This document shows, piece after piece, positions 1 through 64,000 of a stretch of 64,000 nucleotides of DNA (its first letter is position 1; each line of letters starts with the position of its first letter). Made by a program: the position numbers and the translations under genes. Under the pieces are notes generated by a model, which saw only the letters and a program-made list of their open reading frames with translations, had not been told where the DNA came from and ran no database searches. Origin of the DNA: Bacteroidota bacterium (GTDB lineage: Bacteria > Bacteroidota > Bacteroidia > Bacteroidales > JAAUTT01); assembly GCA_020048915.1 (NCBI GenBank), contig JAIFLU010000191.1, forward strand, positions 1 through 64,000. Direction: 5' to 3'.

Positions 1-3000
1 CGAATTCGAATCCCACCATAAAAAACTGTATTATAGCCAAAAACAGTCAAAGTGGGATAAATATTAATAGTATCTTTAATTATAAGGACACCATAATTAT
101 TCAGAATAATACAATTGTTGACAATCGTTCTACCGGATTTACATGCTGGAATGCAACATCAAAGCTATCAAATAATATTTTTTGGGGGAATCAGCAAACT
201 TTCTATGTAGCTAATAACAGGGCATACTTATATAATAATTTATTTCCAGAAGAAACATTTTCAAATTGGGCTTTAACTATGAAAACTGGAAACATATTTA
301 ACTTTAACCCTCAATTTGTAGATGCAAAAAACCAAAACTATCACTTAAGAGCAACTTCTCCTTGCATTGACTCGGGCGACCCAACCTCCATATTTACGAA
401 TGAGCCTTCAGATAATGGAGGTAGAATTAATATGGGATCTTATGGAAATACTAACGAAGCTACTACTTCAGAATATTTCCCTACAATAACATATCTCTCT
501 ATTCGAAAAGGACGAATGTTTGGAAGTGACACCTTAATTATTAAAGGAAGAAATTTCCTTTCTACAAGAGGAAACGGAAAAGTTACTTTTTTTGCTACTG
601 AGGCTAAAAAGTATTTAATCTGGAATAGCGATAGCATTGTATGTATAACTCCTTCTCATAATACTGGCGCATTTGATGTTTACATTTTAAATAACAATAA
701 TAAAAAAGGTTTTGGGGTGAAAAGTTTTACCTTTTCACCCCCTTTAATTAATCAGGTTAAACCTGTTTATACAAATATTGCTGGAAATAGCACCATTACT
801 TTTACTGGGAAATTATTTGGAAGGAACCAAAGCGGCGCAAAACTTTTATTCGAAGACCTCGAATCAAAATCCTATTCAAAATGGAACGATACTATCGTTG
901 TTGTATCTTGCCCAACTCATTCAAAGGGATTGGTTGATTTAGTATTTAGCATCGACGATACTGTTAAATATAGTTATAAAAATTCGTTTTTATACACTGA
1001 TGAAGCAATACAGGAATTATGCGGAACTATTCCAGATACCTTAAAAAGATCAAAAACATATTTAATTACATGTTCGATTACAATTCCCAAAACTCAGAAA
1101 TTACTTATCGAACCTGGTGTTGTTATTATGATTCAGCATTCTCCAGATAATGAGATTTTTATTAAAGCAGATGGTGTCATTTCTGCCATTGGTAAGGAAA
1201 ATGAGCCTATAAATTTTATCTCAATTCCTCAATATGGAGGTTATTGGAAAGGACTTATTCTAAACAACAATGCCGATTTTAGTTATTGCTCAATACAAGA
1301 TGCTCAGAATGGCATTCTTCATAACGATGGTAAATTAATTATAACTAATTCAGAATTTTCAGCCAATTCAATCACTGGATTAAAGTTAAATGGTGATGAA
1401 TCTTATATAAATGCCAAAATCCAAAATACGCTTTTTAAAGGGAATAGTCTTGGTTTGTATGCATATGCCGATTGTAATAATTCTTCGGGGGACGTTGATT
1501 TAACCATCGTAGGATCAACTTTTACAGAAAATTCTGAAGGAGCAATTTCTATGTATTCAACAGGTTCAACTTCAGGTTATCGTGTTTCGTATTCTGAAAG
1601 TTCCTCTATAAATTTGAAACTACAGAACTCCATTATTTCAGATAATGGGGGGAATGCCATTAAACTAGAATCTTTTGGTTATATAGATGATGATTATATC
1701 CCCAATGCACATAGGTATGGTCATGTAAACCTAACATCCGAAAACAGCTTAATTTTTAAAAACGAAAAGGGAATTTATGTAAATAGGAGAAACATTACCA
1801 ATTGTTCAGCCTATCTTAAGCTTTATAATACAAATTTTTACAAAAATAACTCTACCATCGACATGAATGCCGATAAGGTTTTTGTGTATAACAGTAATCT
1901 TTGGGATAATAATGTTTCTTCATCTTTTACTGGAGATTGCGATAGCTTAATTGTTAAAAACTCGAATTTAAATAGCTTGAATAATTTACCCCTAAGCGAC
2001 AATAACATATCGACCAATCCAATGTTTGTTTCTGCTGACAATAGTGATTTTCACCTAATGCCAAATTCTCCTTTCATTGATAATGGAGTGAATGAATTTG
2101 CTTTAGCAGCAACTGACTATGATGGGAAAGCCAGAATTTTAGATGGCGATGGAAATTCTGTTTCAACGGTTGATATAGGTGCTTTTGAATCAGGTATTGC
2201 CACCTTAACGGTTACTCCAATAAGTCGAACTGTAGAAGCATCATCCGGATCCACTAACTTTGCTGTTACTGCAAATTATATCTGGACAGTAACTGAAGAT
2301 GAAGATTGGTTAACAGCAACCAAAACAAATGCATCAACTTTAAGTGTAAATTATAATCAAAACCTAGGTACAAATCAACGAACTGCAACCATAAATATTC
2401 CAGGAGTGGTTAGTGGTTTACATAACATTTCGTTAATTCAAAATGGGGCCTCTCCATATATAACGATAACTCCATCCTCCAAAACAGTTAGTTCGGGGGC
2501 AGGAACCTCAACTTTTTTAGTTAGTTCGAATGTAGTTTGGACTGCTACTGAAAATTCTGATTGGATTACTGTTGTGAAAACAAATGCTACAACCCTCTCA
2601 GTTACATATTCTGGTAATACAAATGGGGTATCGAGGTCAGAAAGCATCACTATTTCAGGTCCTGGAGCCACTAATCAAACGGTGACATTAATACAAAACA
2701 ATGCAACCCCTACACTAAGTGTTTCTCCTACTTCAAAAACAGTAAGCGCTACTAAGGGAACCGCCACTTTTACCGTTGCCTCAAATATTGACTGGATCCT
2801 TAATGAAAATTGTGATTGGTTAAGTGCAGTAAAAACTAACTCAACCACCCTAACAATTACTTACGATTCTAATATTAGCGTTAATTCTCGAACTGCGAAT
2901 ATTACTTTATCAGGAACCGGAGTTACCTCTAAAAACATTTCATTTATTCAAAACGGAGCTACTCCATATATAAATACTACTCCAGCCTTCAGAGATGTTT

Positions 3001-4253
3001 CTTCAGAATTTGGTACAACTTCAATTTCGATTGATTCTAATATAAGTTGGAGTATAAGCGAAAATGCTTCTTGGATAGTAACATCAAAAACAGATGCCAA
3101 TACACTTGCTATTAATTATGATGAGAATACTGCTGCAAATTCCCGGTCTGCCATTATAACCATTTCTGGTTCTGGAGTAACATCAAAAACTGTTACTATT
3201 AATCAAAATGGAGCAGGTTTAAAACTTGAAGTTTCTCCTAATTCAAAAACTGTAAATTCATCATCAGGAACTATTGTACTTAATGTTGATTCAAATATTG
3301 ATTGGCAATTTAATAAAACTGCAATCTGGTTTAGTGTTGTTAAAACGGATGCTTCAACTGCAACAGTTACATATGACGAAAATATAAATACTTCCACTCG
3401 TTCCGCTGATATTACATTTACTGGAAACGGTGTTACATCTAAAACAATTACTTTAAATCAAAATGGAGCTGGAACATACTTACAAATTGCACCAATCCTA
3501 AAGAATGTGAATACTACTTCAGGGACAACAACTTTCGAAGTTAATTCAAATATTGACTGGAGTCTTAGTGAAGATGCGGAATGGCTTACAGCTATAAAGA
3601 CCGATGCAGCTACTATTACAGTTCATTATGACGAAAATATTGCTATAAATTCAAGATCAGCAAATATTAAAGTTGAGGGTACAGGAATTGTTACCCAAAT
3701 AATTGTTGTTACACAAGAGGGCAATGCACCAATCTTAAATGTATCACCATTGGATACAATAGTATCTTCGGAAGCTGGGATTATAATATATTCTGTTTCA
3801 TCTAACACTAATTGGGAGATTGACGAAAGTATTGATTGGATAAAAACAGAAAAAACTAATGAAACAACCTTTACTGTTGCATTAACGAAAAATACTGATC
3901 AGCAAGACAGAACTGCCTCAATAACTGTCAAAGCCGGCCAGACAAGTTCAAAAACTCTAAAAATTACGCAAAAGAGTAGTTTGCCCAATGAGATTTTGGA
4001 TTTAACTAGATCGGGCATCATAGTATATCCTGTTCCCACAAAAGGTAAGCTATTTTTTAAATTCGCGTCACTTCATAAATCTGACATTATCATTTCTATT
4101 AATGATGTTATAGGAAATGAGGTTTATATTAAACGTTATACTTCAGTTGATGAAATTGAAAGTATAGATATATCTAGTTTGGGGAGCGGTGTATATCTTG
4201 TGGTCGTAAATTCTCCTAATTATAAAGAAATATTTAGAATTCTTAAAGAATGA
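1..4253 (+). CDS. Secreted beta-helix / IPT / BACON-repeat protein with T9SS sorting signal (5' end outside window)
   Basis: The frame is open from base 3, so the start lies before the window; the Met at 279 is internal. In order one sees a beta-helix-like stretch ending in the typical 'SPCIDSGDP' motif (about 3-400), two IPT/TIG-like beta-sandwich segments (about 475-990), a second Asn-rich right-handed beta-helix region (about 1000-2060), seven tandem BACON-type domains of about 84 residues (about 2200-3980, each opening with an 'L-x-V-x-P-x-x-x-x-V' strand and carrying a 'W-x-x-x-x-x-x-x-W' pair), and a C-terminal type IX secretion sorting domain (about 4010-4253, 'YPVPTKGKLFF', 'SLGSGVYLVVV'). 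The family role is a large cell-surface or secreted adhesin or glycan-binding protein. The substrate cannot be read from sequence. Confidence 0.85.
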   Translation, partial: NSNPTIKNCIIAKNSQSGININSIFNYKDTIIIQNNTIVDNRSTGFTCWNATSKLSNNIFWGNQQTFYVANNRAYLYNNLFPEETFSNWALTMKTGNIFNFNPQFVDAKNQNYHLRATSPCIDSGDPTSIFTNEPSDNGGRINMGSYGNTNEATTSEYFPTITYLSIRKGRMFGSDTLIIKGRNFLSTRGNGKVTFFATEAKKYLIWNSDSIVCITPSHNTGAFDVYILNNNNKKGFGVKSFTFSPPLINQVKPVYTNIAGNSTITFTGKLFGRNQSGAKLLFEDLESKSYSKWNDTIVVVSCPTHSKGLVDLVFSIDDTVKYSYKNSFLYTDEAIQELCGTIPDTLKRSKTYLITCSITIPKTQKLLIEPGVVIMIQHSPDNEIFIKADGVISAIGKENEPINFISIPQYGGYWKGLILNNNADFSYCSIQDAQNGILHNDGKLIITNSEFSANSITGLKLNGDESYINAKIQNTLFKGNSLGLYAYADCNNSSGDVDLTIVGSTFTENSEGAISMYSTGSTSGYRVSYSESSSINLKLQNSIISDNGGNAIKLESFGYIDDDYIPNAHRYGHVNLTSENSLIFKNEKGIYVNRRNITNCSAYLKLYNTNFYKNNSTIDMNADKVFVYNSNLWDNNVSSSFTGDCDSLIVKNSNLNSLNNLPLSDNNISTNPMFVSADNSDFHLMPNSPFIDNGVNEFALAATDYDGKARILDGDGNSVSTVDIGAFESGIATLTVTPISRTVEASSGSTNFAVTANYIWTVTEDEDWLTATKTNASTLSVNYNQNLGTNQRTATINIPGVVSGLHNISLIQNGASPYITITPSSKTVSSGAGTSTFLVSSNVVWTATENSDWITVVKTNATTLSVTYSGNTNGVSRSESITISGPGATNQTVTLIQNNATPTLSVSPTSKTVSATKGTATFTVASNIDWILNENCDWLSAVKTNSTTLTITYDSNISVNSRTANITLSGTGVTSKNISFIQNGATPYINTTPAFRDVSSEFGTTSISIDSNISWSISENASWIVTSKTDANTLAINYDENTAANSRSAIITISGSGVTSKTVTINQNGAGLKLEVSPNSKTVNSSSGTIVLNVDSNIDWQFNKTAIWFSVVKTDASTATVTYDENINTSTRSADITFTGNGVTSKTITLNQNGAGTYLQIAPILKNVNTTSGTTTFEVNSNIDWSLSEDAEWLTAIKTDAATITVHYDENIAINSRSANIKVEGTGIVTQIIVVTQEGNAPILNVSPLDTIVSSEAGIIIYSVSSNTNWEIDESIDWIKTEKTNETTFTVALTKNTDQQDRTASITVKAGQTSSKTLKITQKSSLPNEILDLTRSGIIVYPVPTKGKLFFKFASLHKSDIIISINDVIGNEVYIKRYTSVDEIESIDISSLGSGVYLVVVNSPNYKEIFRILKE

Positions 4254-4308
4254 AAAACTATCTGATTTGAGTATCTTGTAAAGATTAGCTGTAAATTAAG
4301 AGATTATA

Positions 4309-4927
4309 CAACAACGGGAGTTTAAGCAGCACAAAGCCCATAAAAATAAACGTGCGCATTGTGTGTGCGACTAACCGTAATTTGGAAGAATTGATTGAAA
4401 AGAACCAGTTCCGTGAAGATCTATTTTACCGCATCAATGTCTTTCCTCTGTATGTTCCTCCCTTACGCGAACGGATCAACGATATCCCAGGGTTGGCCGA
4501 CCAATTCATTGCCAAATTCAATAAAAACAATCACAAAAAAATCAAACGGATCTCTTCCTCGGCTATCGATATGTTAATGGTTTACCATTGGCCTGGTAAT
4601 ATCCGTGAACTGGAGAATTGCATGGAAAGGGCTTGCATTCTTAGTGTCGATAGCGTCATCCGGTCGAGCAGCTTACCACCTACCCTTCAAACAGCTATTT
4701 CCTCAAAAACCAAATCTTCGGGAACGCTTGAAGCAATGGTCGAACGGGTCGAAAAACAAATGATACTTGAAACATTGCTTTCTACAAAAGGCAATCTTTT
4801 AAAAGCAGCTGAATTATTGGGTATTACCGAACGGATAATGGGGTTGCGGATTAAGAAATACGAGATTGACCCCAAACGGTTTAAAAAGGCCTTAAAAAGT
4901 GCAGAGGGGCAATTACCTGAAAGCTAG
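4309..4927 (+). pseudogene. nifA: 5'-truncated nifA-like sigma-54 activator
   Basis: From a GTG at 4352 the frame encodes the C-terminal half of an NtrC/NifA-type AAA+ activator: sensor I ('VCATNRNL'), the arginine-finger region ('FREDLFYRINVFPLYVPPL'), sensor II ('WPGNIRELENCMERA') and a C-terminal Fis-type helix-turn-helix ending 'LLGITERIMGLRIKKY', a NifA signature. Walker A, Walker B, the GAFTGA loop and any GAF domain are absent. Homology continues upstream without a start codon: 'STKPIKINV' is in frame before the GTG, and 'QQREF' is readable at 4309-4323 in another frame, so the 5' side has decayed by frameshift and stops. The product could not hydrolyse ATP or contact sigma-54. It reads towards the nif genes and is probably a relic of their regulator. 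Confidence 0.82.
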
Positions 4928-5096
4928 ACGTTATATTATAGCAATTCGCAATTGCCTTTGCTGCCATATATATTGCATCCCAGCAATTAGAAAGTTGCTT
5001 CCTTAGTTTTTTAAATATTGAAATCATTGTTTTTCCGAAAATTGCTTTTATACATTTTCCTAACGGTGTTTTTATCCTTTAATTTGCTTTTTGGTT

Positions 5097-5885
5097 TTAG
5101 CCGGTAACAACCGATTTGCCGGTTTTGGCTTCCAGCTCAATTCGGGCATTTTTGGCAACAGCGCCACCCTTTTTGCTTGCTTTGGCGTTTTGTGGTAAGC
5201 CCTAGGCTTTGTCTGATTCGGCAATTTGGCGGGTGGATAATTTGGCCAAAGCAGTAAAAATTAACTCGGCTTCGCTCATGTGGTCGCGGAGATTTTGTGT
5301 TTTTAATCCTTTTAAGTTCTTATGTTTTTGCACGGTTAAGCCAGTCCATTCCTGATGAATTATATTGGTAAGCAATGCAAATTCGTCTTGTTCCTTTATT
5401 CCGGCATCTTTCCAATAATCGGTAAGTTTATTGCGGGTTTCCTGCCCGGTCATGCGTTGTTGTATCCACTTTTCGCTGCGTCCGATTTTTTGCCAGTTTT
5501 CGCGGGCTCGTTCTATGCTTTGGGCAGGGTCGTTAATTTCCTGTATGCGCTCGTAGCCTACCTTTGCCAACCATTGTTTAAAAGGATCGGCTTTAGGCGA
5601 AGGTATAGATTGAATAATACTTAACAGCGAGCGGGTATCGGCCATATCGGTTTCGCGCATTTTACCATCGATGGCTTTTATTTTGAACTATCGACAATTT
5701 GTCGACAGTTCAAGTCCATCGTCCAATTGAACCCTTAATTTCATTTTATACCAATAGTCGCGAGGGTTGACGCTATCCGTTAATATTTCTACAACATCAA
5801 TGATAGAAAAAAACCACTGTTCCGAGGGTTCGTCCCAATGTGTGCGCACCCTGCGATTTTCAAACAATTTAATGCTGTTTTCCAT
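5097..5885 (-). pseudogene. Bro-N family (phage antirepressor-like) gene interrupted by two amber codons
   Basis: Three open segments lie in one continuous frame with no frameshift. Residues 1-65 ('WFFSIIDVVEILTDS', 'NPRDYWYKMK', 'LELSTNCR') are a Bro-N domain. After a TAG at 5688-5690 the frame resumes with 'FKIKAIDGKMRETD', 'IPSPKADPFKQWLAKVGYERI' and 'LRDHMSEAELIFTALA', the usual family body. After a second TAG at 5202-5204 it resumes with 'GLPQNAKASKKGGAVAKNAR' and ends at TAA 5097-5099. As I recall the family, both stops sit where members have Gln (CRQ-K, AQG), so each is one C-to-T change from CAG. Bro-N proteins are DNA-binding proteins of phages and mobile islands. Read conventionally it is a recent pseudogene; sequencing error is the alternative. 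Confidence 0.85.
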
Positions 5886-5921
5886 AATGCAATAATTAGG
5901 TTTATGCTGTTTGCCTTTTTT

Positions 5922-6024
5922 TTACTCAACCTTCAATTTCGGCAACCCTTTCACAATCTCTACCGTTTCGACACTTACACGGATAATGCTCAACGACAAA
6001 TCTAATATATAGCGTGGGTTGCCT
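5922..6024 (-). pseudogene. Orphan 3' tail of a type ISP restriction-modification gene
   Basis: This short stretch encodes 'GNPRYILDLSLSIIRVSVE' and the rest of a C-terminus up to an in-phase TAA. It matches the end of the intact type ISP gene whose stop is at 7093. Bases 5935-6024 and 7106-7195 align without gaps with about 10 differences in 90, and the encoded residues are nearly all kept. No homology is seen upstream of 6024. It is the remnant of a second, related restriction gene or of a partial duplication spanning the RhuM gene between the copies. Confidence 0.8.
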
Positions 6025-6068
6025 GTGTTGTGGAAGTATATTTTAGCATGGGTCGTTTGATTCGTATT

Positions 6069-7100
6069 TTATTGAAGTTTTCTTTTTTTTAGCTGTTTTT
6101 CGAGTTCTTCCATATCGTTTTGGTCAGCTTTAAGGGCTTCAAAAGTTTTACGTTTGTTGTTAAATTCGTTGTATGTACTTTCTACTAATTGTTCCATTTG
6201 TGCATTACTTACTGTTCCGGTATTTGACAGTATTTTTTTATCGCTAAGGGTTAAAATACGGTCTACGTTTTCTTTCCAAAAGCTTATTGTAATATCAATC
6301 CGTTCTTTGGCGCGCAGTTCGGCAGTTTCGAGGAAAATAACCACCAAGCGGTTAAGCGTGTCTATTTCATTTTCGGTTAAATAGTTTTTTGCAATAAAAA
6401 TATCTTGTTTGCGAACGATATTGCCTTTCCACGAGGTTAGCGCCATATTAGGCTCATTGGCGTTGGCGCGGTTTACAATTATTTCGGCAGCTGTTTTTCC
6501 TGTTACGGCATACAATAGTTTGTTTTGGGTTTCGGCAAAAAACATTTGGGTAGCTTTGTCGGTAGGGTCGTAATCGCTGCTAATGGCAAATAGTTCGCGT
6601 ACTTTTTGGTAAAATCGTTTTTCCGATGCTCGTATATCGCGAATGCGCTCAAGCAGTTCGTCGAAATAATCGGGACGACCATCGGGGTTTTTAAGTCGTT
6701 GGTCGTCCATAGCAAAACCTTTTACCATGTATTCCTTAAGGGTGTTGTTTGCCCATATCCTAAATTGTGTACCGCGCTTGCTTCGTACCCTGAAACCAAT
6801 AGCCAGTATCATATCGAGCGAATAAAAAGTAACATTGTACTCTTTACCATCGGCGGCAGTTGTAAAGTAATTCTTTACAACTGAATTCTCGACTAACTCT
6901 TTATCTTTCAAAATACTGGCTATATGTTGGCCAATGTTTTGTTTAGAGGTGTCAAAAAGTTCGGCCAATTGGTTTTGGTTCATCCAAACGGTACCATCTT
7001 TGGCATAAAGCGACACATTTGCCTTGCCATCAGGGGTATGGTAAATAATGATGTTTTTATTTTCGTTCTCGTTCTGCATTTTTTTACATATTTCATTCAA
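6069..7100 (-). CDS. RhuM family protein
   Basis: The 343-residue product has the RhuM ('virulence protein RhuM') architecture: an N-terminal winged-helix-like segment ('VWMNQNQLAELFDTSKQNI', about residues 38-57), the family core ('FYSLDMILAIGFRVRSKRG', 'FRIWANNTLKEYMVKGF', 'LDDQRL'-like 'MDDQRLKNP') and a Fic/DOC-like helical C-terminal part ('FAETQNKLLYAVTGKTAAEII', 'LTENEIDTLNRLVVIFLE'). Its biochemical function is not established; RhuM genes commonly sit in or beside restriction loci. The longest frame starts with TTG at 7100 and overlaps the upstream restriction gene by 8 bp. An ATG at 7079 ('MQNENENKN') is an equally good start. It is flanked by two copies of the restriction gene's 3' tail, suggesting it is cargo of that locus. 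Confidence 0.85.
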   Translation of the reverse strand: MNEICKKMQNENENKNIIIYHTPDGKANVSLYAKDGTVWMNQNQLAELFDTSKQNIGQHIASILKDKELVENSVVKNYFTTAADGKEYNVTFYSLDMILAIGFRVRSKRGTQFRIWANNTLKEYMVKGFAMDDQRLKNPDGRPDYFDELLERIRDIRASEKRFYQKVRELFAISSDYDPTDKATQMFFAETQNKLLYAVTGKTAAEIIVNRANANEPNMALTSWKGNIVRKQDIFIAKNYLTENEIDTLNRLVVIFLETAELRAKERIDITISFWKENVDRILTLSDKKILSNTGTVSNAQMEQLVESTYNEFNNKRKTFEALKADQNDMEELEKQLKKRKLQ

Positions 7101-10100
7101 ATCTTAATTTCGGCAACCCCTTCACAATCTCCACCGTTTCGACACTAACTCGGATAATACTCAATAGCAAATCTAAAATATAACGTGGGTTGCCTACTTC
7201 TATAGCCCAATCGTTGGGGTCGTTTTTGATTCCACTGTCTTTGTGGATAGTTACCTGGTAGCGTTCCATAATCCATTCGATGGCACTTTTGCCATTTACT
7301 ATGTATTCGTAGGCTTCGGCAGGTATGTTTTCTATGGTTATTTGGCTGTTGTAAATAATTCGGCTTTTATCGTCCTTGCTTGGGAAGCGCATTTTATCGA
7401 CTTTGTAAATACTGGCTGTGGTTTCGACAGGCTCAACCACCTTAACGACATCGGCAGGCTTCACAGTTTCGTAATTCAAATGCAAATCAGCAAGTTTGCG
7501 CCCTGCTTTGCTTAATGCCCAAAAGTCCTTTACGTCGTCGACCAACGGAATACGGGGCAACATTTTTTTAAGGTCGCTGGCAAAAGCGGTGCGGTATTCG
7601 GGACTGTGCAAAAAGCCATACACGTAATAAAATATATCTTCTTTCGATACGTTTTTGCCATATTGTTTTTTAGCTCTATCTAAAATAAAGTCACTAACGC
7701 CATCACGACGAATATAGTCAGAATCGCTTTCTCCTGAATCAAATAATGATTTTTGCTCCTTCTTGTGTTCTTCATAAACATAAAGAGGAAAACATTGCGC
7801 ACCAGCATCAAGAATATTTAGGTCAGGTATTATATTTGTAATAATAGTAGAGGATTCTTTATTACCACCTAACCCTGAAACGCAAATTACAATATTATCT
7901 AAATGAGGATTAGGGAAAAGTTTTGGGATTTGATAAACCATTTCATTTAGAGCACGAGAAAAATAAAGTATTTGTTTAAAAAAAGGACGGTATGAGCTTG
8001 TAACTAATTCTCCTGATTTAAAATCGTGATATTTTCCTTTTTCTGCATCCCACTCTAAAGCTCTTGTCCAACTTATTTTTAATGAATCATATGAAATAAA
8101 CTGTTTAATATTTAAATCAGAATTATTGAGTTTAGTCTTTAAATATAAAGTAGTTTGCTCATTATAAAAATCAAGCAGTTCGTTAATCTTTATTTCTAAT
8201 TTAGATTTAGATGAATTATAACACCAAGCATCTCTTTGCGTTTTTAAACCGTTTGAGTAAAAAGGCACGAAAAAAGTTTGTAAGTTTTGTTTGTTTTCTT
8301 TATCACCAAGCGGAATAAATGTTTGAAAGGAATCATTACGAAGACTAATCCAATCTCCATGATGATTTGGAACAATTGTTTGCCAAACCATTTTTGAACT
8401 TTCAATAGATGCAAATTCACTTATAATATGTAGTTTTTCTTCACGAGAAAGATAATCTCCTATATTGCAATAGTATATATTAGATTTTGAAGAATTTGTG
8501 TCAGGCTTTTTTACTAATAAAGTTATTGAAATTGCTGAACGAGAACCAGAACCAAAAACGTTCCCTGCTTCCTTTTTACGATATTCACCTTGACCGTGTG
8601 CATCGCCTCTCAAATCAAAAACATAAATAGATGAAAATTCCTTTTCAAGACACTTTCTAAAACCTTGCATTGAATTGTTTGTAATCCAACCACCATCAGA
8701 AATAAAGGAAATAATACCTCCATTAATATCTAATCGGTCTGTTGACCAGCGAAATGCTTTTATATAAGAGTTATAAAGTGAATTTTTATTGTTTGCATTC
8801 GTTTCAGCTGCATAAGTTGAAGTAATTCGAGAATCTAACTTTAAATACTTTTGATTTTGAGCATTATCATTTGCAGATTTCTGACCAAATGAATAAGGCG
8901 GATTACCCATAATTACTCTCAAAGGTGCTTTCTTCTGTGCAGCCACCCTATTGGAGTTTTGAGGGAACATTTCAGAAAATAACTTTTCACTTTCGTCGGT
9001 TTCGCCCAATTGAAAGGTGTCGGTAAGTACAATACCATCGAAAGGCGTGTATTTGGCTTTTCCAATACCATCGTCGGGGTCGGGAGTCTGGTCGTGGTAA
9101 GCGTTTTCGATGTTAATGGCTGCAATGTAATAGGCAAGCAATACAATTTCGTTGGCGTGTAGCTCGTGACGGTATTTGCGTTCGAGGTCTTGGAGTTCAA
9201 TAAGTCCACTTTGAAGTAAGCGGGTAACGAATGTGCCTGTGCCTGTAAAAGGGTCGAGCAAATGAATGTTTTCGTCGGAAATGCTTCTGCCAAATTCCTT
9301 TTGCAGAATGTAATTGACGGAATGAATGATAAAATCGACAACCTCGACAGGAGTGTAGACAATACCCAGTTTTTCGACCATTTTTGGGAAAGCCGTTTTG
9401 AAAAACTTGTCGTACAATTCAATAATTATACGTTGTTTGCCTTCGGCATTATCAATACCTGCTGCACGAGATTTTACCGATTCGTAGAACTTTTGGAGAA
9501 TCTCGGAATCTTTCTCGATTGCCCCTGCTTCCAACAAATCGAGCATAGATTGAATAGAAACCGAAATAGGATTGTTCTTTACAAACGAATATCCTTCGAA
9601 CAATGCCTCGAACACAGGCTTTGTAACAATATGCTGCGAAAGCATTTCAATGGCTTCGCTCTCGCTAATTGATGGGTTAATGTTTTTTTGCAAACCCGAA
9701 AGAAATTCGGCAAATGCTTTGCGGTGTGGTTCGTCGTCGTGTATGAGTCGTGTAATGCGCTCGATGTAACGTTCGGCAATTTTGGCAACGTCTTTCGCCC
9801 ATTCTTCCCAATAACGGCGGTCGCCCACTTTATTGACCATACGGGCAAACACCACATTTTGCAGTTGCTCAAATTGTATGGCAAGTTGTTCGCCAATGGT
9901 TTTAGTTTTACCATATTCGGCTTGGGGTTCGGCAACAAATGGTGTGCCGTCGGTATCGAAAGTATATTCGGGGCGACCTACCAAAATATTGTCGGGCTTT
10001 TTGCGATTGAGTTCTATTTTATTTACCGTGGCATTGAAGCGGTCGTCGTGCGCACGAAGTGCATTGAGGACAGTCCACACTACCTTGTAGCGTTCGTTGT

Positions 10101-12003
10101 CGTTTAGGGCAACATCGGCTTCAATGTCGGCAGGCACCACTACAGGGATAATAATATAACCGTATTTCTTGCCTGGCGATTTGCGCATTACACGGCCAAC
10201 AGATTGCACCACATCCACCTGCGAGTTACGTGCCGAAAGAAACAAAACAGCATCTAACGAAGGAACATCGACACCCTCGCTCAAACAACGTACATTGGTA
10301 AGAATACGACATTCGTTATTTTCAATATCTTCTTTAAGCCAGCCCAGCAATTCGTCGCGTTGGGGTGCGCTCATGGTGCCGTCAATATGATTTGATGCTG
10401 TGGTTACCATTTGTTCCTGTTTCTCGGCAGGGAGCGAACCTAAATAGGCTTCGGTAGAGGTGTTGAATGTAGTTGTGATTTTTTTCGATATGGCAATGCT
10501 TTGGCAAAATGCCACGGCACGTCTCATGGGTTCAGGGTCGGTGGCTTTGATAATACCTTCGTCGCCCAGTATTTGTTTTGATAGTGCGTTGATACAGCCA
10601 ATGAGCTTTGAAGCATCATCGGTATTTATTTCGCTGTCTTTACTCGTAATGATATTTTGAACAGCGGGCGGAATGTCTTTTTCATTTAAGGTTAGAATTA
10701 GAACCTTATAATCGGTAAGCAAGCCCTTTTCAACAGCTTCGCCAAAACCGATACGGTATATTTCTTCGCCATACATTGAAATGTCGTCCATGGAACAAAG
10801 TACGGCTTCTGCTTGTGCAGCTTTGCTTTTAACATTATCGTCGTACAAACGAGGTGTGGCGGTCATGTACAGGCGTTTCTTTGCTTTTAGAAAATCCTTC
10901 TCGTGGACTTTTGTAAAAGCCGATTCGTCTTCGTTCGACAAGGTAACACCAGTTGTACGGTGAGCTTCGTCGCAAATAATTAAATCGAATACTCCAAAAC
11001 CGTTATTGGCATTAATCAATTCTTTTTGTGCACGGGCAATTACTTCAATGGATTGATAAGTTGAGAAAACAACAGTCATTCCCTCTTTGCCATTTTTTTT
11101 AATATGGTTGAATTGATTGAGAATGTCCTTAGTATTAGTAGAAGCTGGCAATGCCAAATCGACCACACTGAAACTGTCGGAATCTTCGTTCCTGTTTTTT
11201 TTACGTGATATTTCTGGGTCTGAACAAATACATATTGCGTTAATGGGTTCTTTGGCATCGGCACTCCATTCACGAAGCGTTTGACCTAACAAAGAAATAG
11301 AAGGCACCAAAAATAAAATAAGTCCTTTGCCATTGGTTTCATTTTCGGCAATGCGAAGCGAATTAAAGGTTTTACCTGTTCCGCAAGCCATAATGAGCTT
11401 GCCACGGTCGGCCGTTTTAAAATGTTCGTGGGTTTTGTCCAACGCTTCTTTTTGATGTTGGCGAAGTTCTTTTTTTGGTGTGCGTGAAGTTTCGCCAGTT
11501 ATTCCGTTGTCGAGTTTTTCCCAATCAACAGGGGCTTGGTCTAAATCGTAAAGGTTAATTCGTGTAACAGGTGGATTCTGATTTTTAATTGCTTCGGTAG
11601 CATTTATACCCCATTTGTTGGTTGTTGAAATCCAAAGTCGGTGCGAGAAACTAACGGTTTGCATGTTCTCGTTAGGAAACTCCCTGCTCGATGTTGATAG
11701 GAAAGAATCAACAGCGGGTTTATCAATTGAAGAATCTTCCTGAAAGCATTTACATTGAATAGCCCAATAATCGCCATCGTGTGTAAGGGCAACTAAATCT
11801 ATTCCAGTATCGTGTCCGCCGAGGTCGCTTTTACCATGAAATTCATTCCAGAGCCAAACATGCTTAAACTTAAAACAATATGTGGGGTCGGTCTGTAAAT
11901 ATGCTTGCATCAATCGTTCAAAACGGTTTCCTTTATCACGTTCGGAAAAAGCTATTTTACGGTATTGGTCAAGTATTGAACGAAAAGAGGTTTTGTTTGA
12001 CAT
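7093..12003 (-). CDS. Type ISP restriction-modification enzyme (nuclease-helicase-methylase single polypeptide)
   Basis: One chain of about 1,636 residues carries all activities of an LlaGI/LlaBIII-type enzyme. Numbered from a TTG five codons upstream: an Mrr-like nuclease (D70, 'GIDLV' 72-76, 'QCK' 88-90), a superfamily 2 translocase (Walker A 'CGTGKT' about 212-217, 'DEAH' 350-353, 'TATPR', motif VI 'QSVGRVMR'), a helical coupler, and an N6-adenine methyltransferase (motif I 'DPFTGTG' near 923, motif IV 'NPPY' near 1038) followed by a long target-recognition region. Family members methylate one strand of an asymmetric site and cut after translocation-driven collision. I prefer the ATG at 12003 over the TTG at 12018. 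All core motifs are intact, so it is probably active. No separate specificity subunit is needed. Confidence 0.93.
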   Translation of the reverse strand: MSNKTSFRSILDQYRKIAFSERDKGNRFERLMQAYLQTDPTYCFKFKHVWLWNEFHGKSDLGGHDTGIDLVALTHDGDYWAIQCKCFQEDSSIDKPAVDSFLSTSSREFPNENMQTVSFSHRLWISTTNKWGINATEAIKNQNPPVTRINLYDLDQAPVDWEKLDNGITGETSRTPKKELRQHQKEALDKTHEHFKTADRGKLIMACGTGKTFNSLRIAENETNGKGLILFLVPSISLLGQTLREWSADAKEPINAICICSDPEISRKKNRNEDSDSFSVVDLALPASTNTKDILNQFNHIKKNGKEGMTVVFSTYQSIEVIARAQKELINANNGFGVFDLIICDEAHRTTGVTLSNEDESAFTKVHEKDFLKAKKRLYMTATPRLYDDNVKSKAAQAEAVLCSMDDISMYGEEIYRIGFGEAVEKGLLTDYKVLILTLNEKDIPPAVQNIITSKDSEINTDDASKLIGCINALSKQILGDEGIIKATDPEPMRRAVAFCQSIAISKKITTTFNTSTEAYLGSLPAEKQEQMVTTASNHIDGTMSAPQRDELLGWLKEDIENNECRILTNVRCLSEGVDVPSLDAVLFLSARNSQVDVVQSVGRVMRKSPGKKYGYIIIPVVVPADIEADVALNDNERYKVVWTVLNALRAHDDRFNATVNKIELNRKKPDNILVGRPEYTFDTDGTPFVAEPQAEYGKTKTIGEQLAIQFEQLQNVVFARMVNKVGDRRYWEEWAKDVAKIAERYIERITRLIHDDEPHRKAFAEFLSGLQKNINPSISESEAIEMLSQHIVTKPVFEALFEGYSFVKNNPISVSIQSMLDLLEAGAIEKDSEILQKFYESVKSRAAGIDNAEGKQRIIIELYDKFFKTAFPKMVEKLGIVYTPVEVVDFIIHSVNYILQKEFGRSISDENIHLLDPFTGTGTFVTRLLQSGLIELQDLERKYRHELHANEIVLLAYYIAAINIENAYHDQTPDPDDGIGKAKYTPFDGIVLTDTFQLGETDESEKLFSEMFPQNSNRVAAQKKAPLRVIMGNPPYSFGQKSANDNAQNQKYLKLDSRITSTYAAETNANNKNSLYNSYIKAFRWSTDRLDINGGIISFISDGGWITNNSMQGFRKCLEKEFSSIYVFDLRGDAHGQGEYRKKEAGNVFGSGSRSAISITLLVKKPDTNSSKSNIYYCNIGDYLSREEKLHIISEFASIESSKMVWQTIVPNHHGDWISLRNDSFQTFIPLGDKENKQNLQTFFVPFYSNGLKTQRDAWCYNSSKSKLEIKINELLDFYNEQTTLYLKTKLNNSDLNIKQFISYDSLKISWTRALEWDAEKGKYHDFKSGELVTSSYRPFFKQILYFSRALNEMVYQIPKLFPNPHLDNIVICVSGLGGNKESSTIITNIIPDLNILDAGAQCFPLYVYEEHKKEQKSLFDSGESDSDYIRRDGVSDFILDRAKKQYGKNVSKEDIFYYVYGFLHSPEYRTAFASDLKKMLPRIPLVDDVKDFWALSKAGRKLADLHLNYETVKPADVVKVVEPVETTASIYKVDKMRFPSKDDKSRIIYNSQITIENIPAEAYEYIVNGKSAIEWIMERYQVTIHKDSGIKNDPNDWAIEVGNPRYILDLLLSIIRVSVETVEIVKGLPKLRFE
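7106..7195. repeat. Direct repeat flanking the RhuM gene (second copy 5935-6024)
   Basis: The last 30 codons of the type ISP gene are repeated on the other side of the RhuM gene at 5935-6024 with about 89% identity over 90 bp in the same orientation. Both copies keep the coding frame to their stop codons. This is compatible with RhuM having entered by recombination between two related restriction genes. Confidence 0.8.
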
Positions 12004-12018
12004 ATAATCAAAATCCAA

Positions 12019-12366
12019 ATGTTTATTATTTTGCTAATGTAAGCAAATCGGTATTTAAAATGCAATGTCGCAAGGGTAAGAAAACTCATGCTTTTTATAA
12101 ATGTTTCGACAGGCACAGCATCGGGCAATCGGCATGTAATCACTGAGGCCAGTCTATCAAATTATCCATCCTTTCTTGTACATTCCAAAATGTAGTTTTT
12201 ATAGGTATGAATTTCGATGGAGCTTCTGTTTATGTGGCTACTAATTAGTCTTATACTGCTGTTGGCATTCCGTTTGACACTGTTTAGAAAAGGGTGAGGA
12301 AACGGATGTTAACCTTTCCTAATCATTCGTAGCTTGAAGAGGTATAACAATTAAAAATTGAGTAAT
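12019..12366 (+). promoter_or_regulatory. Intergenic region with candidate sigma-54 promoter (12263-12278) and upstream palindrome (12179-12194)
   Basis: This 348-bp gap separates the divergent restriction gene from the nif-linked cassette. TGGCATTCCGTTTGAC at 12263-12278 has the -24 GG and the -12 G at the correct sigma-54 spacing, but the -12 'GC' reads 'GA', so it is a weak match. A perfect 6-bp-arm palindrome, TACATTCCAAAATGTA, lies at 12179-12194, about 84 bp upstream, where an activator site would be expected. The remaining sequence shows no gene. Confidence 0.4.
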
Positions 12367-12753
12367 ATGAAAATCGCATTCCCATTGATGAGTGAAAACG
12401 AATTAGCAGACGATTTTGCCAATTCCAGGTATATAGGATTTTACGACGAATCCGATAAGCAAACTGAAATAATTCCTTTGAAAGTTTTGGAGAAAAAATT
12501 AGGTACCGGGCTTTTCCCCGAAAATTTAATTTCGAACAATCTGTCAGCAATTGTAAGCCAGCAATTTAATATACTTATGCTGCGAATTCTTAAGGATTAT
12601 GGCATTAAAGCCCTTCAGGCAAATGGCAGTAATTTACAAGCAAATATTCATGCATTCGATTCCGGTGAACTTCTCCCCTTTAATCTATATAAATCAATTT
12701 TCGGAGAACAATGCGGTACGGGCTGTTCTTCGTGTAATTCATCCTGTTCTTAA
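12367..12753 (+). CDS. NifX/NifB-type iron-molybdenum cluster-binding protein with Cys-rich tail
   Basis: The 128-residue product opens with 'MKIAFPLMSENELADDFANSRYIGF'-type sequence, the fold start of the dinitrogenase iron-molybdenum cofactor-binding domain seen in NifX, NafY and the C-terminal part of NifB, and continues with 'ILKDYGIKALQANGSNLQ'. It ends in an unusual tail with four cysteines (CGTGCSSCNSSC). Domain relatives carry NifB-co or FeMoco between scaffold proteins. I infer a cofactor or Fe-S cluster carrier or sensor for the nitrogenase encoded 1 kb downstream. The start is the ATG at 12367; a TTG three codons upstream is also open. It is first of three tightly spaced genes (gaps of 10 and 4 bp). 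Confidence 0.72.
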   Translation: MKIAFPLMSENELADDFANSRYIGFYDESDKQTEIIPLKVLEKKLGTGLFPENLISNNLSAIVSQQFNILMLRILKDYGIKALQANGSNLQANIHAFDSGELLPFNLYKSIFGEQCGTGCSSCNSSCS

Positions 12754-12763
12754 TTATACTATT

Positions 12764-13018
12764 ATGTCTATAAATAGTGCAATCAGTTTAATTGGTGCAG
12801 TCGATTCTGCTCACGAACTACGAGAGAAGCTTAATCACTGTAACGGGCAGGGCGAATTTAACGATTGCCTGATTTCGAATGGCTTTAGTTTTACAAAAGA
12901 TGAATTTGAAGACGCTGTTAGGCTGCTTCATCTGCGATGCCAGGAACAGGAAGATGCCGAACTGATTCTCGAAAAAGCCATGTGGCTCCGTTTTTTAATT
13001 CAAACAAATGAATACTAG
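12764..13018 (+). CDS. Nif11 family protein
   Basis: The 84-residue protein begins 'MSINSAISLIGAVDSAHELREK', contains 'GFSFTKDEFEDAVR' and is mostly helical. This is the pattern of the Nif11 domain, first noted near nif genes in diazotrophs and later as leader peptides of some ribosomal peptides. Molecular function is unknown. No double-Gly cleavage motif or Cys/Ser/Thr-rich core follows the domain, so a RiPP precursor role is unlikely. It starts 10 bp after the NifX-like gene and ends 4 bp before the next gene, so the three are probably cotranscribed. Confidence 0.65.
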   Translation: MSINSAISLIGAVDSAHELREKLNHCNGQGEFNDCLISNGFSFTKDEFEDAVRLLHLRCQEQEDAELILEKAMWLRFLIQTNEY

Positions 13019-13022
13019 TAAT

Positions 13023-13343
13023 ATGACAAAAATACAATTTCGCCCGTTAGGAGAAGTCCTTGAAATCATTCAACAAATAGGGTTCGATATTTCCTATGCT
13101 TACGACGATTTGCTATTCTCGGAGCACAATGTATTTATCATTCGGTTCGATCAGTCGAGCAATAAAAAATTGTGGCTCTATTTTAATGAAGATTGCGACC
13201 TTGTTAGGAGAGAATCCATTGGAAATCAACTAAAAAATGCATACCTCTCAAAAAAGATTGAGATACACCATGGAGGTTTATTTTCAGTTCAACAAATCGA
13301 AGGAAAAGAAGAACTTGAGCTAAAGTTTTTTGAAGCAGTATAA
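13023..13343 (+). CDS. Uncharacterised nif-linked protein
   Basis: A 106-residue soluble protein beginning 'MTKIQFRPLGEVLEIIQQIGF'. I do not recognise a family. It looks like a compact alpha/beta protein (a helix after residue 8, then 'NVFIIRFD' and 'KLWLYFNED' strands) with one Cys, no signal peptide and no membrane segment. The ATG at 13023 lies 4 bp after the Nif11 stop; an ATG at 13008 inside the Nif11 gene is also in frame. It is last in the cassette and is followed by a hairpin terminator, so its role is probably tied to its two upstream partners. Confidence 0.6.
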   Translation: MTKIQFRPLGEVLEIIQQIGFDISYAYDDLLFSEHNVFIIRFDQSSNKKLWLYFNEDCDLVRRESIGNQLKNAYLSKKIEIHHGGLFSVQQIEGKEELELKFFEAV

Positions 13344-13361
13344 ATATTCCCCCAATTCTAA

Positions 13362-13399
13362 AATAATACCTGCCGGATTAAAATTCGACAGGTATTATT
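13362..13399 (+). terminator. Hairpin terminator after the nif-linked cassette
   Basis: AATAATACCTGCCG and CGACAGGTATTATT form a 14-bp stem with one G-U type mismatch and a 10-nt loop, followed by ATTTTACC. It lies 18 bp after the stop of the third cassette gene and separates this operon from nifH. Confidence 0.65.
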
Positions 13400-13440
13400 A
13401 TTTTACCCCCTTAAATAATCTATATAAAAATTCAAAAAAC

Positions 13441-13482
13441 TACATATATGTAATTTTGATATAAAATAATTACATCATTGTA
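13441..13482 (+). promoter_or_regulatory. Paired TACA-N4-TGTA palindromes upstream of the nifH promoter
   Basis: TACATATATGTA (13441-13452) and TACATCATTGTA (13471-13482) are spaced exactly 30 bp start to start, about three helical turns. They end 123 bp before the sigma-54 promoter, a normal distance for enhancer-type activator sites. They do not fit the classic NifA TGT-N10-ACA site. The binding protein is not identified here. Confidence 0.5.
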
Positions 13483-13574
13483 GCGAATAATATATCAAAA
13501 TATAGTATTTACCCCTAAAATAAATAAAAAATGAATATTTTTTTTAATTCATTTTCAAATAGTTAGTCCTATAA

Positions 13575-14486
<912 letters not shown>

Positions 14487-14490
14487 GAAT

Positions 14491-14518
14491 CTAGCAGGAA
14501 GCCTTGAAATGATGCTAG
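14491..14518 (+). other. Small hairpin after nifH
   Basis: CTAGCA (14491-14496) and TGCTAG (14513-14518) can pair five bases after the nifH stop. There is no U-tract, so it is more likely an mRNA-stability or attenuating element that keeps nifH transcript in excess than a full terminator. Confidence 0.35.
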
Positions 14519-14566
14519 TTATAAAAGAATAAGTAAGAAAAATATTAACAAATAAAACCATCAGTC

Positions 14567-14893
14567 ATGTTATTAATAAGAGCAATTGTACGCCCAGAAA
14601 AATCTTCGGTAGTAATGAAGGCGCTTTTTGAGGCCGGTTTTCCTGCCGTAACAAAAATGGCAGTATTTGGCCGTGGTAAACAGCGTGGATTAAAAGTTGG
14701 AAATATCACTTATGACGAATTGCCAAAAGAGCTTTTGCTCATCGCAATTAAAGATTCAGATAAAGATTTTGTGATTACCACCATTATTGATGCCGCCCGT
14801 ACCAGTGAGAAAGGTGCTTTTGGAGATGGTAAAATCTTCATCACCCCAATTACGGAGACCTATACTATTTCTAACGGTATAAAAGAGGTTTAG
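14567..14893 (+). CDS. nifI1: Nitrogen regulatory P-II-like protein NifI1
   Basis: A 108-residue GlnB-family protein ('LIRAIVRPEKSSVVMKALFEAGFPAVTKMAVFGRGKQRG', 'GAFGDGKIFITPI'). The T-loop region lacks the Tyr uridylylation context of classical GlnB and matches the NifI1 type. In methanogens NifI1 and NifI2 form a complex that binds NifDK and blocks the NifH docking site until 2-oxoglutarate and ATP rise. Its place directly after nifH supports the same switch-off role here. Confidence 0.92.
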   Translation: MLLIRAIVRPEKSSVVMKALFEAGFPAVTKMAVFGRGKQRGLKVGNITYDELPKELLLIAIKDSDKDFVITTIIDAARTSEKGAFGDGKIFITPITETYTISNGIKEV

Positions 14894-15068
14894 TACGCTT
14901 AACTCAAATAGAAATGGGTATTTCAAAAGACAAGCATCTGTCATGGCAAATTTATTTATAAATAAAAAATGAACTCATGAAACATCCATTTTTAGTTACC
15001 AAACACACAAGGGAATGACTATAAGGATGTTCCATCTGACCTTAATCTAACAATAAAAAATAAAACAG

Positions 15069-15449
15069 ATGAAATTAATACTTGCAATAATTCGCATTGC
15101 CAAGATGAACGAAACCAAGCAGGCACTTTCAGATGCAGGTCTTCCTTCGTTCACAGCTATGGGAGTGTTAGGAAGGGGACGCGGACGGGGAGAAGGTCAA
15201 AATTTCCAGGAAGTAATTAGTAATCCCCTAAACCAGGAAGCCCTGAAGCAAATTGGCCCCGAGCCCCGGTTAAAATCAAAACGGCTTATCACCCTGGTGG
15301 TTCCCGAAAGCAAAAAAGATCAGGCTATTGAAACAATCATTAAGGTAAATCAGACCCATAATAGCGGAGATGGAAAGATATTCGTAGTGGAAGCTTTGGA
15401 TTCCATCCGGGTTCGCACCGGCGAAAGAGGCGAAATCACACTAGATTAA
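15069..15449 (+). CDS. nifI2: Nitrogen regulatory P-II-like protein NifI2
   Basis: A 126-residue P-II paralogue with the longer NifI2 T-loop ('GVLGRGRGRGEGQNFQEVISNP', about residues 36-57) and the conserved 'GDGKIFVVEALDSIRVRTGERG' end. NifI2 senses 2-oxoglutarate and forms the regulatory heteromer with NifI1 that inhibits NifDK. It ends 15 bp before nifD. The 175-bp gap after nifI1 is unusually wide for this pair and holds no gene. Confidence 0.92.
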   Translation: MKLILAIIRIAKMNETKQALSDAGLPSFTAMGVLGRGRGRGEGQNFQEVISNPLNQEALKQIGPEPRLKSKRLITLVVPESKKDQAIETIIKVNQTHNSGDGKIFVVEALDSIRVRTGERGEITLD

Positions 15450-15464
15450 AAGCAGGAGGTAAAA

Positions 15465-17075
15465 ATGGCTAAAATTGAGATGGATCCACAACGTTGGAAA
15501 CAGGAGGTATTGAAAAAGTACCCGTCGAAGGTTGCTAAAAAGCGCGAAAAATCAATAATGGTGCACGAAGGTGCAGATAATATTAAGCCTATTCAGGCAA
15601 ATGTACGCACCATTCCGGGCATTATCACTCAAAGGGGATGTACCTATGCGGGCTGTAAGGGTGTTGTACTTGGGCCTACACGCGATATTGTCAACCTGGT
15701 CCATGGACCAATCGGATGTAGTTTTTATGCATGGCTTACCCGTCGTAACCAGACATTACCGCCTACTCCCGATTCCCCAAACTATATGATGTACTCTTTT
15801 TCGACCGATATGCAAGATTCTAACATTGTGTTTGGTGGAGAAATTAAACTGAAACAAGCTTGCCGCGAAGCGTTTGAATTGTTCAAACCAAAAGCCATAG
15901 GTATCTTTTCAACCTGCCCGGTTGGTTTAATTGGCGACGACGTACATGCAGTAGCCCGCGAAATGAAGGAAGAACTGGGAATAAATATTTTTGGTTTCAG
16001 CTGCGAAGGGTATAAAGGCGTTAGCCAAAGTGCCGGTCACCATATTGCCAATAATGCACTTGTTAAACACGTAATTGGATTGACCGACAAAGCCGTGGAA
16101 GGGAAATATAAAATTAACATGTTGGGAGAATATAACATTGGAGGCGATGCATTTGAATTAGAACGCATTCTCGACAAATGCGGTATCTCTTTGAACTCCT
16201 CTTTCAGCGGAAACTCAACCATGGAGCAATTCGAACGTGCACATATGGCCGATCTGAATGTGGTTATGTGTCACCGGTCAATTAACTATGTGGCCGAAAT
16301 GATGGAGAAAAAATACGGAATACCCTGGTTTAAGGTAAATTTTATTGGAGCAGAAGCTTCCGCAAAATCATTGCGTAAAATTGCCGATTACTTTGGGGAT
16401 CAGGACTTGAAAAATCGTGTAGAGGAAGTTATTGCCGAAGAACTCGCTATTGTAAAAAAATCGATCGACGAAATAAAACCTCGTACCGATGGTAAAATGG
16501 CCATGTTATTCGTGGGAGGCTCCCGTGCTCATCATTATCAGGAGTTGTTTAACGAGTTGGGAATGTCGACTCTATCGGCAGGCTATGAGTTTGGGCACCG
16601 CGACGACTACGAAGGCCGCCGGGTAATCCCTACCATCACCATTGATGCTGATAGCCGCAACATAGAAGAACTCACCGTGGAAGCCGATCCAATGAAATTC
16701 AAGCCCCGCAAAACCGAAGAGGAGCTGAAAGCTTTAGAAGCGCTCGATTTTAATGGGTACGATGGAATGTTGGCCGAAATGGCAAAAGGAACGTTGATCA
16801 TCGACGATTTAAGCCATTACGAAATGGAAAAGCTGATTGAGATCTACCATCCGGATGTGTTTTGTGCCGGGATTAAAGAAAAATATTGTGTGCAGAAAAT
16901 GGGTATTCCGCTGAAACAGCTACACAGCTACGATTATGGCGGACCCTATGCCGGATTTGAAGGAGCCGTTAATTTTTATAAGGATATTGATATGATAGTA
17001 AATACCAGTATCTGGAAGATGATTAAAGCCCCTTGGGAAGCTGAGCCTGTAATTGAAGCTGAATATGCAGCGTAA
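15465..17075 (+). CDS. nifD: Nitrogenase molybdenum-iron protein alpha chain
   Basis: The 536-residue NifD carries P-cluster cysteines C59, C85 and C151, His192 within 'SQSAGHHIAN' (equivalent to His195 of Azotobacter), the FeMoco ligand C269 ('VVMCHRSINY') and the second FeMoco ligand His486 ('LKQLHSYDYGGPY'). The Val of 'AGCKGVVLGP' matches alpha-Val70. It is longer than Azotobacter NifD because of an insertion between about residues 380 and 450, typical of the clostridial/NifI-containing lineages. The start ATG sits behind a strong AGGAGG. Residue context is that of a Mo enzyme rather than AnfD or VnfD. Confidence 0.97.
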   Translation: MAKIEMDPQRWKQEVLKKYPSKVAKKREKSIMVHEGADNIKPIQANVRTIPGIITQRGCTYAGCKGVVLGPTRDIVNLVHGPIGCSFYAWLTRRNQTLPPTPDSPNYMMYSFSTDMQDSNIVFGGEIKLKQACREAFELFKPKAIGIFSTCPVGLIGDDVHAVAREMKEELGINIFGFSCEGYKGVSQSAGHHIANNALVKHVIGLTDKAVEGKYKINMLGEYNIGGDAFELERILDKCGISLNSSFSGNSTMEQFERAHMADLNVVMCHRSINYVAEMMEKKYGIPWFKVNFIGAEASAKSLRKIADYFGDQDLKNRVEEVIAEELAIVKKSIDEIKPRTDGKMAMLFVGGSRAHHYQELFNELGMSTLSAGYEFGHRDDYEGRRVIPTITIDADSRNIEELTVEADPMKFKPRKTEEELKALEALDFNGYDGMLAEMAKGTLIIDDLSHYEMEKLIEIYHPDVFCAGIKEKYCVQKMGIPLKQLHSYDYGGPYAGFEGAVNFYKDIDMIVNTSIWKMIKAPWEAEPVIEAEYAA

Positions 17076-17076
17076 A

Positions 17077-17145
17077 TAGTCGTAAGTAGTAAGTCAGTAG
17101 TCGATAGACAAATATATAATACTTACGACTAAATACTTACGACTA
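17077..17145. repeat. AGTCGTAAGT-type inverted repeat between nifD and nifK
   Basis: TAGTCGTAAGTA (17077-17088) is complementary to two copies of TACTTACGACTA (17120-17131 and 17134-17145), so alternative hairpins can form in the nifD-nifK spacer. The same core recurs at 18566, 18580, 23029, 27727 and 27748. Confidence 0.75.
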
Positions 17146-17179
17146 ATGACTCAATTCTAACCCTTTAAAATTAAATAAT

Positions 17180-18562
17180 ATGTTACTTCGACATACAACC
17201 GATAAAATCATCGACCGGGAAGCGTTGACAATAAACCCGGCAAAAACCTGTCAGCCGATAGGTGCCATGTACGCGGCCTTGGGTATTCATGGCTGCCTTC
17301 CTCATAGTCATGGTTCGCAGGGATGTTGTTCATACCACCGTACTGCCCTAACCCGGCATTATAAGGAACCGGTGATGGCATCCACCAGTTCGTTTACCGA
17401 AGGATCTTCGGTATTTGGTGGACAAGCAAACCTTTTACAAGCTGTTGAAACCATTTTTGCAGTTTACAATCCCGATATCATTGCCGTACACACCACTTGT
17501 TTGTCCGAAACTATCGGCGACGATGTGAACCAAATCGCACAAAAGGCTCGTGACGATGGCAAGGTTCCGGCTGGCAAATACCTGATTCATTGCAACACCC
17601 CGAGTTATGTGGGCTCGCATGTTACCGGATATGCCAACATGGTAACTTCCATGGTTAAACATTTTTCGGCCCGGAGCGCTACCCGCAAAAACCAGGTAAA
17701 TCTGATTACCGGTTGGGTAGAACCAAGCGATATGCGCGAAATTAAACGTCTTGCAACCGAAATGGGGGTTAAAATTGTAATGTTCCCCGATACTTCCGAT
17801 GTCCTGGATACGCCAATGACCGGCAAACATGAATTTTATCCAAAGGGTGGTGTTACCATTCCCGAACTTATCAGCACGGGCGACAGCAAATCTACCATCG
17901 GGTTAGGGCCTTTTTGTACCGAAGATGCAGCAGTATTGCTCGATAATAAGTGTAAGGTAAAATTCGATATGCTCGAATTGCCCATTGGATTGAAAGCAAC
18001 AGATAATTTTATCACTTCGTTAAGTCGGGCAGCCGGGGTTCAGGTGCCGGAATCGATTACTGCCGAGCGTGGTCGACTGATTGATATGGTTACCGACATG
18101 CATAAATACCTGTATGGGAAACGGGTGGCACTTTATGGAGATCCCGATACCCTTGTTCCTCTAACTGAGTTTTTGGTAACACTCGATATGAAACCTGTTT
18201 ACATCGTGAGCGGTACGCCGGGAAAAAAGTTTGAAGCCTCCCTGACAAAAGTTTTAAGTAAGAAAGTACCCGAAGCCAAATTCAAAAATGGGGAACGTGC
18301 CGATATGTATTTGCTCCACCAATGGATCAAAAACGAGCCTGTCGATTTAATCATTGGGAATAGCTATGGGAAGTACATTTCACGCGATGAAGATATTCCC
18401 TTGGTTCGGGTAGGATTCCCAATTACAGATAGGGTTGGGCACAGCTACTTTCCAATAGTTGGCTATAACGGTGCCATGAACCTGGTAACCAAAATGCTGA
18501 ATATGATCCTGGATAAAGAAGACCGCGTTTGTCCTGAGGAAAAGGTTGAGTTAACGATGTAA
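17180..18562 (+). CDS. nifK: Nitrogenase molybdenum-iron protein beta chain
   Basis: The 460-residue NifK pairs with NifD to hold the P-cluster. Cluster cysteines are visible at C24 ('KTCQPIGAMYA'), C49/C50 ('SQGCCSYHRT') and C107 ('HTTCLSETIGDD'), together with 'TPSYVGSHVTGYANM' and 'VRVGFPITDRVGHSYFP'. It lacks the roughly 50-residue N-terminal extension of Azotobacter NifK, as in clostridial and archaeal-type proteins. It lies 104 bp after nifD, separated by the inverted repeat. Confidence 0.97.
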   Translation: MLLRHTTDKIIDREALTINPAKTCQPIGAMYAALGIHGCLPHSHGSQGCCSYHRTALTRHYKEPVMASTSSFTEGSSVFGGQANLLQAVETIFAVYNPDIIAVHTTCLSETIGDDVNQIAQKARDDGKVPAGKYLIHCNTPSYVGSHVTGYANMVTSMVKHFSARSATRKNQVNLITGWVEPSDMREIKRLATEMGVKIVMFPDTSDVLDTPMTGKHEFYPKGGVTIPELISTGDSKSTIGLGPFCTEDAAVLLDNKCKVKFDMLELPIGLKATDNFITSLSRAAGVQVPESITAERGRLIDMVTDMHKYLYGKRVALYGDPDTLVPLTEFLVTLDMKPVYIVSGTPGKKFEASLTKVLSKKVPEAKFKNGERADMYLLHQWIKNEPVDLIIGNSYGKYISRDEDIPLVRVGFPITDRVGHSYFPIVGYNGAMNLVTKMLNMILDKEDRVCPEEKVELTM

Positions 18563-18565
18563 GAA

Positions 18566-18589
18566 AGTCGTAAGTAGTTAGTCGTAAGT
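18566..18589. repeat. AGTCGTAAGT repeat pair between nifK and nifE
   Basis: Two direct copies of AGTCGTAAGT (18566-18575 and 18580-18589) start four bases after the nifK stop. Confidence 0.7.
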
Positions 18590-18690
18590 TGCAAGACAGA
18601 AGGTTTTGTTCCAGAATACTAACGGGGTAGCAACATGCAATTCAATCTGAAACAGCGATTAAAGCAGGATTATAACTAAAAATTTGAAAC

Positions 18691-20022
18691 ATGGATTCAA
18701 TACTCATCGAACGCAAAAATCAGGTTTTCCGCACCGGGACTGATGCCCAAACCATTCACTGCAACAAGCCCAGCGTGGCTGGTTCTGTGAGTCAGCGAGC
18801 CTGCGTTTTTTGCGGTTCACGAGTGGTATTGTATCCTATTGCCGATGCGCTGCATATAGTGCATGGCCCCATAGGTTGTGCCGCCTATACCTGGGACATT
18901 AGGGGGGCGTTGTCGTCTGGACCTGAAATTCACCGGTTAAGCTTCTCAACCGACTTACGCGAAAAAGATGTGGTATTTGGAGGCGAAACAAAATTATACC
19001 ATTCTCTTATTGAACTGATAGACCAATACAAACCTAAAGCAGCTTTCGTTTATTCCACCTGCATTGTAGGCGTTATTGGAGACGATATTGAAGCTGTTTG
19101 TAAGAAAGCGAATAAGGAAAAAGGAATTCCGGTTATTCCGGTTCAGGCTCCCGGGTTTAACGGTTCAAAAAAAGATGGCTACAAAATTGCCTGCGAAGCA
19201 TTGGCCACGCTTATTGGAACGGGAGATTTAGCAGTTCCCGAAAAAAGTATCAATATTTTGGGCGATTTTAACCTGGCAGGCGAATTGTGGATGCTTTTAG
19301 AATACTACAAAAAAATGGGTATTCACGTAAATGCCACCATTACCGGCGACGGCAGGGTCGAGGCAATTGCCAGCGCACATAAAGCTTCCTTAAATGTGGT
19401 GCAATGCTCTGGTTCCATGATGCACCTGGCTAAAATAATGAAGGATAAGTATAACATTCCCATGATGAAGGTTTCGTACTTCGGCATTGAAGATATGAGC
19501 GATGCGCTTTACGAAGTGGCTAAATTCTTTAAAGACGATGAGATGATGGCGAAAGCCCGCATATTGGTTCGCGAGGAATTTGGCAGGTTAATGCCAGTCT
19601 TGAAGGAGTATAAGGAAAAACTTCAGGGGAAAAAAGCCGCCATTTATGTAGGGGGATCTTTTAAAGCGATATCACTGATAAAAGCATTACGATTAATTGG
19701 CGTTCAAACAGTAGTAGTAGGATCTCAAACAGGAACACCCGACGAATACGAAATTATCAATCAATTGTGCGACGAAGGTACCATTGTGGTAGACGATTCT
19801 AATCCGATCGAGCTATCCGCTTTTGTTAAAGAAACCTGTGCCGATATCTTTATTGGCGGAGTGAAAGAACGCCCAATTGCTTATAAGTTGGGACTGGGAT
19901 TTTGCGACCATAACCACGAACGCAAGGAGGCCCTCGCCGGATACGAAGGCATGCTCAATTTTGCCAAAGAAATTTATGCCACCGCCATGAGTCCGGTTTG
20001 GCAGTTTACACGACAGCGATAG
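18691..20022 (+). CDS. nifE: Nitrogenase iron-molybdenum cofactor scaffold NifE
   Basis: The 443-residue NifD paralogue has the NifE-type N-terminus 'CNKPSVAGSVSQRACVFCG', the cluster cysteines C38, C63 ('HGPIGCAAYTWDIRGALS') and the Cys of 'VYSTCIVGVIGDD', plus 'NVVQCSGSMMHLA' at the cofactor site. It ends 'KERPIAYKLGLGFCDHNHE'. NifEN receives NifB-co and is where Mo and homocitrate are inserted before transfer to apo-NifDK. It is followed by nifN after 79 bp. Confidence 0.96.
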   Translation: MDSILIERKNQVFRTGTDAQTIHCNKPSVAGSVSQRACVFCGSRVVLYPIADALHIVHGPIGCAAYTWDIRGALSSGPEIHRLSFSTDLREKDVVFGGETKLYHSLIELIDQYKPKAAFVYSTCIVGVIGDDIEAVCKKANKEKGIPVIPVQAPGFNGSKKDGYKIACEALATLIGTGDLAVPEKSINILGDFNLAGELWMLLEYYKKMGIHVNATITGDGRVEAIASAHKASLNVVQCSGSMMHLAKIMKDKYNIPMMKVSYFGIEDMSDALYEVAKFFKDDEMMAKARILVREEFGRLMPVLKEYKEKLQGKKAAIYVGGSFKAISLIKALRLIGVQTVVVGSQTGTPDEYEIINQLCDEGTIVVDDSNPIELSAFVKETCADIFIGGVKERPIAYKLGLGFCDHNHERKEALAGYEGMLNFAKEIYATAMSPVWQFTRQR

Positions 20023-20101
20023 GGAATCATAGTCTAGTGTGTGCTAAGTGTAGTTAGAAACTGCGCTTTAGTAATAGAAAATTCGGGTATAACTTTTTTA
20101 A

Positions 20102-21523
20102 ATGCTAAAAACTACAATCACGATGGAAGCAGTTAAATCCCCCAAAAAAACATTCGTTTCTACACGAAACGCTTGTAAACTCTGTGCTCCACTGGGTGCG
20201 AGCGTGGTGTTTAAAGGTATCAAAGGGTGTCTTCCGATGATTCATGGGTCGCAGGGATGCGCTACTTACATCCGTCGTTATATGATCAGTCATTTCAAAG
20301 AGCCGGTGGATATTGCATCTTCAAACTTTAGCGAAGAAACAACCATCTTTGGAGGAAATCGAAATTTTAATACCGGTATCGAAAATATCATACAGCAATA
20401 CAATCCTGAAGTGATTGGCATTGCTTCCGCTTGCCTAAGCGAAACCATTGGCGAAGACATCCCGAGGTTAATTCGCGAGTATCGGACGGTCAATGCTTCC
20501 AAAGCGCTTCCGGTATTCGTGAACGCCTCTACTCCAAGCTATCAGGGTACACATATGGATGGTTTCCATGAGGCAGTATCCAGTGTGGTAGCAAATTTGG
20601 CTGAGTGCGGCGAAACCGGAACCCATATCAACATTTTCCCGGGGTTTGTTTCCCCAGCCGATCTCCGACATCTTAAAGATATTTTAACAGATTTTGGTCT
20701 CGATTACGTTCTTTTTCCCGATTATTCCGATTCGCTCGACAATCCTCACTGGAAAGAATACCAAATTATTCCCGAAGGGGGAACTGCAGTTTCGGAGATT
20801 AAACGTACCGGAACAGCAAAAGCTTCATTGGAGTTTGGCTATATTCTCAACTTGGGAGGCATAAACAGTCGCATTACCGAAAGCAAAGCAGCTTTTACAG
20901 CAGCGCAATGGCTCGAAAAAAACCGTTCTGTAATTCGTTGTAAGTTAGGAATGCCAATTGGAATCAACGAGACCGACCGTTTTTTCAAACAACTGGAAGA
21001 GTTAAGCGGCAAACCAACCCCAAATCGGTATGAACGTCAGCGGGGACGGCTGGTAGATGCCTATGTAGATGGCCATAAATATGTGTTCGGAAAGCGCGCA
21101 ATTGTTTATGGCGACGAAGATATGGTAGTTGGGTTGGTCGCTTTTTTAACAGAAATAGGAATTGAGCCGGTATTAGTTGCTTCCGGTGGCGAAAGCGGCA
21201 TACTCAAAAGAGAAATTGAACGCATTACCGAAGGTAAATACCCTCAAATGAAAGTTGTTAGCGGTATGGACTTTGAATCGATAAATGAAATGACGGAGGA
21301 ATTGAAACCCGATATTTTTATTGGTAACAGTAAAGGGTATTACATTTCCCGACGACTAGGAATTCCACTCGTAAGAGTTGGATTTCCGGTACACGATCGA
21401 TTTGGGGCACAGCGCCTCCAACATCTTGGCTACGAAGGCACACAGCAGCTTTTCGACCGTATCACCAATGCCCTCATAGAATATAAACAGGAGCATTCGC
21501 CGGTGGGATATAAATATATTTAG
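20102..21523 (+). CDS. nifN: Nitrogenase iron-molybdenum cofactor scaffold NifN
   Basis: The 473-residue NifK paralogue has 'TRNACKLCAPLGASVVFKGIKGCLPMIHGSQGCATYIRR', 'SACLSETIGEDIPRLI' and 'VRVGFPVHDRFGAQR', the usual NifN landmarks. It forms the heterotetrameric scaffold with NifE. The start at 20102 gives 'MLKTTITMEAV'; an ATG at 20123 ('MEAVKSPKK') is an alternative. It is a stand-alone NifN, not the NifN-B fusion found in some anaerobes, since nifB is a separate gene downstream. Confidence 0.95.
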   Translation: MLKTTITMEAVKSPKKTFVSTRNACKLCAPLGASVVFKGIKGCLPMIHGSQGCATYIRRYMISHFKEPVDIASSNFSEETTIFGGNRNFNTGIENIIQQYNPEVIGIASACLSETIGEDIPRLIREYRTVNASKALPVFVNASTPSYQGTHMDGFHEAVSSVVANLAECGETGTHINIFPGFVSPADLRHLKDILTDFGLDYVLFPDYSDSLDNPHWKEYQIIPEGGTAVSEIKRTGTAKASLEFGYILNLGGINSRITESKAAFTAAQWLEKNRSVIRCKLGMPIGINETDRFFKQLEELSGKPTPNRYERQRGRLVDAYVDGHKYVFGKRAIVYGDEDMVVGLVAFLTEIGIEPVLVASGGESGILKREIERITEGKYPQMKVVSGMDFESINEMTEELKPDIFIGNSKGYYISRRLGIPLVRVGFPVHDRFGAQRLQHLGYEGTQQLFDRITNALIEYKQEHSPVGYKYI

Positions 21524-21601
21524 TAGTAAGATGGAAGTCAGGAGACCGAAGTCGGAAGTTTAAAAACTCCTACACGTAATCCGAACCTCGCTCCCGATAG
21601 T

Positions 21602-21700
21602 CCCGATAGCTATCGCGGATCGGCACTGCAACCTGTATTTTGTCCTCTGTAACCTGCAACTTTTATTAAACAACCCGCTCCCGATAGCTATCGCGGATCG
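21602..21700. repeat. Two CCGATAGCTATCG palindromic repeats between nifN and nifB
   Basis: CCCGATAGCTATCGCGGATCG occurs from 21602 and again from about 21679, each preceded by CGCTC. The core CGATAGCTATCG is a perfect palindrome. A third copy lies in the permease region at about 43766. These look like members of a dispersed Bacteroidota intergenic palindrome family. Confidence 0.7.
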
Positions 21701-21735
21701 AATCTCGCAACCCGTAACCCGTAACACAAAACCCT

Positions 21736-23004
21736 ATGAATACACCCGAAAATTACAAAAACCATCCCTGCTTTAATGCAGAGGCGCGTCACACCAACGC
21801 ACGAGTGCATTTGCCTGTTGCCCCTAAGTGTAACATTCAGTGTAATTATTGTAATCGTAAGTACGATTGTGTAAACGAAAGTCGTCCGGGTGTTACATCT
21901 TCGGTGTTAAGCCCGTATCAGGCAGTGGAATATTTAAAGGCATTGGACAAGCGAATTGATAATCTTTCGGTAGTGGGCATTGCCGGTCCAGGCGATCCTT
22001 TTGCCAATCCCGAGGAAACCCTCGAAACCATGCGGCTGGTTAAGGCGGAATTTCCCGACAAGATATTTTGTCTTTCAACCAACGGACTGAATTTGAAACC
22101 TTATATAGCAGAAATTGCCGAATTGGGAGTTTCGCATGTCACGCTTACCATAAATGCGATTGACCCTGATATTACTGCAAAAGTGTATGCCTGGGTAAGG
22201 CACGATAAAAAAATATACCGGGGCAGGGAAGGAGCTGCCTTTATTATCGAACGCCAATTAGAATGTATTCCATTGTTGAAAGAGCATGGAATTACTGTAA
22301 AGATAAATTCTATAATAATTCCGGGGATTAATGACCATCATCTGGAGGAGGTTGCCAAAAAAACAAAAGAACTGGGAGCGGATATTATCAATTGTATTCC
22401 CGTTATTCCTACCAAAGAAACTCCTTTTGAAAGCCTGGATGAGCCTTCCAAAACCATGATTTTTAGGGTGAGGACTTTAGTTAAAGACCATCTTCCGGTA
22501 ATGACACATTGTGCACGTTGCAGAGCCGATGCTGCCGGTCTGCTGGGACAAGATTTTACCGAAGCTTTCGGCATGTTGCAGGAATTTGCCACCCTTCCAT
22601 TGCGTCCAACGGATAACCGCCCTCATGTTGCCGTAGCTACTTACGAAGGATTATTGGTAAATATGCATCTGGGTGAGGCTAAATCACTTTATATATACAA
22701 GCAAACCCCCAACGGGTATCATTTTATCGAAGAAAGACAAACACCCGCTTCCGGTTCGGGAGATTTCAGGTGGATTAACCTCGCAAAGACCTTGGGCGAT
22801 TGCCGCGCTTTGTTAGTTGGTGGAGTGGGGCCAAATCCGCTTAATATACTTCAACATTCGGGTATACGAGTAGTTCAGATGACCGGTATGATTGACGATG
22901 GACTGGAAGCTGTTTTCAATAACCAGCCCATTAAATCGGTTAAAAAAGCCGATGCTTTTAAGTGCGGAGATTCATGCAGGGGGAATGCGCAAGGATGTGC
23001 TTAA
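21736..23004 (+). CDS. nifB: FeMo cofactor biosynthesis radical SAM protein NifB
   Basis: The 422-residue protein has the radical-SAM motif C32-x3-C36-x2-C39 ('CNIQCNYCN'), the NifB-specific 'RKYDCVNESRPGV', 'GPGDPFANPEETLET', and 'HCARCRADAAGLLG'. From about residue 300 it carries a C-terminal NifX-like cofactor-binding domain ('VAVATYEGLLVNMHLGEAKS', 'LLVGGVGPNPLNILQHSGIRV'). NifB builds the carbide-centred 8Fe core (NifB-co). The two-domain form is complete. It follows nifN after a 212-bp repeat-rich spacer. Confidence 0.96.
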   Translation: MNTPENYKNHPCFNAEARHTNARVHLPVAPKCNIQCNYCNRKYDCVNESRPGVTSSVLSPYQAVEYLKALDKRIDNLSVVGIAGPGDPFANPEETLETMRLVKAEFPDKIFCLSTNGLNLKPYIAEIAELGVSHVTLTINAIDPDITAKVYAWVRHDKKIYRGREGAAFIIERQLECIPLLKEHGITVKINSIIIPGINDHHLEEVAKKTKELGADIINCIPVIPTKETPFESLDEPSKTMIFRVRTLVKDHLPVMTHCARCRADAAGLLGQDFTEAFGMLQEFATLPLRPTDNRPHVAVATYEGLLVNMHLGEAKSLYIYKQTPNGYHFIEERQTPASGSGDFRWINLAKTLGDCRALLVGGVGPNPLNILQHSGIRVVQMTGMIDDGLEAVFNNQPIKSVKKADAFKCGDSCRGNAQGCA

Positions 23005-23027
23005 AATAGGAGTAAGTAATTAGTAGT

Positions 23028-23038
23028 AAGTCGTAAGT
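23028..23038. repeat. AGTCGTAAGT repeat between nifB and ferredoxin gene
   Basis: AAGTCGTAAGT follows a run of AGTAAGTAATTAGTAGT-like sequence 24 bp after the nifB stop, matching the repeats around nifK and modB. Confidence 0.65.
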
Positions 23039-23094
23039 ATTTATCTTATACTAACGCTGAAGGGAAAAAGAAACAAACCAATAAATAAATTTTT

Positions 23095-23400
23095 ATGAAA
23101 AAGCCAGACCACATGATCCTAATTTGCAATTCCTACCGGGTTGCAGGAGATGCACAGGGAGCCTGTAATAAAAAAGGGGCGTCTGCCATGTTGCAATATA
23201 TTTCCGAAGGATGTTCCGACCGCGGAATAGATGCCGTTGTAACCACCACCGCCTGTTTGAATGTCTGCGCCCAGGGTCCGGTTATGGTTGTCCAACCTAA
23301 TAATTTTTGGTACGGAGGCGTAACCGAAGATAGAATTGACGAAATACTCGATGCCCTCGAAAATGGCGAGGCAGTGAGCGAGTATATAATAAGTGATTAA
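23095..23400 (+). CDS. Thioredoxin-like [2Fe-2S] ferredoxin
   Basis: The 101-residue protein has the cysteine pattern of the thioredoxin-fold [2Fe-2S] ferredoxins: C11, C24 ('GDAQGACNKKG'), C54 and C58 ('TACLNVCAQGPVMVV'), with one extra Cys at 40. The clostridial relative encoded near nif genes is known to interact with the MoFe protein. I infer an electron-transfer or maturation role in nitrogen fixation. It sits between nifB and nifV in the same direction. Confidence 0.9.
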   Translation: MKKPDHMILICNSYRVAGDAQGACNKKGASAMLQYISEGCSDRGIDAVVTTTACLNVCAQGPVMVVQPNNFWYGGVTEDRIDEILDALENGEAVSEYIISD

Positions 23401-23505
23401 AATGAACATGAAATTGGGTCGCCCCCAAAGGTCCCGAAAGTTATCAGGGATCGGTATGTAATGTGTGAATTTTTAATCATCCACCTATAAATTAAGGAGG
23501 CCCCA

Positions 23506-24654
23506 ATGGACAAAATAAAATTAATCGATACCACACTTCGCGATGGGGAACAAGCTCCGGGAGTGGTATTTCTGTTGAAGGAAAAACTGGCCATATGTGA
23601 ACTTCTGGATAAAGCTGGTATTCCCGAAGTTGAGGTAGGGACCCCTGCTATTGGTAAACGCGAGGTTCGGGATATTCAGGCAATCACCCAAGCAGGGTAT
23701 AAATTCAAAACATTGAGCTGGTGTCGCGGCATAAAATCGGATATTGAAGCTGCTCAAAAATCAGGTACCAATGGCGTCCATATTTCATTTCCGGTTTCGG
23801 AGATTCATTTGGCTGCACTGGATAAAACCAAATCCTGGGCATTAGATTCGATGCGGGAACTCGTAGCTTTTGCCAGTGATAAATTCGAATATGTCACCAT
23901 TGGGGCACAAGATGCATCGCGATGTGAGATTGATTTTTTAGATGAATTTATTGAATTGGCTGAATCTTTGGGGGTTCATCGGGTTCGGATTGCCGATACT
24001 GTTGGCATACTCAATCCTTTTTCCACCTTTCAGCTTTTCAGGAAACTGCGAAGCCATCATGCCAATATTGGACTCGAATTTCATGGGCACAACGATTTGG
24101 GAATGGCTACAGCCAACACTATTACAGCCATTAAAGCCGGAGCCGATTTTGCCAGCATTACCGTAAATGGAATTGGTGAAAGAGCTGGAAATGCTGCCCT
24201 CGAAGAAGTTATAATGGCCTTGAAAATCTCGGAAAAAGCAGAATTAAATATCCAAACACAGTACCTGAGTCAACTCTCGCAATTGGTTAGCAGGGCCTCA
24301 GGGAAACCCATTAACGATTTTAAACCGGTTACAGGTGATATGGTGCTAAAGCACGAATCGGGAATTCATACTAAAAGCATGCTTAAAAATCGTGAAACAT
24401 ATCAAATTATAAACGCTTCTGATATCGGTCGCGAAGAGCACGAATTTGTTTTTGGAAAGCACAGCGGCAAAGCCTCCGTAAAAGCTTTTTTTCTTAAGAA
24501 TAAAATTGTAATTTCAGACCAGCAATGTCAATTAATTCTCAATATTATCAAAGAACGCTCCCACATTCTTAAGAGAAGCATTTCGATAGGAGAAATATTA
24601 ATTATTCATGATGAGCTGGAGAAACGATTGACAATGTCACCTAATTCATTATAA
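23506..24654 (+). CDS. nifV: Homocitrate synthase
   Basis: NifV condenses acetyl-CoA with 2-oxoglutarate to homocitrate, the organic ligand of FeMoco. The 382-residue protein has the DRE-TIM signature 'LIDTTLRDGEQAPGVVF', the metal-binding 'EFHGHNDLGMATANT', the Gly-rich 'NGIGERAGNAALEEV' and 'HESGIHTKSM' in the LeuA-like C-terminal subdomain. Compact length without a LeuA-type regulatory domain favours NifV. A strong AAGGAGG at 23494-23500 precedes the ATG. It ends 18 bp before the Mop gene, linking cofactor and molybdenum genes. Confidence 0.93.
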   Translation: MDKIKLIDTTLRDGEQAPGVVFLLKEKLAICELLDKAGIPEVEVGTPAIGKREVRDIQAITQAGYKFKTLSWCRGIKSDIEAAQKSGTNGVHISFPVSEIHLAALDKTKSWALDSMRELVAFASDKFEYVTIGAQDASRCEIDFLDEFIELAESLGVHRVRIADTVGILNPFSTFQLFRKLRSHHANIGLEFHGHNDLGMATANTITAIKAGADFASITVNGIGERAGNAALEEVIMALKISEKAELNIQTQYLSQLSQLVSRASGKPINDFKPVTGDMVLKHESGIHTKSMLKNRETYQIINASDIGREEHEFVFGKHSGKASVKAFFLKNKIVISDQQCQLILNIIKERSHILKRSISIGEILIIHDELEKRLTMSPNSL

Positions 24655-24672
24655 ACTTTAACAACAATCATT

Positions 24673-24882
24673 ATGAGACTTAGCGCACGGAACAATCTGA
24701 AAGGAAAAGTGGTGGTAGTGGAAGAAGGCCTGATTACAGCCAAAGTTAAAATCGATTTGGGAAATGGGAACACCATTACTTCCATCATTTCGAAAGATGC
24801 CATTGCGGAACTCGATATCAAAGTGGGTGATACTGCCTATGCTATTATTAAATCGACAGAGATAATCATAGCAAAAGATTAA
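24673..24882 (+). CDS. mop: Single-domain molybdate-binding Mop (molbindin) protein
   Basis: The 69-residue protein is one TOBE/Mop domain ('RLSARNNLKGKVVVVEEGLITAKVKID', 'VGDTAYAIIKSTEIIIAK'). Such molbindins form hexamers that bind molybdate or tungstate. It ends 4 bp before the ModE-like gene, so the two are cotranscribed. I infer that it either stores molybdate or acts as the missing metal-sensing half of the neighbouring regulator. Confidence 0.92.
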   Translation: MRLSARNNLKGKVVVVEEGLITAKVKIDLGNGNTITSIISKDAIAELDIKVGDTAYAIIKSTEIIIAKD

Positions 24883-24886
24883 AAAA

Positions 24887-25228
24887 ATGAGCGATATAAT
24901 TGAGGCAGACTATCAATTATTTATAAACCGGAAAGGCAGGCACCTTTTAGGTCCGGGAAGAACGGAGCTTCTTTTTGGTATTCAGCGTACCGGAAGCCTT
25001 AGAGCAGCTTCTAAGGAATTGAATATCTCATATCAGCATGCCTGGAGCCTTATTGATGCTATAAACCAGGCAGCTTCCGAACCAATTGTCATTAAACAAC
25101 GGGGAGGAATAGGTGGTGGCGGAGCTTCCTTATCGGTTTATGGGGATAAACTTTTAAAGGATTACCTGGCTATTGAAAAGGAAGTGCAAAAATTTTTCCG
25201 GCAGCTAAACATGGAATTAAATCTGTGA
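24887..25228 (+). CDS. modE: ModE-type winged-helix regulator lacking TOBE domains
   Basis: The 113-residue protein matches only the N-terminal DNA-binding domain of ModE: 'LLGPGRTELLFGIQRTGSLRAASKELNISYQHAWSLIDAIN', then 'RGGIGGGGASLSVYGDKLL'. In full ModE two TOBE domains follow and sense molybdate; here the chain stops. A free Mop domain is encoded immediately upstream. A candidate ModE-like operator lies 14 bp downstream, before the TSUP-modA genes. It is likely a regulator of molybdate uptake and perhaps of the nitrogenase genes. Confidence 0.88.
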   Translation: MSDIIEADYQLFINRKGRHLLGPGRTELLFGIQRTGSLRAASKELNISYQHAWSLIDAINQAASEPIVIKQRGGIGGGGASLSVYGDKLLKDYLAIEKEVQKFFRQLNMELNL

Positions 25229-25242
25229 TTTTTTTTGCTTAT

Positions 25243-25266
25243 CGTTATCTAATTATGTGTATATCG
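25243..25266 (+). promoter_or_regulatory. Candidate ModE operator
   Basis: CGTTAT-N12-ATATCG is an inverted repeat with one mismatch in 6-bp arms. Its arm sequence and spacing resemble the enterobacterial ModE box as I remember it (CGTTAT-N12-ATAACG). It stands alone in the 141-bp gap between modE and the TSUP-modA pair. Confidence 0.45.
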
Positions 25267-25369
25267 CATCTACTTAAAAAAATTTAATATATGGAGAAAT
25301 CAGTTTTTACCGTCAAACCTAATTTTTATAAAACTCCTGCTTTAGTAGAAAATAAATAAAACTAAAAAA

Positions 25370-26197
25370 ATGAAAGGCTACATCAAAAACGTTTGGAGTT
25401 TTGTTTCCGGTACTGCAATTGGCACCCTTGGCGGTTTAATTGGGTTGGGTGGTGCTGAATTTCGCCTTCCTCTTCTTGTGGGATTTTTCGGATTTGTAAG
25501 TCTTGATGCTGTTATCATTAATAAAATTACCAGTTTAATTGTTGTATCATTTTCGCTTCCATTTCGAAGTCAATCAATCCCTTGGGGCGACATAGGTTTG
25601 AATTATAATATTATCATTAATATTTTGTCGGGCAGCTTATTGGGGGCATGGATTGGTGCACATTATGCAACAAAAATGAAAACGGTAATTCTCGACCGCT
25701 TAATCATGGTTTTATTGATTGTCCTTGCATTTGGGATGATTTTTGGGCACAATGTTATGGATGGCAGTCATTCTCCCATTATTCAAGATGGAATCATACG
25801 AATTATTACCGGTGTAATTGCAGGTTTTATAATTGGAATGGTAGCTGCCGTTCTTGGTGTTGCGGGTGGAGAATTAATCATCCCCACTTTAGTTATATTG
25901 TTTGGGGTCGATATTAAACTTGCAGGCAGTTTGTCGCTTTGCATAAGTTTACCAACCATGATTGTTGCTTTTTACCGATATACAAAAAGCGGAGCCATTG
26001 AACTATTCAAGCGAGAAAAAAAGTTTTTATTATTTATGGCCGTTGGTTCTATTTTGGGAACGGCCATAGGTGGGCTTTTAATCGGTATAATACCTTCAAA
26101 TATACTTGTTCTCGTTCTTGGAGGCATTTTATTGATTTCGGCAATTAAAACATTTAACAAACAAAGTTCAAATAGTAATCAAATTAAAACTAAGTAA
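25370..26197 (+). CDS. TSUP (TauE/SafE) family membrane permease
   Basis: The 275-residue protein has about eight hydrophobic segments and the two Gly-rich TSUP repeats ('GTLGGLIGLGGAEFRLPLLV' near the N-terminus and 'GMVAAVLGVAGGELIIPTLV' near residue 165). The family exports or imports sulfite, sulfonates and related sulfur anions. It ends 1 bp before modA, so it is translationally tied to molybdate uptake. Its cargo is unknown; a sulfur oxyanion competing with molybdate, or molybdate itself, are both possible inferences. Confidence 0.85.
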   Translation: MKGYIKNVWSFVSGTAIGTLGGLIGLGGAEFRLPLLVGFFGFVSLDAVIINKITSLIVVSFSLPFRSQSIPWGDIGLNYNIIINILSGSLLGAWIGAHYATKMKTVILDRLIMVLLIVLAFGMIFGHNVMDGSHSPIIQDGIIRIITGVIAGFIIGMVAAVLGVAGGELIIPTLVILFGVDIKLAGSLSLCISLPTMIVAFYRYTKSGAIELFKREKKFLLFMAVGSILGTAIGGLLIGIIPSNILVLVLGGILLISAIKTFNKQSSNSNQIKTK

Positions 26198-26198
26198 T

Positions 26199-26933
26199 AT
26201 GACGAAAGTATTTATAATCCTGTTAATGGCTTTAAGCGTAAGCTTACAGTCGCAAACAGTCCGAGTTGCCGCTGCCGGAAATCTTCGTTATATTCTCGAC
26301 GACATAAAAGCTAAATATGGGATGCAAAACCCAAAAGCAAAAATCGAAATTGTGTTTGGAGCATCGGGAGCGCTTACGCAGCAGATACTTAACGGAGCTA
26401 ATTTCGACTTCTTTATGTCGGCTGATAAAATTTATCCGGATAAATTAAAGAATCAAGGAGCTTCTTTTGGAGATGTAAAAACCTATGCTTTTGGGAAACT
26501 TGTTTTGTGGAGCAACACAGTAGATGTTTCGAAAGGGATTGAAATGCTCACCGATAAATCGGTTGCTCGCATTGCTATTGCCAAACCCGATATAGCCCCC
26601 TATGGTGCCATTACTATTGAGTGCTTAAAGTACTATGGAATATACGAAAAAGTAAAAGGCAAACTCGTGTTTGCTGATAACATTGCCCAAGCAGCTCAGT
26701 TTGCCCAATCAGGGAATGCAGAAGTAGCTTTTTTGGCGCAGGCTCTTGTATTTGCTCCCGATTTAAAAGGCAGCTATGTATATGTGGACGAAAAGAGTTA
26801 TAAACCGGTGGAACAGGCTTGTGTGCTTTTGAAAAGCTGGGAACGTAACCCGGAAGCCACTAAATTTATGAAATTTGTGTTAGGCGCAGAATGCAAAAAA
26901 ATATATCAGAAATATGGGTTTACCGTGAAATGA
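26199..26933 (+). CDS. modA: Molybdate ABC transporter periplasmic binding protein
   Basis: A 244-residue ModA with a signal peptide ('MTKVFIILLMALSVSLQSQ') and family landmarks 'VRVAAAGNLRYILDDI', 'FGASGALTQQILNGANFDFFMSAD', 'AKPDIAPYGAI' and 'GNAEVAFLAQA'. The conserved Ser of 'GASGAL' and the Tyr of 'APYGAI' are expected to bind oxyanion. It pairs with ModB and ModC encoded about 0.9 kb downstream; an inserted toxin-antitoxin remnant and a ModG-like gene lie between. Confidence 0.93.
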   Translation: MTKVFIILLMALSVSLQSQTVRVAAAGNLRYILDDIKAKYGMQNPKAKIEIVFGASGALTQQILNGANFDFFMSADKIYPDKLKNQGASFGDVKTYAFGKLVLWSNTVDVSKGIEMLTDKSVARIAIAKPDIAPYGAITIECLKYYGIYEKVKGKLVFADNIAQAAQFAQSGNAEVAFLAQALVFAPDLKGSYVYVDEKSYKPVEQACVLLKSWERNPEATKFMKFVLGAECKKIYQKYGFTVK

Positions 26934-26944
26934 GGGAATTGGGA

Positions 26945-27028
26945 TTATTTAGTTTTAACCAATTTGTCAGTTTGAATCCAATTATGATACTCTTTAAAAG
27001 CTTTCGGAACAAATTCAATTATTCTCAT
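26945..27028 (-). pseudogene. Truncated YoeB-family toxin fragment
   Basis: After the antitoxin gene an ATG at 27028 opens a 27-codon frame, 'MRIIEFVPKAFKEYHNWIQ' plus eight residues, then TAA. This is the N-terminal quarter of a YoeB/Txe-type mRNA interferase ('FxPKAFxxYxxWxxTD'). The catalytic Glu/Arg/His region is missing; the frame ends 12 bp from the modA stop. The start overlaps the antitoxin stop by 4 bp, as in functional pairs. The toxin was lost by a 3' deletion next to modA. Confidence 0.7.
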
Positions 27029-27255
27029 AACAGATCTTTCGCTTTTATCTCAATGGTTTCTTTTTTTTGGTTATAGGTACTAATTCGTTCACTTAACTCA
27101 TCTGCATATGCCTGATTATTTAGAATATAATCCGAATCATCAGCTAGTTGAATATTTATTTCAACAGTCCGGTGTGGAAACATTTTCTTTATTGCCTCCA
27201 GAATATCTGGTTGAAGCATATCTGTATTAATTTTTATTGTTGTTTCCATAAACAT
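27025..27255 (-). CDS. Antitoxin of a broken type II toxin-antitoxin pair
   Basis: The longest frame gives 76 residues from 27255; an ATG two codons downstream ('METTIKINTDML') is also possible. The sequence ('IKINTDMLQPDILEAIKKMFPHRTVEI', 'QAYADELSERISTY', 'IEIKAKDLL') resembles the small acidic antitoxins paired with YoeB/RelE toxins in Bacteroidota. It is transcribed against the surrounding mod genes and its partner is truncated, so it now stands alone and may only be decaying or acting as a decoy antitoxin. Confidence 0.7.
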   Translation of the reverse strand: MFMETTIKINTDMLQPDILEAIKKMFPHRTVEINIQLADDSDYILNNQAYADELSERISTYNQKKETIEIKAKDLL

Positions 27256-27332
27256 TATGTTTTTGCAAATATATGGTAAATCTCAGAATAGGAAGTTAAA
27301 GCAATAGCATTACGAATTTAAAAAATTGGTTT

Positions 27333-27734
27333 ATGAACAAATTTTCCGGAATCATTACGCAGATAACCCGATCGGATGCCATTATGCTGGTAGATTTGGA
27401 AGTCGGTGGACATCCCATGTCGGCTTTGTTAACCGAAAGTCCTTTTTCCTCCTCCTGGCTAAAAGTGGGGAATGCTGTTTCCATTGTTTTTAAGGAAACA
27501 GAAGTATCGCTTATGAAAGGCTTTACCGGGAAGATCAGTCTGCGGAATCAACTCCCCTGCAAGGTTATCAGCGTCAGCAAGGGAACTATTTTGGGATGTG
27601 TGGCTATGCTTTTTCAGGATTATCCAATAACTGCCGCTATAACCTCCAGGTCTATCGATTCTTTAAACATTTGCGAAGGCGATGAAATTTTGGCGTTGAT
27701 AAAAGCTAATGAGGTTTCGATAATGAAGTCGTAA
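27333..27734 (+). CDS. ModG-like di-Mop molybdate-binding protein
   Basis: The 133-residue protein is two TOBE/Mop domains in tandem: 'FSGIITQITRSDAIMLVDLEV' to 'SIVFKETEVSLMKG' (residues 4-63) and 'NQLPCKVISVSKGTILGCVAM' to 'LALIKANEVSIMKS' (residues 71-133). Di-Mop proteins such as Azotobacter ModG bind about eight molybdates per trimer and act as a cytoplasmic molybdenum buffer. Its stop codon lies inside an AGTCGTAAGT repeat. It is 56 bp upstream of modB. Confidence 0.9.
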   Translation: MNKFSGIITQITRSDAIMLVDLEVGGHPMSALLTESPFSSSWLKVGNAVSIVFKETEVSLMKGFTGKISLRNQLPCKVISVSKGTILGCVAMLFQDYPITAAITSRSIDSLNICEGDEILALIKANEVSIMKS

Positions 27735-27757
27735 GTCAATAGTATTTAGTCGTAAGT
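27727..27757. repeat. AGTCGTAAGT repeat pair at the end of the di-Mop gene
   Basis: Copies at 27727-27736 and 27748-27757; the first supplies the stop codon of the di-Mop gene (TCG TAA). Same family as the repeats between nifD, nifK, nifE and nifB. Confidence 0.7.
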
Positions 27758-27789
27758 CGTAATCAGTTGAATTTTAATTTTTTAGAAAC

Positions 27790-28470
27790 ATGAGCGAAGA
27801 TTTTCTCCAAACCATGTGGGTTACCTTTAAATTAGCAAGTTCCACAACGTTGATTCTTATTGTAATAGGCATTCCAATTGCCCGGTTCCTGGCATATTCC
27901 AAATTTAGGTTCAAGGCAATTGTAGAAGCATTAGTAAGTATGCCGCTGGTTCTGCCTCCTTCTGTAATTGGTTATTATATGCTTTTGGTTTACAGTCCCC
28001 GCTTTTGGTTTGGAAAATGGCTGCGCGAAACATTCGATATTAGGCTGGCTTTTACATTCGAAGGAGTTTTGATTGCCTCCGTGCTATTTAGTCTCCCATT
28101 TATGGTTCAGCCTATTCAAAATGGTCTTCGTTCGCTTCCCTCCAGTTTGCATGAGGCGGCATATACGTTGGGGAAATCAAAATGGAACACTTTTATAAGA
28201 GTGCTTCTGCCCAATATTAAGCCTTCTATTGTAACCGCTTTAGCACTGACGTTTGCCCATTGTATCGGCGAATTTGGCATTGTCTTAATGGTGGGTGGCA
28301 ATATGCCTGGTGAAACCCGTGTTGCCGCTATTGCCATATACGACGAGGTTCAGGCCATTCATTTTGATGCAGCCAACCAATATGCTTTTGTTCTCTTTGC
28401 AGTATCGTTTGTAATGTTAACCCTGATGTATAGCATCAATAAAAGAAATGAATCATGGAAGATGCTGTAA
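27790..28470 (+). CDS. modB: Molybdate ABC transporter permease
   Basis: A 226-residue binding-protein-dependent permease with five to six membrane segments, beginning 'MSEDFLQTMWVTFKLASSTTLILIVIGIPIA'. It has 'MPLVLPPSVIGYYMLL', typical of ModB/CysT, and the EAA loop 'LHEAAYTLGKSKWNTFIRVLLPNI' that contacts ModC, and 'GEFGIVLMVGGNMPGETRVAAIAIYDEVQ'-type sequence. It overlaps modC by 16 bp, indicating translational coupling. Confidence 0.94.
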   Translation: MSEDFLQTMWVTFKLASSTTLILIVIGIPIARFLAYSKFRFKAIVEALVSMPLVLPPSVIGYYMLLVYSPRFWFGKWLRETFDIRLAFTFEGVLIASVLFSLPFMVQPIQNGLRSLPSSLHEAAYTLGKSKWNTFIRVLLPNIKPSIVTALALTFAHCIGEFGIVLMVGGNMPGETRVAAIAIYDEVQAIHFDAANQYAFVLFAVSFVMLTLMYSINKRNESWKML

Positions 28471-29339
28471 TATCTATTGATATCAAAAAAGAAATCTTTT
28501 CGGCAAATGGGAAGATTGTGCTTGAAATAGCTACCTGTATCCAACTTGGAGAACTAGTAGCGCTTTTTGGTCCTTCGGGAGCAGGTAAAACAACGCTGTT
28601 ACGAATGATAGCAGGGTTAGTGCATCCCGATTCCGGGAAAATTACCTTTGGCAACGAAGTTTGGTATGATTCTGAGCAGAAAATTGCACTTACTCCGCAA
28701 CAGCGGCATATCGGGTTCATGTTTCAGGATTATGCCCTGTTCCCCAACATGACGGTGAAAGAAAATATTCGCTTTGCCCAGCCAAAGAAAGACGAACGTA
28801 AAATTTATTCTTTGTTGGAAGCCTTTGGTTTGAACGAATTAGAGCACCGCAAACCTGCAAAACTTTCGGGAGGACAAAAGCAAAGGGTTGCACTGGCGCG
28901 TGCTATCGCCCGCGAACCTAAACTTCTGTTACTTGACGAACCTCTTTCTGCCCTCGATTCGGAACTTCGCAGCGGGTTGCAGGACGAAATTCAAAAAGCC
29001 CATCGTCAATCCAAAACCACTACACTGATGGTGAGCCACGATTTAGCCGAAGTCTTTCGCCTGGCGAATCATGTAGTTTGCATCGAAAACGGGAAAATCA
29101 CCGCCAGCGGAAGTCCCATGGAGCTATTCTCCAATAGCGATATCAGCGGTAAGGTACAAATAACCGGTCAGGTAGTAAATATTGAATCGCAGGGCACATT
29201 TTATATGCTCACCATAGTTACCGGTATTAATCAGGTTATCAAAGTAATTGCCTTCGAAAACGATATTATAAATCTTAAAACCGGCGATCGGGTAATGGTT
29301 TTTACCAAAGCATTTAATCCCGTGGTGATGAAAATGTAA
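28455..29339 (+). CDS. modC: Molybdate ABC transporter ATP-binding protein with TOBE domain
   Basis: The 294-residue ATPase has Walker A 'GPSGAGKTTL', Q-loop 'MFQDYALFPNMTV', signature 'LSGGQKQRVALARAIA', Walker B 'LLLLDEPLSALD' and switch 'MVSHDLAE'. A single C-terminal TOBE domain (about residues 232-294, 'GKVQITGQVVNIESQG' to 'VMVFTKAFNPVVM') gives molybdate feedback (trans-inhibition in relatives). It completes ModABC and ends the mod operon, followed 17 bp later by an AT-rich hairpin. Confidence 0.95.
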   Translation: MEDAVISIDIKKEIFSANGKIVLEIATCIQLGELVALFGPSGAGKTTLLRMIAGLVHPDSGKITFGNEVWYDSEQKIALTPQQRHIGFMFQDYALFPNMTVKENIRFAQPKKDERKIYSLLEAFGLNELEHRKPAKLSGGQKQRVALARAIAREPKLLLLDEPLSALDSELRSGLQDEIQKAHRQSKTTTLMVSHDLAEVFRLANHVVCIENGKITASGSPMELFSNSDISGKVQITGQVVNIESQGTFYMLTIVTGINQVIKVIAFENDIINLKTGDRVMVFTKAFNPVVMKM

Positions 29340-29356
29340 AATTAGGTTGGAATATC

Positions 29357-29379
29357 GTATTAAATTTATAATTTAATAC
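29357..29379 (+). terminator. AT-rich hairpin after modC
   Basis: GTATTAAAT and ATTTAATAC form a perfect 9-bp stem with loop TTATA, followed by TTCTTAT. The stem is weak (two G-C pairs at most), so it is a possible terminator at the end of the nif/mod region. Confidence 0.4.
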
Positions 29380-29429
29380 TTCTTATAGGCGAATGCTTAC
29401 GAGACTATAAAATTCTAAACCAAAATGAT

Positions 29430-30788
29430 ATGCCAAAATCAAAATATTTGATTTTTGGATTGTTTTTAGTAAGCACTTTTTGTGCTTGTAAAGAAGCAAA
29501 TCAAAAACAAAATAATAATCAAAAAATTATTCAATCGGACGAAACAGTGCTGAATTGGATGGGGCATTGGCTAAACCGCGATGGAAAAGAAGATTTGGTG
29601 AGGAAAGTTGCCCGCGAATATGAATTTATAAACAAAGGGTTGAAAGTAAACCTGAAATTTCCGCAGGAAATATTGAAAACAGAAGATTTTAGGGGAAAGC
29701 TAACGGATTCGATAGTTAAAATGATAACCACAGGGGAGGTAACCTGGGATATCATTTATATGGACCAGGGGATGTATAGCCAGGTTGCCAATAAGCTAAA
29801 AGATCCAAAATGGGGGTCAAAATATCTGGTAAATTTTGAAGAGTTGGATTGGTTTGCCGAAAGACATAAACAGCTTGTTTTTGACATACCCCAATACCGA
29901 AACAGTATGGGTGGAAATATTACCGGCCCGGTTTTAGAAGGCTATTATTTTGGACTTTGGTATAATACCATTCTTGCTGAAAAGATTGGGCTGGATATCA
30001 AACCGCTCGGAATGACATTCGATGATTTAAAAGATTATATCAAAAAGGCGCACCAATACAATCAGCAAGCATCTGAAAAAATTCAGATCATGACTCAGGA
30101 TAATGGGGCAAATACAATTTCGAGTATTTTTAATTCGTTGGTGATGTCTGAGCTGGGAAATTTTGATACGGTGCATGTTGACATAAATAAGGGGAAGGAA
30201 GCATTGCGAAAAGGACTAAGAGCATTTGAAGAGCTTGCTGCATATGAGCCTTTTAATAAATCGGGGGTCAAACTAGATGCAAAGGAGGAAACAATACTTT
30301 CCGGTAAGTGCTTATTCATTGGATTTCAATCGTATGTATATAACCGATGGGGTAAAATTGATAAAGAACGTACTAAAAATATTGTTCCGGTAGAGCTTCC
30401 TGTTTTTAAAAACCAGGGGATGTTTTACCAGGGGACTTACCAATGTGTTTGGGGAGTATTACAAAATGCCCCACATAAAAACGAAGCTATCAACTTACTT
30501 AAATATTGGTGCTCGAATGATATTGCCGAGCAATGGCTGCAAAAAACCAAGAACCCCACAGGCATAAAAACAAGGCTTAACACCAACAATTTTGGACAAG
30601 ATCAGTTGGATAGGTTTAATTTGGGAATTGAAGGCAAGTACGATAAAAATGTTCAAACGTATCAATTGGCGGCAATGCTATTTGGTAGCAGAAATAAGAG
30701 CATTCAAATAAATCCGGCATCCGTTATTTATGGCGAAAAAACGGCCGACGATTATTATAATGAAATAATTAAACAGGTTAAAAGATGA
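29430..30788 (+). CDS. Extracellular solute-binding lipoprotein (family 1 type)
   Basis: The 452-residue protein has an N-terminal hydrophobic segment followed by a Cys ('LFLVSTFCACKEANQ'), suggesting a lipoprotein, and a periplasmic binding-protein body ('NWMGHWLNRDGKEDLVRKVAREYE', 'GYYFGLWYNTILAEKIGL', 'MFYQGTYQCVWGVLQNAPHKNEAINLLKYW'). It resembles carbohydrate-type SBPs of ABC importers. No cognate sugar permease is nearby and ModB/ModC already have ModA, so it is an orphan. Neighbouring plant-polysaccharide genes are on the opposite strand. Ligand not predictable. Confidence 0.7.
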   Translation: MPKSKYLIFGLFLVSTFCACKEANQKQNNNQKIIQSDETVLNWMGHWLNRDGKEDLVRKVAREYEFINKGLKVNLKFPQEILKTEDFRGKLTDSIVKMITTGEVTWDIIYMDQGMYSQVANKLKDPKWGSKYLVNFEELDWFAERHKQLVFDIPQYRNSMGGNITGPVLEGYYFGLWYNTILAEKIGLDIKPLGMTFDDLKDYIKKAHQYNQQASEKIQIMTQDNGANTISSIFNSLVMSELGNFDTVHVDINKGKEALRKGLRAFEELAAYEPFNKSGVKLDAKEETILSGKCLFIGFQSYVYNRWGKIDKERTKNIVPVELPVFKNQGMFYQGTYQCVWGVLQNAPHKNEAINLLKYWCSNDIAEQWLQKTKNPTGIKTRLNTNNFGQDQLDRFNLGIEGKYDKNVQTYQLAAMLFGSRNKSIQINPASVIYGEKTADDYYNEIIKQVKR

Positions 30789-30928
30789 AAATATAGGTTG
30801 GTTATTATTTGTTGCAACAACTAACTTAATCTATTGGAAGAATCAAGAGAGTCTATTTTTATAGGGTCTGGTCTGTTTTTGTCTGGCTATTTATTTCAGC
30901 GAAGTGTTTTGATAAAAAGGGAAAAATT

Positions 30929-32545
30929 TTATTTCTCAAGCCGAAACCAATCAATATCTGCATTTCCTGCATCATTGATAACCCCTTCGCGCAGAGCATA
31001 GAGCCCAACTTTAGCACCAATCCATTTCCCTTCTTTAGCAACAAATTTATCTCCTGCCGAAAAGTATTTCTTGCCATCAATGCTATACAAAAAACTGCAA
31101 TTAGCGCCTTTTTCAACTTTTACCCTGAGATAAACGGTTGATCCATTGATTGGCTCCGTAAAAATTTCTTCCGGTTCTTTTCCTTTTTCGGCACCAATGC
31201 ACCGAACAACTGAAACATTAAGTTTACCGTTATCACGCTTCAAAGAAATGGATTGATAGTTTTGTCCCATGATTAATAATCCTGCTTCTTCCCCATCAAA
31301 ACGGGCATTAAAAGTGAGCTTAACAGTGGCGGTAAATTCTTCGGCGGGAAGTTTCTGCATCAGTAAGTTGGGGGTATCCCATAAGTTTTTATAGTCTTTA
31401 GATTTAGGAATACAATTCAACCTGAAGAAGCCTAAATTCCCGGTTGGGAAACCCCAGGTTAGTTCTGGGTTTGCATGCCATTGCCATTGCATTCCAAGCA
31501 GATGGTTATCAAACTCGTCACTTTCGGGCGGACTTGTTTTCTCATATACTTTACCTACGTTTGGCTTTTTATAAACTAGTACGGGTTCGCCAGTACCGTC
31601 ATTATCATTATCACTTCCAATAATTGGCCAGTCGTTTAACCATTTCATGGGTTGTAAATGAACAATGCGGCCATAGGCACCTTTATCCTGGAAGTGAAGA
31701 AACCAATCTTCGCCAGTTTGAGTATCAATCCAAGCTCCCTGATGCGGCCCGTTTATTATCGATTTTCCTTGCGCCATTACTATTTTCCCTGTGTAAGGTC
31801 CATAAATGTCTTTTGAGCGCAGCACTAATTGCCAACCGGTAGCTACGCCTCCCGCAGGTGCAAAAATGAAATAGTATCCGTTTCGTTTATAAAATTTAGG
31901 GCCCTCAACTGTTGGGTGAGCATCGTGTCCATCGAAAAGCATCACCCCATTGTCGAGCAATTGCGTTCCTTCCGGGTTCATTTTGCTTAATAAAAGAATA
32001 CTTTTTATTCCTGCCCTGCTACCAGCTAAGGCAAATACTAAATAAGTATTTCCATCATCATCCCAAAGCGGGGAGGGGTCGATCAGCCCTTTGCCCTCTT
32101 TTATCAGCAATGGCTCTGACCAGGGACCTTTTGGATCCTTCGATTTTACCATATAAATTCCAAAATCGGGATCGGGGTAATATATGTAAAATTCGTTGTT
32201 ATGATAACTAATGCAGGGAGCCCAAACGCCGTTTCCATGTTGAGGTTTGTTAAAAACATCGAATGGGGGCTGTTTTGGAAGGGCATGGCCAATAAGTTTC
32301 CAATTCACCAGATCTTTTGAATGCAGAATAGGCAAGCCGGGAACACAATTAAACGATGAGGCTGTCATATAATAATCGTCGTCAACACGGATGGCATCCG
32401 GATCGGAATAATCAGAGTGCAGAATCGGATTTTTGTATGTCCCATCGCCATTGTCGGCAACCCAGGTTTTCGAAAGCTGGGCCTGCATGTTTATTGCAGC
32501 CAACCCTAAAATTGTTAAAGTAAATAGATTTTGTTTTAAACTCAT
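30929..32545 (-). CDS. Glycoside hydrolase family 43 enzyme
   Basis: The 538-residue secreted protein (signal peptide 'LFTLTILGLAAINMQAQ') has a five-bladed GH43 catalytic domain with the three acids in context: base Asp in 'HSDYSDPDAIRVDDDYYM', pKa-modulating Asp in 'GLIDPSPLWDDDGNTYLVF' and acid Glu in 'PTVEGPKFYKRNGYYF'. A C-terminal concanavalin-like beta-sandwich (from about residue 335, 'DEFDNHLLGMQWQWHANP') completes it. GH43 enzymes are beta-xylosidases, arabinofuranosidases or arabinanases. The pectinesterase gene upstream suggests pectin or arabinan side-chain breakdown. Confidence 0.9.
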   Translation of the reverse strand: MSLKQNLFTLTILGLAAINMQAQLSKTWVADNGDGTYKNPILHSDYSDPDAIRVDDDYYMTASSFNCVPGLPILHSKDLVNWKLIGHALPKQPPFDVFNKPQHGNGVWAPCISYHNNEFYIYYPDPDFGIYMVKSKDPKGPWSEPLLIKEGKGLIDPSPLWDDDGNTYLVFALAGSRAGIKSILLLSKMNPEGTQLLDNGVMLFDGHDAHPTVEGPKFYKRNGYYFIFAPAGGVATGWQLVLRSKDIYGPYTGKIVMAQGKSIINGPHQGAWIDTQTGEDWFLHFQDKGAYGRIVHLQPMKWLNDWPIIGSDNDNDGTGEPVLVYKKPNVGKVYEKTSPPESDEFDNHLLGMQWQWHANPELTWGFPTGNLGFFRLNCIPKSKDYKNLWDTPNLLMQKLPAEEFTATVKLTFNARFDGEEAGLLIMGQNYQSISLKRDNGKLNVSVVRCIGAEKGKEPEEIFTEPINGSTVYLRVKVEKGANCSFLYSIDGKKYFSAGDKFVAKEGKWIGAKVGLYALREGVINDAGNADIDWFRLEK

Positions 32546-32684
32546 GTTATTTTGTTTTCAGGATTATCAGTTCTTATGTTACTATTAGCATTGAATAACA
32601 AATCTACATATGGTTTTGCTATTCGAAATATTTTAAAATGGTTGTCTTAACTATATTTCCACTTTATCGACAAATGGCTACTTT

Positions 32685-33677
32685 TTACTTTTGGTTGCTC
32701 AGGATCCATACCGAAATATCATTTTCAACCGGTAAAACCGGGGTTAAAATATTTTCGGTAGTATATTCAGAAGCTTCGGCCTGGGTAAGAATATGGCTCC
32801 AATCAATTCTTTGCTCTGAGTCTGCTCCCGGGCCTGTATTCCCAAATTCTGCAAAGTAGGCTGTTTTGTCGCGTGAGGTATTATCCCAGTTCGACCATCC
32901 TTTCGATAAAATTTGATCTCCAAGTTCGCAATTCAGGTATACCACTTTGGCATAATCGCGCCATGGCCTTCCTAAATATACTTTGTTAACCCCTTCTTTT
33001 GCAATTAATTTACAGGTGCGAAAAACATAGCCATATGGTTTCCCTTTTGGGGTGCTTGCCGCGGTTATATAGGAGTCTGCTTTACTGCAAATAGTGCATC
33101 GGTCGAATAGGGCAGTGGCTGCCCCAAAAATAAAATCGGTAGTGCCCTCTATATAACAATCGGCAAAGTACTGACGACTATTTTGTCCGGCAGTGTATAA
33201 AGTATCCTGATTACCTAAAAACTTACAATTTCGGAAAACACACCGGTCTCCTTCAACATGCAATGCAACTGCTTGTCCAACCGGCCCTGCCGTATTTTCG
33301 ATGGTAAGATTTTCGGCATAAAAATCGTCGGCTTCCACCATTAAGGTATAGGTGTAAAAGGTACTATTTCTCCCCCGGTTGATTTTATTAAAATAGTCGT
33401 CAAATGAAATGACGGTTTTATCCATGTTTTCTCCAATTATGGATAAATGGGTATTGCAGGCTGGGATTTTGACTTTTTCGTGATAAACCCCGTTTTTTAA
33501 ATATATGGTTATTCTGGAGTCGGGGAAAGCTTTGCAGGCATCAATAGCCGATTGGATGGTGGTGAAATCTCCGGAACCATCTTGTGCTACAGTTATTTTT
33601 AATTTTTCCTGAGCACTAAGTTGGAAGGCTAGTATAAATAGAAAGATTCCTTTGGTTATTAATTTACAGATAATCAT
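32685..33677 (-). CDS. Pectinesterase (CE8 family)
   Basis: A right-handed beta-helix pectin methylesterase that removes methyl groups from homogalacturonan. Visible motifs are 'VAQDGSGDFTTIQSAIDA' at the N-terminus, the active-site segments 'FLGNQDTLY' and 'YIEGTTDFIFG' (catalytic Asp residues) and 'YLGRPWRDYAKVVY' (substrate Arg/Trp). I choose the ATG at 33677, which starts a clean signal peptide ('MIICKLITKGIFLFILAFQLSAQ'); the longer frame from 33767 adds 30 residues without homology. It is probably cotranscribed with the GH43 gene 140 bp downstream. Confidence 0.92.
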   Translation of the reverse strand: MIICKLITKGIFLFILAFQLSAQEKLKITVAQDGSGDFTTIQSAIDACKAFPDSRITIYLKNGVYHEKVKIPACNTHLSIIGENMDKTVISFDDYFNKINRGRNSTFYTYTLMVEADDFYAENLTIENTAGPVGQAVALHVEGDRCVFRNCKFLGNQDTLYTAGQNSRQYFADCYIEGTTDFIFGAATALFDRCTICSKADSYITAASTPKGKPYGYVFRTCKLIAKEGVNKVYLGRPWRDYAKVVYLNCELGDQILSKGWSNWDNTSRDKTAYFAEFGNTGPGADSEQRIDWSHILTQAEASEYTTENILTPVLPVENDISVWILSNQK

Positions 33678-34090
33678 ATATTTATAATTTTGAATCGTTC
33701 TTGTTAAGAAATCTAATTTTTGGAAATCCATGTCTCTCAAGTTCCCAAATAAATACGCAATAAACATTCTGAAAACAACTACGCAACGCTTTGATATTTA
33801 ATTATAACAGTTTGATTTTAATATAAGAATTTAGAGCATCGGCCAGAAATAAACAAAAATAAGGAATTTCTTGGCATCAGATATATTTTTGATTTTACCT
33901 TTGACTTAATAAAGCTGAGAATTAGAGGATCGTTTGAAGGTTTGGAGATGACTGAAAAAGAATATACTTTTAGACGCTAGACATGTCGTAAAGCCGCAAC
34001 CACAGAAAAAATAGTTCAAATATAATTGCGAAAGCAGAAAAAAGATCAAAGCAATAACCAAGAACCAAATCAACCTGAAAAGCACATTTT
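33678..34090. other. Intergenic region without recognisable feature
   Basis: This AT-rich gap separates the divergent pectinesterase gene and the small membrane-protein gene. It must hold both promoters, but I see no convincing operator, repeat or RNA. Confidence 0.5.
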
Positions 34091-34792
34091 ATGGGTAAAC
34101 ATTATCCTCACGGAAATCAACACAGAAGAAAACTAAAGGATTATTTTTTTGAGTTTTTTATGTTATTTCTAGCCGTTACAGCTGGTTTTTTTATGGAAAA
34201 TATGCGCGAATCGTATATAGATAATCATAAGGAAAACCAGTACATCTCAAGTTTAATAAGAGATGTACAAGAAGATACCGCTGAGATCAGTGAAGTTGTA
34301 AAAGCTAGTGAATTTCAGATAAAAGGTATCGACAGCCTGATAATTCTGCTTGAAAATCCGGTTTCGGAGATTAACACAAGTAAATTATATTATTTTGTAA
34401 ACCGATATTTAAGTACTTTAAAAGGATTCTCTGTAAGAGAAGTTACCATTACTCAACTCAGAAATTCAGCCGGATTGAGGCTTATTGACAATAATTCTGT
34501 TTCCGACAGTATTGTTATTTATTATGGAACGTACGATTCGCATGTGGACCAACAAAATTATAATTATAAAATATTTCAGGAAATGACCGGGATGGAAATG
34601 GAAATTTTGGATTTTAGTGCGTATCGGATTAAAGGAAGGGAAATGACTATTGATACAAGTCATATTAAAGAATTCTATAATCGCATTTTAATTTTTAATT
34701 CCATGTTAAGTAACGAAGCAGATTGGTTAAAAACGTATCAAAAGAAGGGAACGGCTTTGCTAAAACATTTGAAAGAAGAGTACAAGGTTTAA
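34091..34792 (+). CDS. Single-pass membrane protein of unknown function
   Basis: A 233-residue protein with a basic cytoplasmic start ('MGKHYPHGNQHRRKLKDYFFEF'), one membrane helix (about residues 22-37, 'FMLFLAVTAGFFMENM') and a helical soluble domain of about 195 residues. The pattern of one helix followed by 'NHKENQYISSLIRDVQED' resembles small Bacteroidota membrane proteins of unknown role (DUF6090-like). No enzymatic motif is visible. It converges with the metallophosphoesterase gene. Confidence 0.6.
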   Translation: MGKHYPHGNQHRRKLKDYFFEFFMLFLAVTAGFFMENMRESYIDNHKENQYISSLIRDVQEDTAEISEVVKASEFQIKGIDSLIILLENPVSEINTSKLYYFVNRYLSTLKGFSVREVTITQLRNSAGLRLIDNNSVSDSIVIYYGTYDSHVDQQNYNYKIFQEMTGMEMEILDFSAYRIKGREMTIDTSHIKEFYNRILIFNSMLSNEADWLKTYQKKGTALLKHLKEEYKV

Positions 34793-34818
34793 TAGAAGTA
34801 TAGGGCTTTTCACTTCTC

Positions 34819-35928
34819 TTACCTAAATGTTATATTCACCACCATAATTTCCGATATTCCGGCTGTTTTAACTGGTGGCCCCCACAAGCGCAAGCCACAG
34901 GTGACAAAGAAGTGGGTATCTTTTACCGTCCTATATCCCCAGCTTAGATCGTACATGCTGGCAAGTAAGAGATTCAGCGGGAACATTTGTCCGTTATGGG
35001 CATGGCCCGAAAACTGAACATCGGTTTTAGTAAGGCTTGTCTCCTGCATTTGGGTAGGCCGATGATACACTAAGATAACCGGCAGATTGGATGTGGCTTT
35101 TGCAAGGATTTCTTTTAAAGGCTTGCGTTCGTCTGCATGCTGATCTATTCTACCAGCCAGGTAAAAAGAACCGTCTATTTTAATCACTTCATCGCGAAGC
35201 AGGCGGGTGTTTATCATTGAATACAGCCTTCCAGGATTGTCCGAACCGTAAAACTCATGGTTTCCCAGAATACCATACAAGCCATAGCGGGTTTTTATGC
35301 TTCTTAGTGCTTCTGTGATTAAAGGATGCACAATTTTATCGGCACGACCTTCTACAATATCGCCTCCATAGAGCAGAATATCAGGTTTCAGGGCTTTTAT
35401 TTTATTCACATACTGTTTTACGAACCCTAGCTTTGTGTTTCTGTCGATATGGAAGTCGGCTACAAAAGCTATCCGCAGGTGGTTAAGTTTTGAATCCCTT
35501 CGCGGTATCTCAACCCGGTATTCCGTAGTTCGAATAGTATTCAGGTTGATGCTGCCACCTATAACAATCAGAACCGAGAAAACAATCATTGTGGAAAGGG
35601 CATATGCCTTGTAGCTGAACTTCTTTCTGGTTTCAACCGAAACCCTTTTAATTGCCAGGTTGAGTAAGAGAAACAGATCGTAAAGCAACAAAGCAAGGAA
35701 GAGATATAAAAAGAATGGCACCAGATATCCCGAAGCTATATTCAATAAATCGCGCAGTCCGGCCATATCATTACGCGAAAACCTGGCTAAGGGAGAAATA
35801 GCAGCAACAATGAGGTAAACAAGAGAGTACCACGCCTTGTAGCCTTTACCGATAAACAGGTGACGTATCCGGAAGAAGATGTAAATGTTGGGAATAAAAT
35901 ATCCCAGTGTTATATACAGCTGAAACAT
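34819..35928 (-). CDS. Membrane-anchored metallophosphoesterase
   Basis: The 369-residue protein has four hydrophobic N-terminal segments (residues 1-135) and a calcineurin-like phosphoesterase domain with the metal motifs 'VADFHID', 'LYGGDIVEG', 'LGNHEFYG', 'LVYHRP' and 'FSGHAHNGQ'. This architecture matches the YkuE/YaeI-like group acting at the membrane on phospholipid or nucleotide substrates. All metal ligands are present, so it is probably active. Confidence 0.9.
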   Translation of the reverse strand: MFQLYITLGYFIPNIYIFFRIRHLFIGKGYKAWYSLVYLIVAAISPLARFSRNDMAGLRDLLNIASGYLVPFFLYLFLALLLYDLFLLLNLAIKRVSVETRKKFSYKAYALSTMIVFSVLIVIGGSINLNTIRTTEYRVEIPRRDSKLNHLRIAFVADFHIDRNTKLGFVKQYVNKIKALKPDILLYGGDIVEGRADKIVHPLITEALRSIKTRYGLYGILGNHEFYGSDNPGRLYSMINTRLLRDEVIKIDGSFYLAGRIDQHADERKPLKEILAKATSNLPVILVYHRPTQMQETSLTKTDVQFSGHAHNGQMFPLNLLLASMYDLSWGYRTVKDTHFFVTCGLRLWGPPVKTAGISEIMVVNITFR

Positions 35929-36100
35929 CGGCTTACAGTTTAAAGGCTACAAGATATGGATTTTGAGCCGAAGGCCGTTTTATTATTTTATAGTCGGTTT
36001 AAAAATGGGACAAAATTATTTTTTAACACAGAGAAATCTGTTTTGATCTTAAAAAGAAATCTGTTCCTTGAAAATTAATGCTATTAGTTAAATTATGGTA

Positions 36101-36176
36101 TTGAGAAGGCACGGAGGGCACAGAGTTTTAGAAATCGCCAGCGATTTCCCCCTCCGTGATCTCTGTGTCTTCTCAA
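36101..36176. repeat. Long imperfect inverted repeat with nested hairpin
   Basis: TTGAGAAG at 36101 and CTTCTCAA ending at 36176 close an imperfect stem of about 25 bp containing GGAG/CTCC-type tracts, with a perfect inner hairpin GAAATCGC-CA-GCGATTTC. It lies in the 385-bp gap between the metallophosphoesterase and the last permease gene. The gap holds nothing else obvious. Confidence 0.65.
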
Positions 36177-36313
36177 AAAACAACATTGATTAGTCGCGCT
36201 CTGTTATATACCTTCTTTACTCTTTCTTAATATTCATAATTAATTCTCTGTGTTAAATTTAAACACGTTCTTAGATGTGCAGCATGATGCTATATATAGT
36301 AAAGTAGTTTCCT

Positions 36314-38725
36314 TTACTCATACCTCAAGCTCTTTATAGGGTTTCTGGTAGCTGCCCTGAACGACTGCCAGCTTACCGTGAAAAGGGCAATTGCCAGCGC
36401 TAATAATCCAGCCAGTGCGAACACCCACCAGCTTAGCTCCGTTTTATAGGCAAAATTCTCCAACCACTTATGCATGGCAAACCAGGCAATAGGGCAGGCA
36501 ATCACGAAGGAGATAGCAATCCACCTGATAAAATCTTTGTTGAGCATGCTCACTATTTGTATAATATGAGCTCCATTTACCTTTCGGATGCCAATTTCCT
36601 TCGTACGTTTCTGAACTGCAAATACCGCCAATCCTCCCAGCCCCATTACACACAACAATACCGACATTAATGTGAAGGAATTCATCAAAAAGGCCATATG
36701 GTTGTCTTTACGATAGTTTTCCTCGAATTTTTCTTCCAGAAAGAAATAACTGAAAAGTTCATCCGGGCAAAGCTCCTTCCATTTGGTTTCCAATTGGGTA
36801 CGAACTTTGGAATAATTTTCGGTTTTAAATTTGATCAGCAACCGAATAGAATTGGTCATCCACGCGTGATTAACCATAAAAAGTAGTGGATAGGTTGCGC
36901 TGTGCAGATCGGTAAAATGGATGTCCTGCACTACCCCAATGATTGTTCTTTTCCTGCCGTCCCATAAACCATCCAGAGACTCACCAATTACCTTGTCTGT
37001 CCCCAATTGTTTTAAACAACTCTCGGAAACAATCACTGCCAATGAATCGGAAGCTAAGGCTTTGTTAAAATTTCTCCCCTGCACAATCTTGGCGTCCAGA
37101 AAGGTAAGGTAATCATAATCTACATTGATAAAGCCAATGCTTGTTTGGGCATCCGGGTGAGTGGTTAAAACAGGAGATCCGTAGTTGTTGAAACCATCCG
37201 TAGGAACATTACTTCCGGCAGTAATACTTTCCACTTCGGGGATCCTGGAACAAAAATCTTTCATGATGTTATACCGGTCGTTCTGCTTGCCATCCCAGGT
37301 ACTTTCAATAACCATGATTTGGGACTTGCTAAAACCGGTATTATAATTCCGTACAAAATTCATTTGTTTCTGGACAAACAAAGCGCAAATAATAAGGATT
37401 ACAGAGATGGTGAACTGCGCAGCTACCAGCGATCGGGATAACCCCTGGTGAAAAAGCCTGAACTTTTTCTTTTTTTCACTCCAAAAGTTTGTTTTCCCTT
37501 TGAGAATAGAGATAATTTCGATGTTCGACATTACAAAGGCTGGATATACTCCCGCACTTAAAATAATGAAAGCTATTACGGCGGCGATAAAATAGAAAAG
37601 GGCAGGAAAAGCATTTATGAGGGACAGGTTTTTATCGGTAAAATTATTGAACCACGGTAAAATAAGGTGAACAGCTAAAAGGCTTGCAACTAAAGCAATT
37701 GTGGTGAGCAGCGAAGATTCGATCAAAAATTGATGGTAAAGTGCCGACCTGAAGGCACCGCTTGTTTTTCTGATTCCAACCTCCACACCCCGCTCATTTG
37801 CCTGGGCAATGGTTAAGTTCAGATAATTGAAGCATGCAATAATTAAAATGAGGATACCTATCACTGAAAATCCTATTACTAACAGATAATTACCATAACG
37901 GAGCGAGGAATTACTATAAAGAAACCCGGAGTACAAGTAAATTTCCTTGAGAGGCTGAAGTTTGAAAGTTGTTTTATTGGGGATTTTGGTTTGTACATTT
38001 TCGGAATATTTAAACCACAAAGCAGTTATTTTTTTACTTACCTCATCTGGGTTTGCATGAGGCAGTAATCGCACAAAAATGGAAGAACTAAAATTTCCCC
38101 AATGGTCTTCTCCAGAGGATGTGGAGTCGCGGGTGAGTTTGGAAGTCAAAAAATCGGCTGAGATGTGCGTATTTGCTGGCACATCTTCAAATATTCCGGT
38201 GATAGTCAGATCAATATCTTTTTGAAACCGAATCTTTTCTCCAATGGGATTTTTATTGGCGAATAATCTTTTAGCCGCTGATTTGGAAATTACCACGGTC
38301 ATAGCCCTGTCGAGCACATAATGCGGGTTGCCGCTAATTAATTTCCAGCCGGTAATATCAAAAACCGTGGAATCTGTAAAGGCAAAGTGTTCGTCCGAAA
38401 GGTTGTTTTCCATATTAATGGTAAGGTCTCTCATGCATAAAACAGTTGCCTTTTCAACTTCCGGAATTTCTTCTGCAATGCGGTCGTATAGCCTGTTAGG
38501 TTGATTGGCCATCCAGTTTTCGCCGCTGCCGAAATTGTTGCCATAAACCCGATACAGCCTTTCCTTAAAGGGGAACTTTTTGTCGAACTGTAACTCATCA
38601 AAAACAAACATAAATATGAGGACGCAGCAGGAGATTCCAATGGTTAGTCCAACCACATTGATGAGAGAAATATATTTGTTATGTTGGATCCGGTTGATAG
38701 CATTTCGCAGATAATAATGTGTCAT
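36314..38725 (-). CDS. FtsX/MacB-type ABC transporter permease 1
   Basis: An 803-residue permease with eight membrane segments: one near the N-terminus, a periplasmic MacB-type core domain, a cluster of three ('LLVIGFSVIGILILIIACF' onward), another single segment ('FTISVILIICALFVQKQ'), a second periplasmic core, and a final three ending 'GLLALAIALFTVSWQSF'. The cytosolic 'TKEIGIRKVNGA' coupling motif appears before the last cluster. Such proteins are mechanotransmission permeases that work with LolD/MacB-type ATPases on substrates in the envelope. The C-terminus 'RAATRNPIKSLRYE' is shared with its three neighbours. Confidence 0.9.
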   Translation of the reverse strand: MTHYYLRNAINRIQHNKYISLINVVGLTIGISCCVLIFMFVFDELQFDKKFPFKERLYRVYGNNFGSGENWMANQPNRLYDRIAEEIPEVEKATVLCMRDLTINMENNLSDEHFAFTDSTVFDITGWKLISGNPHYVLDRAMTVVISKSAAKRLFANKNPIGEKIRFQKDIDLTITGIFEDVPANTHISADFLTSKLTRDSTSSGEDHWGNFSSSIFVRLLPHANPDEVSKKITALWFKYSENVQTKIPNKTTFKLQPLKEIYLYSGFLYSNSSLRYGNYLLVIGFSVIGILILIIACFNYLNLTIAQANERGVEVGIRKTSGAFRSALYHQFLIESSLLTTIALVASLLAVHLILPWFNNFTDKNLSLINAFPALFYFIAAVIAFIILSAGVYPAFVMSNIEIISILKGKTNFWSEKKKKFRLFHQGLSRSLVAAQFTISVILIICALFVQKQMNFVRNYNTGFSKSQIMVIESTWDGKQNDRYNIMKDFCSRIPEVESITAGSNVPTDGFNNYGSPVLTTHPDAQTSIGFINVDYDYLTFLDAKIVQGRNFNKALASDSLAVIVSESCLKQLGTDKVIGESLDGLWDGRKRTIIGVVQDIHFTDLHSATYPLLFMVNHAWMTNSIRLLIKFKTENYSKVRTQLETKWKELCPDELFSYFFLEEKFEENYRKDNHMAFLMNSFTLMSVLLCVMGLGGLAVFAVQKRTKEIGIRKVNGAHIIQIVSMLNKDFIRWIAISFVIACPIAWFAMHKWLENFAYKTELSWWVFALAGLLALAIALFTVSWQSFRAATRNPIKSLRYE

Positions 38726-38793
38726 GGATGTAATGTATTGGTCATTTTATGTATTTTGTTCTCTTTATTCAATTAGGTAAATCAAAGGATAGA

Positions 38794-39087
38794 CTACTCA
38801 TACCGCAAGCTCTCCACCGGGTTCCTCGTTGCCGCCCTATATGATTGCCAGCTAACCGTAACCACTGCAATTACCATAGCAATAACCCCAGCCAGCGCAA
38901 ATATCCACCAACTTAATTCGGTTTTATATGCAAAATTCTGTAGCCACTTATGCATGGCATACCAAGCCAATGGGCAGGCAAGGATGAAGGCAATGGTGAC
39001 CCATTTCACAAAATCTTTGTTGAGCATGGCCATTATTTCGGCAGTACGGGCTCCGTTTACCTTTCGGATACCGATTTCTTTCACCCT
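38794..39087. repeat. Conserved 3' segment shared with permease 3 (41203-41490)
   Basis: The last roughly 290 bp of permease genes 2 and 3 are about 85% identical at DNA level, including silent positions, whereas upstream portions of the same genes have diverged. Permease 1 (36314 onward) shares part of it. Confidence 0.65.
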
Positions 39088-41130
39088 GTTTAAACAAATC
39101 AGGAAAATATGACCAAGGATCCCCATACATGTTAAAACGATAGCTATGAGACAAAAGAATGTTACCGATCTTGCAAGTCTTTCTTCCTTTTCGTACATCG
39201 ACTGAAACTGATCGTCGTAAAACGAGAAAATAAAAGGTTCGTTGGGTGAAAGTTTTTTCCAGATCTGTTGAATCTGATCCAGCTGCTGACCTTTATTTCC
39301 TGCTTCCAGGCTGACCGATAATATATTGCCGTCGGGTGTTTTTGTATAAATAAGGGCCAATGGCTCGATGAGATAATGCAACGATTCGAACTTAAAGTTT
39401 TTCACAACACCCACAACACCATAACCTCCTTCATCGCCAATATCTAATTTTTTCCCCTGTATGTCGTCCCATTGATACTGTTTAATGGCTTCTTCATTCA
39501 TCAGGCACGCCCTATCGATATCTCCGGTGAGGAAATCACGTCCGCGGATCAAGTCGATACCCATGGTTTTTATGTAATTGTTACCAACTTTTATACAGTT
39601 AATATCGAACCGGGCTTCACCCTCTCCGACACCAAATTTCCAGTTGATCATACCAGGGCAACCGCTGCTGATAGATGTACTTTTAACGAATGGTAGTTTC
39701 TCCGTTTCCTGTTTCAGGGTTTCGGAATTTGCAAATTGATAAGGAATATCGATACGTACCAGTCTTTCTTTATCGAAACCTAAATCGGTATGTTTCACAA
39801 AATGGAGCTGCTTGAAAATAATCATCACAACCGTTATAAGAGCTATAGACACTGTAAGTTGAAAGATTAACATGGCTTTCCGGGCAAATTGTTTCTGGTT
39901 TTTGTTTCCCCGGAAACCCGAAAGAAATCCGGTAATGTTAAACCGGGAAAGAACATAAATAGGGGCAAGACTATTGATAAGAATTACTGCAGCGACAACG
40001 CATAATAACAAAGGTCCTACAAAAATCAGGTCGTTGACACCAAAGTATATCTCCTTTCCGAACATGATTTTTGAGTAAGGAAAGGCGATAGCAGAAATAA
40101 TAATTGCAAGAATTAACGAAAGCAGAACACCTATTGAAACCTCCATTAAAGAATATTGAACCAGATTTTCCCATTTAGCACCGTTAATTTTGTTAATCCC
40201 AATTTCTTTCATTTTAGCAAATTGCATTGAAATGGAATAGTTTAAATAGTTAATGGAGGATAAGAATAGGATAAGCAGCGCGATAATGATGAAAACCTTT
40301 AGCATTGCCAGGTTGCCCTTAGCATGCCTACTTTTTAAAGGAAGAGTTGAAAGGTAAATGTTAGCAATATTTTGAATACCAACACTATCAATGTCGAGCG
40401 ATTGTGAGCCAATGATGCTGTTTAAGTTGCTAAGAAACCCCTTAGGGTTGGCAGCTTTTTTAAATTGTACAAATATATTTGTCGGATTATAATATAGACC
40501 ACCCGAATGTGTGCTATTCATCCTGTAAGCTTCGTTTTCGCTGTTCAGAATGATATCGGCCCGAAATGTTGAATTCGCGGGCAAATCGTTAACGATTGCT
40601 GTAACCGTGCCTGTGAATAGATTATTAATGTTAACAAGTTGTCCTAATGGATTTTCGTTCCCAAATAAATTTTGTGCTACCGATTTAGAAAGAACAACAG
40701 CGTCTTTCCTATCGAAAGGTTTATCCGACAGTTTTTCAGTAACATCTACAGAAAAAATTGAAAAGAAATTATTTGTTGTGGTTAACAAATGCCCAACCTG
40801 CGTATCGGTATGATTTTGTTCGTTTTTAACTATAAAACCTATGTCCGAATGATAACCCAACGGACAAGCATCTTCAACTTCAGCGTAGTTTTTTGCTAAA
40901 TAAGAGGAGAGATCGTAATGAATATTGGCTCTTACCTTTTTGGCATCGTAAAGCCTGAAAATTTGTTTATAGTTTACAAAACCTTTGTTGACGTTTTTTT
41001 CGGAATAGTAGAATAAACTTATAATGATAAATGTCGCAAAGCCAATGGCAAAGCCTCCCATTACAAGTATGGAGTATATTCTATTCTTCAAAAGATTTCT
41101 AAATGTGAGTATTAGATTAAAACGTATCAC
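38794..41130 (-). CDS. FtsX/MacB-type ABC transporter permease 2
   Basis: A 778-residue paralogue with the same double periplasmic-core and eight-segment plan. It differs from permease 1 in most periplasmic sequence but ends almost identically to permease 3 ('MHKWLQNFAYKTELSWWIF', 'RAATRNPVESLRYE'). The coupling motif 'VKEIGIRKVNGARTAEIMA' is intact. Its gene starts 73 bp after that of permease 3 ends. Confidence 0.9.
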   Translation of the reverse strand: MIRFNLILTFRNLLKNRIYSILVMGGFAIGFATFIIISLFYYSEKNVNKGFVNYKQIFRLYDAKKVRANIHYDLSSYLAKNYAEVEDACPLGYHSDIGFIVKNEQNHTDTQVGHLLTTTNNFFSIFSVDVTEKLSDKPFDRKDAVVLSKSVAQNLFGNENPLGQLVNINNLFTGTVTAIVNDLPANSTFRADIILNSENEAYRMNSTHSGGLYYNPTNIFVQFKKAANPKGFLSNLNSIIGSQSLDIDSVGIQNIANIYLSTLPLKSRHAKGNLAMLKVFIIIALLILFLSSINYLNYSISMQFAKMKEIGINKINGAKWENLVQYSLMEVSIGVLLSLILAIIISAIAFPYSKIMFGKEIYFGVNDLIFVGPLLLCVVAAVILINSLAPIYVLSRFNITGFLSGFRGNKNQKQFARKAMLIFQLTVSIALITVVMIIFKQLHFVKHTDLGFDKERLVRIDIPYQFANSETLKQETEKLPFVKSTSISSGCPGMINWKFGVGEGEARFDINCIKVGNNYIKTMGIDLIRGRDFLTGDIDRACLMNEEAIKQYQWDDIQGKKLDIGDEGGYGVVGVVKNFKFESLHYLIEPLALIYTKTPDGNILSVSLEAGNKGQQLDQIQQIWKKLSPNEPFIFSFYDDQFQSMYEKEERLARSVTFFCLIAIVLTCMGILGHIFLICLNRVKEIGIRKVNGARTAEIMAMLNKDFVKWVTIAFILACPLAWYAMHKWLQNFAYKTELSWWIFALAGVIAMVIAVVTVSWQSYRAATRNPVESLRYE

Positions 41131-41202
41131 TTTCGTTCATTTAAAGGTTGTTTAAAATCTCTTTTTCCAGCAAATTTGAACCAGATACTTGGTACCTTTT
41201 TC

Positions 41203-43566
41203 CTACTCATACCGCAAGCTCTCCACCGGGTTCCTTGTAGCTGCCCGGAACGACTGCCAGCTAACCGTAACCAGTGCAATTCCCAAGGCAATAACCCCAG
41301 CCAGCGCAAATATCCACCAACTCAATTCGGTTTTATAAGCAAAGTTTTGCAGCCATTTGTGCATGGCATACCAAGCCAAAGGGCAGGCAATGAGGAAGGC
41401 AATGGCAACCCATTTAATAAAATCTTTATTAAGCATGGCCATTATTTCGGCAGTGCGCGCTCCGTTTACTTTACGGATGCCAATTTCTTTGGTACGTTTT
41501 TGACATACAAATAGCGACATGGCCAGTATTCCAAGGCAACAAATAAAAATTGCACATGTTGAAAACAGCGTAAAGGTTTTTCTGAACTGGATTTCCGATT
41601 GATACATTTTCTCAATTGCCTGATCCATAAAAGTTATTTCTACAGGAAAACCGGCAGATAGCCTGGATGCTGCTTCTTTTATTTCCTTAATTGTTGCTCG
41701 CAGTGAATTGAAATCTTTACTATTGAAGCTTACAAGGCAATACGAGACCCAGGGATTATTCCGGATCACCAATGAGCCAATGGGCTGGTCAAACGATTTG
41801 TAATGAAAATCTTTAATAACACCGATTATCTCTGCTGGTTTGGCTTCATTCATTACTCCAATCAGAAGCTTCATACCAATAGCATTGTCAAGTTTATTTT
41901 CCCTCACAAAAGTTTCATTCACGATCAGTTTATCTTTGTCAGTTGTAAAATCATCTTTATATAACCGTCCTTGCTTTAACTTCAATCCAGTAATAGCAAA
42001 AAAGGTTTCATCGGCATTGAAGGTATCGAAACAGAATGTTTTTTCTCCATCTGTTCCGCTTTCGATGGTAGTCCAACGCGATAATGTTTTATTCGGGAAA
42101 TATTGAGTAAACGATATTTTAGAAACACCTGGTTTTTCAAGGATTTTTTGTTTCAGTACCTCTTTTTTCTCGCTTAAAGGTTTTGTAAGTTTTATGCCTA
42201 CAACGTTTTCCTGGTTAAAACCCAGTTTGCTGCTGCCAAACTTTACCTGTTTCTGAACAAGAATAGTAAATGCTATCAGTACGATAGCAATGCTAAACTG
42301 AAAGGTTACCAGTGTCCCTCTCACTAGTGAACTGGAAGATGCCTGAGAAAAGTTAGCTTTGAGGTTATCCGTCACTTTTGAGGATGAAATATGCCAGATT
42401 TGCAGAATACTGAAGATAATTCCAATGAATAGCGTTACCGTCACGGATATTATAAGAAAAGAAGGACTGATAAGTATTGTAGAATTAAATTGAATCCCTG
42501 TGTATTGCGATATTACGATCGAAAGGCTCCATACTAATAAGAACGAGAGCAGGAAGGATATAAAGAAAAATAATAGTGTTTCCAGGAGCATACTCTTAAT
42601 TATGTCTCCCTTTTTTGCCCCAATAACTTTTAAAACTCCTGTTTGCCTTATTTTTTCTATCCATTGCGACGATGAAATATTTATGAAATTAACCAGAGCA
42701 ATGATGAGTACAAGAACTGCCACCATCAATAAAGTCATTACTTTAGGCTTGTCTCCATTTTTTAAAAAGGTTTGTTCAAACTGGGAAAAATTTGATAGGT
42801 AAATTTTTGCCAACGGGTTTAGTTTAACCTTTAAATAACCATTGTGAGAATTTTTAGGAATAAGGGATAGGATTTTTTTTGCGGTATATTCAGGATTTGC
42901 ACCTTTTTTTAACAACATAAACATTTGAAAATTGGCCCATTCCCACTTGGTAAATTCTCCTTCGTTTGACTGGACAATTTTACGGGTTGCCATGGAAGTA
43001 ACAGCATTGAACGACAGGCAAGAATTCCCTTCCGATTCGCCTATAACTGCCGAAACAATCAATTCTTTATTGTTATTCAGCTTCACGGTTTTCCCCACGG
43101 CCGGGTTATTTCCAAATAGCTTTTCGGCCAGTGATTTTGTTATAACTACGTTTAAGGGTTCATTTAAAGCGGTTTCAAGATTACCCTCCTTCGCTTTGTA
43201 AGTGAAAAGTTTGAAAAATTCGGCATCAGCAAATAAGATATCTGAAATAACCGGATCGTTGTTCCCAACCTGAAATACGGGAGCTTCCCACGAACCTGCT
43301 AATCTTACGGTTGATTCCACTTCCGGCACGTTTAAGTCGATTTGCTCTTTTAATATGCCAGGCATATACATGTTTTCGCCCAATTCTGCATATAAGTAAA
43401 CACTGTCAATATTTTTGTGGTGCCTGTCGGTGGTTAATTCTCCATAGCAATAAAGAGATAAGATTATTACCAGCGCCAAACTAACTGACAATCCTCCGAG
43501 ATTAATGGAGTTAATTAGAGGCTTACGTGTAAAACTTCTGATCATGGATTTAAAAACATTCTTCAT
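41203..43566 (-). CDS. FtsX/MacB-type ABC transporter permease 3
   Basis: A 787-residue member of the same array ('NSINLGGLSVSLALVIILSLYCYGE' at the first membrane segment; 'TKEIGIRKVNGARTAEIMA' coupling motif; C-terminal 'RAATRNPVESLRYE'). Periplasmic domains are distinct from the other copies, suggesting different substrates or subunits of a hetero-oligomeric transporter. No premature stop or frameshift is seen. Confidence 0.9.
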   Translation of the reverse strand: MKNVFKSMIRSFTRKPLINSINLGGLSVSLALVIILSLYCYGELTTDRHHKNIDSVYLYAELGENMYMPGILKEQIDLNVPEVESTVRLAGSWEAPVFQVGNNDPVISDILFADAEFFKLFTYKAKEGNLETALNEPLNVVITKSLAEKLFGNNPAVGKTVKLNNNKELIVSAVIGESEGNSCLSFNAVTSMATRKIVQSNEGEFTKWEWANFQMFMLLKKGANPEYTAKKILSLIPKNSHNGYLKVKLNPLAKIYLSNFSQFEQTFLKNGDKPKVMTLLMVAVLVLIIALVNFINISSSQWIEKIRQTGVLKVIGAKKGDIIKSMLLETLLFFFISFLLSFLLVWSLSIVISQYTGIQFNSTILISPSFLIISVTVTLFIGIIFSILQIWHISSSKVTDNLKANFSQASSSSLVRGTLVTFQFSIAIVLIAFTILVQKQVKFGSSKLGFNQENVVGIKLTKPLSEKKEVLKQKILEKPGVSKISFTQYFPNKTLSRWTTIESGTDGEKTFCFDTFNADETFFAITGLKLKQGRLYKDDFTTDKDKLIVNETFVRENKLDNAIGMKLLIGVMNEAKPAEIIGVIKDFHYKSFDQPIGSLVIRNNPWVSYCLVSFNSKDFNSLRATIKEIKEAASRLSAGFPVEITFMDQAIEKMYQSEIQFRKTFTLFSTCAIFICCLGILAMSLFVCQKRTKEIGIRKVNGARTAEIMAMLNKDFIKWVAIAFLIACPLAWYAMHKWLQNFAYKTELSWWIFALAGVIALGIALVTVSWQSFRAATRNPVESLRYE

Positions 43567-43760
43567 TGATAATTCTTGGTATCTGTTATATTTTCAGCTT
43601 CTTCGGCGGTTTTACCCTCTAAAATCCAAGCATGGTGACAGAATGGCCCTAAAAGGATTTTGTTGCTCCAATTAGAGAGGGTTGGGTATATTCATACTTG
43701 TCTTTTTCATTCAAAATCTAAAACTTTGCGAACAACCACAATCGAAGCCCTTCCAAGTCC

Positions 43761-43787
43761 CCCTCCCGATAGCTATCGAGGAAGGGG
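43761..43787. repeat. CCGATAGCTATCG-type palindrome between permease genes
   Basis: CCCTCCCGATAGCTATCGAG followed by GAAGGGG forms an imperfect hairpin. It shares the CGATAGCTATCG core with the two copies between nifN and nifB. Confidence 0.6.
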
Positions 43788-43802
43788 ATTTAGGGGGTCA
43801 TA

Positions 43803-46214
43803 TTACTCATACCTCAAACTCTCCACCGGGTTCCTTGTCGCAGCCCTCCAGCTTTGCCAGCTGAGGGTTATAATTGCAACTGCAATAGCTATTGTCCCTG
43901 CCAATACAAACACCCACCAGCTCATTTGCACCTTATAAGGGAAATTACTTAACCACTTATCAACAATGTAATAACCTATGGGCATTGCTATGATCAAAGC
44001 CCCTAATAACCATACAATAAACGCCTTATAGATTGTAAGCAGTATTTCGAACGAGCGAGCTCCATTAACCTTGCGTACTCCAATTTCTTTAATGCGCTGG
44101 TTTATCAGTAAAATGGTAAGTCCGAATAGTCCCAGCGACGAAATAATAATGGCAATCATCGATGCATAGGCTATAATTCTGCTCCAGCGCTCTTCTTCCT
44201 CATACCGCTGGTTTAGTTTTTCGTCCCAGAAATCGTATGTAAAAGTTTTTCCCGGTGCAAGTTTTTCGTAGCTTTTCTTAAGATGATCTACAACTCCTTT
44301 CAGATTCGGGGGATTGAAGCGAACGAGCAGGTTGTTGTAACTATTTCCAAAATTTTTCCGGCAGCTTAACATGGCAGGGTAAATTTTGTCTTTCATATCG
44401 CGGAAGTGATAATTTTCTACTACTCCAATAATGGTAAAACTAATCCCATTTAGCTGATATACTTTCCCAATGGGATCGTCTTCTATTTCGAAGAGCTCGG
44501 TAAATTTCCTGTTTACAATCATGCTTCGGTCACCTGTTGTTTCGTTTTGAGCCGTAAAATCCTTACCATGCATAAGTTTAAGCCCAAGAGTCGAAACATA
44601 GTCATGATCTACCACAAACCGATAAACATCAATTTGTTCCCCATTTCCTTTATCCACAAAAGAGTCGGACGATCCATTCATAAAGTTCCTGTCGGCCATG
44701 GTAAGTTTAACAACACCGGGGTTTTCACTAACCATGGTCTTAAAGGTTTCCTTCTGACTGTCTTCAAGCCTGTCTATCCTCACATCAATCATATTATTGG
44801 TGATAAGTCCCAGGTTCTGGTTTTTAAGAAAATTCGACTGACGGATAATGAAAAGCGTTACTATAATCAGGATAATGGAAAGACTGTATTGAAACGATAC
44901 AAAAACCTGAGAAATTCTATTCTTGTTTCCGATATTAATTTTTTTACCTGCCATCTGGTTGGGGCTCACCTTGGAGAAAATCAGCACCGGAACAATGCTT
45001 GTAAACACAATAATTAACAATACCAGGGCTGTACTAAAAATTAATGCTTTTCGGATGTCGATTAAAGGTATATAGATTTGGTTTTGAGCTAACTTTTCGA
45101 ATATGGGAATGAAAGAATAGCACAACAATCCACCTGCAATTAAGGACGAAAGGGTCATGATAAAACTTTCGGACATGAAAAGCGCAAAAATATTGGTCGA
45201 CGTAGCACCCATAGATTTGCGGATACCAACTTCCCCGATTTTCTTCAGGTATTGCCCTAACGTTAGAATGATATAGTTACTGCAGGCAATTAGCAGAATG
45301 AGGCCTCCAATGGTCATAAGTACTATAAAGCTTTTCTTATCGACCGACTTTTGGAAGCAATTGTTTACCTCGCCGGCCAGATAGATATCTTTCAGCGGCA
45401 AAACAAACGGTACAAAGGCATCGGCAGTTTTGAGCATCTGATTGTTACTCTGCATTTCTTCCACTCTGCCTTTGTAATACTGGCTTATAAACTTGTTTAC
45501 ATTTTGCTCCGCATCCTTGTGATTTGCATTGGGCTTTACCTGGTAAAATACGGAGGTATATCCAAAACTATTATCGCAGCCACCAAAGTTCCGTCCGGTT
45601 TTGCCCGAAACAACAACATCAAAGTCGATGCTTGAGTTATGGGGAATGGTTTCGATGATCCCTATAATTTTAAACGCTGTATTAGGGTAATTTAAAGGAA
45701 ACTCCAAGACTTTGCCAATCAGTTCATCGTAGCTTTTCTTCCAGGTCATTAACTTATCTGCCAATTTTCGGGTTATAACTACCTCATAGGGGTTATGGAA
45801 AATCTTCGATGGTTTTCCGGTTATAAATTTGAAGCTGAACATATCGAAAAATTCCTCGCTTGCCAAACCTGTTTGTACGTCGAAATAATTGTTCTCGAAA
45901 CTTATTACCTGTTCAAATGAAAACCGGTATTCGGCACTTTTTTCTATCTGGGGTACTTCTTTCTTCAGCAAATCGGCCACCTCGGGGTTTACCCGAACAT
46001 CCTTAAAATCGCCGAAAACATACCTGCCACTATAGTTGAGCCGGTAAATCCTGTCGGCATTTTTATGATAACTATCGTAGTTAAATTCTTGAATAACATA
46101 GAAATATATTATCAGACTACAGGCAATGGCTACGGATAATCCAAAAACCGTAATCAACGAATTTACAGGGTTGTTCTTAATGTTCCGGAGGGCATATATT
46201 AAGTTAATTTTCAT
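43803..46214 (-). CDS. FtsX/MacB-type ABC transporter permease 4
   Basis: An 803-residue permease, the most diverged of the four ('NPVNSLITVFGLSVAIACSLIIYFYVI'; coupling motif 'IKEIGVRKVNGARSFEILL'; C-terminal 'RAATRNPVESLRYE'). It has the same two-core, eight-segment plan. It follows the Ig-like protein gene after 24 bp, so ATPase, Ig-like protein and this permease are probably cotranscribed. Confidence 0.9.
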   Translation of the reverse strand: MKINLIYALRNIKNNPVNSLITVFGLSVAIACSLIIYFYVIQEFNYDSYHKNADRIYRLNYSGRYVFGDFKDVRVNPEVADLLKKEVPQIEKSAEYRFSFEQVISFENNYFDVQTGLASEEFFDMFSFKFITGKPSKIFHNPYEVVITRKLADKLMTWKKSYDELIGKVLEFPLNYPNTAFKIIGIIETIPHNSSIDFDVVVSGKTGRNFGGCDNSFGYTSVFYQVKPNANHKDAEQNVNKFISQYYKGRVEEMQSNNQMLKTADAFVPFVLPLKDIYLAGEVNNCFQKSVDKKSFIVLMTIGGLILLIACSNYIILTLGQYLKKIGEVGIRKSMGATSTNIFALFMSESFIMTLSSLIAGGLLCYSFIPIFEKLAQNQIYIPLIDIRKALIFSTALVLLIIVFTSIVPVLIFSKVSPNQMAGKKINIGNKNRISQVFVSFQYSLSIILIIVTLFIIRQSNFLKNQNLGLITNNMIDVRIDRLEDSQKETFKTMVSENPGVVKLTMADRNFMNGSSDSFVDKGNGEQIDVYRFVVDHDYVSTLGLKLMHGKDFTAQNETTGDRSMIVNRKFTELFEIEDDPIGKVYQLNGISFTIIGVVENYHFRDMKDKIYPAMLSCRKNFGNSYNNLLVRFNPPNLKGVVDHLKKSYEKLAPGKTFTYDFWDEKLNQRYEEEERWSRIIAYASMIAIIISSLGLFGLTILLINQRIKEIGVRKVNGARSFEILLTIYKAFIVWLLGALIIAMPIGYYIVDKWLSNFPYKVQMSWWVFVLAGTIAIAVAIITLSWQSWRAATRNPVESLRYE

Positions 46215-46238
46215 TCCAGGTAAGATTTAAGTACACGT

Positions 46239-47468
46239 TTATTGTTTTTTGAATGTTACAGTTTTCCCCTTCAGCTTGTAATTGCTGACTGTAGTTTTGC
46301 ACATACCATTGTTATCGTGACTGGTTACTGCAATACCCACATATACATTTTCTGCAAAAGGCAGAATAACACCTTCCATTTTTTTCCAGGTTATACCATC
46401 GGGCGAAACGGCCGCTTTGATTGAATCGCCTTCACGGCTCAGTTTAATCCAGTATGGAGCTTTCAAGTCGCTTATTCTTTCACCATTTTGGGAATATTCG
46501 CGATAGGAGGATCGTGCCTGGGTAGTTATACCATTCTTTGTGGTTAAGCCTATAAAAGCGTTCTTTGAGCCGGCATCCAGATTTTCGCGGAACATTAAAC
46601 CTGATTTAGTCCATTCATGCGTTCCTTCCAGATTTTCGACTTTTGCTGAAATTTCGAAATCGCCGTTAATCATCTGATAAGTAAAATAAAAGCCATCAGC
46701 ATTACTCCAGATGTCGGTGCCTGAAGCTTGTATTGTCATGCTGTTGTTATTGCAAAGAACCATACCGGGCTTTGATACGTCTCCAATATCCATAGAAAGC
46801 CAGGGGTAGCAAGGGTCGGACTTTTTCCGGATATTGATTTTAACAGGAGTCTTCTTTGAGAAATTCTTACCATCGCTAGCTATGTAATAAAAGCTATCGA
46901 CAATTGCTGCTGAATTTGGTGCAGTATAATATAGTTTGTTTTCCGAAACACTCACTTCCCCATACAAAGGTTGAGTTGTTTCAGCGATAGTTAAGGAGTC
47001 TTTTTCTATATCCTCATCGTTATCCAGAACATAAATTACCGTGGAGCCTCCACCAAAAACAACGCTATTATCCTGGTTGGTTAGAGGGGCCTGGTTTTTA
47101 ATTACCTGAAATACGATGTATGCAGGTTTCGATTCTTTTTTCCCGTCGGTAATGGTGTAGCTTAAACTGTCCTTTCCGGTAAAATCTTTATGAGGGGTAT
47201 AAAGAATAATATTTCGATTTTGGACTATCGTTCCGTGTTGAGGCTTCGAAACGTTTGATAACCTGATCGTGTCCTTTACATCTTTATCGAGGTCGTTTGC
47301 CAAAGGAGACACCTTGCCGACGCGACCTTCAATAACATTTATCTGGTCCGGAGTTGCCTCAGGTTTGTGATTTCGACTTTGTATAAAGCCAAATATTACA
47401 AGTTGAATCCCTATAAAAGCTATGAAAACTTTCATCAGATGTTTTCTAAAAAATTCCCTTACCTCCAT
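46239..47468 (-). CDS. Membrane-anchored Ig-like / DUF1349-like concanavalin protein
   Basis: A 409-residue protein with one N-terminal membrane helix (about residues 11-29, 'LMKVFIAFIGIQLVIFGFI'), two cadherin-like Ig domains ('ANDLDKDVKDTIRLSNVSKPQHGTI', 'YTPHKDFTGKDSLSYTITDG' and a second copy to about residue 215) and a C-terminal beta-sandwich ('YFTYQMINGDFEISAKVENLEGT', 'KSGLMFRE', 'WIKLSREGDSIKAAVSPDG') resembling the DUF1349/GH43-associated concanavalin fold. It appears to face the periplasm. Being embedded between the ATPase and permease genes, it is a candidate accessory or ligand-binding component. Function unknown. Confidence 0.75.
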   Translation of the reverse strand: MEVREFFRKHLMKVFIAFIGIQLVIFGFIQSRNHKPEATPDQINVIEGRVGKVSPLANDLDKDVKDTIRLSNVSKPQHGTIVQNRNIILYTPHKDFTGKDSLSYTITDGKKESKPAYIVFQVIKNQAPLTNQDNSVVFGGGSTVIYVLDNDEDIEKDSLTIAETTQPLYGEVSVSENKLYYTAPNSAAIVDSFYYIASDGKNFSKKTPVKINIRKKSDPCYPWLSMDIGDVSKPGMVLCNNNSMTIQASGTDIWSNADGFYFTYQMINGDFEISAKVENLEGTHEWTKSGLMFRENLDAGSKNAFIGLTTKNGITTQARSSYREYSQNGERISDLKAPYWIKLSREGDSIKAAVSPDGITWKKMEGVILPFAENVYVGIAVTSHDNNGMCKTTVSNYKLKGKTVTFKKQ

Positions 47469-47507
47469 GTGATAAAGATTAATTATGAAATTTTCTTTTT
47501 TGATGTT

Positions 47508-48224
47508 TTACTCATTTTCGATGAGTTCCTGATCTGCCGCTTCGAGTGTTCGTTTCATTTCTTCGGTGATAATCTTTCCGTCGAACAGGTTTACAATACG
47601 GTGGGCAAAGCCTGCATCGCGCTCCGAGTGGGTTACCATAATAATGGTAGTGCCTTCTTTGTTCAGTTCCGAAAGGAGTTTCATCACTTCCAAACCGTTT
47701 TTCGAATCGAGGTTACCGGTAGGCTCATCGGCGAGGATCAGTTTTGGGTTGGCTACCACAGCGCGGGCAATGGCAACACGCTGTTGCTGTCCGCCGGAGA
47801 GTTGCTGGGGAAAGTGTTTTTTGCGGTGTCCAATTTTCATACGGTCCAGGATAGTTTCGACCATTTGTTTTCGCTCCGAGGCTTTTAACCGCAGGTAGAT
47901 TAGGGGAAGCTCCACATTTTCGTAAACGTTTAATTCGTCAATCAGGTTAAAACTCTGAAAAACAAAGCCGATATTGCCCTTTCGCATATCCGTGCGATTT
48001 CGTTCCCTGAAATTGGAAACATCGATACTGTCGAAAAAATACTTTCCGCCCGATGGGTTATCCAACAACCCAATAATGTTAAGTAACGTAGATTTACCAC
48101 AGCCCGAAGGCCCCATAATACCTACAAATTCCCCTTTTTTGACTTCAAAGCTTATTTTATTCAAAGCGGTTGTTTCCACCTCATCGGTACGAAAAATCTT
48201 GTTTAATTCTTCAGTCTTTATCAT
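47508..48224 (-). CDS. LolD/MacB-type ABC transporter ATP-binding protein
   Basis: A compact ATPase with Walker A 'GPSGCGKSTLLN', Q-loop 'FVFQSFNLIDELNV', signature 'LSGGQQQRVAIARAVV', Walker B 'LILADEPTGNLD' and H-loop 'MVTHSERD'. The LolD-type 'ADEPTGNLD' marks partners of FtsX-like permeases. I place the start at the ATG at 48224 ('MIKTEELNKIFRTDEVETTA'), where family homology begins; the frame extends 11 codons further to 48257. It is the only ATPase in the array and presumably serves all four permeases. Confidence 0.93.
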   Translation of the reverse strand: MIKTEELNKIFRTDEVETTALNKISFEVKKGEFVGIMGPSGCGKSTLLNIIGLLDNPSGGKYFFDSIDVSNFRERNRTDMRKGNIGFVFQSFNLIDELNVYENVELPLIYLRLKASERKQMVETILDRMKIGHRKKHFPQQLSGGQQQRVAIARAVVANPKLILADEPTGNLDSKNGLEVMKLLSELNKEGTTIIMVTHSERDAGFAHRIVNLFDGKIITEEMKRTLEAADQELIENE

Positions 48225-48501
48225 ATAATTGAATTTTGGATTATAATTAGTTTCCATTTGTTTTTATCTTATTTTGTTCTAAAGAGGCTCTTCCGGGTAT
48301 AAAATAATTGACATCGGGTCAGCCTTCAACAATCCATTAATCGGGAGGAAGCCAAACCTTGTGCCAAATTAATAAAGTATTATTTTATAGCATGTTGTAA
48401 AGTTAAAGATTTTGCAAACCGTCTAAAAATAATACGGTGAAATGTAAAAAAATTAGACACTCCTATGAAGAGAGATTAAAGTTGTCTAAATTTGATTTTC
48501 A

Positions 48502-49875
48502 ATGTTCAACAGAATGCAAAGCGGCAAAATCCTCATTGTAGACGACAACAAAAGTGCTTTAAGTGCACTCAATATGCTATTGCAGCCCGAATACGAAACG
48601 GTAATCACCATTGCCAGCCCAAACCAGATAATGTCGGAACTTGGCAAACACGATTTCGATCTGGTATTGCTCGATATGAATTTTTCGGCAGGGATAAATT
48701 CTGGAAATGAAGGGTTGTTTTGGCTGTCAGAGATTAAGAAATCAGCTCCTTCGACCGAAGTAGTGATGATTACTGCCTATGGCGATGTAGAACTGGCAGT
48801 AAAAGCGTTAAAGCAAGGGGCAACCGATTTTATTCTCAAACCTTGGGAAAATGCCAAGCTTATAGCCACGCTAAAATCTGCTTTTCTCTTAAGGCAATCA
48901 AAGGTGGAGGTAGCAGCTTTAAAACAACGGGAACAAACCATAAAAACGGAACTCAACAAAGAGCAGCGGTTAATAGTTGGCACATCGCCTCTCATTTTGC
49001 GAATGATGCAAACAATTTCGAAAGTTGCTAAAACCGATGCCAATATTTTGATAACTGGCGAAAATGGAACCGGCAAGGAATTGGTGGCACGGGAAATTCA
49101 TCGCAAATCGGAGCGGCATAACGAGTTACTTGTCACTGTCGATATGGGAGCCATTCCCGAAACCTTGTTCGAAAGCGAATTGTTTGGCCACAAAAAAGGA
49201 GCATTTACCGATGCGCGCGAAAACCGTACCGGCAAGTTTCAGGTTGCACACAAAGGCTCGCTCTTCCTGGACGAAATTGGGAATCTACCTTTGTCGCTTC
49301 AGGCAAAACTTCTGGCCGCCCTTCAGAACAGGACAATTATGCCTATTGGTTCCAACGAACAAGTTTCAATTGATATCCGGTTAATTAGCGCCACAAATTG
49401 CGATTTGGATCAATTGGTTTCACAGCAACATTTCCGGGAGGATTTACTTTACCGTATCAATACCATTCGGATCGAAGTTCCCCCCTTACGGGAACGAGGC
49501 GAAGATATTGAGCTCCTGGCTAGTTATTTTCTTAAAAGCTTCGAAAAGAAATACCGAAAAAATTCCCTTAAAATCAGTCAGCAGGCCATTAATAAAATGA
49601 TGAAATATTCCTGGCCGGGAAATGTAAGGGAGTTGCAACATACCATTGAAAAAGCAGTGATCCTTTCGGATTCACCCACCTTAAAACCGGAGGATTTTGT
49701 GCTCAAGCCTTCTGTAAAAACATCGGAGGTGAATCTGCTTTCGATGGAGGAAATGGAGAAACAATTAATCGAAGGTTCCCTTGAAAAGCATAATGGAAAC
49801 TTCACTGCCGTTGCTAATCAATTGGGAATTACCCGGCAGACATTGTACAATAAAATCAAGCGCTATGAATTATAA
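48502..49875 (+). CDS. Sigma-54-dependent response regulator (NtrC family)
   Basis: A 457-residue regulator: receiver domain with the phospho-acceptor D58 ('LVLLDMNF') and 'MITAYGD', an AAA+ domain with Walker A 'GENGTGKE' (about residue 183), the sigma-54 loop in the variant form GAFTDA (about 233), Walker B 'LFLDEIGN', 'FREDLLYRIN' and 'WPGNVRELQ', and a C-terminal Fis-type helix-turn-helix ('VANQLGITRQTLYNKIKRY'). It acts with the overlapping kinase gene and is divergent from the ABC array, its likely target. All domains are intact, unlike the nifA remnant. Confidence 0.93.
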   Translation: MFNRMQSGKILIVDDNKSALSALNMLLQPEYETVITIASPNQIMSELGKHDFDLVLLDMNFSAGINSGNEGLFWLSEIKKSAPSTEVVMITAYGDVELAVKALKQGATDFILKPWENAKLIATLKSAFLLRQSKVEVAALKQREQTIKTELNKEQRLIVGTSPLILRMMQTISKVAKTDANILITGENGTGKELVAREIHRKSERHNELLVTVDMGAIPETLFESELFGHKKGAFTDARENRTGKFQVAHKGSLFLDEIGNLPLSLQAKLLAALQNRTIMPIGSNEQVSIDIRLISATNCDLDQLVSQQHFREDLLYRINTIRIEVPPLRERGEDIELLASYFLKSFEKKYRKNSLKISQQAINKMMKYSWPGNVRELQHTIEKAVILSDSPTLKPEDFVLKPSVKTSEVNLLSMEEMEKQLIEGSLEKHNGNFTAVANQLGITRQTLYNKIKRYEL

Positions 49876-51214
49876 ATCGTTTAACATAGCAATTTTGGTT
49901 CGTTTGTTTATTGGGTTGTCTTTTGCTGCCGGTTTGGGAATATCCGTTTATTTGAAAGATTGGATTGCTATTCCGCTATTTTCACTAGCAATTTTAATTT
50001 CGGGGTGGAACATTGTATATTTTCTCAATGCAGTAAACCGTAAGATGGCACTGTTCTTCGATTCGGTGAGCAACGACGATACCACCCTTCATTATTCCGA
50101 AAATAGCAGGAACAAATCGGTTAGGGACCTCCATCGCAGTTTGAATAAGTTAAACAACCGCATTTCGGAGATCAAGATACGGAATGAGCACAACGAACGG
50201 TTTTATCGAGAGATGCTGAAATACTCTGCAACCGGGCTAATGGCTGTGGACAACGATGGCTATATTGAACAAATCAATAATTCTGCCCTGGCGCTGTTTG
50301 GGATGCCGCATATTTCGCACATCAACCTGTTAAAGCAAAAGAACAGTGAATTGTATAATCAATTGATGCTGGTTAAACCAGGGCAAACGTTAACAATTAA
50401 ATTGCTGTGCGGAACCGATCTTCGCCTGTTACTGCTGAAGGTTTCGTATTTGAACTTTGGAGATAAGAAATACCGGTTGTATTCCCTGCATGATATTAAA
50501 ACGGAATTGGAAGAAAAAGAATTAGATTCCTGGCAGAAACTAATCCGCGTGATGACACACGAAATAATGAATTCCATAGCGCCTATAACCTCCTTAAGCA
50601 ATATACTAAACGGCATTTACCTGAAAGACGGAAAGCCCTTGCCGGTAAGTGAAATTACCGAAAAAAATATTTTAAATACCATTCACGGCCTGGATGTTAT
50701 TGAACAAACCGGGAAAGGGTTAATGCACTTTGTGGAAGACTACCGTCGGCTTACCAAAGTCCCAAAACCCGTATTCAAAGCCATAAACATTGAAAATTGG
50801 CTCAATTCGGTTGAACTATTAATGAAAAACAAATTCGAAGAGGAAAAGATTGAGTTCAAAATTGTGCACAAAGAATATCATAAGGAACTGATTGGCGACG
50901 AAAAACTACTGACACAGGTGCTGATTAATCTGTTAAATAACGCTATTGATGCCCTGCATGAAAATAGTAAGCGAAAAATAGTATTACATGTAAATGAAGG
51001 ATCCACAGGCAAATTGAAATTAAGCATTACCGATTATGGGTTAGGCATAGCACCGGAAGAGATAGAAAAAATATTTATCCCCTTTTATACTACCAAGGAA
51101 AATGGATCGGGTATTGGACTTAGTTTATCGCGTCAGATAATGCGTTTGCACAAGGGGAGCATTTCGGCTTTTTCTCAACCCGGAGAACAAACTACGATGG
51201 TGTTGAGTTTTTAA
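49865..51214 (+). CDS. Membrane sensor histidine kinase
   Basis: A 449-residue kinase whose ATG overlaps the regulator's end by 11 bp. Two N-terminal membrane helices (residues 5-60) are followed by a PAS-like domain ('YSATGLMAVDNDGYIEQIN'), the HisKA box with the phospho-acceptor His near residue 232 ('VMTHEIMNSIAPI') and an ATPase domain with 'INLLNNAIDAL', 'DYGLGIAPEE' and 'GSGIGLSLSRQI'. The periplasmic loop is very short, so sensing is probably within the membrane or through PAS. It pairs with the adjacent NtrC-type regulator. Confidence 0.93.
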   Translation: MNYKSFNIAILVRLFIGLSFAAGLGISVYLKDWIAIPLFSLAILISGWNIVYFLNAVNRKMALFFDSVSNDDTTLHYSENSRNKSVRDLHRSLNKLNNRISEIKIRNEHNERFYREMLKYSATGLMAVDNDGYIEQINNSALALFGMPHISHINLLKQKNSELYNQLMLVKPGQTLTIKLLCGTDLRLLLLKVSYLNFGDKKYRLYSLHDIKTELEEKELDSWQKLIRVMTHEIMNSIAPITSLSNILNGIYLKDGKPLPVSEITEKNILNTIHGLDVIEQTGKGLMHFVEDYRRLTKVPKPVFKAINIENWLNSVELLMKNKFEEEKIEFKIVHKEYHKELIGDEKLLTQVLINLLNNAIDALHENSKRKIVLHVNEGSTGKLKLSITDYGLGIAPEEIEKIFIPFYTTKENGSGIGLSLSRQIMRLHKGSISAFSQPGEQTTMVLSF

Positions 51215-51472
51215 AATGAAAAACCCGGACTAAAAATCCCAAACACAGTGAATGTCTCCGACTTTGCTGTTTTATTTTGCAGTCTCCTAACTTCTCCATT
51301 CGCCTCCCCCCAAAATAATAGTATTAATGCAAAATACTGCCCTTGCCATGTTGAAAAAGCGGTATCTATGTGAGCGGTCTGGAGGCCGCTATTTAAAACG
51401 ACGAAGTCAGAGACGTTCGCCGAGCGATTCCGATTAGTCTTCGCTTACCTGGGGCTGGCATTATTCAAGATA

Positions 51473-52159
51473 TCAATTTTTACTTATCAAATCTATCAAG
51501 TAGTGCCATAATATAATACTATCTTTTTGTGATGTTCTTTGGTGTATAGAACTTAATTTTTCAATGAAAGGGAATGACTCTATTTCAGACAGCAATTCTT
51601 TTTTGTCAGTCCAATCAATAGTTGAATCAGAATTATTTTTTGACAGCTCAGTAATCCAATTATTAATTTGTTCAATCCATTCAACAGACGTTTTGTGTTG
51701 AATATATCCAAACATTCCACATACTTTTAAGTGAGATGAATGATGTCCTCTTTTGAAACGTTCTATTCCACCTCGAATCCCGCATACATATTCTTTATTA
51801 TTAGATGATTCTGACAGTCTTTTTGCCTCAAATTCTATTATTGGGATAGGCTTTTGCGCTCTTGACATAACAAAAACACCAATATCAGTTTCTTTATCTG
51901 ATTCTGGTTGGGTAGGATTTTTACTAAATCTAAAAGGGAGAAAACTTTCAGATTCATTTTTACATAATTCGAAATGATGTACCAAATTATCACTGATCCG
52001 ATTCTCTTTTTCAGAGTCTTTAATTGATTGGTAGTAAACGGGAAAACCTGAAATGTTTTTATCAACAAAATACAGTATCAAATCTACCTCTAAATTCGGG
52101 TCCACGCTCAAATCATTTGGTCTTGGGGTTTGATATGATGGAAAAGAATCTCTAAGCAT
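51473..52159 (-). CDS. Predicted PD-(D/E)xK-type nuclease partner of a DNA methylase
   Basis: A 228-residue protein without a family name I recognise. Residues D92 ('ETDIGVFVM') and E111-A-K113 ('IIEFEAKRL') are spaced like the catalytic core of PD-(D/E)xK nucleases, followed by a helix with 'YVCGIRGGIERFKRGHH'. It starts at the ATG at 52159, 1 bp after the methylase stop, so the two are translationally coupled. I infer the restriction subunit of a two-gene restriction-modification system. An earlier in-frame ATG at 52204 would overlap the methylase. Confidence 0.6.
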   Translation of the reverse strand: MLRDSFPSYQTPRPNDLSVDPNLEVDLILYFVDKNISGFPVYYQSIKDSEKENRISDNLVHHFELCKNESESFLPFRFSKNPTQPESDKETDIGVFVMSRAQKPIPIIEFEAKRLSESSNNKEYVCGIRGGIERFKRGHHSSHLKVCGMFGYIQHKTSVEWIEQINNWITELSKNNSDSTIDWTDKKELLSEIESFPFIEKLSSIHQRTSQKDSIILWHYLIDLISKN

Positions 52160-52160
52160 C

Positions 52161-55046
52161 TTAATAACGGGATTTAATATAGTCAGCAAAAGTTTCATCT
52201 GCATCCCTTAATGCTATAGATGGCAACCAATAACGCAGTTGTTTTGGCTTGGCTAATATTATAGAGTCTTTCCCATAAGCTTTTATTATCCTTTGGATAT
52301 GTACTTTTTGCTGATTATCATTTCTTGTTGGAATTGCTTCTTCAATATATCGTTCTAAATCACTAATTTCTTCCTGTTTTGGAGTTAAAGTTTCATTTGT
52401 ATATTCAAAATGTAAAGCATAATACTTTCCTGCATCGATAATTTTAAATAATTGGAAGGATTTTTCTTTTTTGTAAATACTGTTTAGAGTTTTGCAAAAG
52501 ATTGTTGAATATTCTATAACTTCTATATCTGAGCATGACTTTGTAATACTGGTATTACTAATCTGAACATCTAAAACGTCATTAATTAATATGTCTTCAG
52601 ATGTGCTAATATTCACATCATGCTGATTTAAAGAAAAAGGTAAATCCATAAAATCTTCAGTCATTGGGACTGTATGACGATTAACTTTTATTTGACTACT
52701 TGTTGCCAATATATAAAAACGCAACAGTTTTCCATTTTTTGTCAAAAAATCATATAGATATTTTAATTCAGCTTTTTGACTTTCAGGAGCATGTATTCCA
52801 ATAATTTTATTTCTAAAAACTAAATATTCATCAGATAAATGAGCTATTAACCCTACTTTGCCAATATTAGCACGAATCAGTAAATGTGGCGGTGTATATA
52901 TCAGTTTATTTGTTGGTCTGTGAAATTTTTCAACATCGCAAACATTAATTTGGTCTCTGTCTATTCCAGATTCGGAAAGAGCCTTAGATGGTATATATTT
53001 TTCTCCTGATATATAAGCACACGGTTTTCCATTTTTGTTTTCAATAAACCCTTCTCCTTTTATCCATCCAAACCCTTCTTTTGATTTTATATATTGCTCT
53101 ATTGTTTCAAGTTTCGATAACCTTTCTAGAAAACTATTTATTCTACCTCCTCCGAGTAGATTTGCTTTCCAAACATAAGGATTTTTCAATACATCCTCTT
53201 TTGTTACGAAATGAAAATCATAATAATCGAACTCTAAAAACAGTCTATTTTGATTTGAAAATGTCTTGTTTGCAACTAAATGTAAAACAGCTTCACTATC
53301 CGGCAAGGCATTTTGCATAAAGACAGCGGCAGTGGCAACCGTCTTAGATCCCCATAATTTATTAGAAAGGTTTGTCAGGTCAATTACTTGCAAAAGATTG
53401 TATCTTTCAAATAATTCATTTCTTAATTCTGTATTTTTCTTGTACAAAAGTGGAACAGACGGCTGTATTAAACATAAAACAGCGTCTTTTTTTAGTAATT
53501 TCAATGATTGAACAAGAAAATGTAAGGCTGGGTTTTCATCAGGAATATTTATTTCACTTTTATATCCAATACTCTGTTTTAGTTCTTCGAAATACTTTGT
53601 TCTATTGGGTTCTTTCCCGTTTACAGGAGGTAAATTAAATGGAGGATTGCCTATTACCAAATCAAAATCAGATTTTGGTTTGGTAGTAATGAAATTGAAA
53701 AAATTCTGAGTTATAATATTATTGCTTAAATCAGGGAATTTTAGTTTTTCCCAAGTAGGCGGGTCTAAATCAACTTCATCTAAAATTGCTAATGCAAGGC
53801 TAAATACCGACAGACGAATAGCGTCCTGTTCAATATCAATACCATGAATACTATTAAGCAAGAGTTCTTTTAAAACAGACAACGATGGTTTAACAAGTTT
53901 TCCTGTTTTCTTCCATTCATTGTATCTCCACCATTGAACAACACGCTTGTAGGTTTTTACAAGAAAAATTCCCGAACCGCAACTAACATCAATTATCTTA
54001 AAATTTTCCTTTGGTTGTTTCAAGGGCATACACTCATCAACCAGAGTGCTTACTATCATTTCCGGGGTATAAACAATATCTTTACTATCAGTTAAGAGTT
54101 CTTCATAAACCGAACTTATTACTTCTACAGGCAAATGTGAAAATGAGTACAACCTCCACAATACATATTGATTGTTTTTGATATTACCATCCAAATAGTC
54201 AGCTAATTTTCTTACTTCGGTATATTGAATCGCGTTACGCTGTTCATTTTCAGTTTCTTTATCCCATTCAAAAATTTTCCCGTTAAAATCTTTTGCTAAT
54301 TGGTCTAGTAAATCAAGTAACTTACCAGCTCTAATTGTGTCGCAAAAGTCTGTGCATTGAAAATGTTTTTTAAAATAAGTTCCTGCAAAATAACCACTTG
54401 CACTTTTCTCATCCCTTTCCTCAAGATACTTTATTAGCAAGCTTTGAACTAAAAGTTTAAGTGCTACATGCCTATTTAAACCCGACTCTTTTTGGAAATC
54501 AAGATAGACTTCTTTTAGTCCTCTTATTAAGTCACGGGTAGCTGATTCTTCATAACGGAAATCTTTCTTTTCGTCTTGCTCATCCCAAAACAAACCACTA
54601 TCAAAATCTTTTGCACGAAAATCTCTTAAAGCTTGTCCAGTTAATGTAAGCAGCTCTTTTGCATAGTCATCATCATCCTCTTTAGGTCTTTTACGTGAAT
54701 CAAAGATACTTACTGAAGATTTTTCAATTATTATGTAGGCTGGAACCTGATAGCCATTCCACATTTGGATGTGAATGCGATTTTTTTCTTCAGTTGTTAT
54801 ACTTTTATGCGTGAAATCAAACAAATAAAGTTGGGGAATATTCCCTCTTCCATCTGAAAAATGCCTAAAATAAACGGCATCTGCATTAAATTTCTTTTTG
54901 GCAGTTTCTAACGCAAAAAGAATGTCAGGAGATGCTAAACTAGGATTGATGTTTTCATAATCATTTGTCAACAAAACACCATTTTCCTCATTGTCATTAA
55001 GAAATGAGAAATTTAAGTTAATGATTTGTTTTTCAAATAAATGCAT
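52161..55046 (-). CDS. N6-adenine DNA methyltransferase (Eco57I-like, large)
   Basis: The 961-residue protein has a roughly 200-residue N-terminal domain ('DAVYFRHFSDGRGNIPQLYLF', a possible vestigial nuclease or protein-binding fold), a helical segment, SAM motif I 'IDVSCGSGIFLVKTYKRV' (near 349), 'IHGIDIEQDAIRLS', the catalytic 'DLVIGNPPFN' (near 465) and a long target-recognition C-terminus. The NPPF motif marks adenine N6 methylation of DNA. With the coupled downstream nuclease candidate it makes a second restriction-modification locus in the window, distinct from the type ISP enzyme. Confidence 0.88.
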   Translation of the reverse strand: MHLFEKQIINLNFSFLNDNEENGVLLTNDYENINPSLASPDILFALETAKKKFNADAVYFRHFSDGRGNIPQLYLFDFTHKSITTEEKNRIHIQMWNGYQVPAYIIIEKSSVSIFDSRKRPKEDDDDYAKELLTLTGQALRDFRAKDFDSGLFWDEQDEKKDFRYEESATRDLIRGLKEVYLDFQKESGLNRHVALKLLVQSLLIKYLEERDEKSASGYFAGTYFKKHFQCTDFCDTIRAGKLLDLLDQLAKDFNGKIFEWDKETENEQRNAIQYTEVRKLADYLDGNIKNNQYVLWRLYSFSHLPVEVISSVYEELLTDSKDIVYTPEMIVSTLVDECMPLKQPKENFKIIDVSCGSGIFLVKTYKRVVQWWRYNEWKKTGKLVKPSLSVLKELLLNSIHGIDIEQDAIRLSVFSLALAILDEVDLDPPTWEKLKFPDLSNNIITQNFFNFITTKPKSDFDLVIGNPPFNLPPVNGKEPNRTKYFEELKQSIGYKSEINIPDENPALHFLVQSLKLLKKDAVLCLIQPSVPLLYKKNTELRNELFERYNLLQVIDLTNLSNKLWGSKTVATAAVFMQNALPDSEAVLHLVANKTFSNQNRLFLEFDYYDFHFVTKEDVLKNPYVWKANLLGGGRINSFLERLSKLETIEQYIKSKEGFGWIKGEGFIENKNGKPCAYISGEKYIPSKALSESGIDRDQINVCDVEKFHRPTNKLIYTPPHLLIRANIGKVGLIAHLSDEYLVFRNKIIGIHAPESQKAELKYLYDFLTKNGKLLRFYILATSSQIKVNRHTVPMTEDFMDLPFSLNQHDVNISTSEDILINDVLDVQISNTSITKSCSDIEVIEYSTIFCKTLNSIYKKEKSFQLFKIIDAGKYYALHFEYTNETLTPKQEEISDLERYIEEAIPTRNDNQQKVHIQRIIKAYGKDSIILAKPKQLRYWLPSIALRDADETFADYIKSRY

Positions 55047-55827
55047 TGTATTTTTAATGTTTAATTAAAATAAAATCAAAAATACATTTTTATCGCTGAC
55101 TCTCTATAATTCTTCAATCTATAATTTCAACAATTCATAAATCAGAGCGGAATGAGAGGATTGACAGAAATTTGACTCTTTTGCAAGCTGAAACATCAGC
55201 TTGTGGGTTTATGCTTGTAAATATCCAAATATGTATTGGCATTTGTTGCACAGTCTTTCTTAGCATGATGCACAAACATCACAATAACAACCCATGTTAG
55301 TATCACTGTTATACCACAACCAGTATTTCTTAATAACTACCTGATTAATCAATTATATTTAAATCTTTATTATTTTGGTTACTGATTTTCAGGGTGATGT
55401 ATTGCATCTAAAAATAGTTTCTTTTTCAGTAATTTCCAAACCATTACAAAGTGTTCAGTTCTAACCGACTTTTCCGAGTGGCTGACGCTTCGGGAAGCTA
55501 ATCCCATTTGGGGTGTGGAAATTAAATTACTATGAAATACGGCTATTGTTCTACATCCCTTTAAATCATTGAGACTATACTTTTTAGAGTTGTAAACTAA
55601 TAAAACGTATTTAGTCGAACTGAACCCGAAAGCGCATTGGGATTTTTGGGTTCAGTTCCCCGCTGCTGGCAGCGAAATAAAACAAAAATATGTCGAGTAA
55701 AGCGGGGTATTTTATCTTCTCTATTTTTGTTTGTATTATACATCAAACATTTAGCTATTTATACATAAATTGCATTTAATAACTCGATGCATATGACATT
55801 CTGATTCTCCTAACCTAATTCATACCT
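55047..55827. other. 780-bp intergenic region with inverted repeats, no gene seen
   Basis: I find no supported coding frame here. Two palindromes stand out: CAAGCTGA-AACA-TCAGCTTG at 55184-55203, and a perfect 11-bp inverted repeat GAACTGAACCC / GGGTTCAGTTC at 55617-55627 and 55648-55658 with a 20-nt loop. The latter resembles a mobile mini-palindrome. The promoter for the oxidoreductase gene must lie in the last 100 bp or so. Confidence 0.5.
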
Positions 55828-57396
55828 ATGGAAAATAATAAAGATCAGACAACTACTGAATTTAAAACAGAAAACACTGAAAACTCCATTGACCGCCGGA
55901 AATTTATCAGCGGCATCACTTCTGCAGCAGTGGGTTTAACTATACTTCCATCCTTCGTTATGGGGGGAAAAAAGTATATTGCTCCCAGCGACAAAATCAA
56001 TGTAGCCTATATTGGTATGGGTACCCAAGGGTTGCGAGAACTTCCCGATCTATTGAAACTCCCGGATGTTCAGATAACAGCTGTTTGCGATCCTCAAAAG
56101 AATGCTTCTGGGTATTTTGATTGGAGTCCAAACGGCTTGCTTGATGAGATGCGCAGAACCATTGGAAAACCTAATTGGGAAACGGGTGGCGACAATACCA
56201 TTCCTGGTGGACGAAACAATGGAAAAGCAATTGTAGATGGTTATTACTCCTATACAAAACAGATTGAGAACTACAACGGATGCAAGTCTTATGCAGACTT
56301 TCGTGAACTCTTTGAAAAAGAGAAAGGAATTGATGCTATTAAAGTCATGACACCAGATCACCTTCACGGTGTAATTACTATGGCGGCTCTTAAAAGAGGT
56401 ATTCCGGTTACCATGCACAAACCTCTTTCTAATCGTCTGTTGGAGGGTCGCAAGGTTATTGATATGGCCTTTAAAACAGATGTAGTTACCCACTTGATTC
56501 CATGGGATTCCAATGGATCGATGGATCAGATTATGCTGTGGATCAATAGTGGGACGATAGGTCAACTTAAAGAAGTTCACAATTGGTCTCGCAGACCAGT
56601 TTGGCCCCATTACTCAAAGATTCCAACCGGTAAATCAAAACTTCCTCATGGATTTGATTGGGATTTATGGTTAGGACCTGAAGCAGAACGAGCCTACCAC
56701 CCCGAATACACGAATATGGTTTTCCGCGGTTGGTACGATTTTGGCGGTGGGTCAATGGCAGATATGGGGCATTACAGTCTTTGGACAGTTTTTGAGGCCC
56801 TTCAGCTTGAAAAGCCAACGATTATAGAACCTAACCTGAGTCATGTTTGCGATATAAATAATAATGTTACTGCCTACACCATTGAAAATAATTTCTCATT
56901 TCCTTATGCTTCCTCGGTGCGGTTTAAATATCCTGCAAAGGGAAATAGAAATGCAGTAGATCTCATTTGGTACGATGGCGGAATGAAGCCTCCTGTTCCT
57001 GAGGAATTCTACAAGAACGATAAAGAATTTCCTGATGAAGGAATGATGTTTGTCGGCGACAAAGGAATTATTATGACATCCGAGTTTAGAGTAAATAATC
57101 CTTTTATCCTTTCGGGAGATATTAAACTGGCAGAAGCCGTTTCTGCCGCTGCAGGAGCCGGTAGGCAAGGTGGGGTTGAACGTTTTATTGAAGGGGTGAA
57201 AAACAACAAACAAATTGCTGGTAGCTTCCGTCAGGCATGGCCAATTACTGAAGCCGTAAACCTTTATGCGGTATCATTACGTGCCCGAAAAATATTGAAA
57301 TACGATGCTGATAACATGAAAATTACAAACGATTTAGAAGCAAATAAATATTTAGATCGGGAATACCGGAAAGGTTGGAATCTTGAAGATATTTAA
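55828..57396 (+). CDS. TAT-exported Gfo/Idh/MocA family oxidoreductase
   Basis: A 522-residue protein with a twin-arginine signal ('DRRKFISGITSAAVGLTIL', Arg23-Arg24), a Rossmann domain ('INVAYIGMGTQGLREL', 'ITAVCDPQ') and the catalytic-type 'HKPLSNRLLEGRKVIDMA'. Secreted Bacteroidota members act on glycosides or inositol-like sugars with tightly bound NAD. It is followed by a secreted TIM-barrel protein, a pairing common in sugar oxidation or epimerisation modules. The exact substrate is unknown. Confidence 0.9.
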   Translation: MENNKDQTTTEFKTENTENSIDRRKFISGITSAAVGLTILPSFVMGGKKYIAPSDKINVAYIGMGTQGLRELPDLLKLPDVQITAVCDPQKNASGYFDWSPNGLLDEMRRTIGKPNWETGGDNTIPGGRNNGKAIVDGYYSYTKQIENYNGCKSYADFRELFEKEKGIDAIKVMTPDHLHGVITMAALKRGIPVTMHKPLSNRLLEGRKVIDMAFKTDVVTHLIPWDSNGSMDQIMLWINSGTIGQLKEVHNWSRRPVWPHYSKIPTGKSKLPHGFDWDLWLGPEAERAYHPEYTNMVFRGWYDFGGGSMADMGHYSLWTVFEALQLEKPTIIEPNLSHVCDINNNVTAYTIENNFSFPYASSVRFKYPAKGNRNAVDLIWYDGGMKPPVPEEFYKNDKEFPDEGMMFVGDKGIIMTSEFRVNNPFILSGDIKLAEAVSAAAGAGRQGGVERFIEGVKNNKQIAGSFRQAWPITEAVNLYAVSLRARKILKYDADNMKITNDLEANKYLDREYRKGWNLEDI

Positions 57397-57450
57397 CAAA
57401 ATGAACTAAGAAACTGTTTAAATTTATTTATCCAGTGTATTTAAAAATTC

Positions 57451-57630
57451 AACCCCTTCAAGGTTGCTGCAATATTTGTTTCATTTTCCGTAGGTTGACA
57501 CCTACGGTTATTAAAATTTAACCCTTTCAGGGTTTTCAGCAAACAAAAGTCCAAAGGACTTTAATATGAATAACCTCCGGTTTTACCGGAGGTAAACTAA
57601 ACGAGAAATTTGGAACCCCGACGTGGGTTC
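57451..57630. repeat. Cluster of six short palindromes
   Basis: Within 180 bp lie six small hairpins: AACC/GGTT (57451-57465), CCGTAGG/CCTACGG (57488-57507), AACCC/GGGTT (57520-57534), AAAGTCC/GGACTTT (57546-57562), ACCTCCGG/CCGGAGGT (57573-57593) and GAACCC/GGGTTC (57613-57630). They fill the spacer between two coding genes and look like a composite of dispersed mini-palindromes. Confidence 0.75.
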
Positions 57631-57670
57631 AATTTAAATTAAACAGTTTTTAATTATTAAAAATTATACT

Positions 57671-58531
57671 ATGGAATCGTCTAGAAGGAATTTTTTAAAA
57701 ACAAGCAGTTTAGCTATTGGAACAATTGCATTGTCGAACAAATACAGCTTTGCCATGGGCACTGAAGGAAATACGTTAAAATCATTTGGATTTCAGACAT
57801 GGACAATTAAAGAAGACATTAACAACGACCTTGCTGGTACATGTAAAAAAATGGCGGCTCTTGGATACAAGGAATTGGAAATGTGTTCCCCGCTGGGGTA
57901 TTATGATGCAGGCTTCGCTCCGCTGCATAAACTGAGTGGTAAAGAATTGCGCAAGATTATAGAAGATAGTGGTCTTTTCTGTACCAGCTCTCACTTTAAT
58001 TTGGGCGAACTGCAAGAAAACCTCGACCATCGGATTGAATGGGCACATCAGATGGGAATGAAACAAATGATACTTTCAAGTTTCTGGTTGTCAAAAGAGG
58101 ATCAAACAATTGAAAATTATCGTAAATCGGCCGCCGGACTTAATATTATTGCCGAAAAAGTGAAAGCTGCGGGCTTACAAATGGGCTTTCATAATCACCA
58201 TATGGAATTCGAAAAAAGAGGCGATGAATTAATTTATGATGTCTTATTGGACGAATTAGATCCAGGGCTAGTAAAAATGCAATTTCAGGTAGCAGTGGCA
58301 AATATTGGTTACAAAGCAGCGGATTATTTTCGCAAACATCCCAATCGGTTCATTTCAGCACATTTATCTGATTGGAATTCGGTAAAAGATGCTCAGGTGC
58401 CAATTGGACAGGGAATAGTTGATTGGAAAGACTTTTTTGAAGCCGCTAAAATTGGTGGTGTAAAAAATTTCTATGTTGAAATGGCTGCTGACACTTTCGA
58501 ACCAAGTTCGAAATATTTATTAAGCGTTTAG
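57671..58531 (+). CDS. TAT-exported sugar phosphate isomerase/epimerase-like TIM-barrel protein
   Basis: A 286-residue protein with a twin-arginine signal ('SSRRNFLKTSSLAIGTIAL') and an AP-endonuclease-2/xylose-isomerase-like barrel ('GFQTWTIKEDI', 'KELEMCSPLGYY', 'GLQMGFHNHHMEFEK', 'ISAHLSDWNS', 'NFYVEMA'). The His and Glu/Asp residues at strand ends are suited to binding a divalent metal. Family members isomerise or epimerise sugars or inosose. It probably works with the preceding Gfo/Idh protein in the periplasm. The two share direction but are separated by the palindrome cluster. Confidence 0.85.
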   Translation: MESSRRNFLKTSSLAIGTIALSNKYSFAMGTEGNTLKSFGFQTWTIKEDINNDLAGTCKKMAALGYKELEMCSPLGYYDAGFAPLHKLSGKELRKIIEDSGLFCTSSHFNLGELQENLDHRIEWAHQMGMKQMILSSFWLSKEDQTIENYRKSAAGLNIIAEKVKAAGLQMGFHNHHMEFEKRGDELIYDVLLDELDPGLVKMQFQVAVANIGYKAADYFRKHPNRFISAHLSDWNSVKDAQVPIGQGIVDWKDFFEAAKIGGVKNFYVEMAADTFEPSSKYLLSV

Positions 58532-58677
58532 TGAGTTGTAAAAAGAGAATATATTTATTGAGACTATAAAAAAAGAAATGTAAAATCTGCCAGATTCGAT
58601 AGGGTTCTTTATAAGATTGAAATTAAGAGATAAGTATTTAGGAGGGATAGTAAAATTTGTATGCAGATTGTAGGCAA

Positions 58678-58717
58678 ACAAAAAAGCGGTTCAGAGTTTT
58701 AAGTCTGTAACCGCTTT
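58678..58717 (-). terminator. Rho-independent terminator of the tRNA gene
   Basis: On the minus strand AAAGCGGTT and AACCGCTTT form a 9-bp stem, then TTTTTTG. It starts about 10 nt after the tRNA 3' end. Confidence 0.8.
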
Positions 58718-58726
58718 ATTTATTTG

Positions 58727-58800
58727 TGGGCCCAGCAGGGCATGATCCTGCGACCCCCTGATTATGAGTCAGATGCTCTAACCAACTGAGCTATGGGCCC
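58727..58800 (-). tRNA. tRNA with anticodon CAU (Met, or Ile2 after lysidine modification)
   Basis: A 74-nt cloverleaf: acceptor GGGCCCA/TGGGCCC, D arm GCTCAGTTGGTTAGAGC, anticodon loop CTCATAA on a TCTGA/TCAGG stem, variable GGGTC, T stem GCAGG/CCTGC. The anticodon is CAT. The acceptor lacks the 1-72 mismatch of initiator tRNA, so it is elongator Met or Ile(CAU); I cannot decide. CCA is not encoded. The T loop reads ATCATGC instead of the usual TTCGA-type loop. Confidence 0.92.
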
Positions 58801-58929
58801 TGAAATTTTGAACAATTTCGATTGCTAAAAATAACGATTTTATTCTACAATCAACATTATTCAACTATTTTTGGGGATGCAATATTACATATTTGCGTTT
58901 AATAATTCAAACCTTTCAACTGTTTTTTT

Positions 58930-59586
58930 ATGCTTAATTCGAATGTGGCTGCAAAATTGGGTATTAGTGGTGATACTTTAAAAAATGTTAAAAACATAAT
59001 CTTCGACCTGGGAAATGTAATTGTCGATATCCACTACGATAGAACACTTGAGGCGTTTCGGAAATTGGGTTTTTCCAATTTCGATAAATTATACTCGCTA
59101 TACAAACAAACCGATTTGTTCACAAACCTGGAGACAGGAAAAATTTCGGGCGACGAATTTTGCAAAGGCTTGCAACAAAACGGACTGGAATTAAGTAATC
59201 AGGATATCAAAGTCGCATGGAGTTTAATGATTGGCGATCTGACGGTTGAAACTTATCAGTTGCTAAAGAATATCCGCAAAAGCTATCGAACTTTTTTATT
59301 AAGCAATACGAACGAAATCCATATCGACCATTTTACAAAAGTTATTAAGGATGACTTCGGGAAAGATATCTTACCGGAAATGTTCGAGAAACTTTATTAT
59401 TCGCATTCGGTACATATGCGAAAACCCAACATAGAAATATATACGCATGTATTAAACGATGCTGGTCTAAAACCCGAAGAAACAATTTTTGTCGACGATT
59501 TAGCCGAAAATATTGAAGCATCAAAGAAGGCTGGAATTCTGGGATATCATTTGGAAAAGGAGAAGATACAGGAATTGTTTAATTGA
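58930..59586 (+). CDS. HAD family sugar-phosphatase-like hydrolase
   Basis: The 218-residue protein has all HAD motifs: motif I 'IIFDLGNVIVDI' (nucleophile Asp), motif II 'FLLSNTNEIH', motif III Lys in 'HMRKPNIEIY' and motif IV 'IFVDDLAENIEAS'. 'DLGNVIVD' is characteristic of the YihX-like group (alpha-D-glucose-1-phosphate phosphatase). A helical cap domain of type C1 lies between motifs I and II. The first codons ('MLNSNVAAKLGISGDTLKN') are a short extension. It is cytoplasmic. Confidence 0.88.
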   Translation: MLNSNVAAKLGISGDTLKNVKNIIFDLGNVIVDIHYDRTLEAFRKLGFSNFDKLYSLYKQTDLFTNLETGKISGDEFCKGLQQNGLELSNQDIKVAWSLMIGDLTVETYQLLKNIRKSYRTFLLSNTNEIHIDHFTKVIKDDFGKDILPEMFEKLYYSHSVHMRKPNIEIYTHVLNDAGLKPEETIFVDDLAENIEASKKAGILGYHLEKEKIQELFN

Positions 59587-59904
59587 TTTAGGGTCCTATA
59601 GATTTTGAGTTTTAAGTCAAAATCTTTGTTCGAATTCAAAGTTTTAAGGTTGTTCTTAATGACAGTATGGGTTACTAAAGTCATTATTTCATTAGAAGGT
59701 AATACCTTGTTGGCAAAGTTTTCTTTAGATTTTAGCTGTAGCCAACGTTATCATAGTACCATCTTTGTTTAAGATTTTCAAGGAATAGAAAGATTTTCCA
59801 ACAAAGTTTCCCAACATCAATCCTCAAAAAAAAGTCGCATTACTTTCCACGTCACAAAAAAGTCTTATTTTGTTAGTTGTTTAGTTTCTATTTTAACATA
59901 TCCA
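59587..59904. other. Intergenic region without recognisable feature
   Basis: This 318-bp AT-rich gap holds no supported gene, repeat or RNA. It should contain the promoter of the lipoprotein gene. Confidence 0.5.
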
Positions 59905-61800
59905 ATGCGAATTACCGCAATGAATCAAAGAAAATTACCCCAAAAGGTGGGGATAAGTTGCAAAGCCCCCTATCGGGAGTGGAATGCAGCTACAATGCTT
60001 TGCCTGCTTTTGATAACCGTTATGTTGGGGGGCTGCGAGTACGAACCTTCGGAAGAAAACTTCAGGGAGGTATCGAAACCTGACGAAGTGCATCTGTTCG
60101 ACCTTAGCCTGATCCCCGAAATGGATACGATGGGAATCTTCAGGCAAACCGACTTTACGCATTCAGTGAACAGTTTTGGCCTGGAGGTGAAATCGAAAAG
60201 ATTTACAATCGATGGGAAGGATGTTTATATGAATTACGATTTGAAAACATTCACCATCGACCCATACTATTACACAAAGGGGTATCATATTCTGTCAGTC
60301 GAAATCACTACTAACAGCGGTACGGGAAGCATAGCCGATGTTGCGGGTGCCGAAGGTTATAAAATGGAGAAAAAGTGGGTGCTTTTTATCGATCGCGAAC
60401 CACTGATTGTCATCAACAAAAGTATCACTGCCGAAGGGTTTCTGAAGTTGACTTGGTCTAAACTTAAGATCCCCGATTTTATCAAATACGAAATAGGTTA
60501 TTGGAACAACACCACGAAGGTAACACAGGAACTTTTGAGCATCGACAGTTTGAGCTTTGTCGACAGCAGCTATTATGGCGGTTCGAAATCCTACGAAATC
60601 ACTTACTGGTTCAATCGTATTAGTCCCCAGTATTTAGGTAAACATATTTCGGTGATGGACTCATTTCCGAAGATCAGATTTGATGATGTGAGTGCCGACA
60701 GTGTAAGGATATTCTGGAAAAAGTCGGAATATAACGTACAGTACCAACTTGTGAAATATGTGCAGCCATACGAAATGCTGTTGAAATGGAAAACCGACAC
60801 CTCTTTTGTTGATACACAGTTAGCGCTTGGGAACTCGGTTTCTTACCGTTTAAATGTGCGGCCGGTATATAATAAAAATATGGTGAAAGAAACGGAGGCG
60901 AGCTCGGGGTACCATCGGCTGGGTACCTTTATTGCGAGTAACTGGCCCGACTACGACTATAACATCACCGAAAGGGTTTTTTATACAAACTCTTACGACA
61001 ATGTTGAATGTTACGACATTGCTACGTTGCAGAAGTTTGGATCGCGGCGTGTTCCCAATCTCTCACGCAACTTTTTCGATATTGTGAAGTACTATGCGTG
61101 TGCGCCCAACTCCTCGAAAGTCGCCGTGTTAACAAAAGATACTATTTATGTCTTTTCGGACAAGACATTTCAGACATGCACCAAGATGCCTTATAAATCA
61201 GGATCGTCCATCATTGACTATTTCTACCTTACAAATAACAACCTCATAGCCGTAACGAGTCCTAAAAAGCTCGACATTATTAGTGTCGACGAAAAGAAAG
61301 TTGTTTATACCCTCGACATTACCGATTATCCTGAGTTTAGCAGTTGGGCAAGTGTGTCGATGTCAGCCGATGGCAACTATTTTTGTGTTGTTACCCTAAA
61401 CGGATTAAAGTTGTACAAATACAACGGCACAAATATGCAGCTTGTGCATTCCGACAGCCGCCAATACAGATCGTCCATGTTCAGTGTGCAACATCCCGGT
61501 AAATTATTGTTGTCTTTTAACAGCAACGATCTATTAGAGGTGAGGAACATTGACGGATTCAACCTCGAGAAAATGCTTACACTCCCTACAAACCGCCAGG
61601 TGATCCGTAACATCGACCCCGACACAGGATACCTGCTCACGACCGATTACACCTATGTTTATGTTGTAAATATGAGCAACGGCGCGGTGCTGTTTAAGAT
61701 AAAAATCGACGAAGTAGAGTTAAACCCCTTGTTGTATGGCAACACCATTTTTTCAAAGACGGGTTATGTGTTGAATATCGGCAAATTTCTGAAACAGTAA
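59905..61800 (+). CDS. Large surface lipoprotein with Fn3-like and propeller-like regions
   Basis: The frame gives 631 residues from 59905. An internal ATG at 59995 ('MLCLLLITVMLGGCEYEP') starts a compact lipoprotein signal with Cys44 of the long form as the lipidated residue. Residues about 160-360 contain two Fn3-like beta-sandwich segments ('LKLTWSKLKIPDFIKYEIGYW', 'SVRIFWKKSEYNVQYQLVKY'), and the C-terminal half has short repeated strands ('SKVAVLTKDTIYVFSDKTF', 'YLLTTDYTYVYVVNMSNG') suggestive of a beta-propeller. No catalytic motif is recognised. It is followed 12 bp later by an outer-membrane barrel gene, so they probably form a surface complex. Confidence 0.7.
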   Translation: MRITAMNQRKLPQKVGISCKAPYREWNAATMLCLLLITVMLGGCEYEPSEENFREVSKPDEVHLFDLSLIPEMDTMGIFRQTDFTHSVNSFGLEVKSKRFTIDGKDVYMNYDLKTFTIDPYYYTKGYHILSVEITTNSGTGSIADVAGAEGYKMEKKWVLFIDREPLIVINKSITAEGFLKLTWSKLKIPDFIKYEIGYWNNTTKVTQELLSIDSLSFVDSSYYGGSKSYEITYWFNRISPQYLGKHISVMDSFPKIRFDDVSADSVRIFWKKSEYNVQYQLVKYVQPYEMLLKWKTDTSFVDTQLALGNSVSYRLNVRPVYNKNMVKETEASSGYHRLGTFIASNWPDYDYNITERVFYTNSYDNVECYDIATLQKFGSRRVPNLSRNFFDIVKYYACAPNSSKVAVLTKDTIYVFSDKTFQTCTKMPYKSGSSIIDYFYLTNNNLIAVTSPKKLDIISVDEKKVVYTLDITDYPEFSSWASVSMSADGNYFCVVTLNGLKLYKYNGTNMQLVHSDSRQYRSSMFSVQHPGKLLLSFNSNDLLEVRNIDGFNLEKMLTLPTNRQVIRNIDPDTGYLLTTDYTYVYVVNMSNGAVLFKIKIDEVELNPLLYGNTIFSKTGYVLNIGKFLKQ

Positions 61801-61812
61801 AAACCCCGTCGC

Positions 61813-62568
61813 GTGATAACACAAAAACAGATAAACGTCCCTTTTAAAAGTGAAATTATTAAACAGATATTCGTTCTGATTATCTCGATTGTTATGGGTT
61901 CCAATGTTACTGCACAATATTTTAAAGCAGGAATGCATACCGGTTATGGTTGGTATCAGATGAACGATCTGAAGACGTTTCAGAAAAATTTGGCATCATC
62001 CATGAGCAGTTATCATGTCGAAACTGTGGAAACCTTTCCGGGTTTTATAAACTATGATGCCTTTATGGAATATTCAACAAACGATTTTATCTTTCTCGGG
62101 GTCGATGCATCATATTGTACAACAGGAGCGCGAAACCATGTGGAAGATTATTCGGGAGAATACAGATTGAATTTTCTTGTAAACGGAGTAAGCATGGGAT
62201 TGCATTTCAAGAGATACAGCTTGATGGAGAAGAAGTTCAGGACCTTTTTGCAGTTTAAAGGAGGCGTTGTCCGAACAAGTTTACAGATGAACGAAATGTT
62301 CCGGGTATATAACGAAACTGCTCCCAGAGGTAAATATAAGTTTAAAAGTTATGGAGCATACCTGGAACCTTCGGTGGGAATAATGCGCCAGCTACCCTAT
62401 AACTTTCAGGTAGAAGCTGGTGTTGGATATACCTTTAACTTAAAGAGCGACCTGCATTTAAACGAAGACTATGAAAGGAAACTCCAAAATTTTGATGGCG
62501 AAACCATAGGCGTTAATTGGTCTGGTGTAAGGTTTTTTGTGGGGGTAAGTTTTGGGATACCTAAATAA
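61813..62568 (+). CDS. Outer-membrane beta-barrel protein
   Basis: A 251-residue protein with a GTG start, a signal peptide (cleavage near 'VTAQ') and alternating amphipathic strands rich in aromatic residues ('FKAGMHTGYGWYQMND', 'FMEYSTNDFIFLGVDASYC', 'FQVEAGVGYTFNLKSD', 'GVRFFVGVSFGI'), consistent with an 8- to 10-strand barrel of the outer-membrane protein beta-barrel type. It ends with a strand finishing in a hydrophobic residue then 'PK'. It is coupled to the preceding lipoprotein gene. Function unknown. Confidence 0.7.
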   Translation: MITQKQINVPFKSEIIKQIFVLIISIVMGSNVTAQYFKAGMHTGYGWYQMNDLKTFQKNLASSMSSYHVETVETFPGFINYDAFMEYSTNDFIFLGVDASYCTTGARNHVEDYSGEYRLNFLVNGVSMGLHFKRYSLMEKKFRTFLQFKGGVVRTSLQMNEMFRVYNETAPRGKYKFKSYGAYLEPSVGIMRQLPYNFQVEAGVGYTFNLKSDLHLNEDYERKLQNFDGETIGVNWSGVRFFVGVSFGIPK

Positions 62569-62622
62569 TCATTCAAATACCACCCCCCTTTTTCCCGGGC
62601 CTTCAGTCCGCTGAGTCATGGG

Positions 62623-62649
62623 CTTTGGCTATTTGGCCTTCAGCCAAAG
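62623..62649. repeat. Small hairpin between convergent genes
   Basis: CTTTGGCT and AGCCAAAG are a perfect 8-bp inverted repeat. An A-rich run follows on the plus strand, so it lacks a T-tract for either direction and is not a standard terminator. It resembles the mini-palindromes at 57451-57630. Confidence 0.5.
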
Positions 62650-62781
62650 GAAGAAAAAAAATAATATGCTTTTTCCGGCGTTTTTTACTAAGGACTATTT
62701 ATCAGGATGTTGTCTCAAAGCCGTATGAGCAAAGTTGTGAACTCCTTTGAATACCTGATTGATGGGTAGTCGCCCTAATGA

Positions 62782-64000
62782 TTAAACGGGTTCAAGCCAA
62801 TCGCCATTTTCTTTTATAAGGTTAATAAGCTCCTCTACAGCTTCATTTTCGTCGAGGTTCTTTTTTACTACTACTTTGCTTTTATAGAGTGTAATACGGC
62901 CAGGACCAGCGCCTACATATCCGTAATCGGCATCAGCCATTTCTCCGGGGCCATTTACAATGCATCCCATAATTCCAATTTTAAGTCCTTTTAAGTGGTT
63001 GGTACGTTCGCGGATTTTAGCGCAGGTTGCCTGTAAATCGAAAAGTGTTCTTCCACAGGATGGACAGGAAATATACTCAGTTTTTGAAATGCGGGTGCGG
63101 GTAGCCTGTAAAATACCAAACGCAGTGGCATTTACTTCTTTTTCAAGGGATGATACTAAGTTTTCAATCCATATTCCATCACCCAATCCATCGGCTAGTA
63201 TAGCACCCATATCGCACGAGGTTTTGATTTGAAACTGTTCCATTTCAGTTTCATTATAGGTCTTTTTGAGAATAACCGGAATGCTTAATTGCTGTTTTTG
63301 CAGGAAAGCAAAGCAGGCGCGCATTTCGGCAACCGGGTTTTCCCGGATACTTTCAAAAATAAGGACAGAATTGCTTGCATCTATTTCTGCAAGACTATTC
63401 AGATCTTGTAACCTGGCAATGATAAAATTAGGTTGGGAAAGAGCCTTTATATTGCTGGCTTCCTCTAATGAAAGGAGTGGAAAAATATTGGATACATGCT
63501 TTTTTTCATTCCATTTTTTAAAGGGCAATAGAATGGATTTTTCTTTTGGAAATGTAAAACTGGGGGGAATTTCATCTAAATAAATAAAATCGGCGGCTTG
63601 GTCTGTAAAGCTCCAGGTAAATGTTTTGGAGTTAAAATTCCATCCAATTTCAGCTACCTGGTCTTCTAAAGTATTAATCTTTCTGAAAGATCCAACAACA
63701 ACCGGAAGAGAATTTCCTCCTATGTTTCCTGTTTCCTTAGTATTTCGGCGGGAATATTGGAAAGGATCAACTTCAAGATTATTCCCTTCAATACCAGCGT
63801 TAGCGGTTGTGCGCTGTTCGAAATAGTTAACTATTTTTTTGGCTACGGGTATTTCCAGCTCCGGATCTTCTGTGAGCGAAACACGAATAGTATCACCTAT
63901 TCCATCGGCCAAAAGTGCTCCGATTCCTACAGCCGATTTAATACGGCCATCTTCTCCTTCGCCAGCTTCTGTCACTCCCAGGTGCAACGGAAAATTCATT
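62782..64000 (-). CDS. ispG: 4-hydroxy-3-methylbut-2-enyl diphosphate synthase, C-terminal part (5' end outside window)
   Basis: IspG (GcpE) converts MEcPP to HMBPP in the MEP isoprenoid pathway. The frame is open to the window edge; 'PLHLGVTEAGEGEDGRIKSA' and 'ADGIGDTIRVSLTEDPE' mark the TIM-barrel end, so the N-terminal portion is missing. The [4Fe-4S] domain has 'SCPSCGRTLFDLQ' and 'GCIVNGPGEMADADYGYVG'. Between the barrel and the cluster domain lies the roughly 230-residue insertion of the long Bacteroidota/plant-type IspG, including a second 'MGAILADGLGDGIWIE'. It converges with the outer-membrane protein gene. Confidence 0.95.
   Translation of the reverse strand, partial: MNFPLHLGVTEAGEGEDGRIKSAVGIGALLADGIGDTIRVSLTEDPELEIPVAKKIVNYFEQRTTANAGIEGNNLEVDPFQYSRRNTKETGNIGGNSLPVVVGSFRKINTLEDQVAEIGWNFNSKTFTWSFTDQAADFIYLDEIPPSFTFPKEKSILLPFKKWNEKKHVSNIFPLLSLEEASNIKALSQPNFIIARLQDLNSLAEIDASNSVLIFESIRENPVAEMRACFAFLQKQQLSIPVILKKTYNETEMEQFQIKTSCDMGAILADGLGDGIWIENLVSSLEKEVNATAFGILQATRTRISKTEYISCPSCGRTLFDLQATCAKIRERTNHLKGLKIGIMGCIVNGPGEMADADYGYVGAGPGRITLYKSKVVVKKNLDENEAVEELINLIKENGDWLEPV

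Follow-up and report, generated by a model that had tools for sequence, protein, structure and literature searches.

Among the described systems closest to the proteins considered here is the NifX/NafY/VnfX family of cofactor chaperones (PF02579, IPR003731). NifX binds NifB-co through its residue His35 (PMC13128457), and NafY binds FeMo-co through His121, which is located in an HFG motif (PMC8496260). The NifY and NafX proteins of Azotobacter display the NifX fold without the cofactor histidine, and have been regarded as possible placeholders or antagonists (PMC13128457). An IPR003731 domain is also found in IssA, a thioferrate storage protein from Pyrococcus, where it is followed by an unstructured C-terminal tail that is long, cationic, rich in glycine and aromatic residues, and harbors the only Cys of the protein (PMC5524996). 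Two further groups enter the comparison: the Nif11/N11P leader peptides (PF07862, TIGR03798), and the small nif accessory proteins NifT, NifW, NifZ, NifO, and CowN. The locus described here, from a Bacteroidales genome, combines a NifX-like protein, a Nif11 protein, and a protein of no catalogued family. The accessible part of the Bacteroidetes nif survey (PMC4356463) mentions neither nifX nor "hypothetical" and describes no such cassette; searches of the open-access literature on Nif11 gave no description of it either, which is weak evidence of absence.

Layout and promoters of the cassette

The window analysed is the whole stretch of 64,000 nucleotides. As the preliminary description had it, three tightly packed ORFs occupy positions 12367-13343 of its forward strand: P1 (12367..12753, 128 aa), N11 (12764..13018, 84 aa), and P3 (13023..13343, 106 aa), the last being a partner without a family. 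The gaps are 10 bases between P1 and N11 and 4 bases between N11 and P3. Because orthologues of all three are found in many genera, and dN/dS ratios between close pairs are 0.01-0.17, the ORFs are, by this comparative evidence, real genes under purifying selection. The cassette does lie directly upstream of nifH, which starts at 13659 and opens a Mo-nitrogenase cluster on the same strand (13659..24654), nifH-glnB-glnB-nifD-nifK-nifE-nifN-nifB-2Fe2S ferredoxin-nifV, identified by Pfam and NCBIfam scans, with nifN named chiefly from its place in the cluster. Downstream of nifV come a ModE-like regulator and mod transport genes. This nif order is that of the Bacteroidales layout given in the accessible part of the published survey (PMC4356463). 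On the other side of the cassette, positions 4322-4924 contain the C-terminal third of a nifA gene. It agrees at 186 of 189 residues with the end of a complete nifA located elsewhere in the same genome (G000:C121), which suggests a recent partial duplication or an assembly artefact. Between this fragment and the cassette, a Type ISP restriction-modification enzyme (1641 aa) and a RhuM-family gene are encoded at 5202-12018.

The cassette had been credited with its own candidate promoter and a terminator. A sigma54-type (-24/-12) candidate, TGGCATTCCGTTTGAC, is found by motif match at 12263..12278 on the forward strand, but it is imperfect at -12 (GA for GC), and sigma70-like matches are no more frequent than in shuffled sequences. 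The nifH gene has a better sigma54-type candidate, TGGCATCAAACGTGCA, at 13606..13621 on the same strand, at -53 and with a consensus score of 13.8/15.9. A terminator-like hairpin is present 3' of P3 (13362..13399, forward strand; -17.2 kcal/mol, z -5.17), but its U-tract is weak and a simple terminator scan did not report it. Across the cassette units compared, 28 of 69 have the pattern TGGYAYN5T[TA]G no more than 200 bp ahead of their first gene, compared with 1 of 394 control ORFs, 1 of 69 reverse strands of the same regions, and an average of 0.3 in shuffled sequences; the ratio carries more weight than a p-value, since the loci are related and the sites of the window, nifH, and the cassettes were known when the motif was refined. 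A sigma54-type site also precedes 19 of the 33 cassette loci that are not nif-linked, and none was seen upstream of P3 in nine Chlorobi-type loci. The NifA upstream activator sequence TGT-N10-ACA is found before some cassettes, including that of the window (start 12102), at a frequency not clearly above chance.

The three protein families

P1 from the window matches PF02579 at an E-value of 0.008, below the gathering score, and 35 of its 36 orthologues match this family. Searched against the PDB, the P1 profile retrieves 1rdu (E 7e-12) and 1eo1 (MTH1175; E 2e-9). In Foldseek, the AlphaFold model (pLDDT 82.9, falling below 50 in the tail) matches structures of the NifX/MTH1175 type (1rdu at E 8e-7; TM1290 and MTH1175) and, more weakly, NifX (E 0.0085 for the protein in complex with NifEN) and NafY. 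P1 thus resembles the NifX/NafY/VnfX chaperones in fold and in its association with nif, but it lacks their HFG histidine and carries a four-cysteine tail instead. None of the 36 orthologues has His in the HFG column, which is occupied by Gly in 22, by Ser in 10, and by Asp, Arg, or Ala in the rest, whereas the NifB-fused and stand-alone NifX proteins of related genomes do have it. Of the name "cofactor-binding domain with a four-cysteine tail", under which P1 was first described, the first half is unsafe because the residue that ligates the cofactor in NifX/NafY is missing throughout. Two additional small NifX-like genes, one with the HFG histidine and one without, follow nifB in a genome that also encodes P1 (G046, L026:13325-14148).

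The P1 tail comprises about 15 Ser/Cys-rich residues and is probably disordered according to the model. Its cysteines (C116, C120, C123, and C127; C-x3-C-x2-C-x3-C; 12712..12747, forward strand) are all present in 36 of 36 full-length orthologues, the last at a spacing that varies by 2-5, and the pattern C-x3/4-C-x2-C-x2/4-C is observed in 35 of 37 sequences, the other two having a longer last gap. NifB from the same organisms ends with KCGxxCxGxxxxGC, in which the Cys offsets 0, 4, and 11 are those of the first, second, and fourth cysteines of P1; in the window this NifB tail is CGDSCRGNAQGCA (22963..23001, forward strand), and it is alike in nearly all NifB proteins examined. As compared at the sequence level, the likeness between the two tails consists in these three Cys spacings. 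Metal binding by the P1 tail is plausible, and there is a hint that P1 may handle an Fe-S cluster or a cofactor precursor through it. A C-x3-C-x6-C tail is conserved at the end of NifB-NifX fusions, both at 22963-23001 of the window and in NifB of about 20 genomes, and we know of no role assigned to it.

Two of the described systems share other traits with P1. By their description, NifY and NafX of Azotobacter have the NifX fold without the cofactor histidine, as P1 does, the conserved four-Cys tail being a feature of P1; by analogy with what has been suggested for them, P1 may act as an antagonist or placeholder. IssA resembles P1 in joining an IPR003731 domain to an unstructured C-terminal tail. 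Assignment of P1 to IssA was rejected, as the P1 tail is short, has four cysteines, and is not the long cationic tail rich in glycine and aromatic residues.

The identification of N11 as a Nif11 protein is borne out by its PF07862 score of 30.2 bits, against a gathering cut-off of 23.8. It shares this Pfam-level match with the N11P leader peptides but differs from them in other respects: TIGR03798 is matched at 25.9 bits, below the cut-off of 32.3, the Gly-Gly leader site is found in 0 of 44 orthologues, and the C-terminal half is conserved, with an invariant C[QK] in 44 of 44. N11 represents a subfamily associated with nif, and each nif-positive genome with N11 has one strong copy.

P3 carries the motif Y-A-[YF]-[DE]-D-L-[VLI]-F and matches no family of Pfam or NCBIfam; isolated, chance-level Pfam matches occur among 54 members. 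No PDB entry was matched by sequence and, with a confident AlphaFold model (pLDDT 88.6), Foldseek returned nothing at E<=0.001. The top candidates, C-terminal domains of cation diffusion facilitators, reached an E-value of about 0.1 and a TM-score of about 0.4 or less, and were dismissed as not meaningful. No P3 was found on the plasmids checked. Like NifT, NifW, NifZ, NifO, and CowN, P3 is small and restricted to diazotrophs, and it directly follows an ArsC-like, nifO-type gene in about three of nine Chlorobi-type loci (L127, L131, and L133, with TIGR01616 above its cut-off in L133). Unlike these proteins it belongs to no catalogued family, and the likeness is one of context only.

Distribution and gene neighborhoods

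A survey of co-occurrence across diazotrophs, as the preliminary description had advised, reveals that all three families are nearly confined to nif-positive genomes. Among 324 genomes of the order, 20 are nifD-positive (threshold E<=1e-100) and 304 nifD-negative. With weak hits left out (E >1e-4 for P3, >1e-5 for N11), P3 is present in 15 genomes (14/20 nifD-positive, 1/304 nifD-negative), N11 in 17 (16/20 and 1/304), and P1 in 16 (15/20 and 1/304), corresponding to Fisher p-values of 5e-19 to 2e-22, uncorrected for relatedness. The sole nifD-negative exception is the same for the three families, a MAG 86% complete in 660 contigs (G283), whose family includes other nif-positive genomes. Conversely, six nifD-positive genomes lack P3, and the 1.2-Mb, nif-positive genome G094 lacks all three; the module is therefore not essential for having nif genes.

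A GTDB-wide scan used a pattern derived from a 7-sequence P3 alignment, as all 15 P3 sequences together gave no stretch conserved enough. It detected 53 P3 loci, mostly in Bacteroidota, with one "Deltaproteobacteria" record and a Chitinispirillaceae MAG. Of these loci, 51 are in nifD-positive genomes (48 of the 50 tested, plus L083, L103, and L120, which correspond to the nifD-positive genomes G046, G033, and G041), and in L099, one of the two exceptions, the contig with P3 also has nifV. Chlorobi-type forms, which were found by profile, escape this pattern because it ends in [PSA]. In a sample of 283 genomes of the phylum, 60 are P3-positive, 64 nifD-positive, and 59 both. Most of the P3-positive ones belong to a single family, probably Chlorobiaceae, and because nearly all its sampled members are nif-positive, these data represent conservation of P3 rather than an independent correlation. 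In nine Chlorobi-type genomes, the P1 profile retrieved only relatives that match weakly (E 6e-10 at best; the one whose full sequence was read has HFG and no four-Cys tail) and the N11 profile only weak, generic Nif11 matches. P3 is thus present there without adjacent P1 or N11 and without the cassette forms of both.

Gene order was examined in 61 non-redundant P3 loci, where P3 has P1 as a neighbor in 37, N11 in 44, and both in 34, and the usual order is P1-N11-P3. Paludibacter-type loci differ in that P3 comes after nifV and is convergent with N11-P1, beyond which lie a GNAT gene and nifA. Neighbors of P3 include nifV-type (18 loci), nifD/E-type (16), nifA (13), ferredoxin (13), nifB (11), and modC (10) genes. 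Loss of linkage to nif in most genomes, or presence in non-diazotrophs, had been named as grounds for abandoning a nif role. The first applies in part: 27 of 61 loci have a nif or mod gene no more than about 9 kb away, a lower bound as some of the other 34 are on short contigs. The second does not, as virtually no non-diazotroph carries the genes. Because nifD-positive genomes of the order also display P1 alone, P1 with N11, or N11 with P3, the three proteins are, judging from gene occurrence, modular and do not form an obligate three-protein complex.

Other genes recur at these loci. Proteins of about 130-150 aa, HEPN-like by eye, are encoded between nifV and P3 or beside P3 in 17 + 5 loci (e.g. 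L117:7013-7474 and L081:8347-8784); the two tested had no Pfam or NCBIfam match. A GNAT acetyltransferase gene is located between nifA and P1 in L112 (9011-9535) and 9 other loci, and in L094 (1622-2083) and 8 other loci P3 is immediately preceded by a gene resembling nucleoside-diphosphate kinase.

Possible roles in nitrogen fixation

The cassette was originally proposed to be an undescribed accessory module of nitrogenase assembly, protection, or regulation. Its restriction to nif-positive genomes, its nif, nifA, and mod neighbors, and its sigma54-type promoters agree with this proposal, except that the three genes are no obligate trio. That the P1-N11-P3 set serves nitrogenase is very likely. 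The narrower reading that we prefer, a nif-regulon accessory module aiding the production or upkeep of Mo-nitrogenase in diazotrophs of Bacteroidota type, is one that we hold, from the sequences, with moderate confidence. As to the role itself, cofactor or Fe-S handling seems reasonably likely, and protection or regulation a more tentative option; the module would probably combine cofactor or Fe-S handling, by P1, with a nitrogenase-specific small factor, P3. In such a scheme, sigma54 with NifA would activate the module and nif jointly. P1, its cofactor histidine lost, would hold Fe-S or a FeMo-co precursor via its NifB-like Cys tail, and would meanwhile handle NifB/NifEN intermediates. P3, which is the most widely kept part and stands alone in Chlorobi-type genomes, could at a guess be a small chaperone or protection factor acting directly on a core nitrogenase or assembly protein, usually partnered by the helical N11. 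A bolder and more doubtful version is that P3 constitutes a new family needed for an assembly or protection step which is particular to Bacteroidota/Chlorobi-type nitrogenases and for which known nif genes do not account, and that P1 would be a NifX of a new type, carrying clusters on a NifB-like Cys tail and not on a histidine.

The three proteins could instead sense the Fe, redox, or O2 state, the Cys tail of P1 being the sensor, and modulate the activity or stability of nitrogenase without building its cofactor. The small size of the proteins, the invariant cysteines in P1 and N11, the non-essentiality illustrated by G094, and the position of cassettes beside nifA and GNAT genes in Paludibacter-type loci would suit such a role, which we nevertheless regard as possible rather than likely: there is no known regulatory domain, NifI-type PII proteins are already encoded between nifH and nifD, and the NifX fold together with linkage to nifV, nifB, and mod points to assembly.

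It is improbable that P1 is the NifX/NafY of these organisms, carrying NifB-co or FeMo-co on a histidine, despite the shared fold and the nif association, given that this histidine is missing from all P1 orthologues and retained by NifX of the same group, whether fused to NifB or stand-alone. Moreover, G046 encodes a stand-alone NifX alongside P1, and in two genomes without P1, G041 and G126, no such NifX was observed close to nif. Replacement of stand-alone NifX by P1 was also considered and set aside, there being no consistent anti-correlation. That the genes are passengers hitch-hiking with horizontally moved nif clusters would account for the 27 loci adjacent to nif, but is very improbable in view of the 34 loci that are away from nif and yet in nif-positive genomes, of the purifying selection, and of the cassettes' own sigma54-type promoters. 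Finally, the PF07862 match of N11, and the fact that TIGR03798 is a leader-peptide model, could suggest a RiPP precursor and a small natural-product system. This is hardly tenable with a sub-threshold TIGR03798 score, no Gly-Gly site, and conservation where a variable core would be expected, and no RiPP enzyme or transporter was recognized among the recurrent cassette neighbors.

Minimal nif sets have been defined mainly from Proteobacteria, Paenibacillus, and methanogens. P3 is kept in nearly all the Chlorobi-type diazotrophs sampled and in most of those from Bacteroidales, and is absent from the family libraries searched, which suggests that current lists lack some helpers of group III nitrogenases. 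P3 could be used to mark diazotrophy in genomes of this phylum and is a concrete target for knockout, and P1 raises the question of whether clusters can be handled by the Cys tail of a NifX-fold protein.
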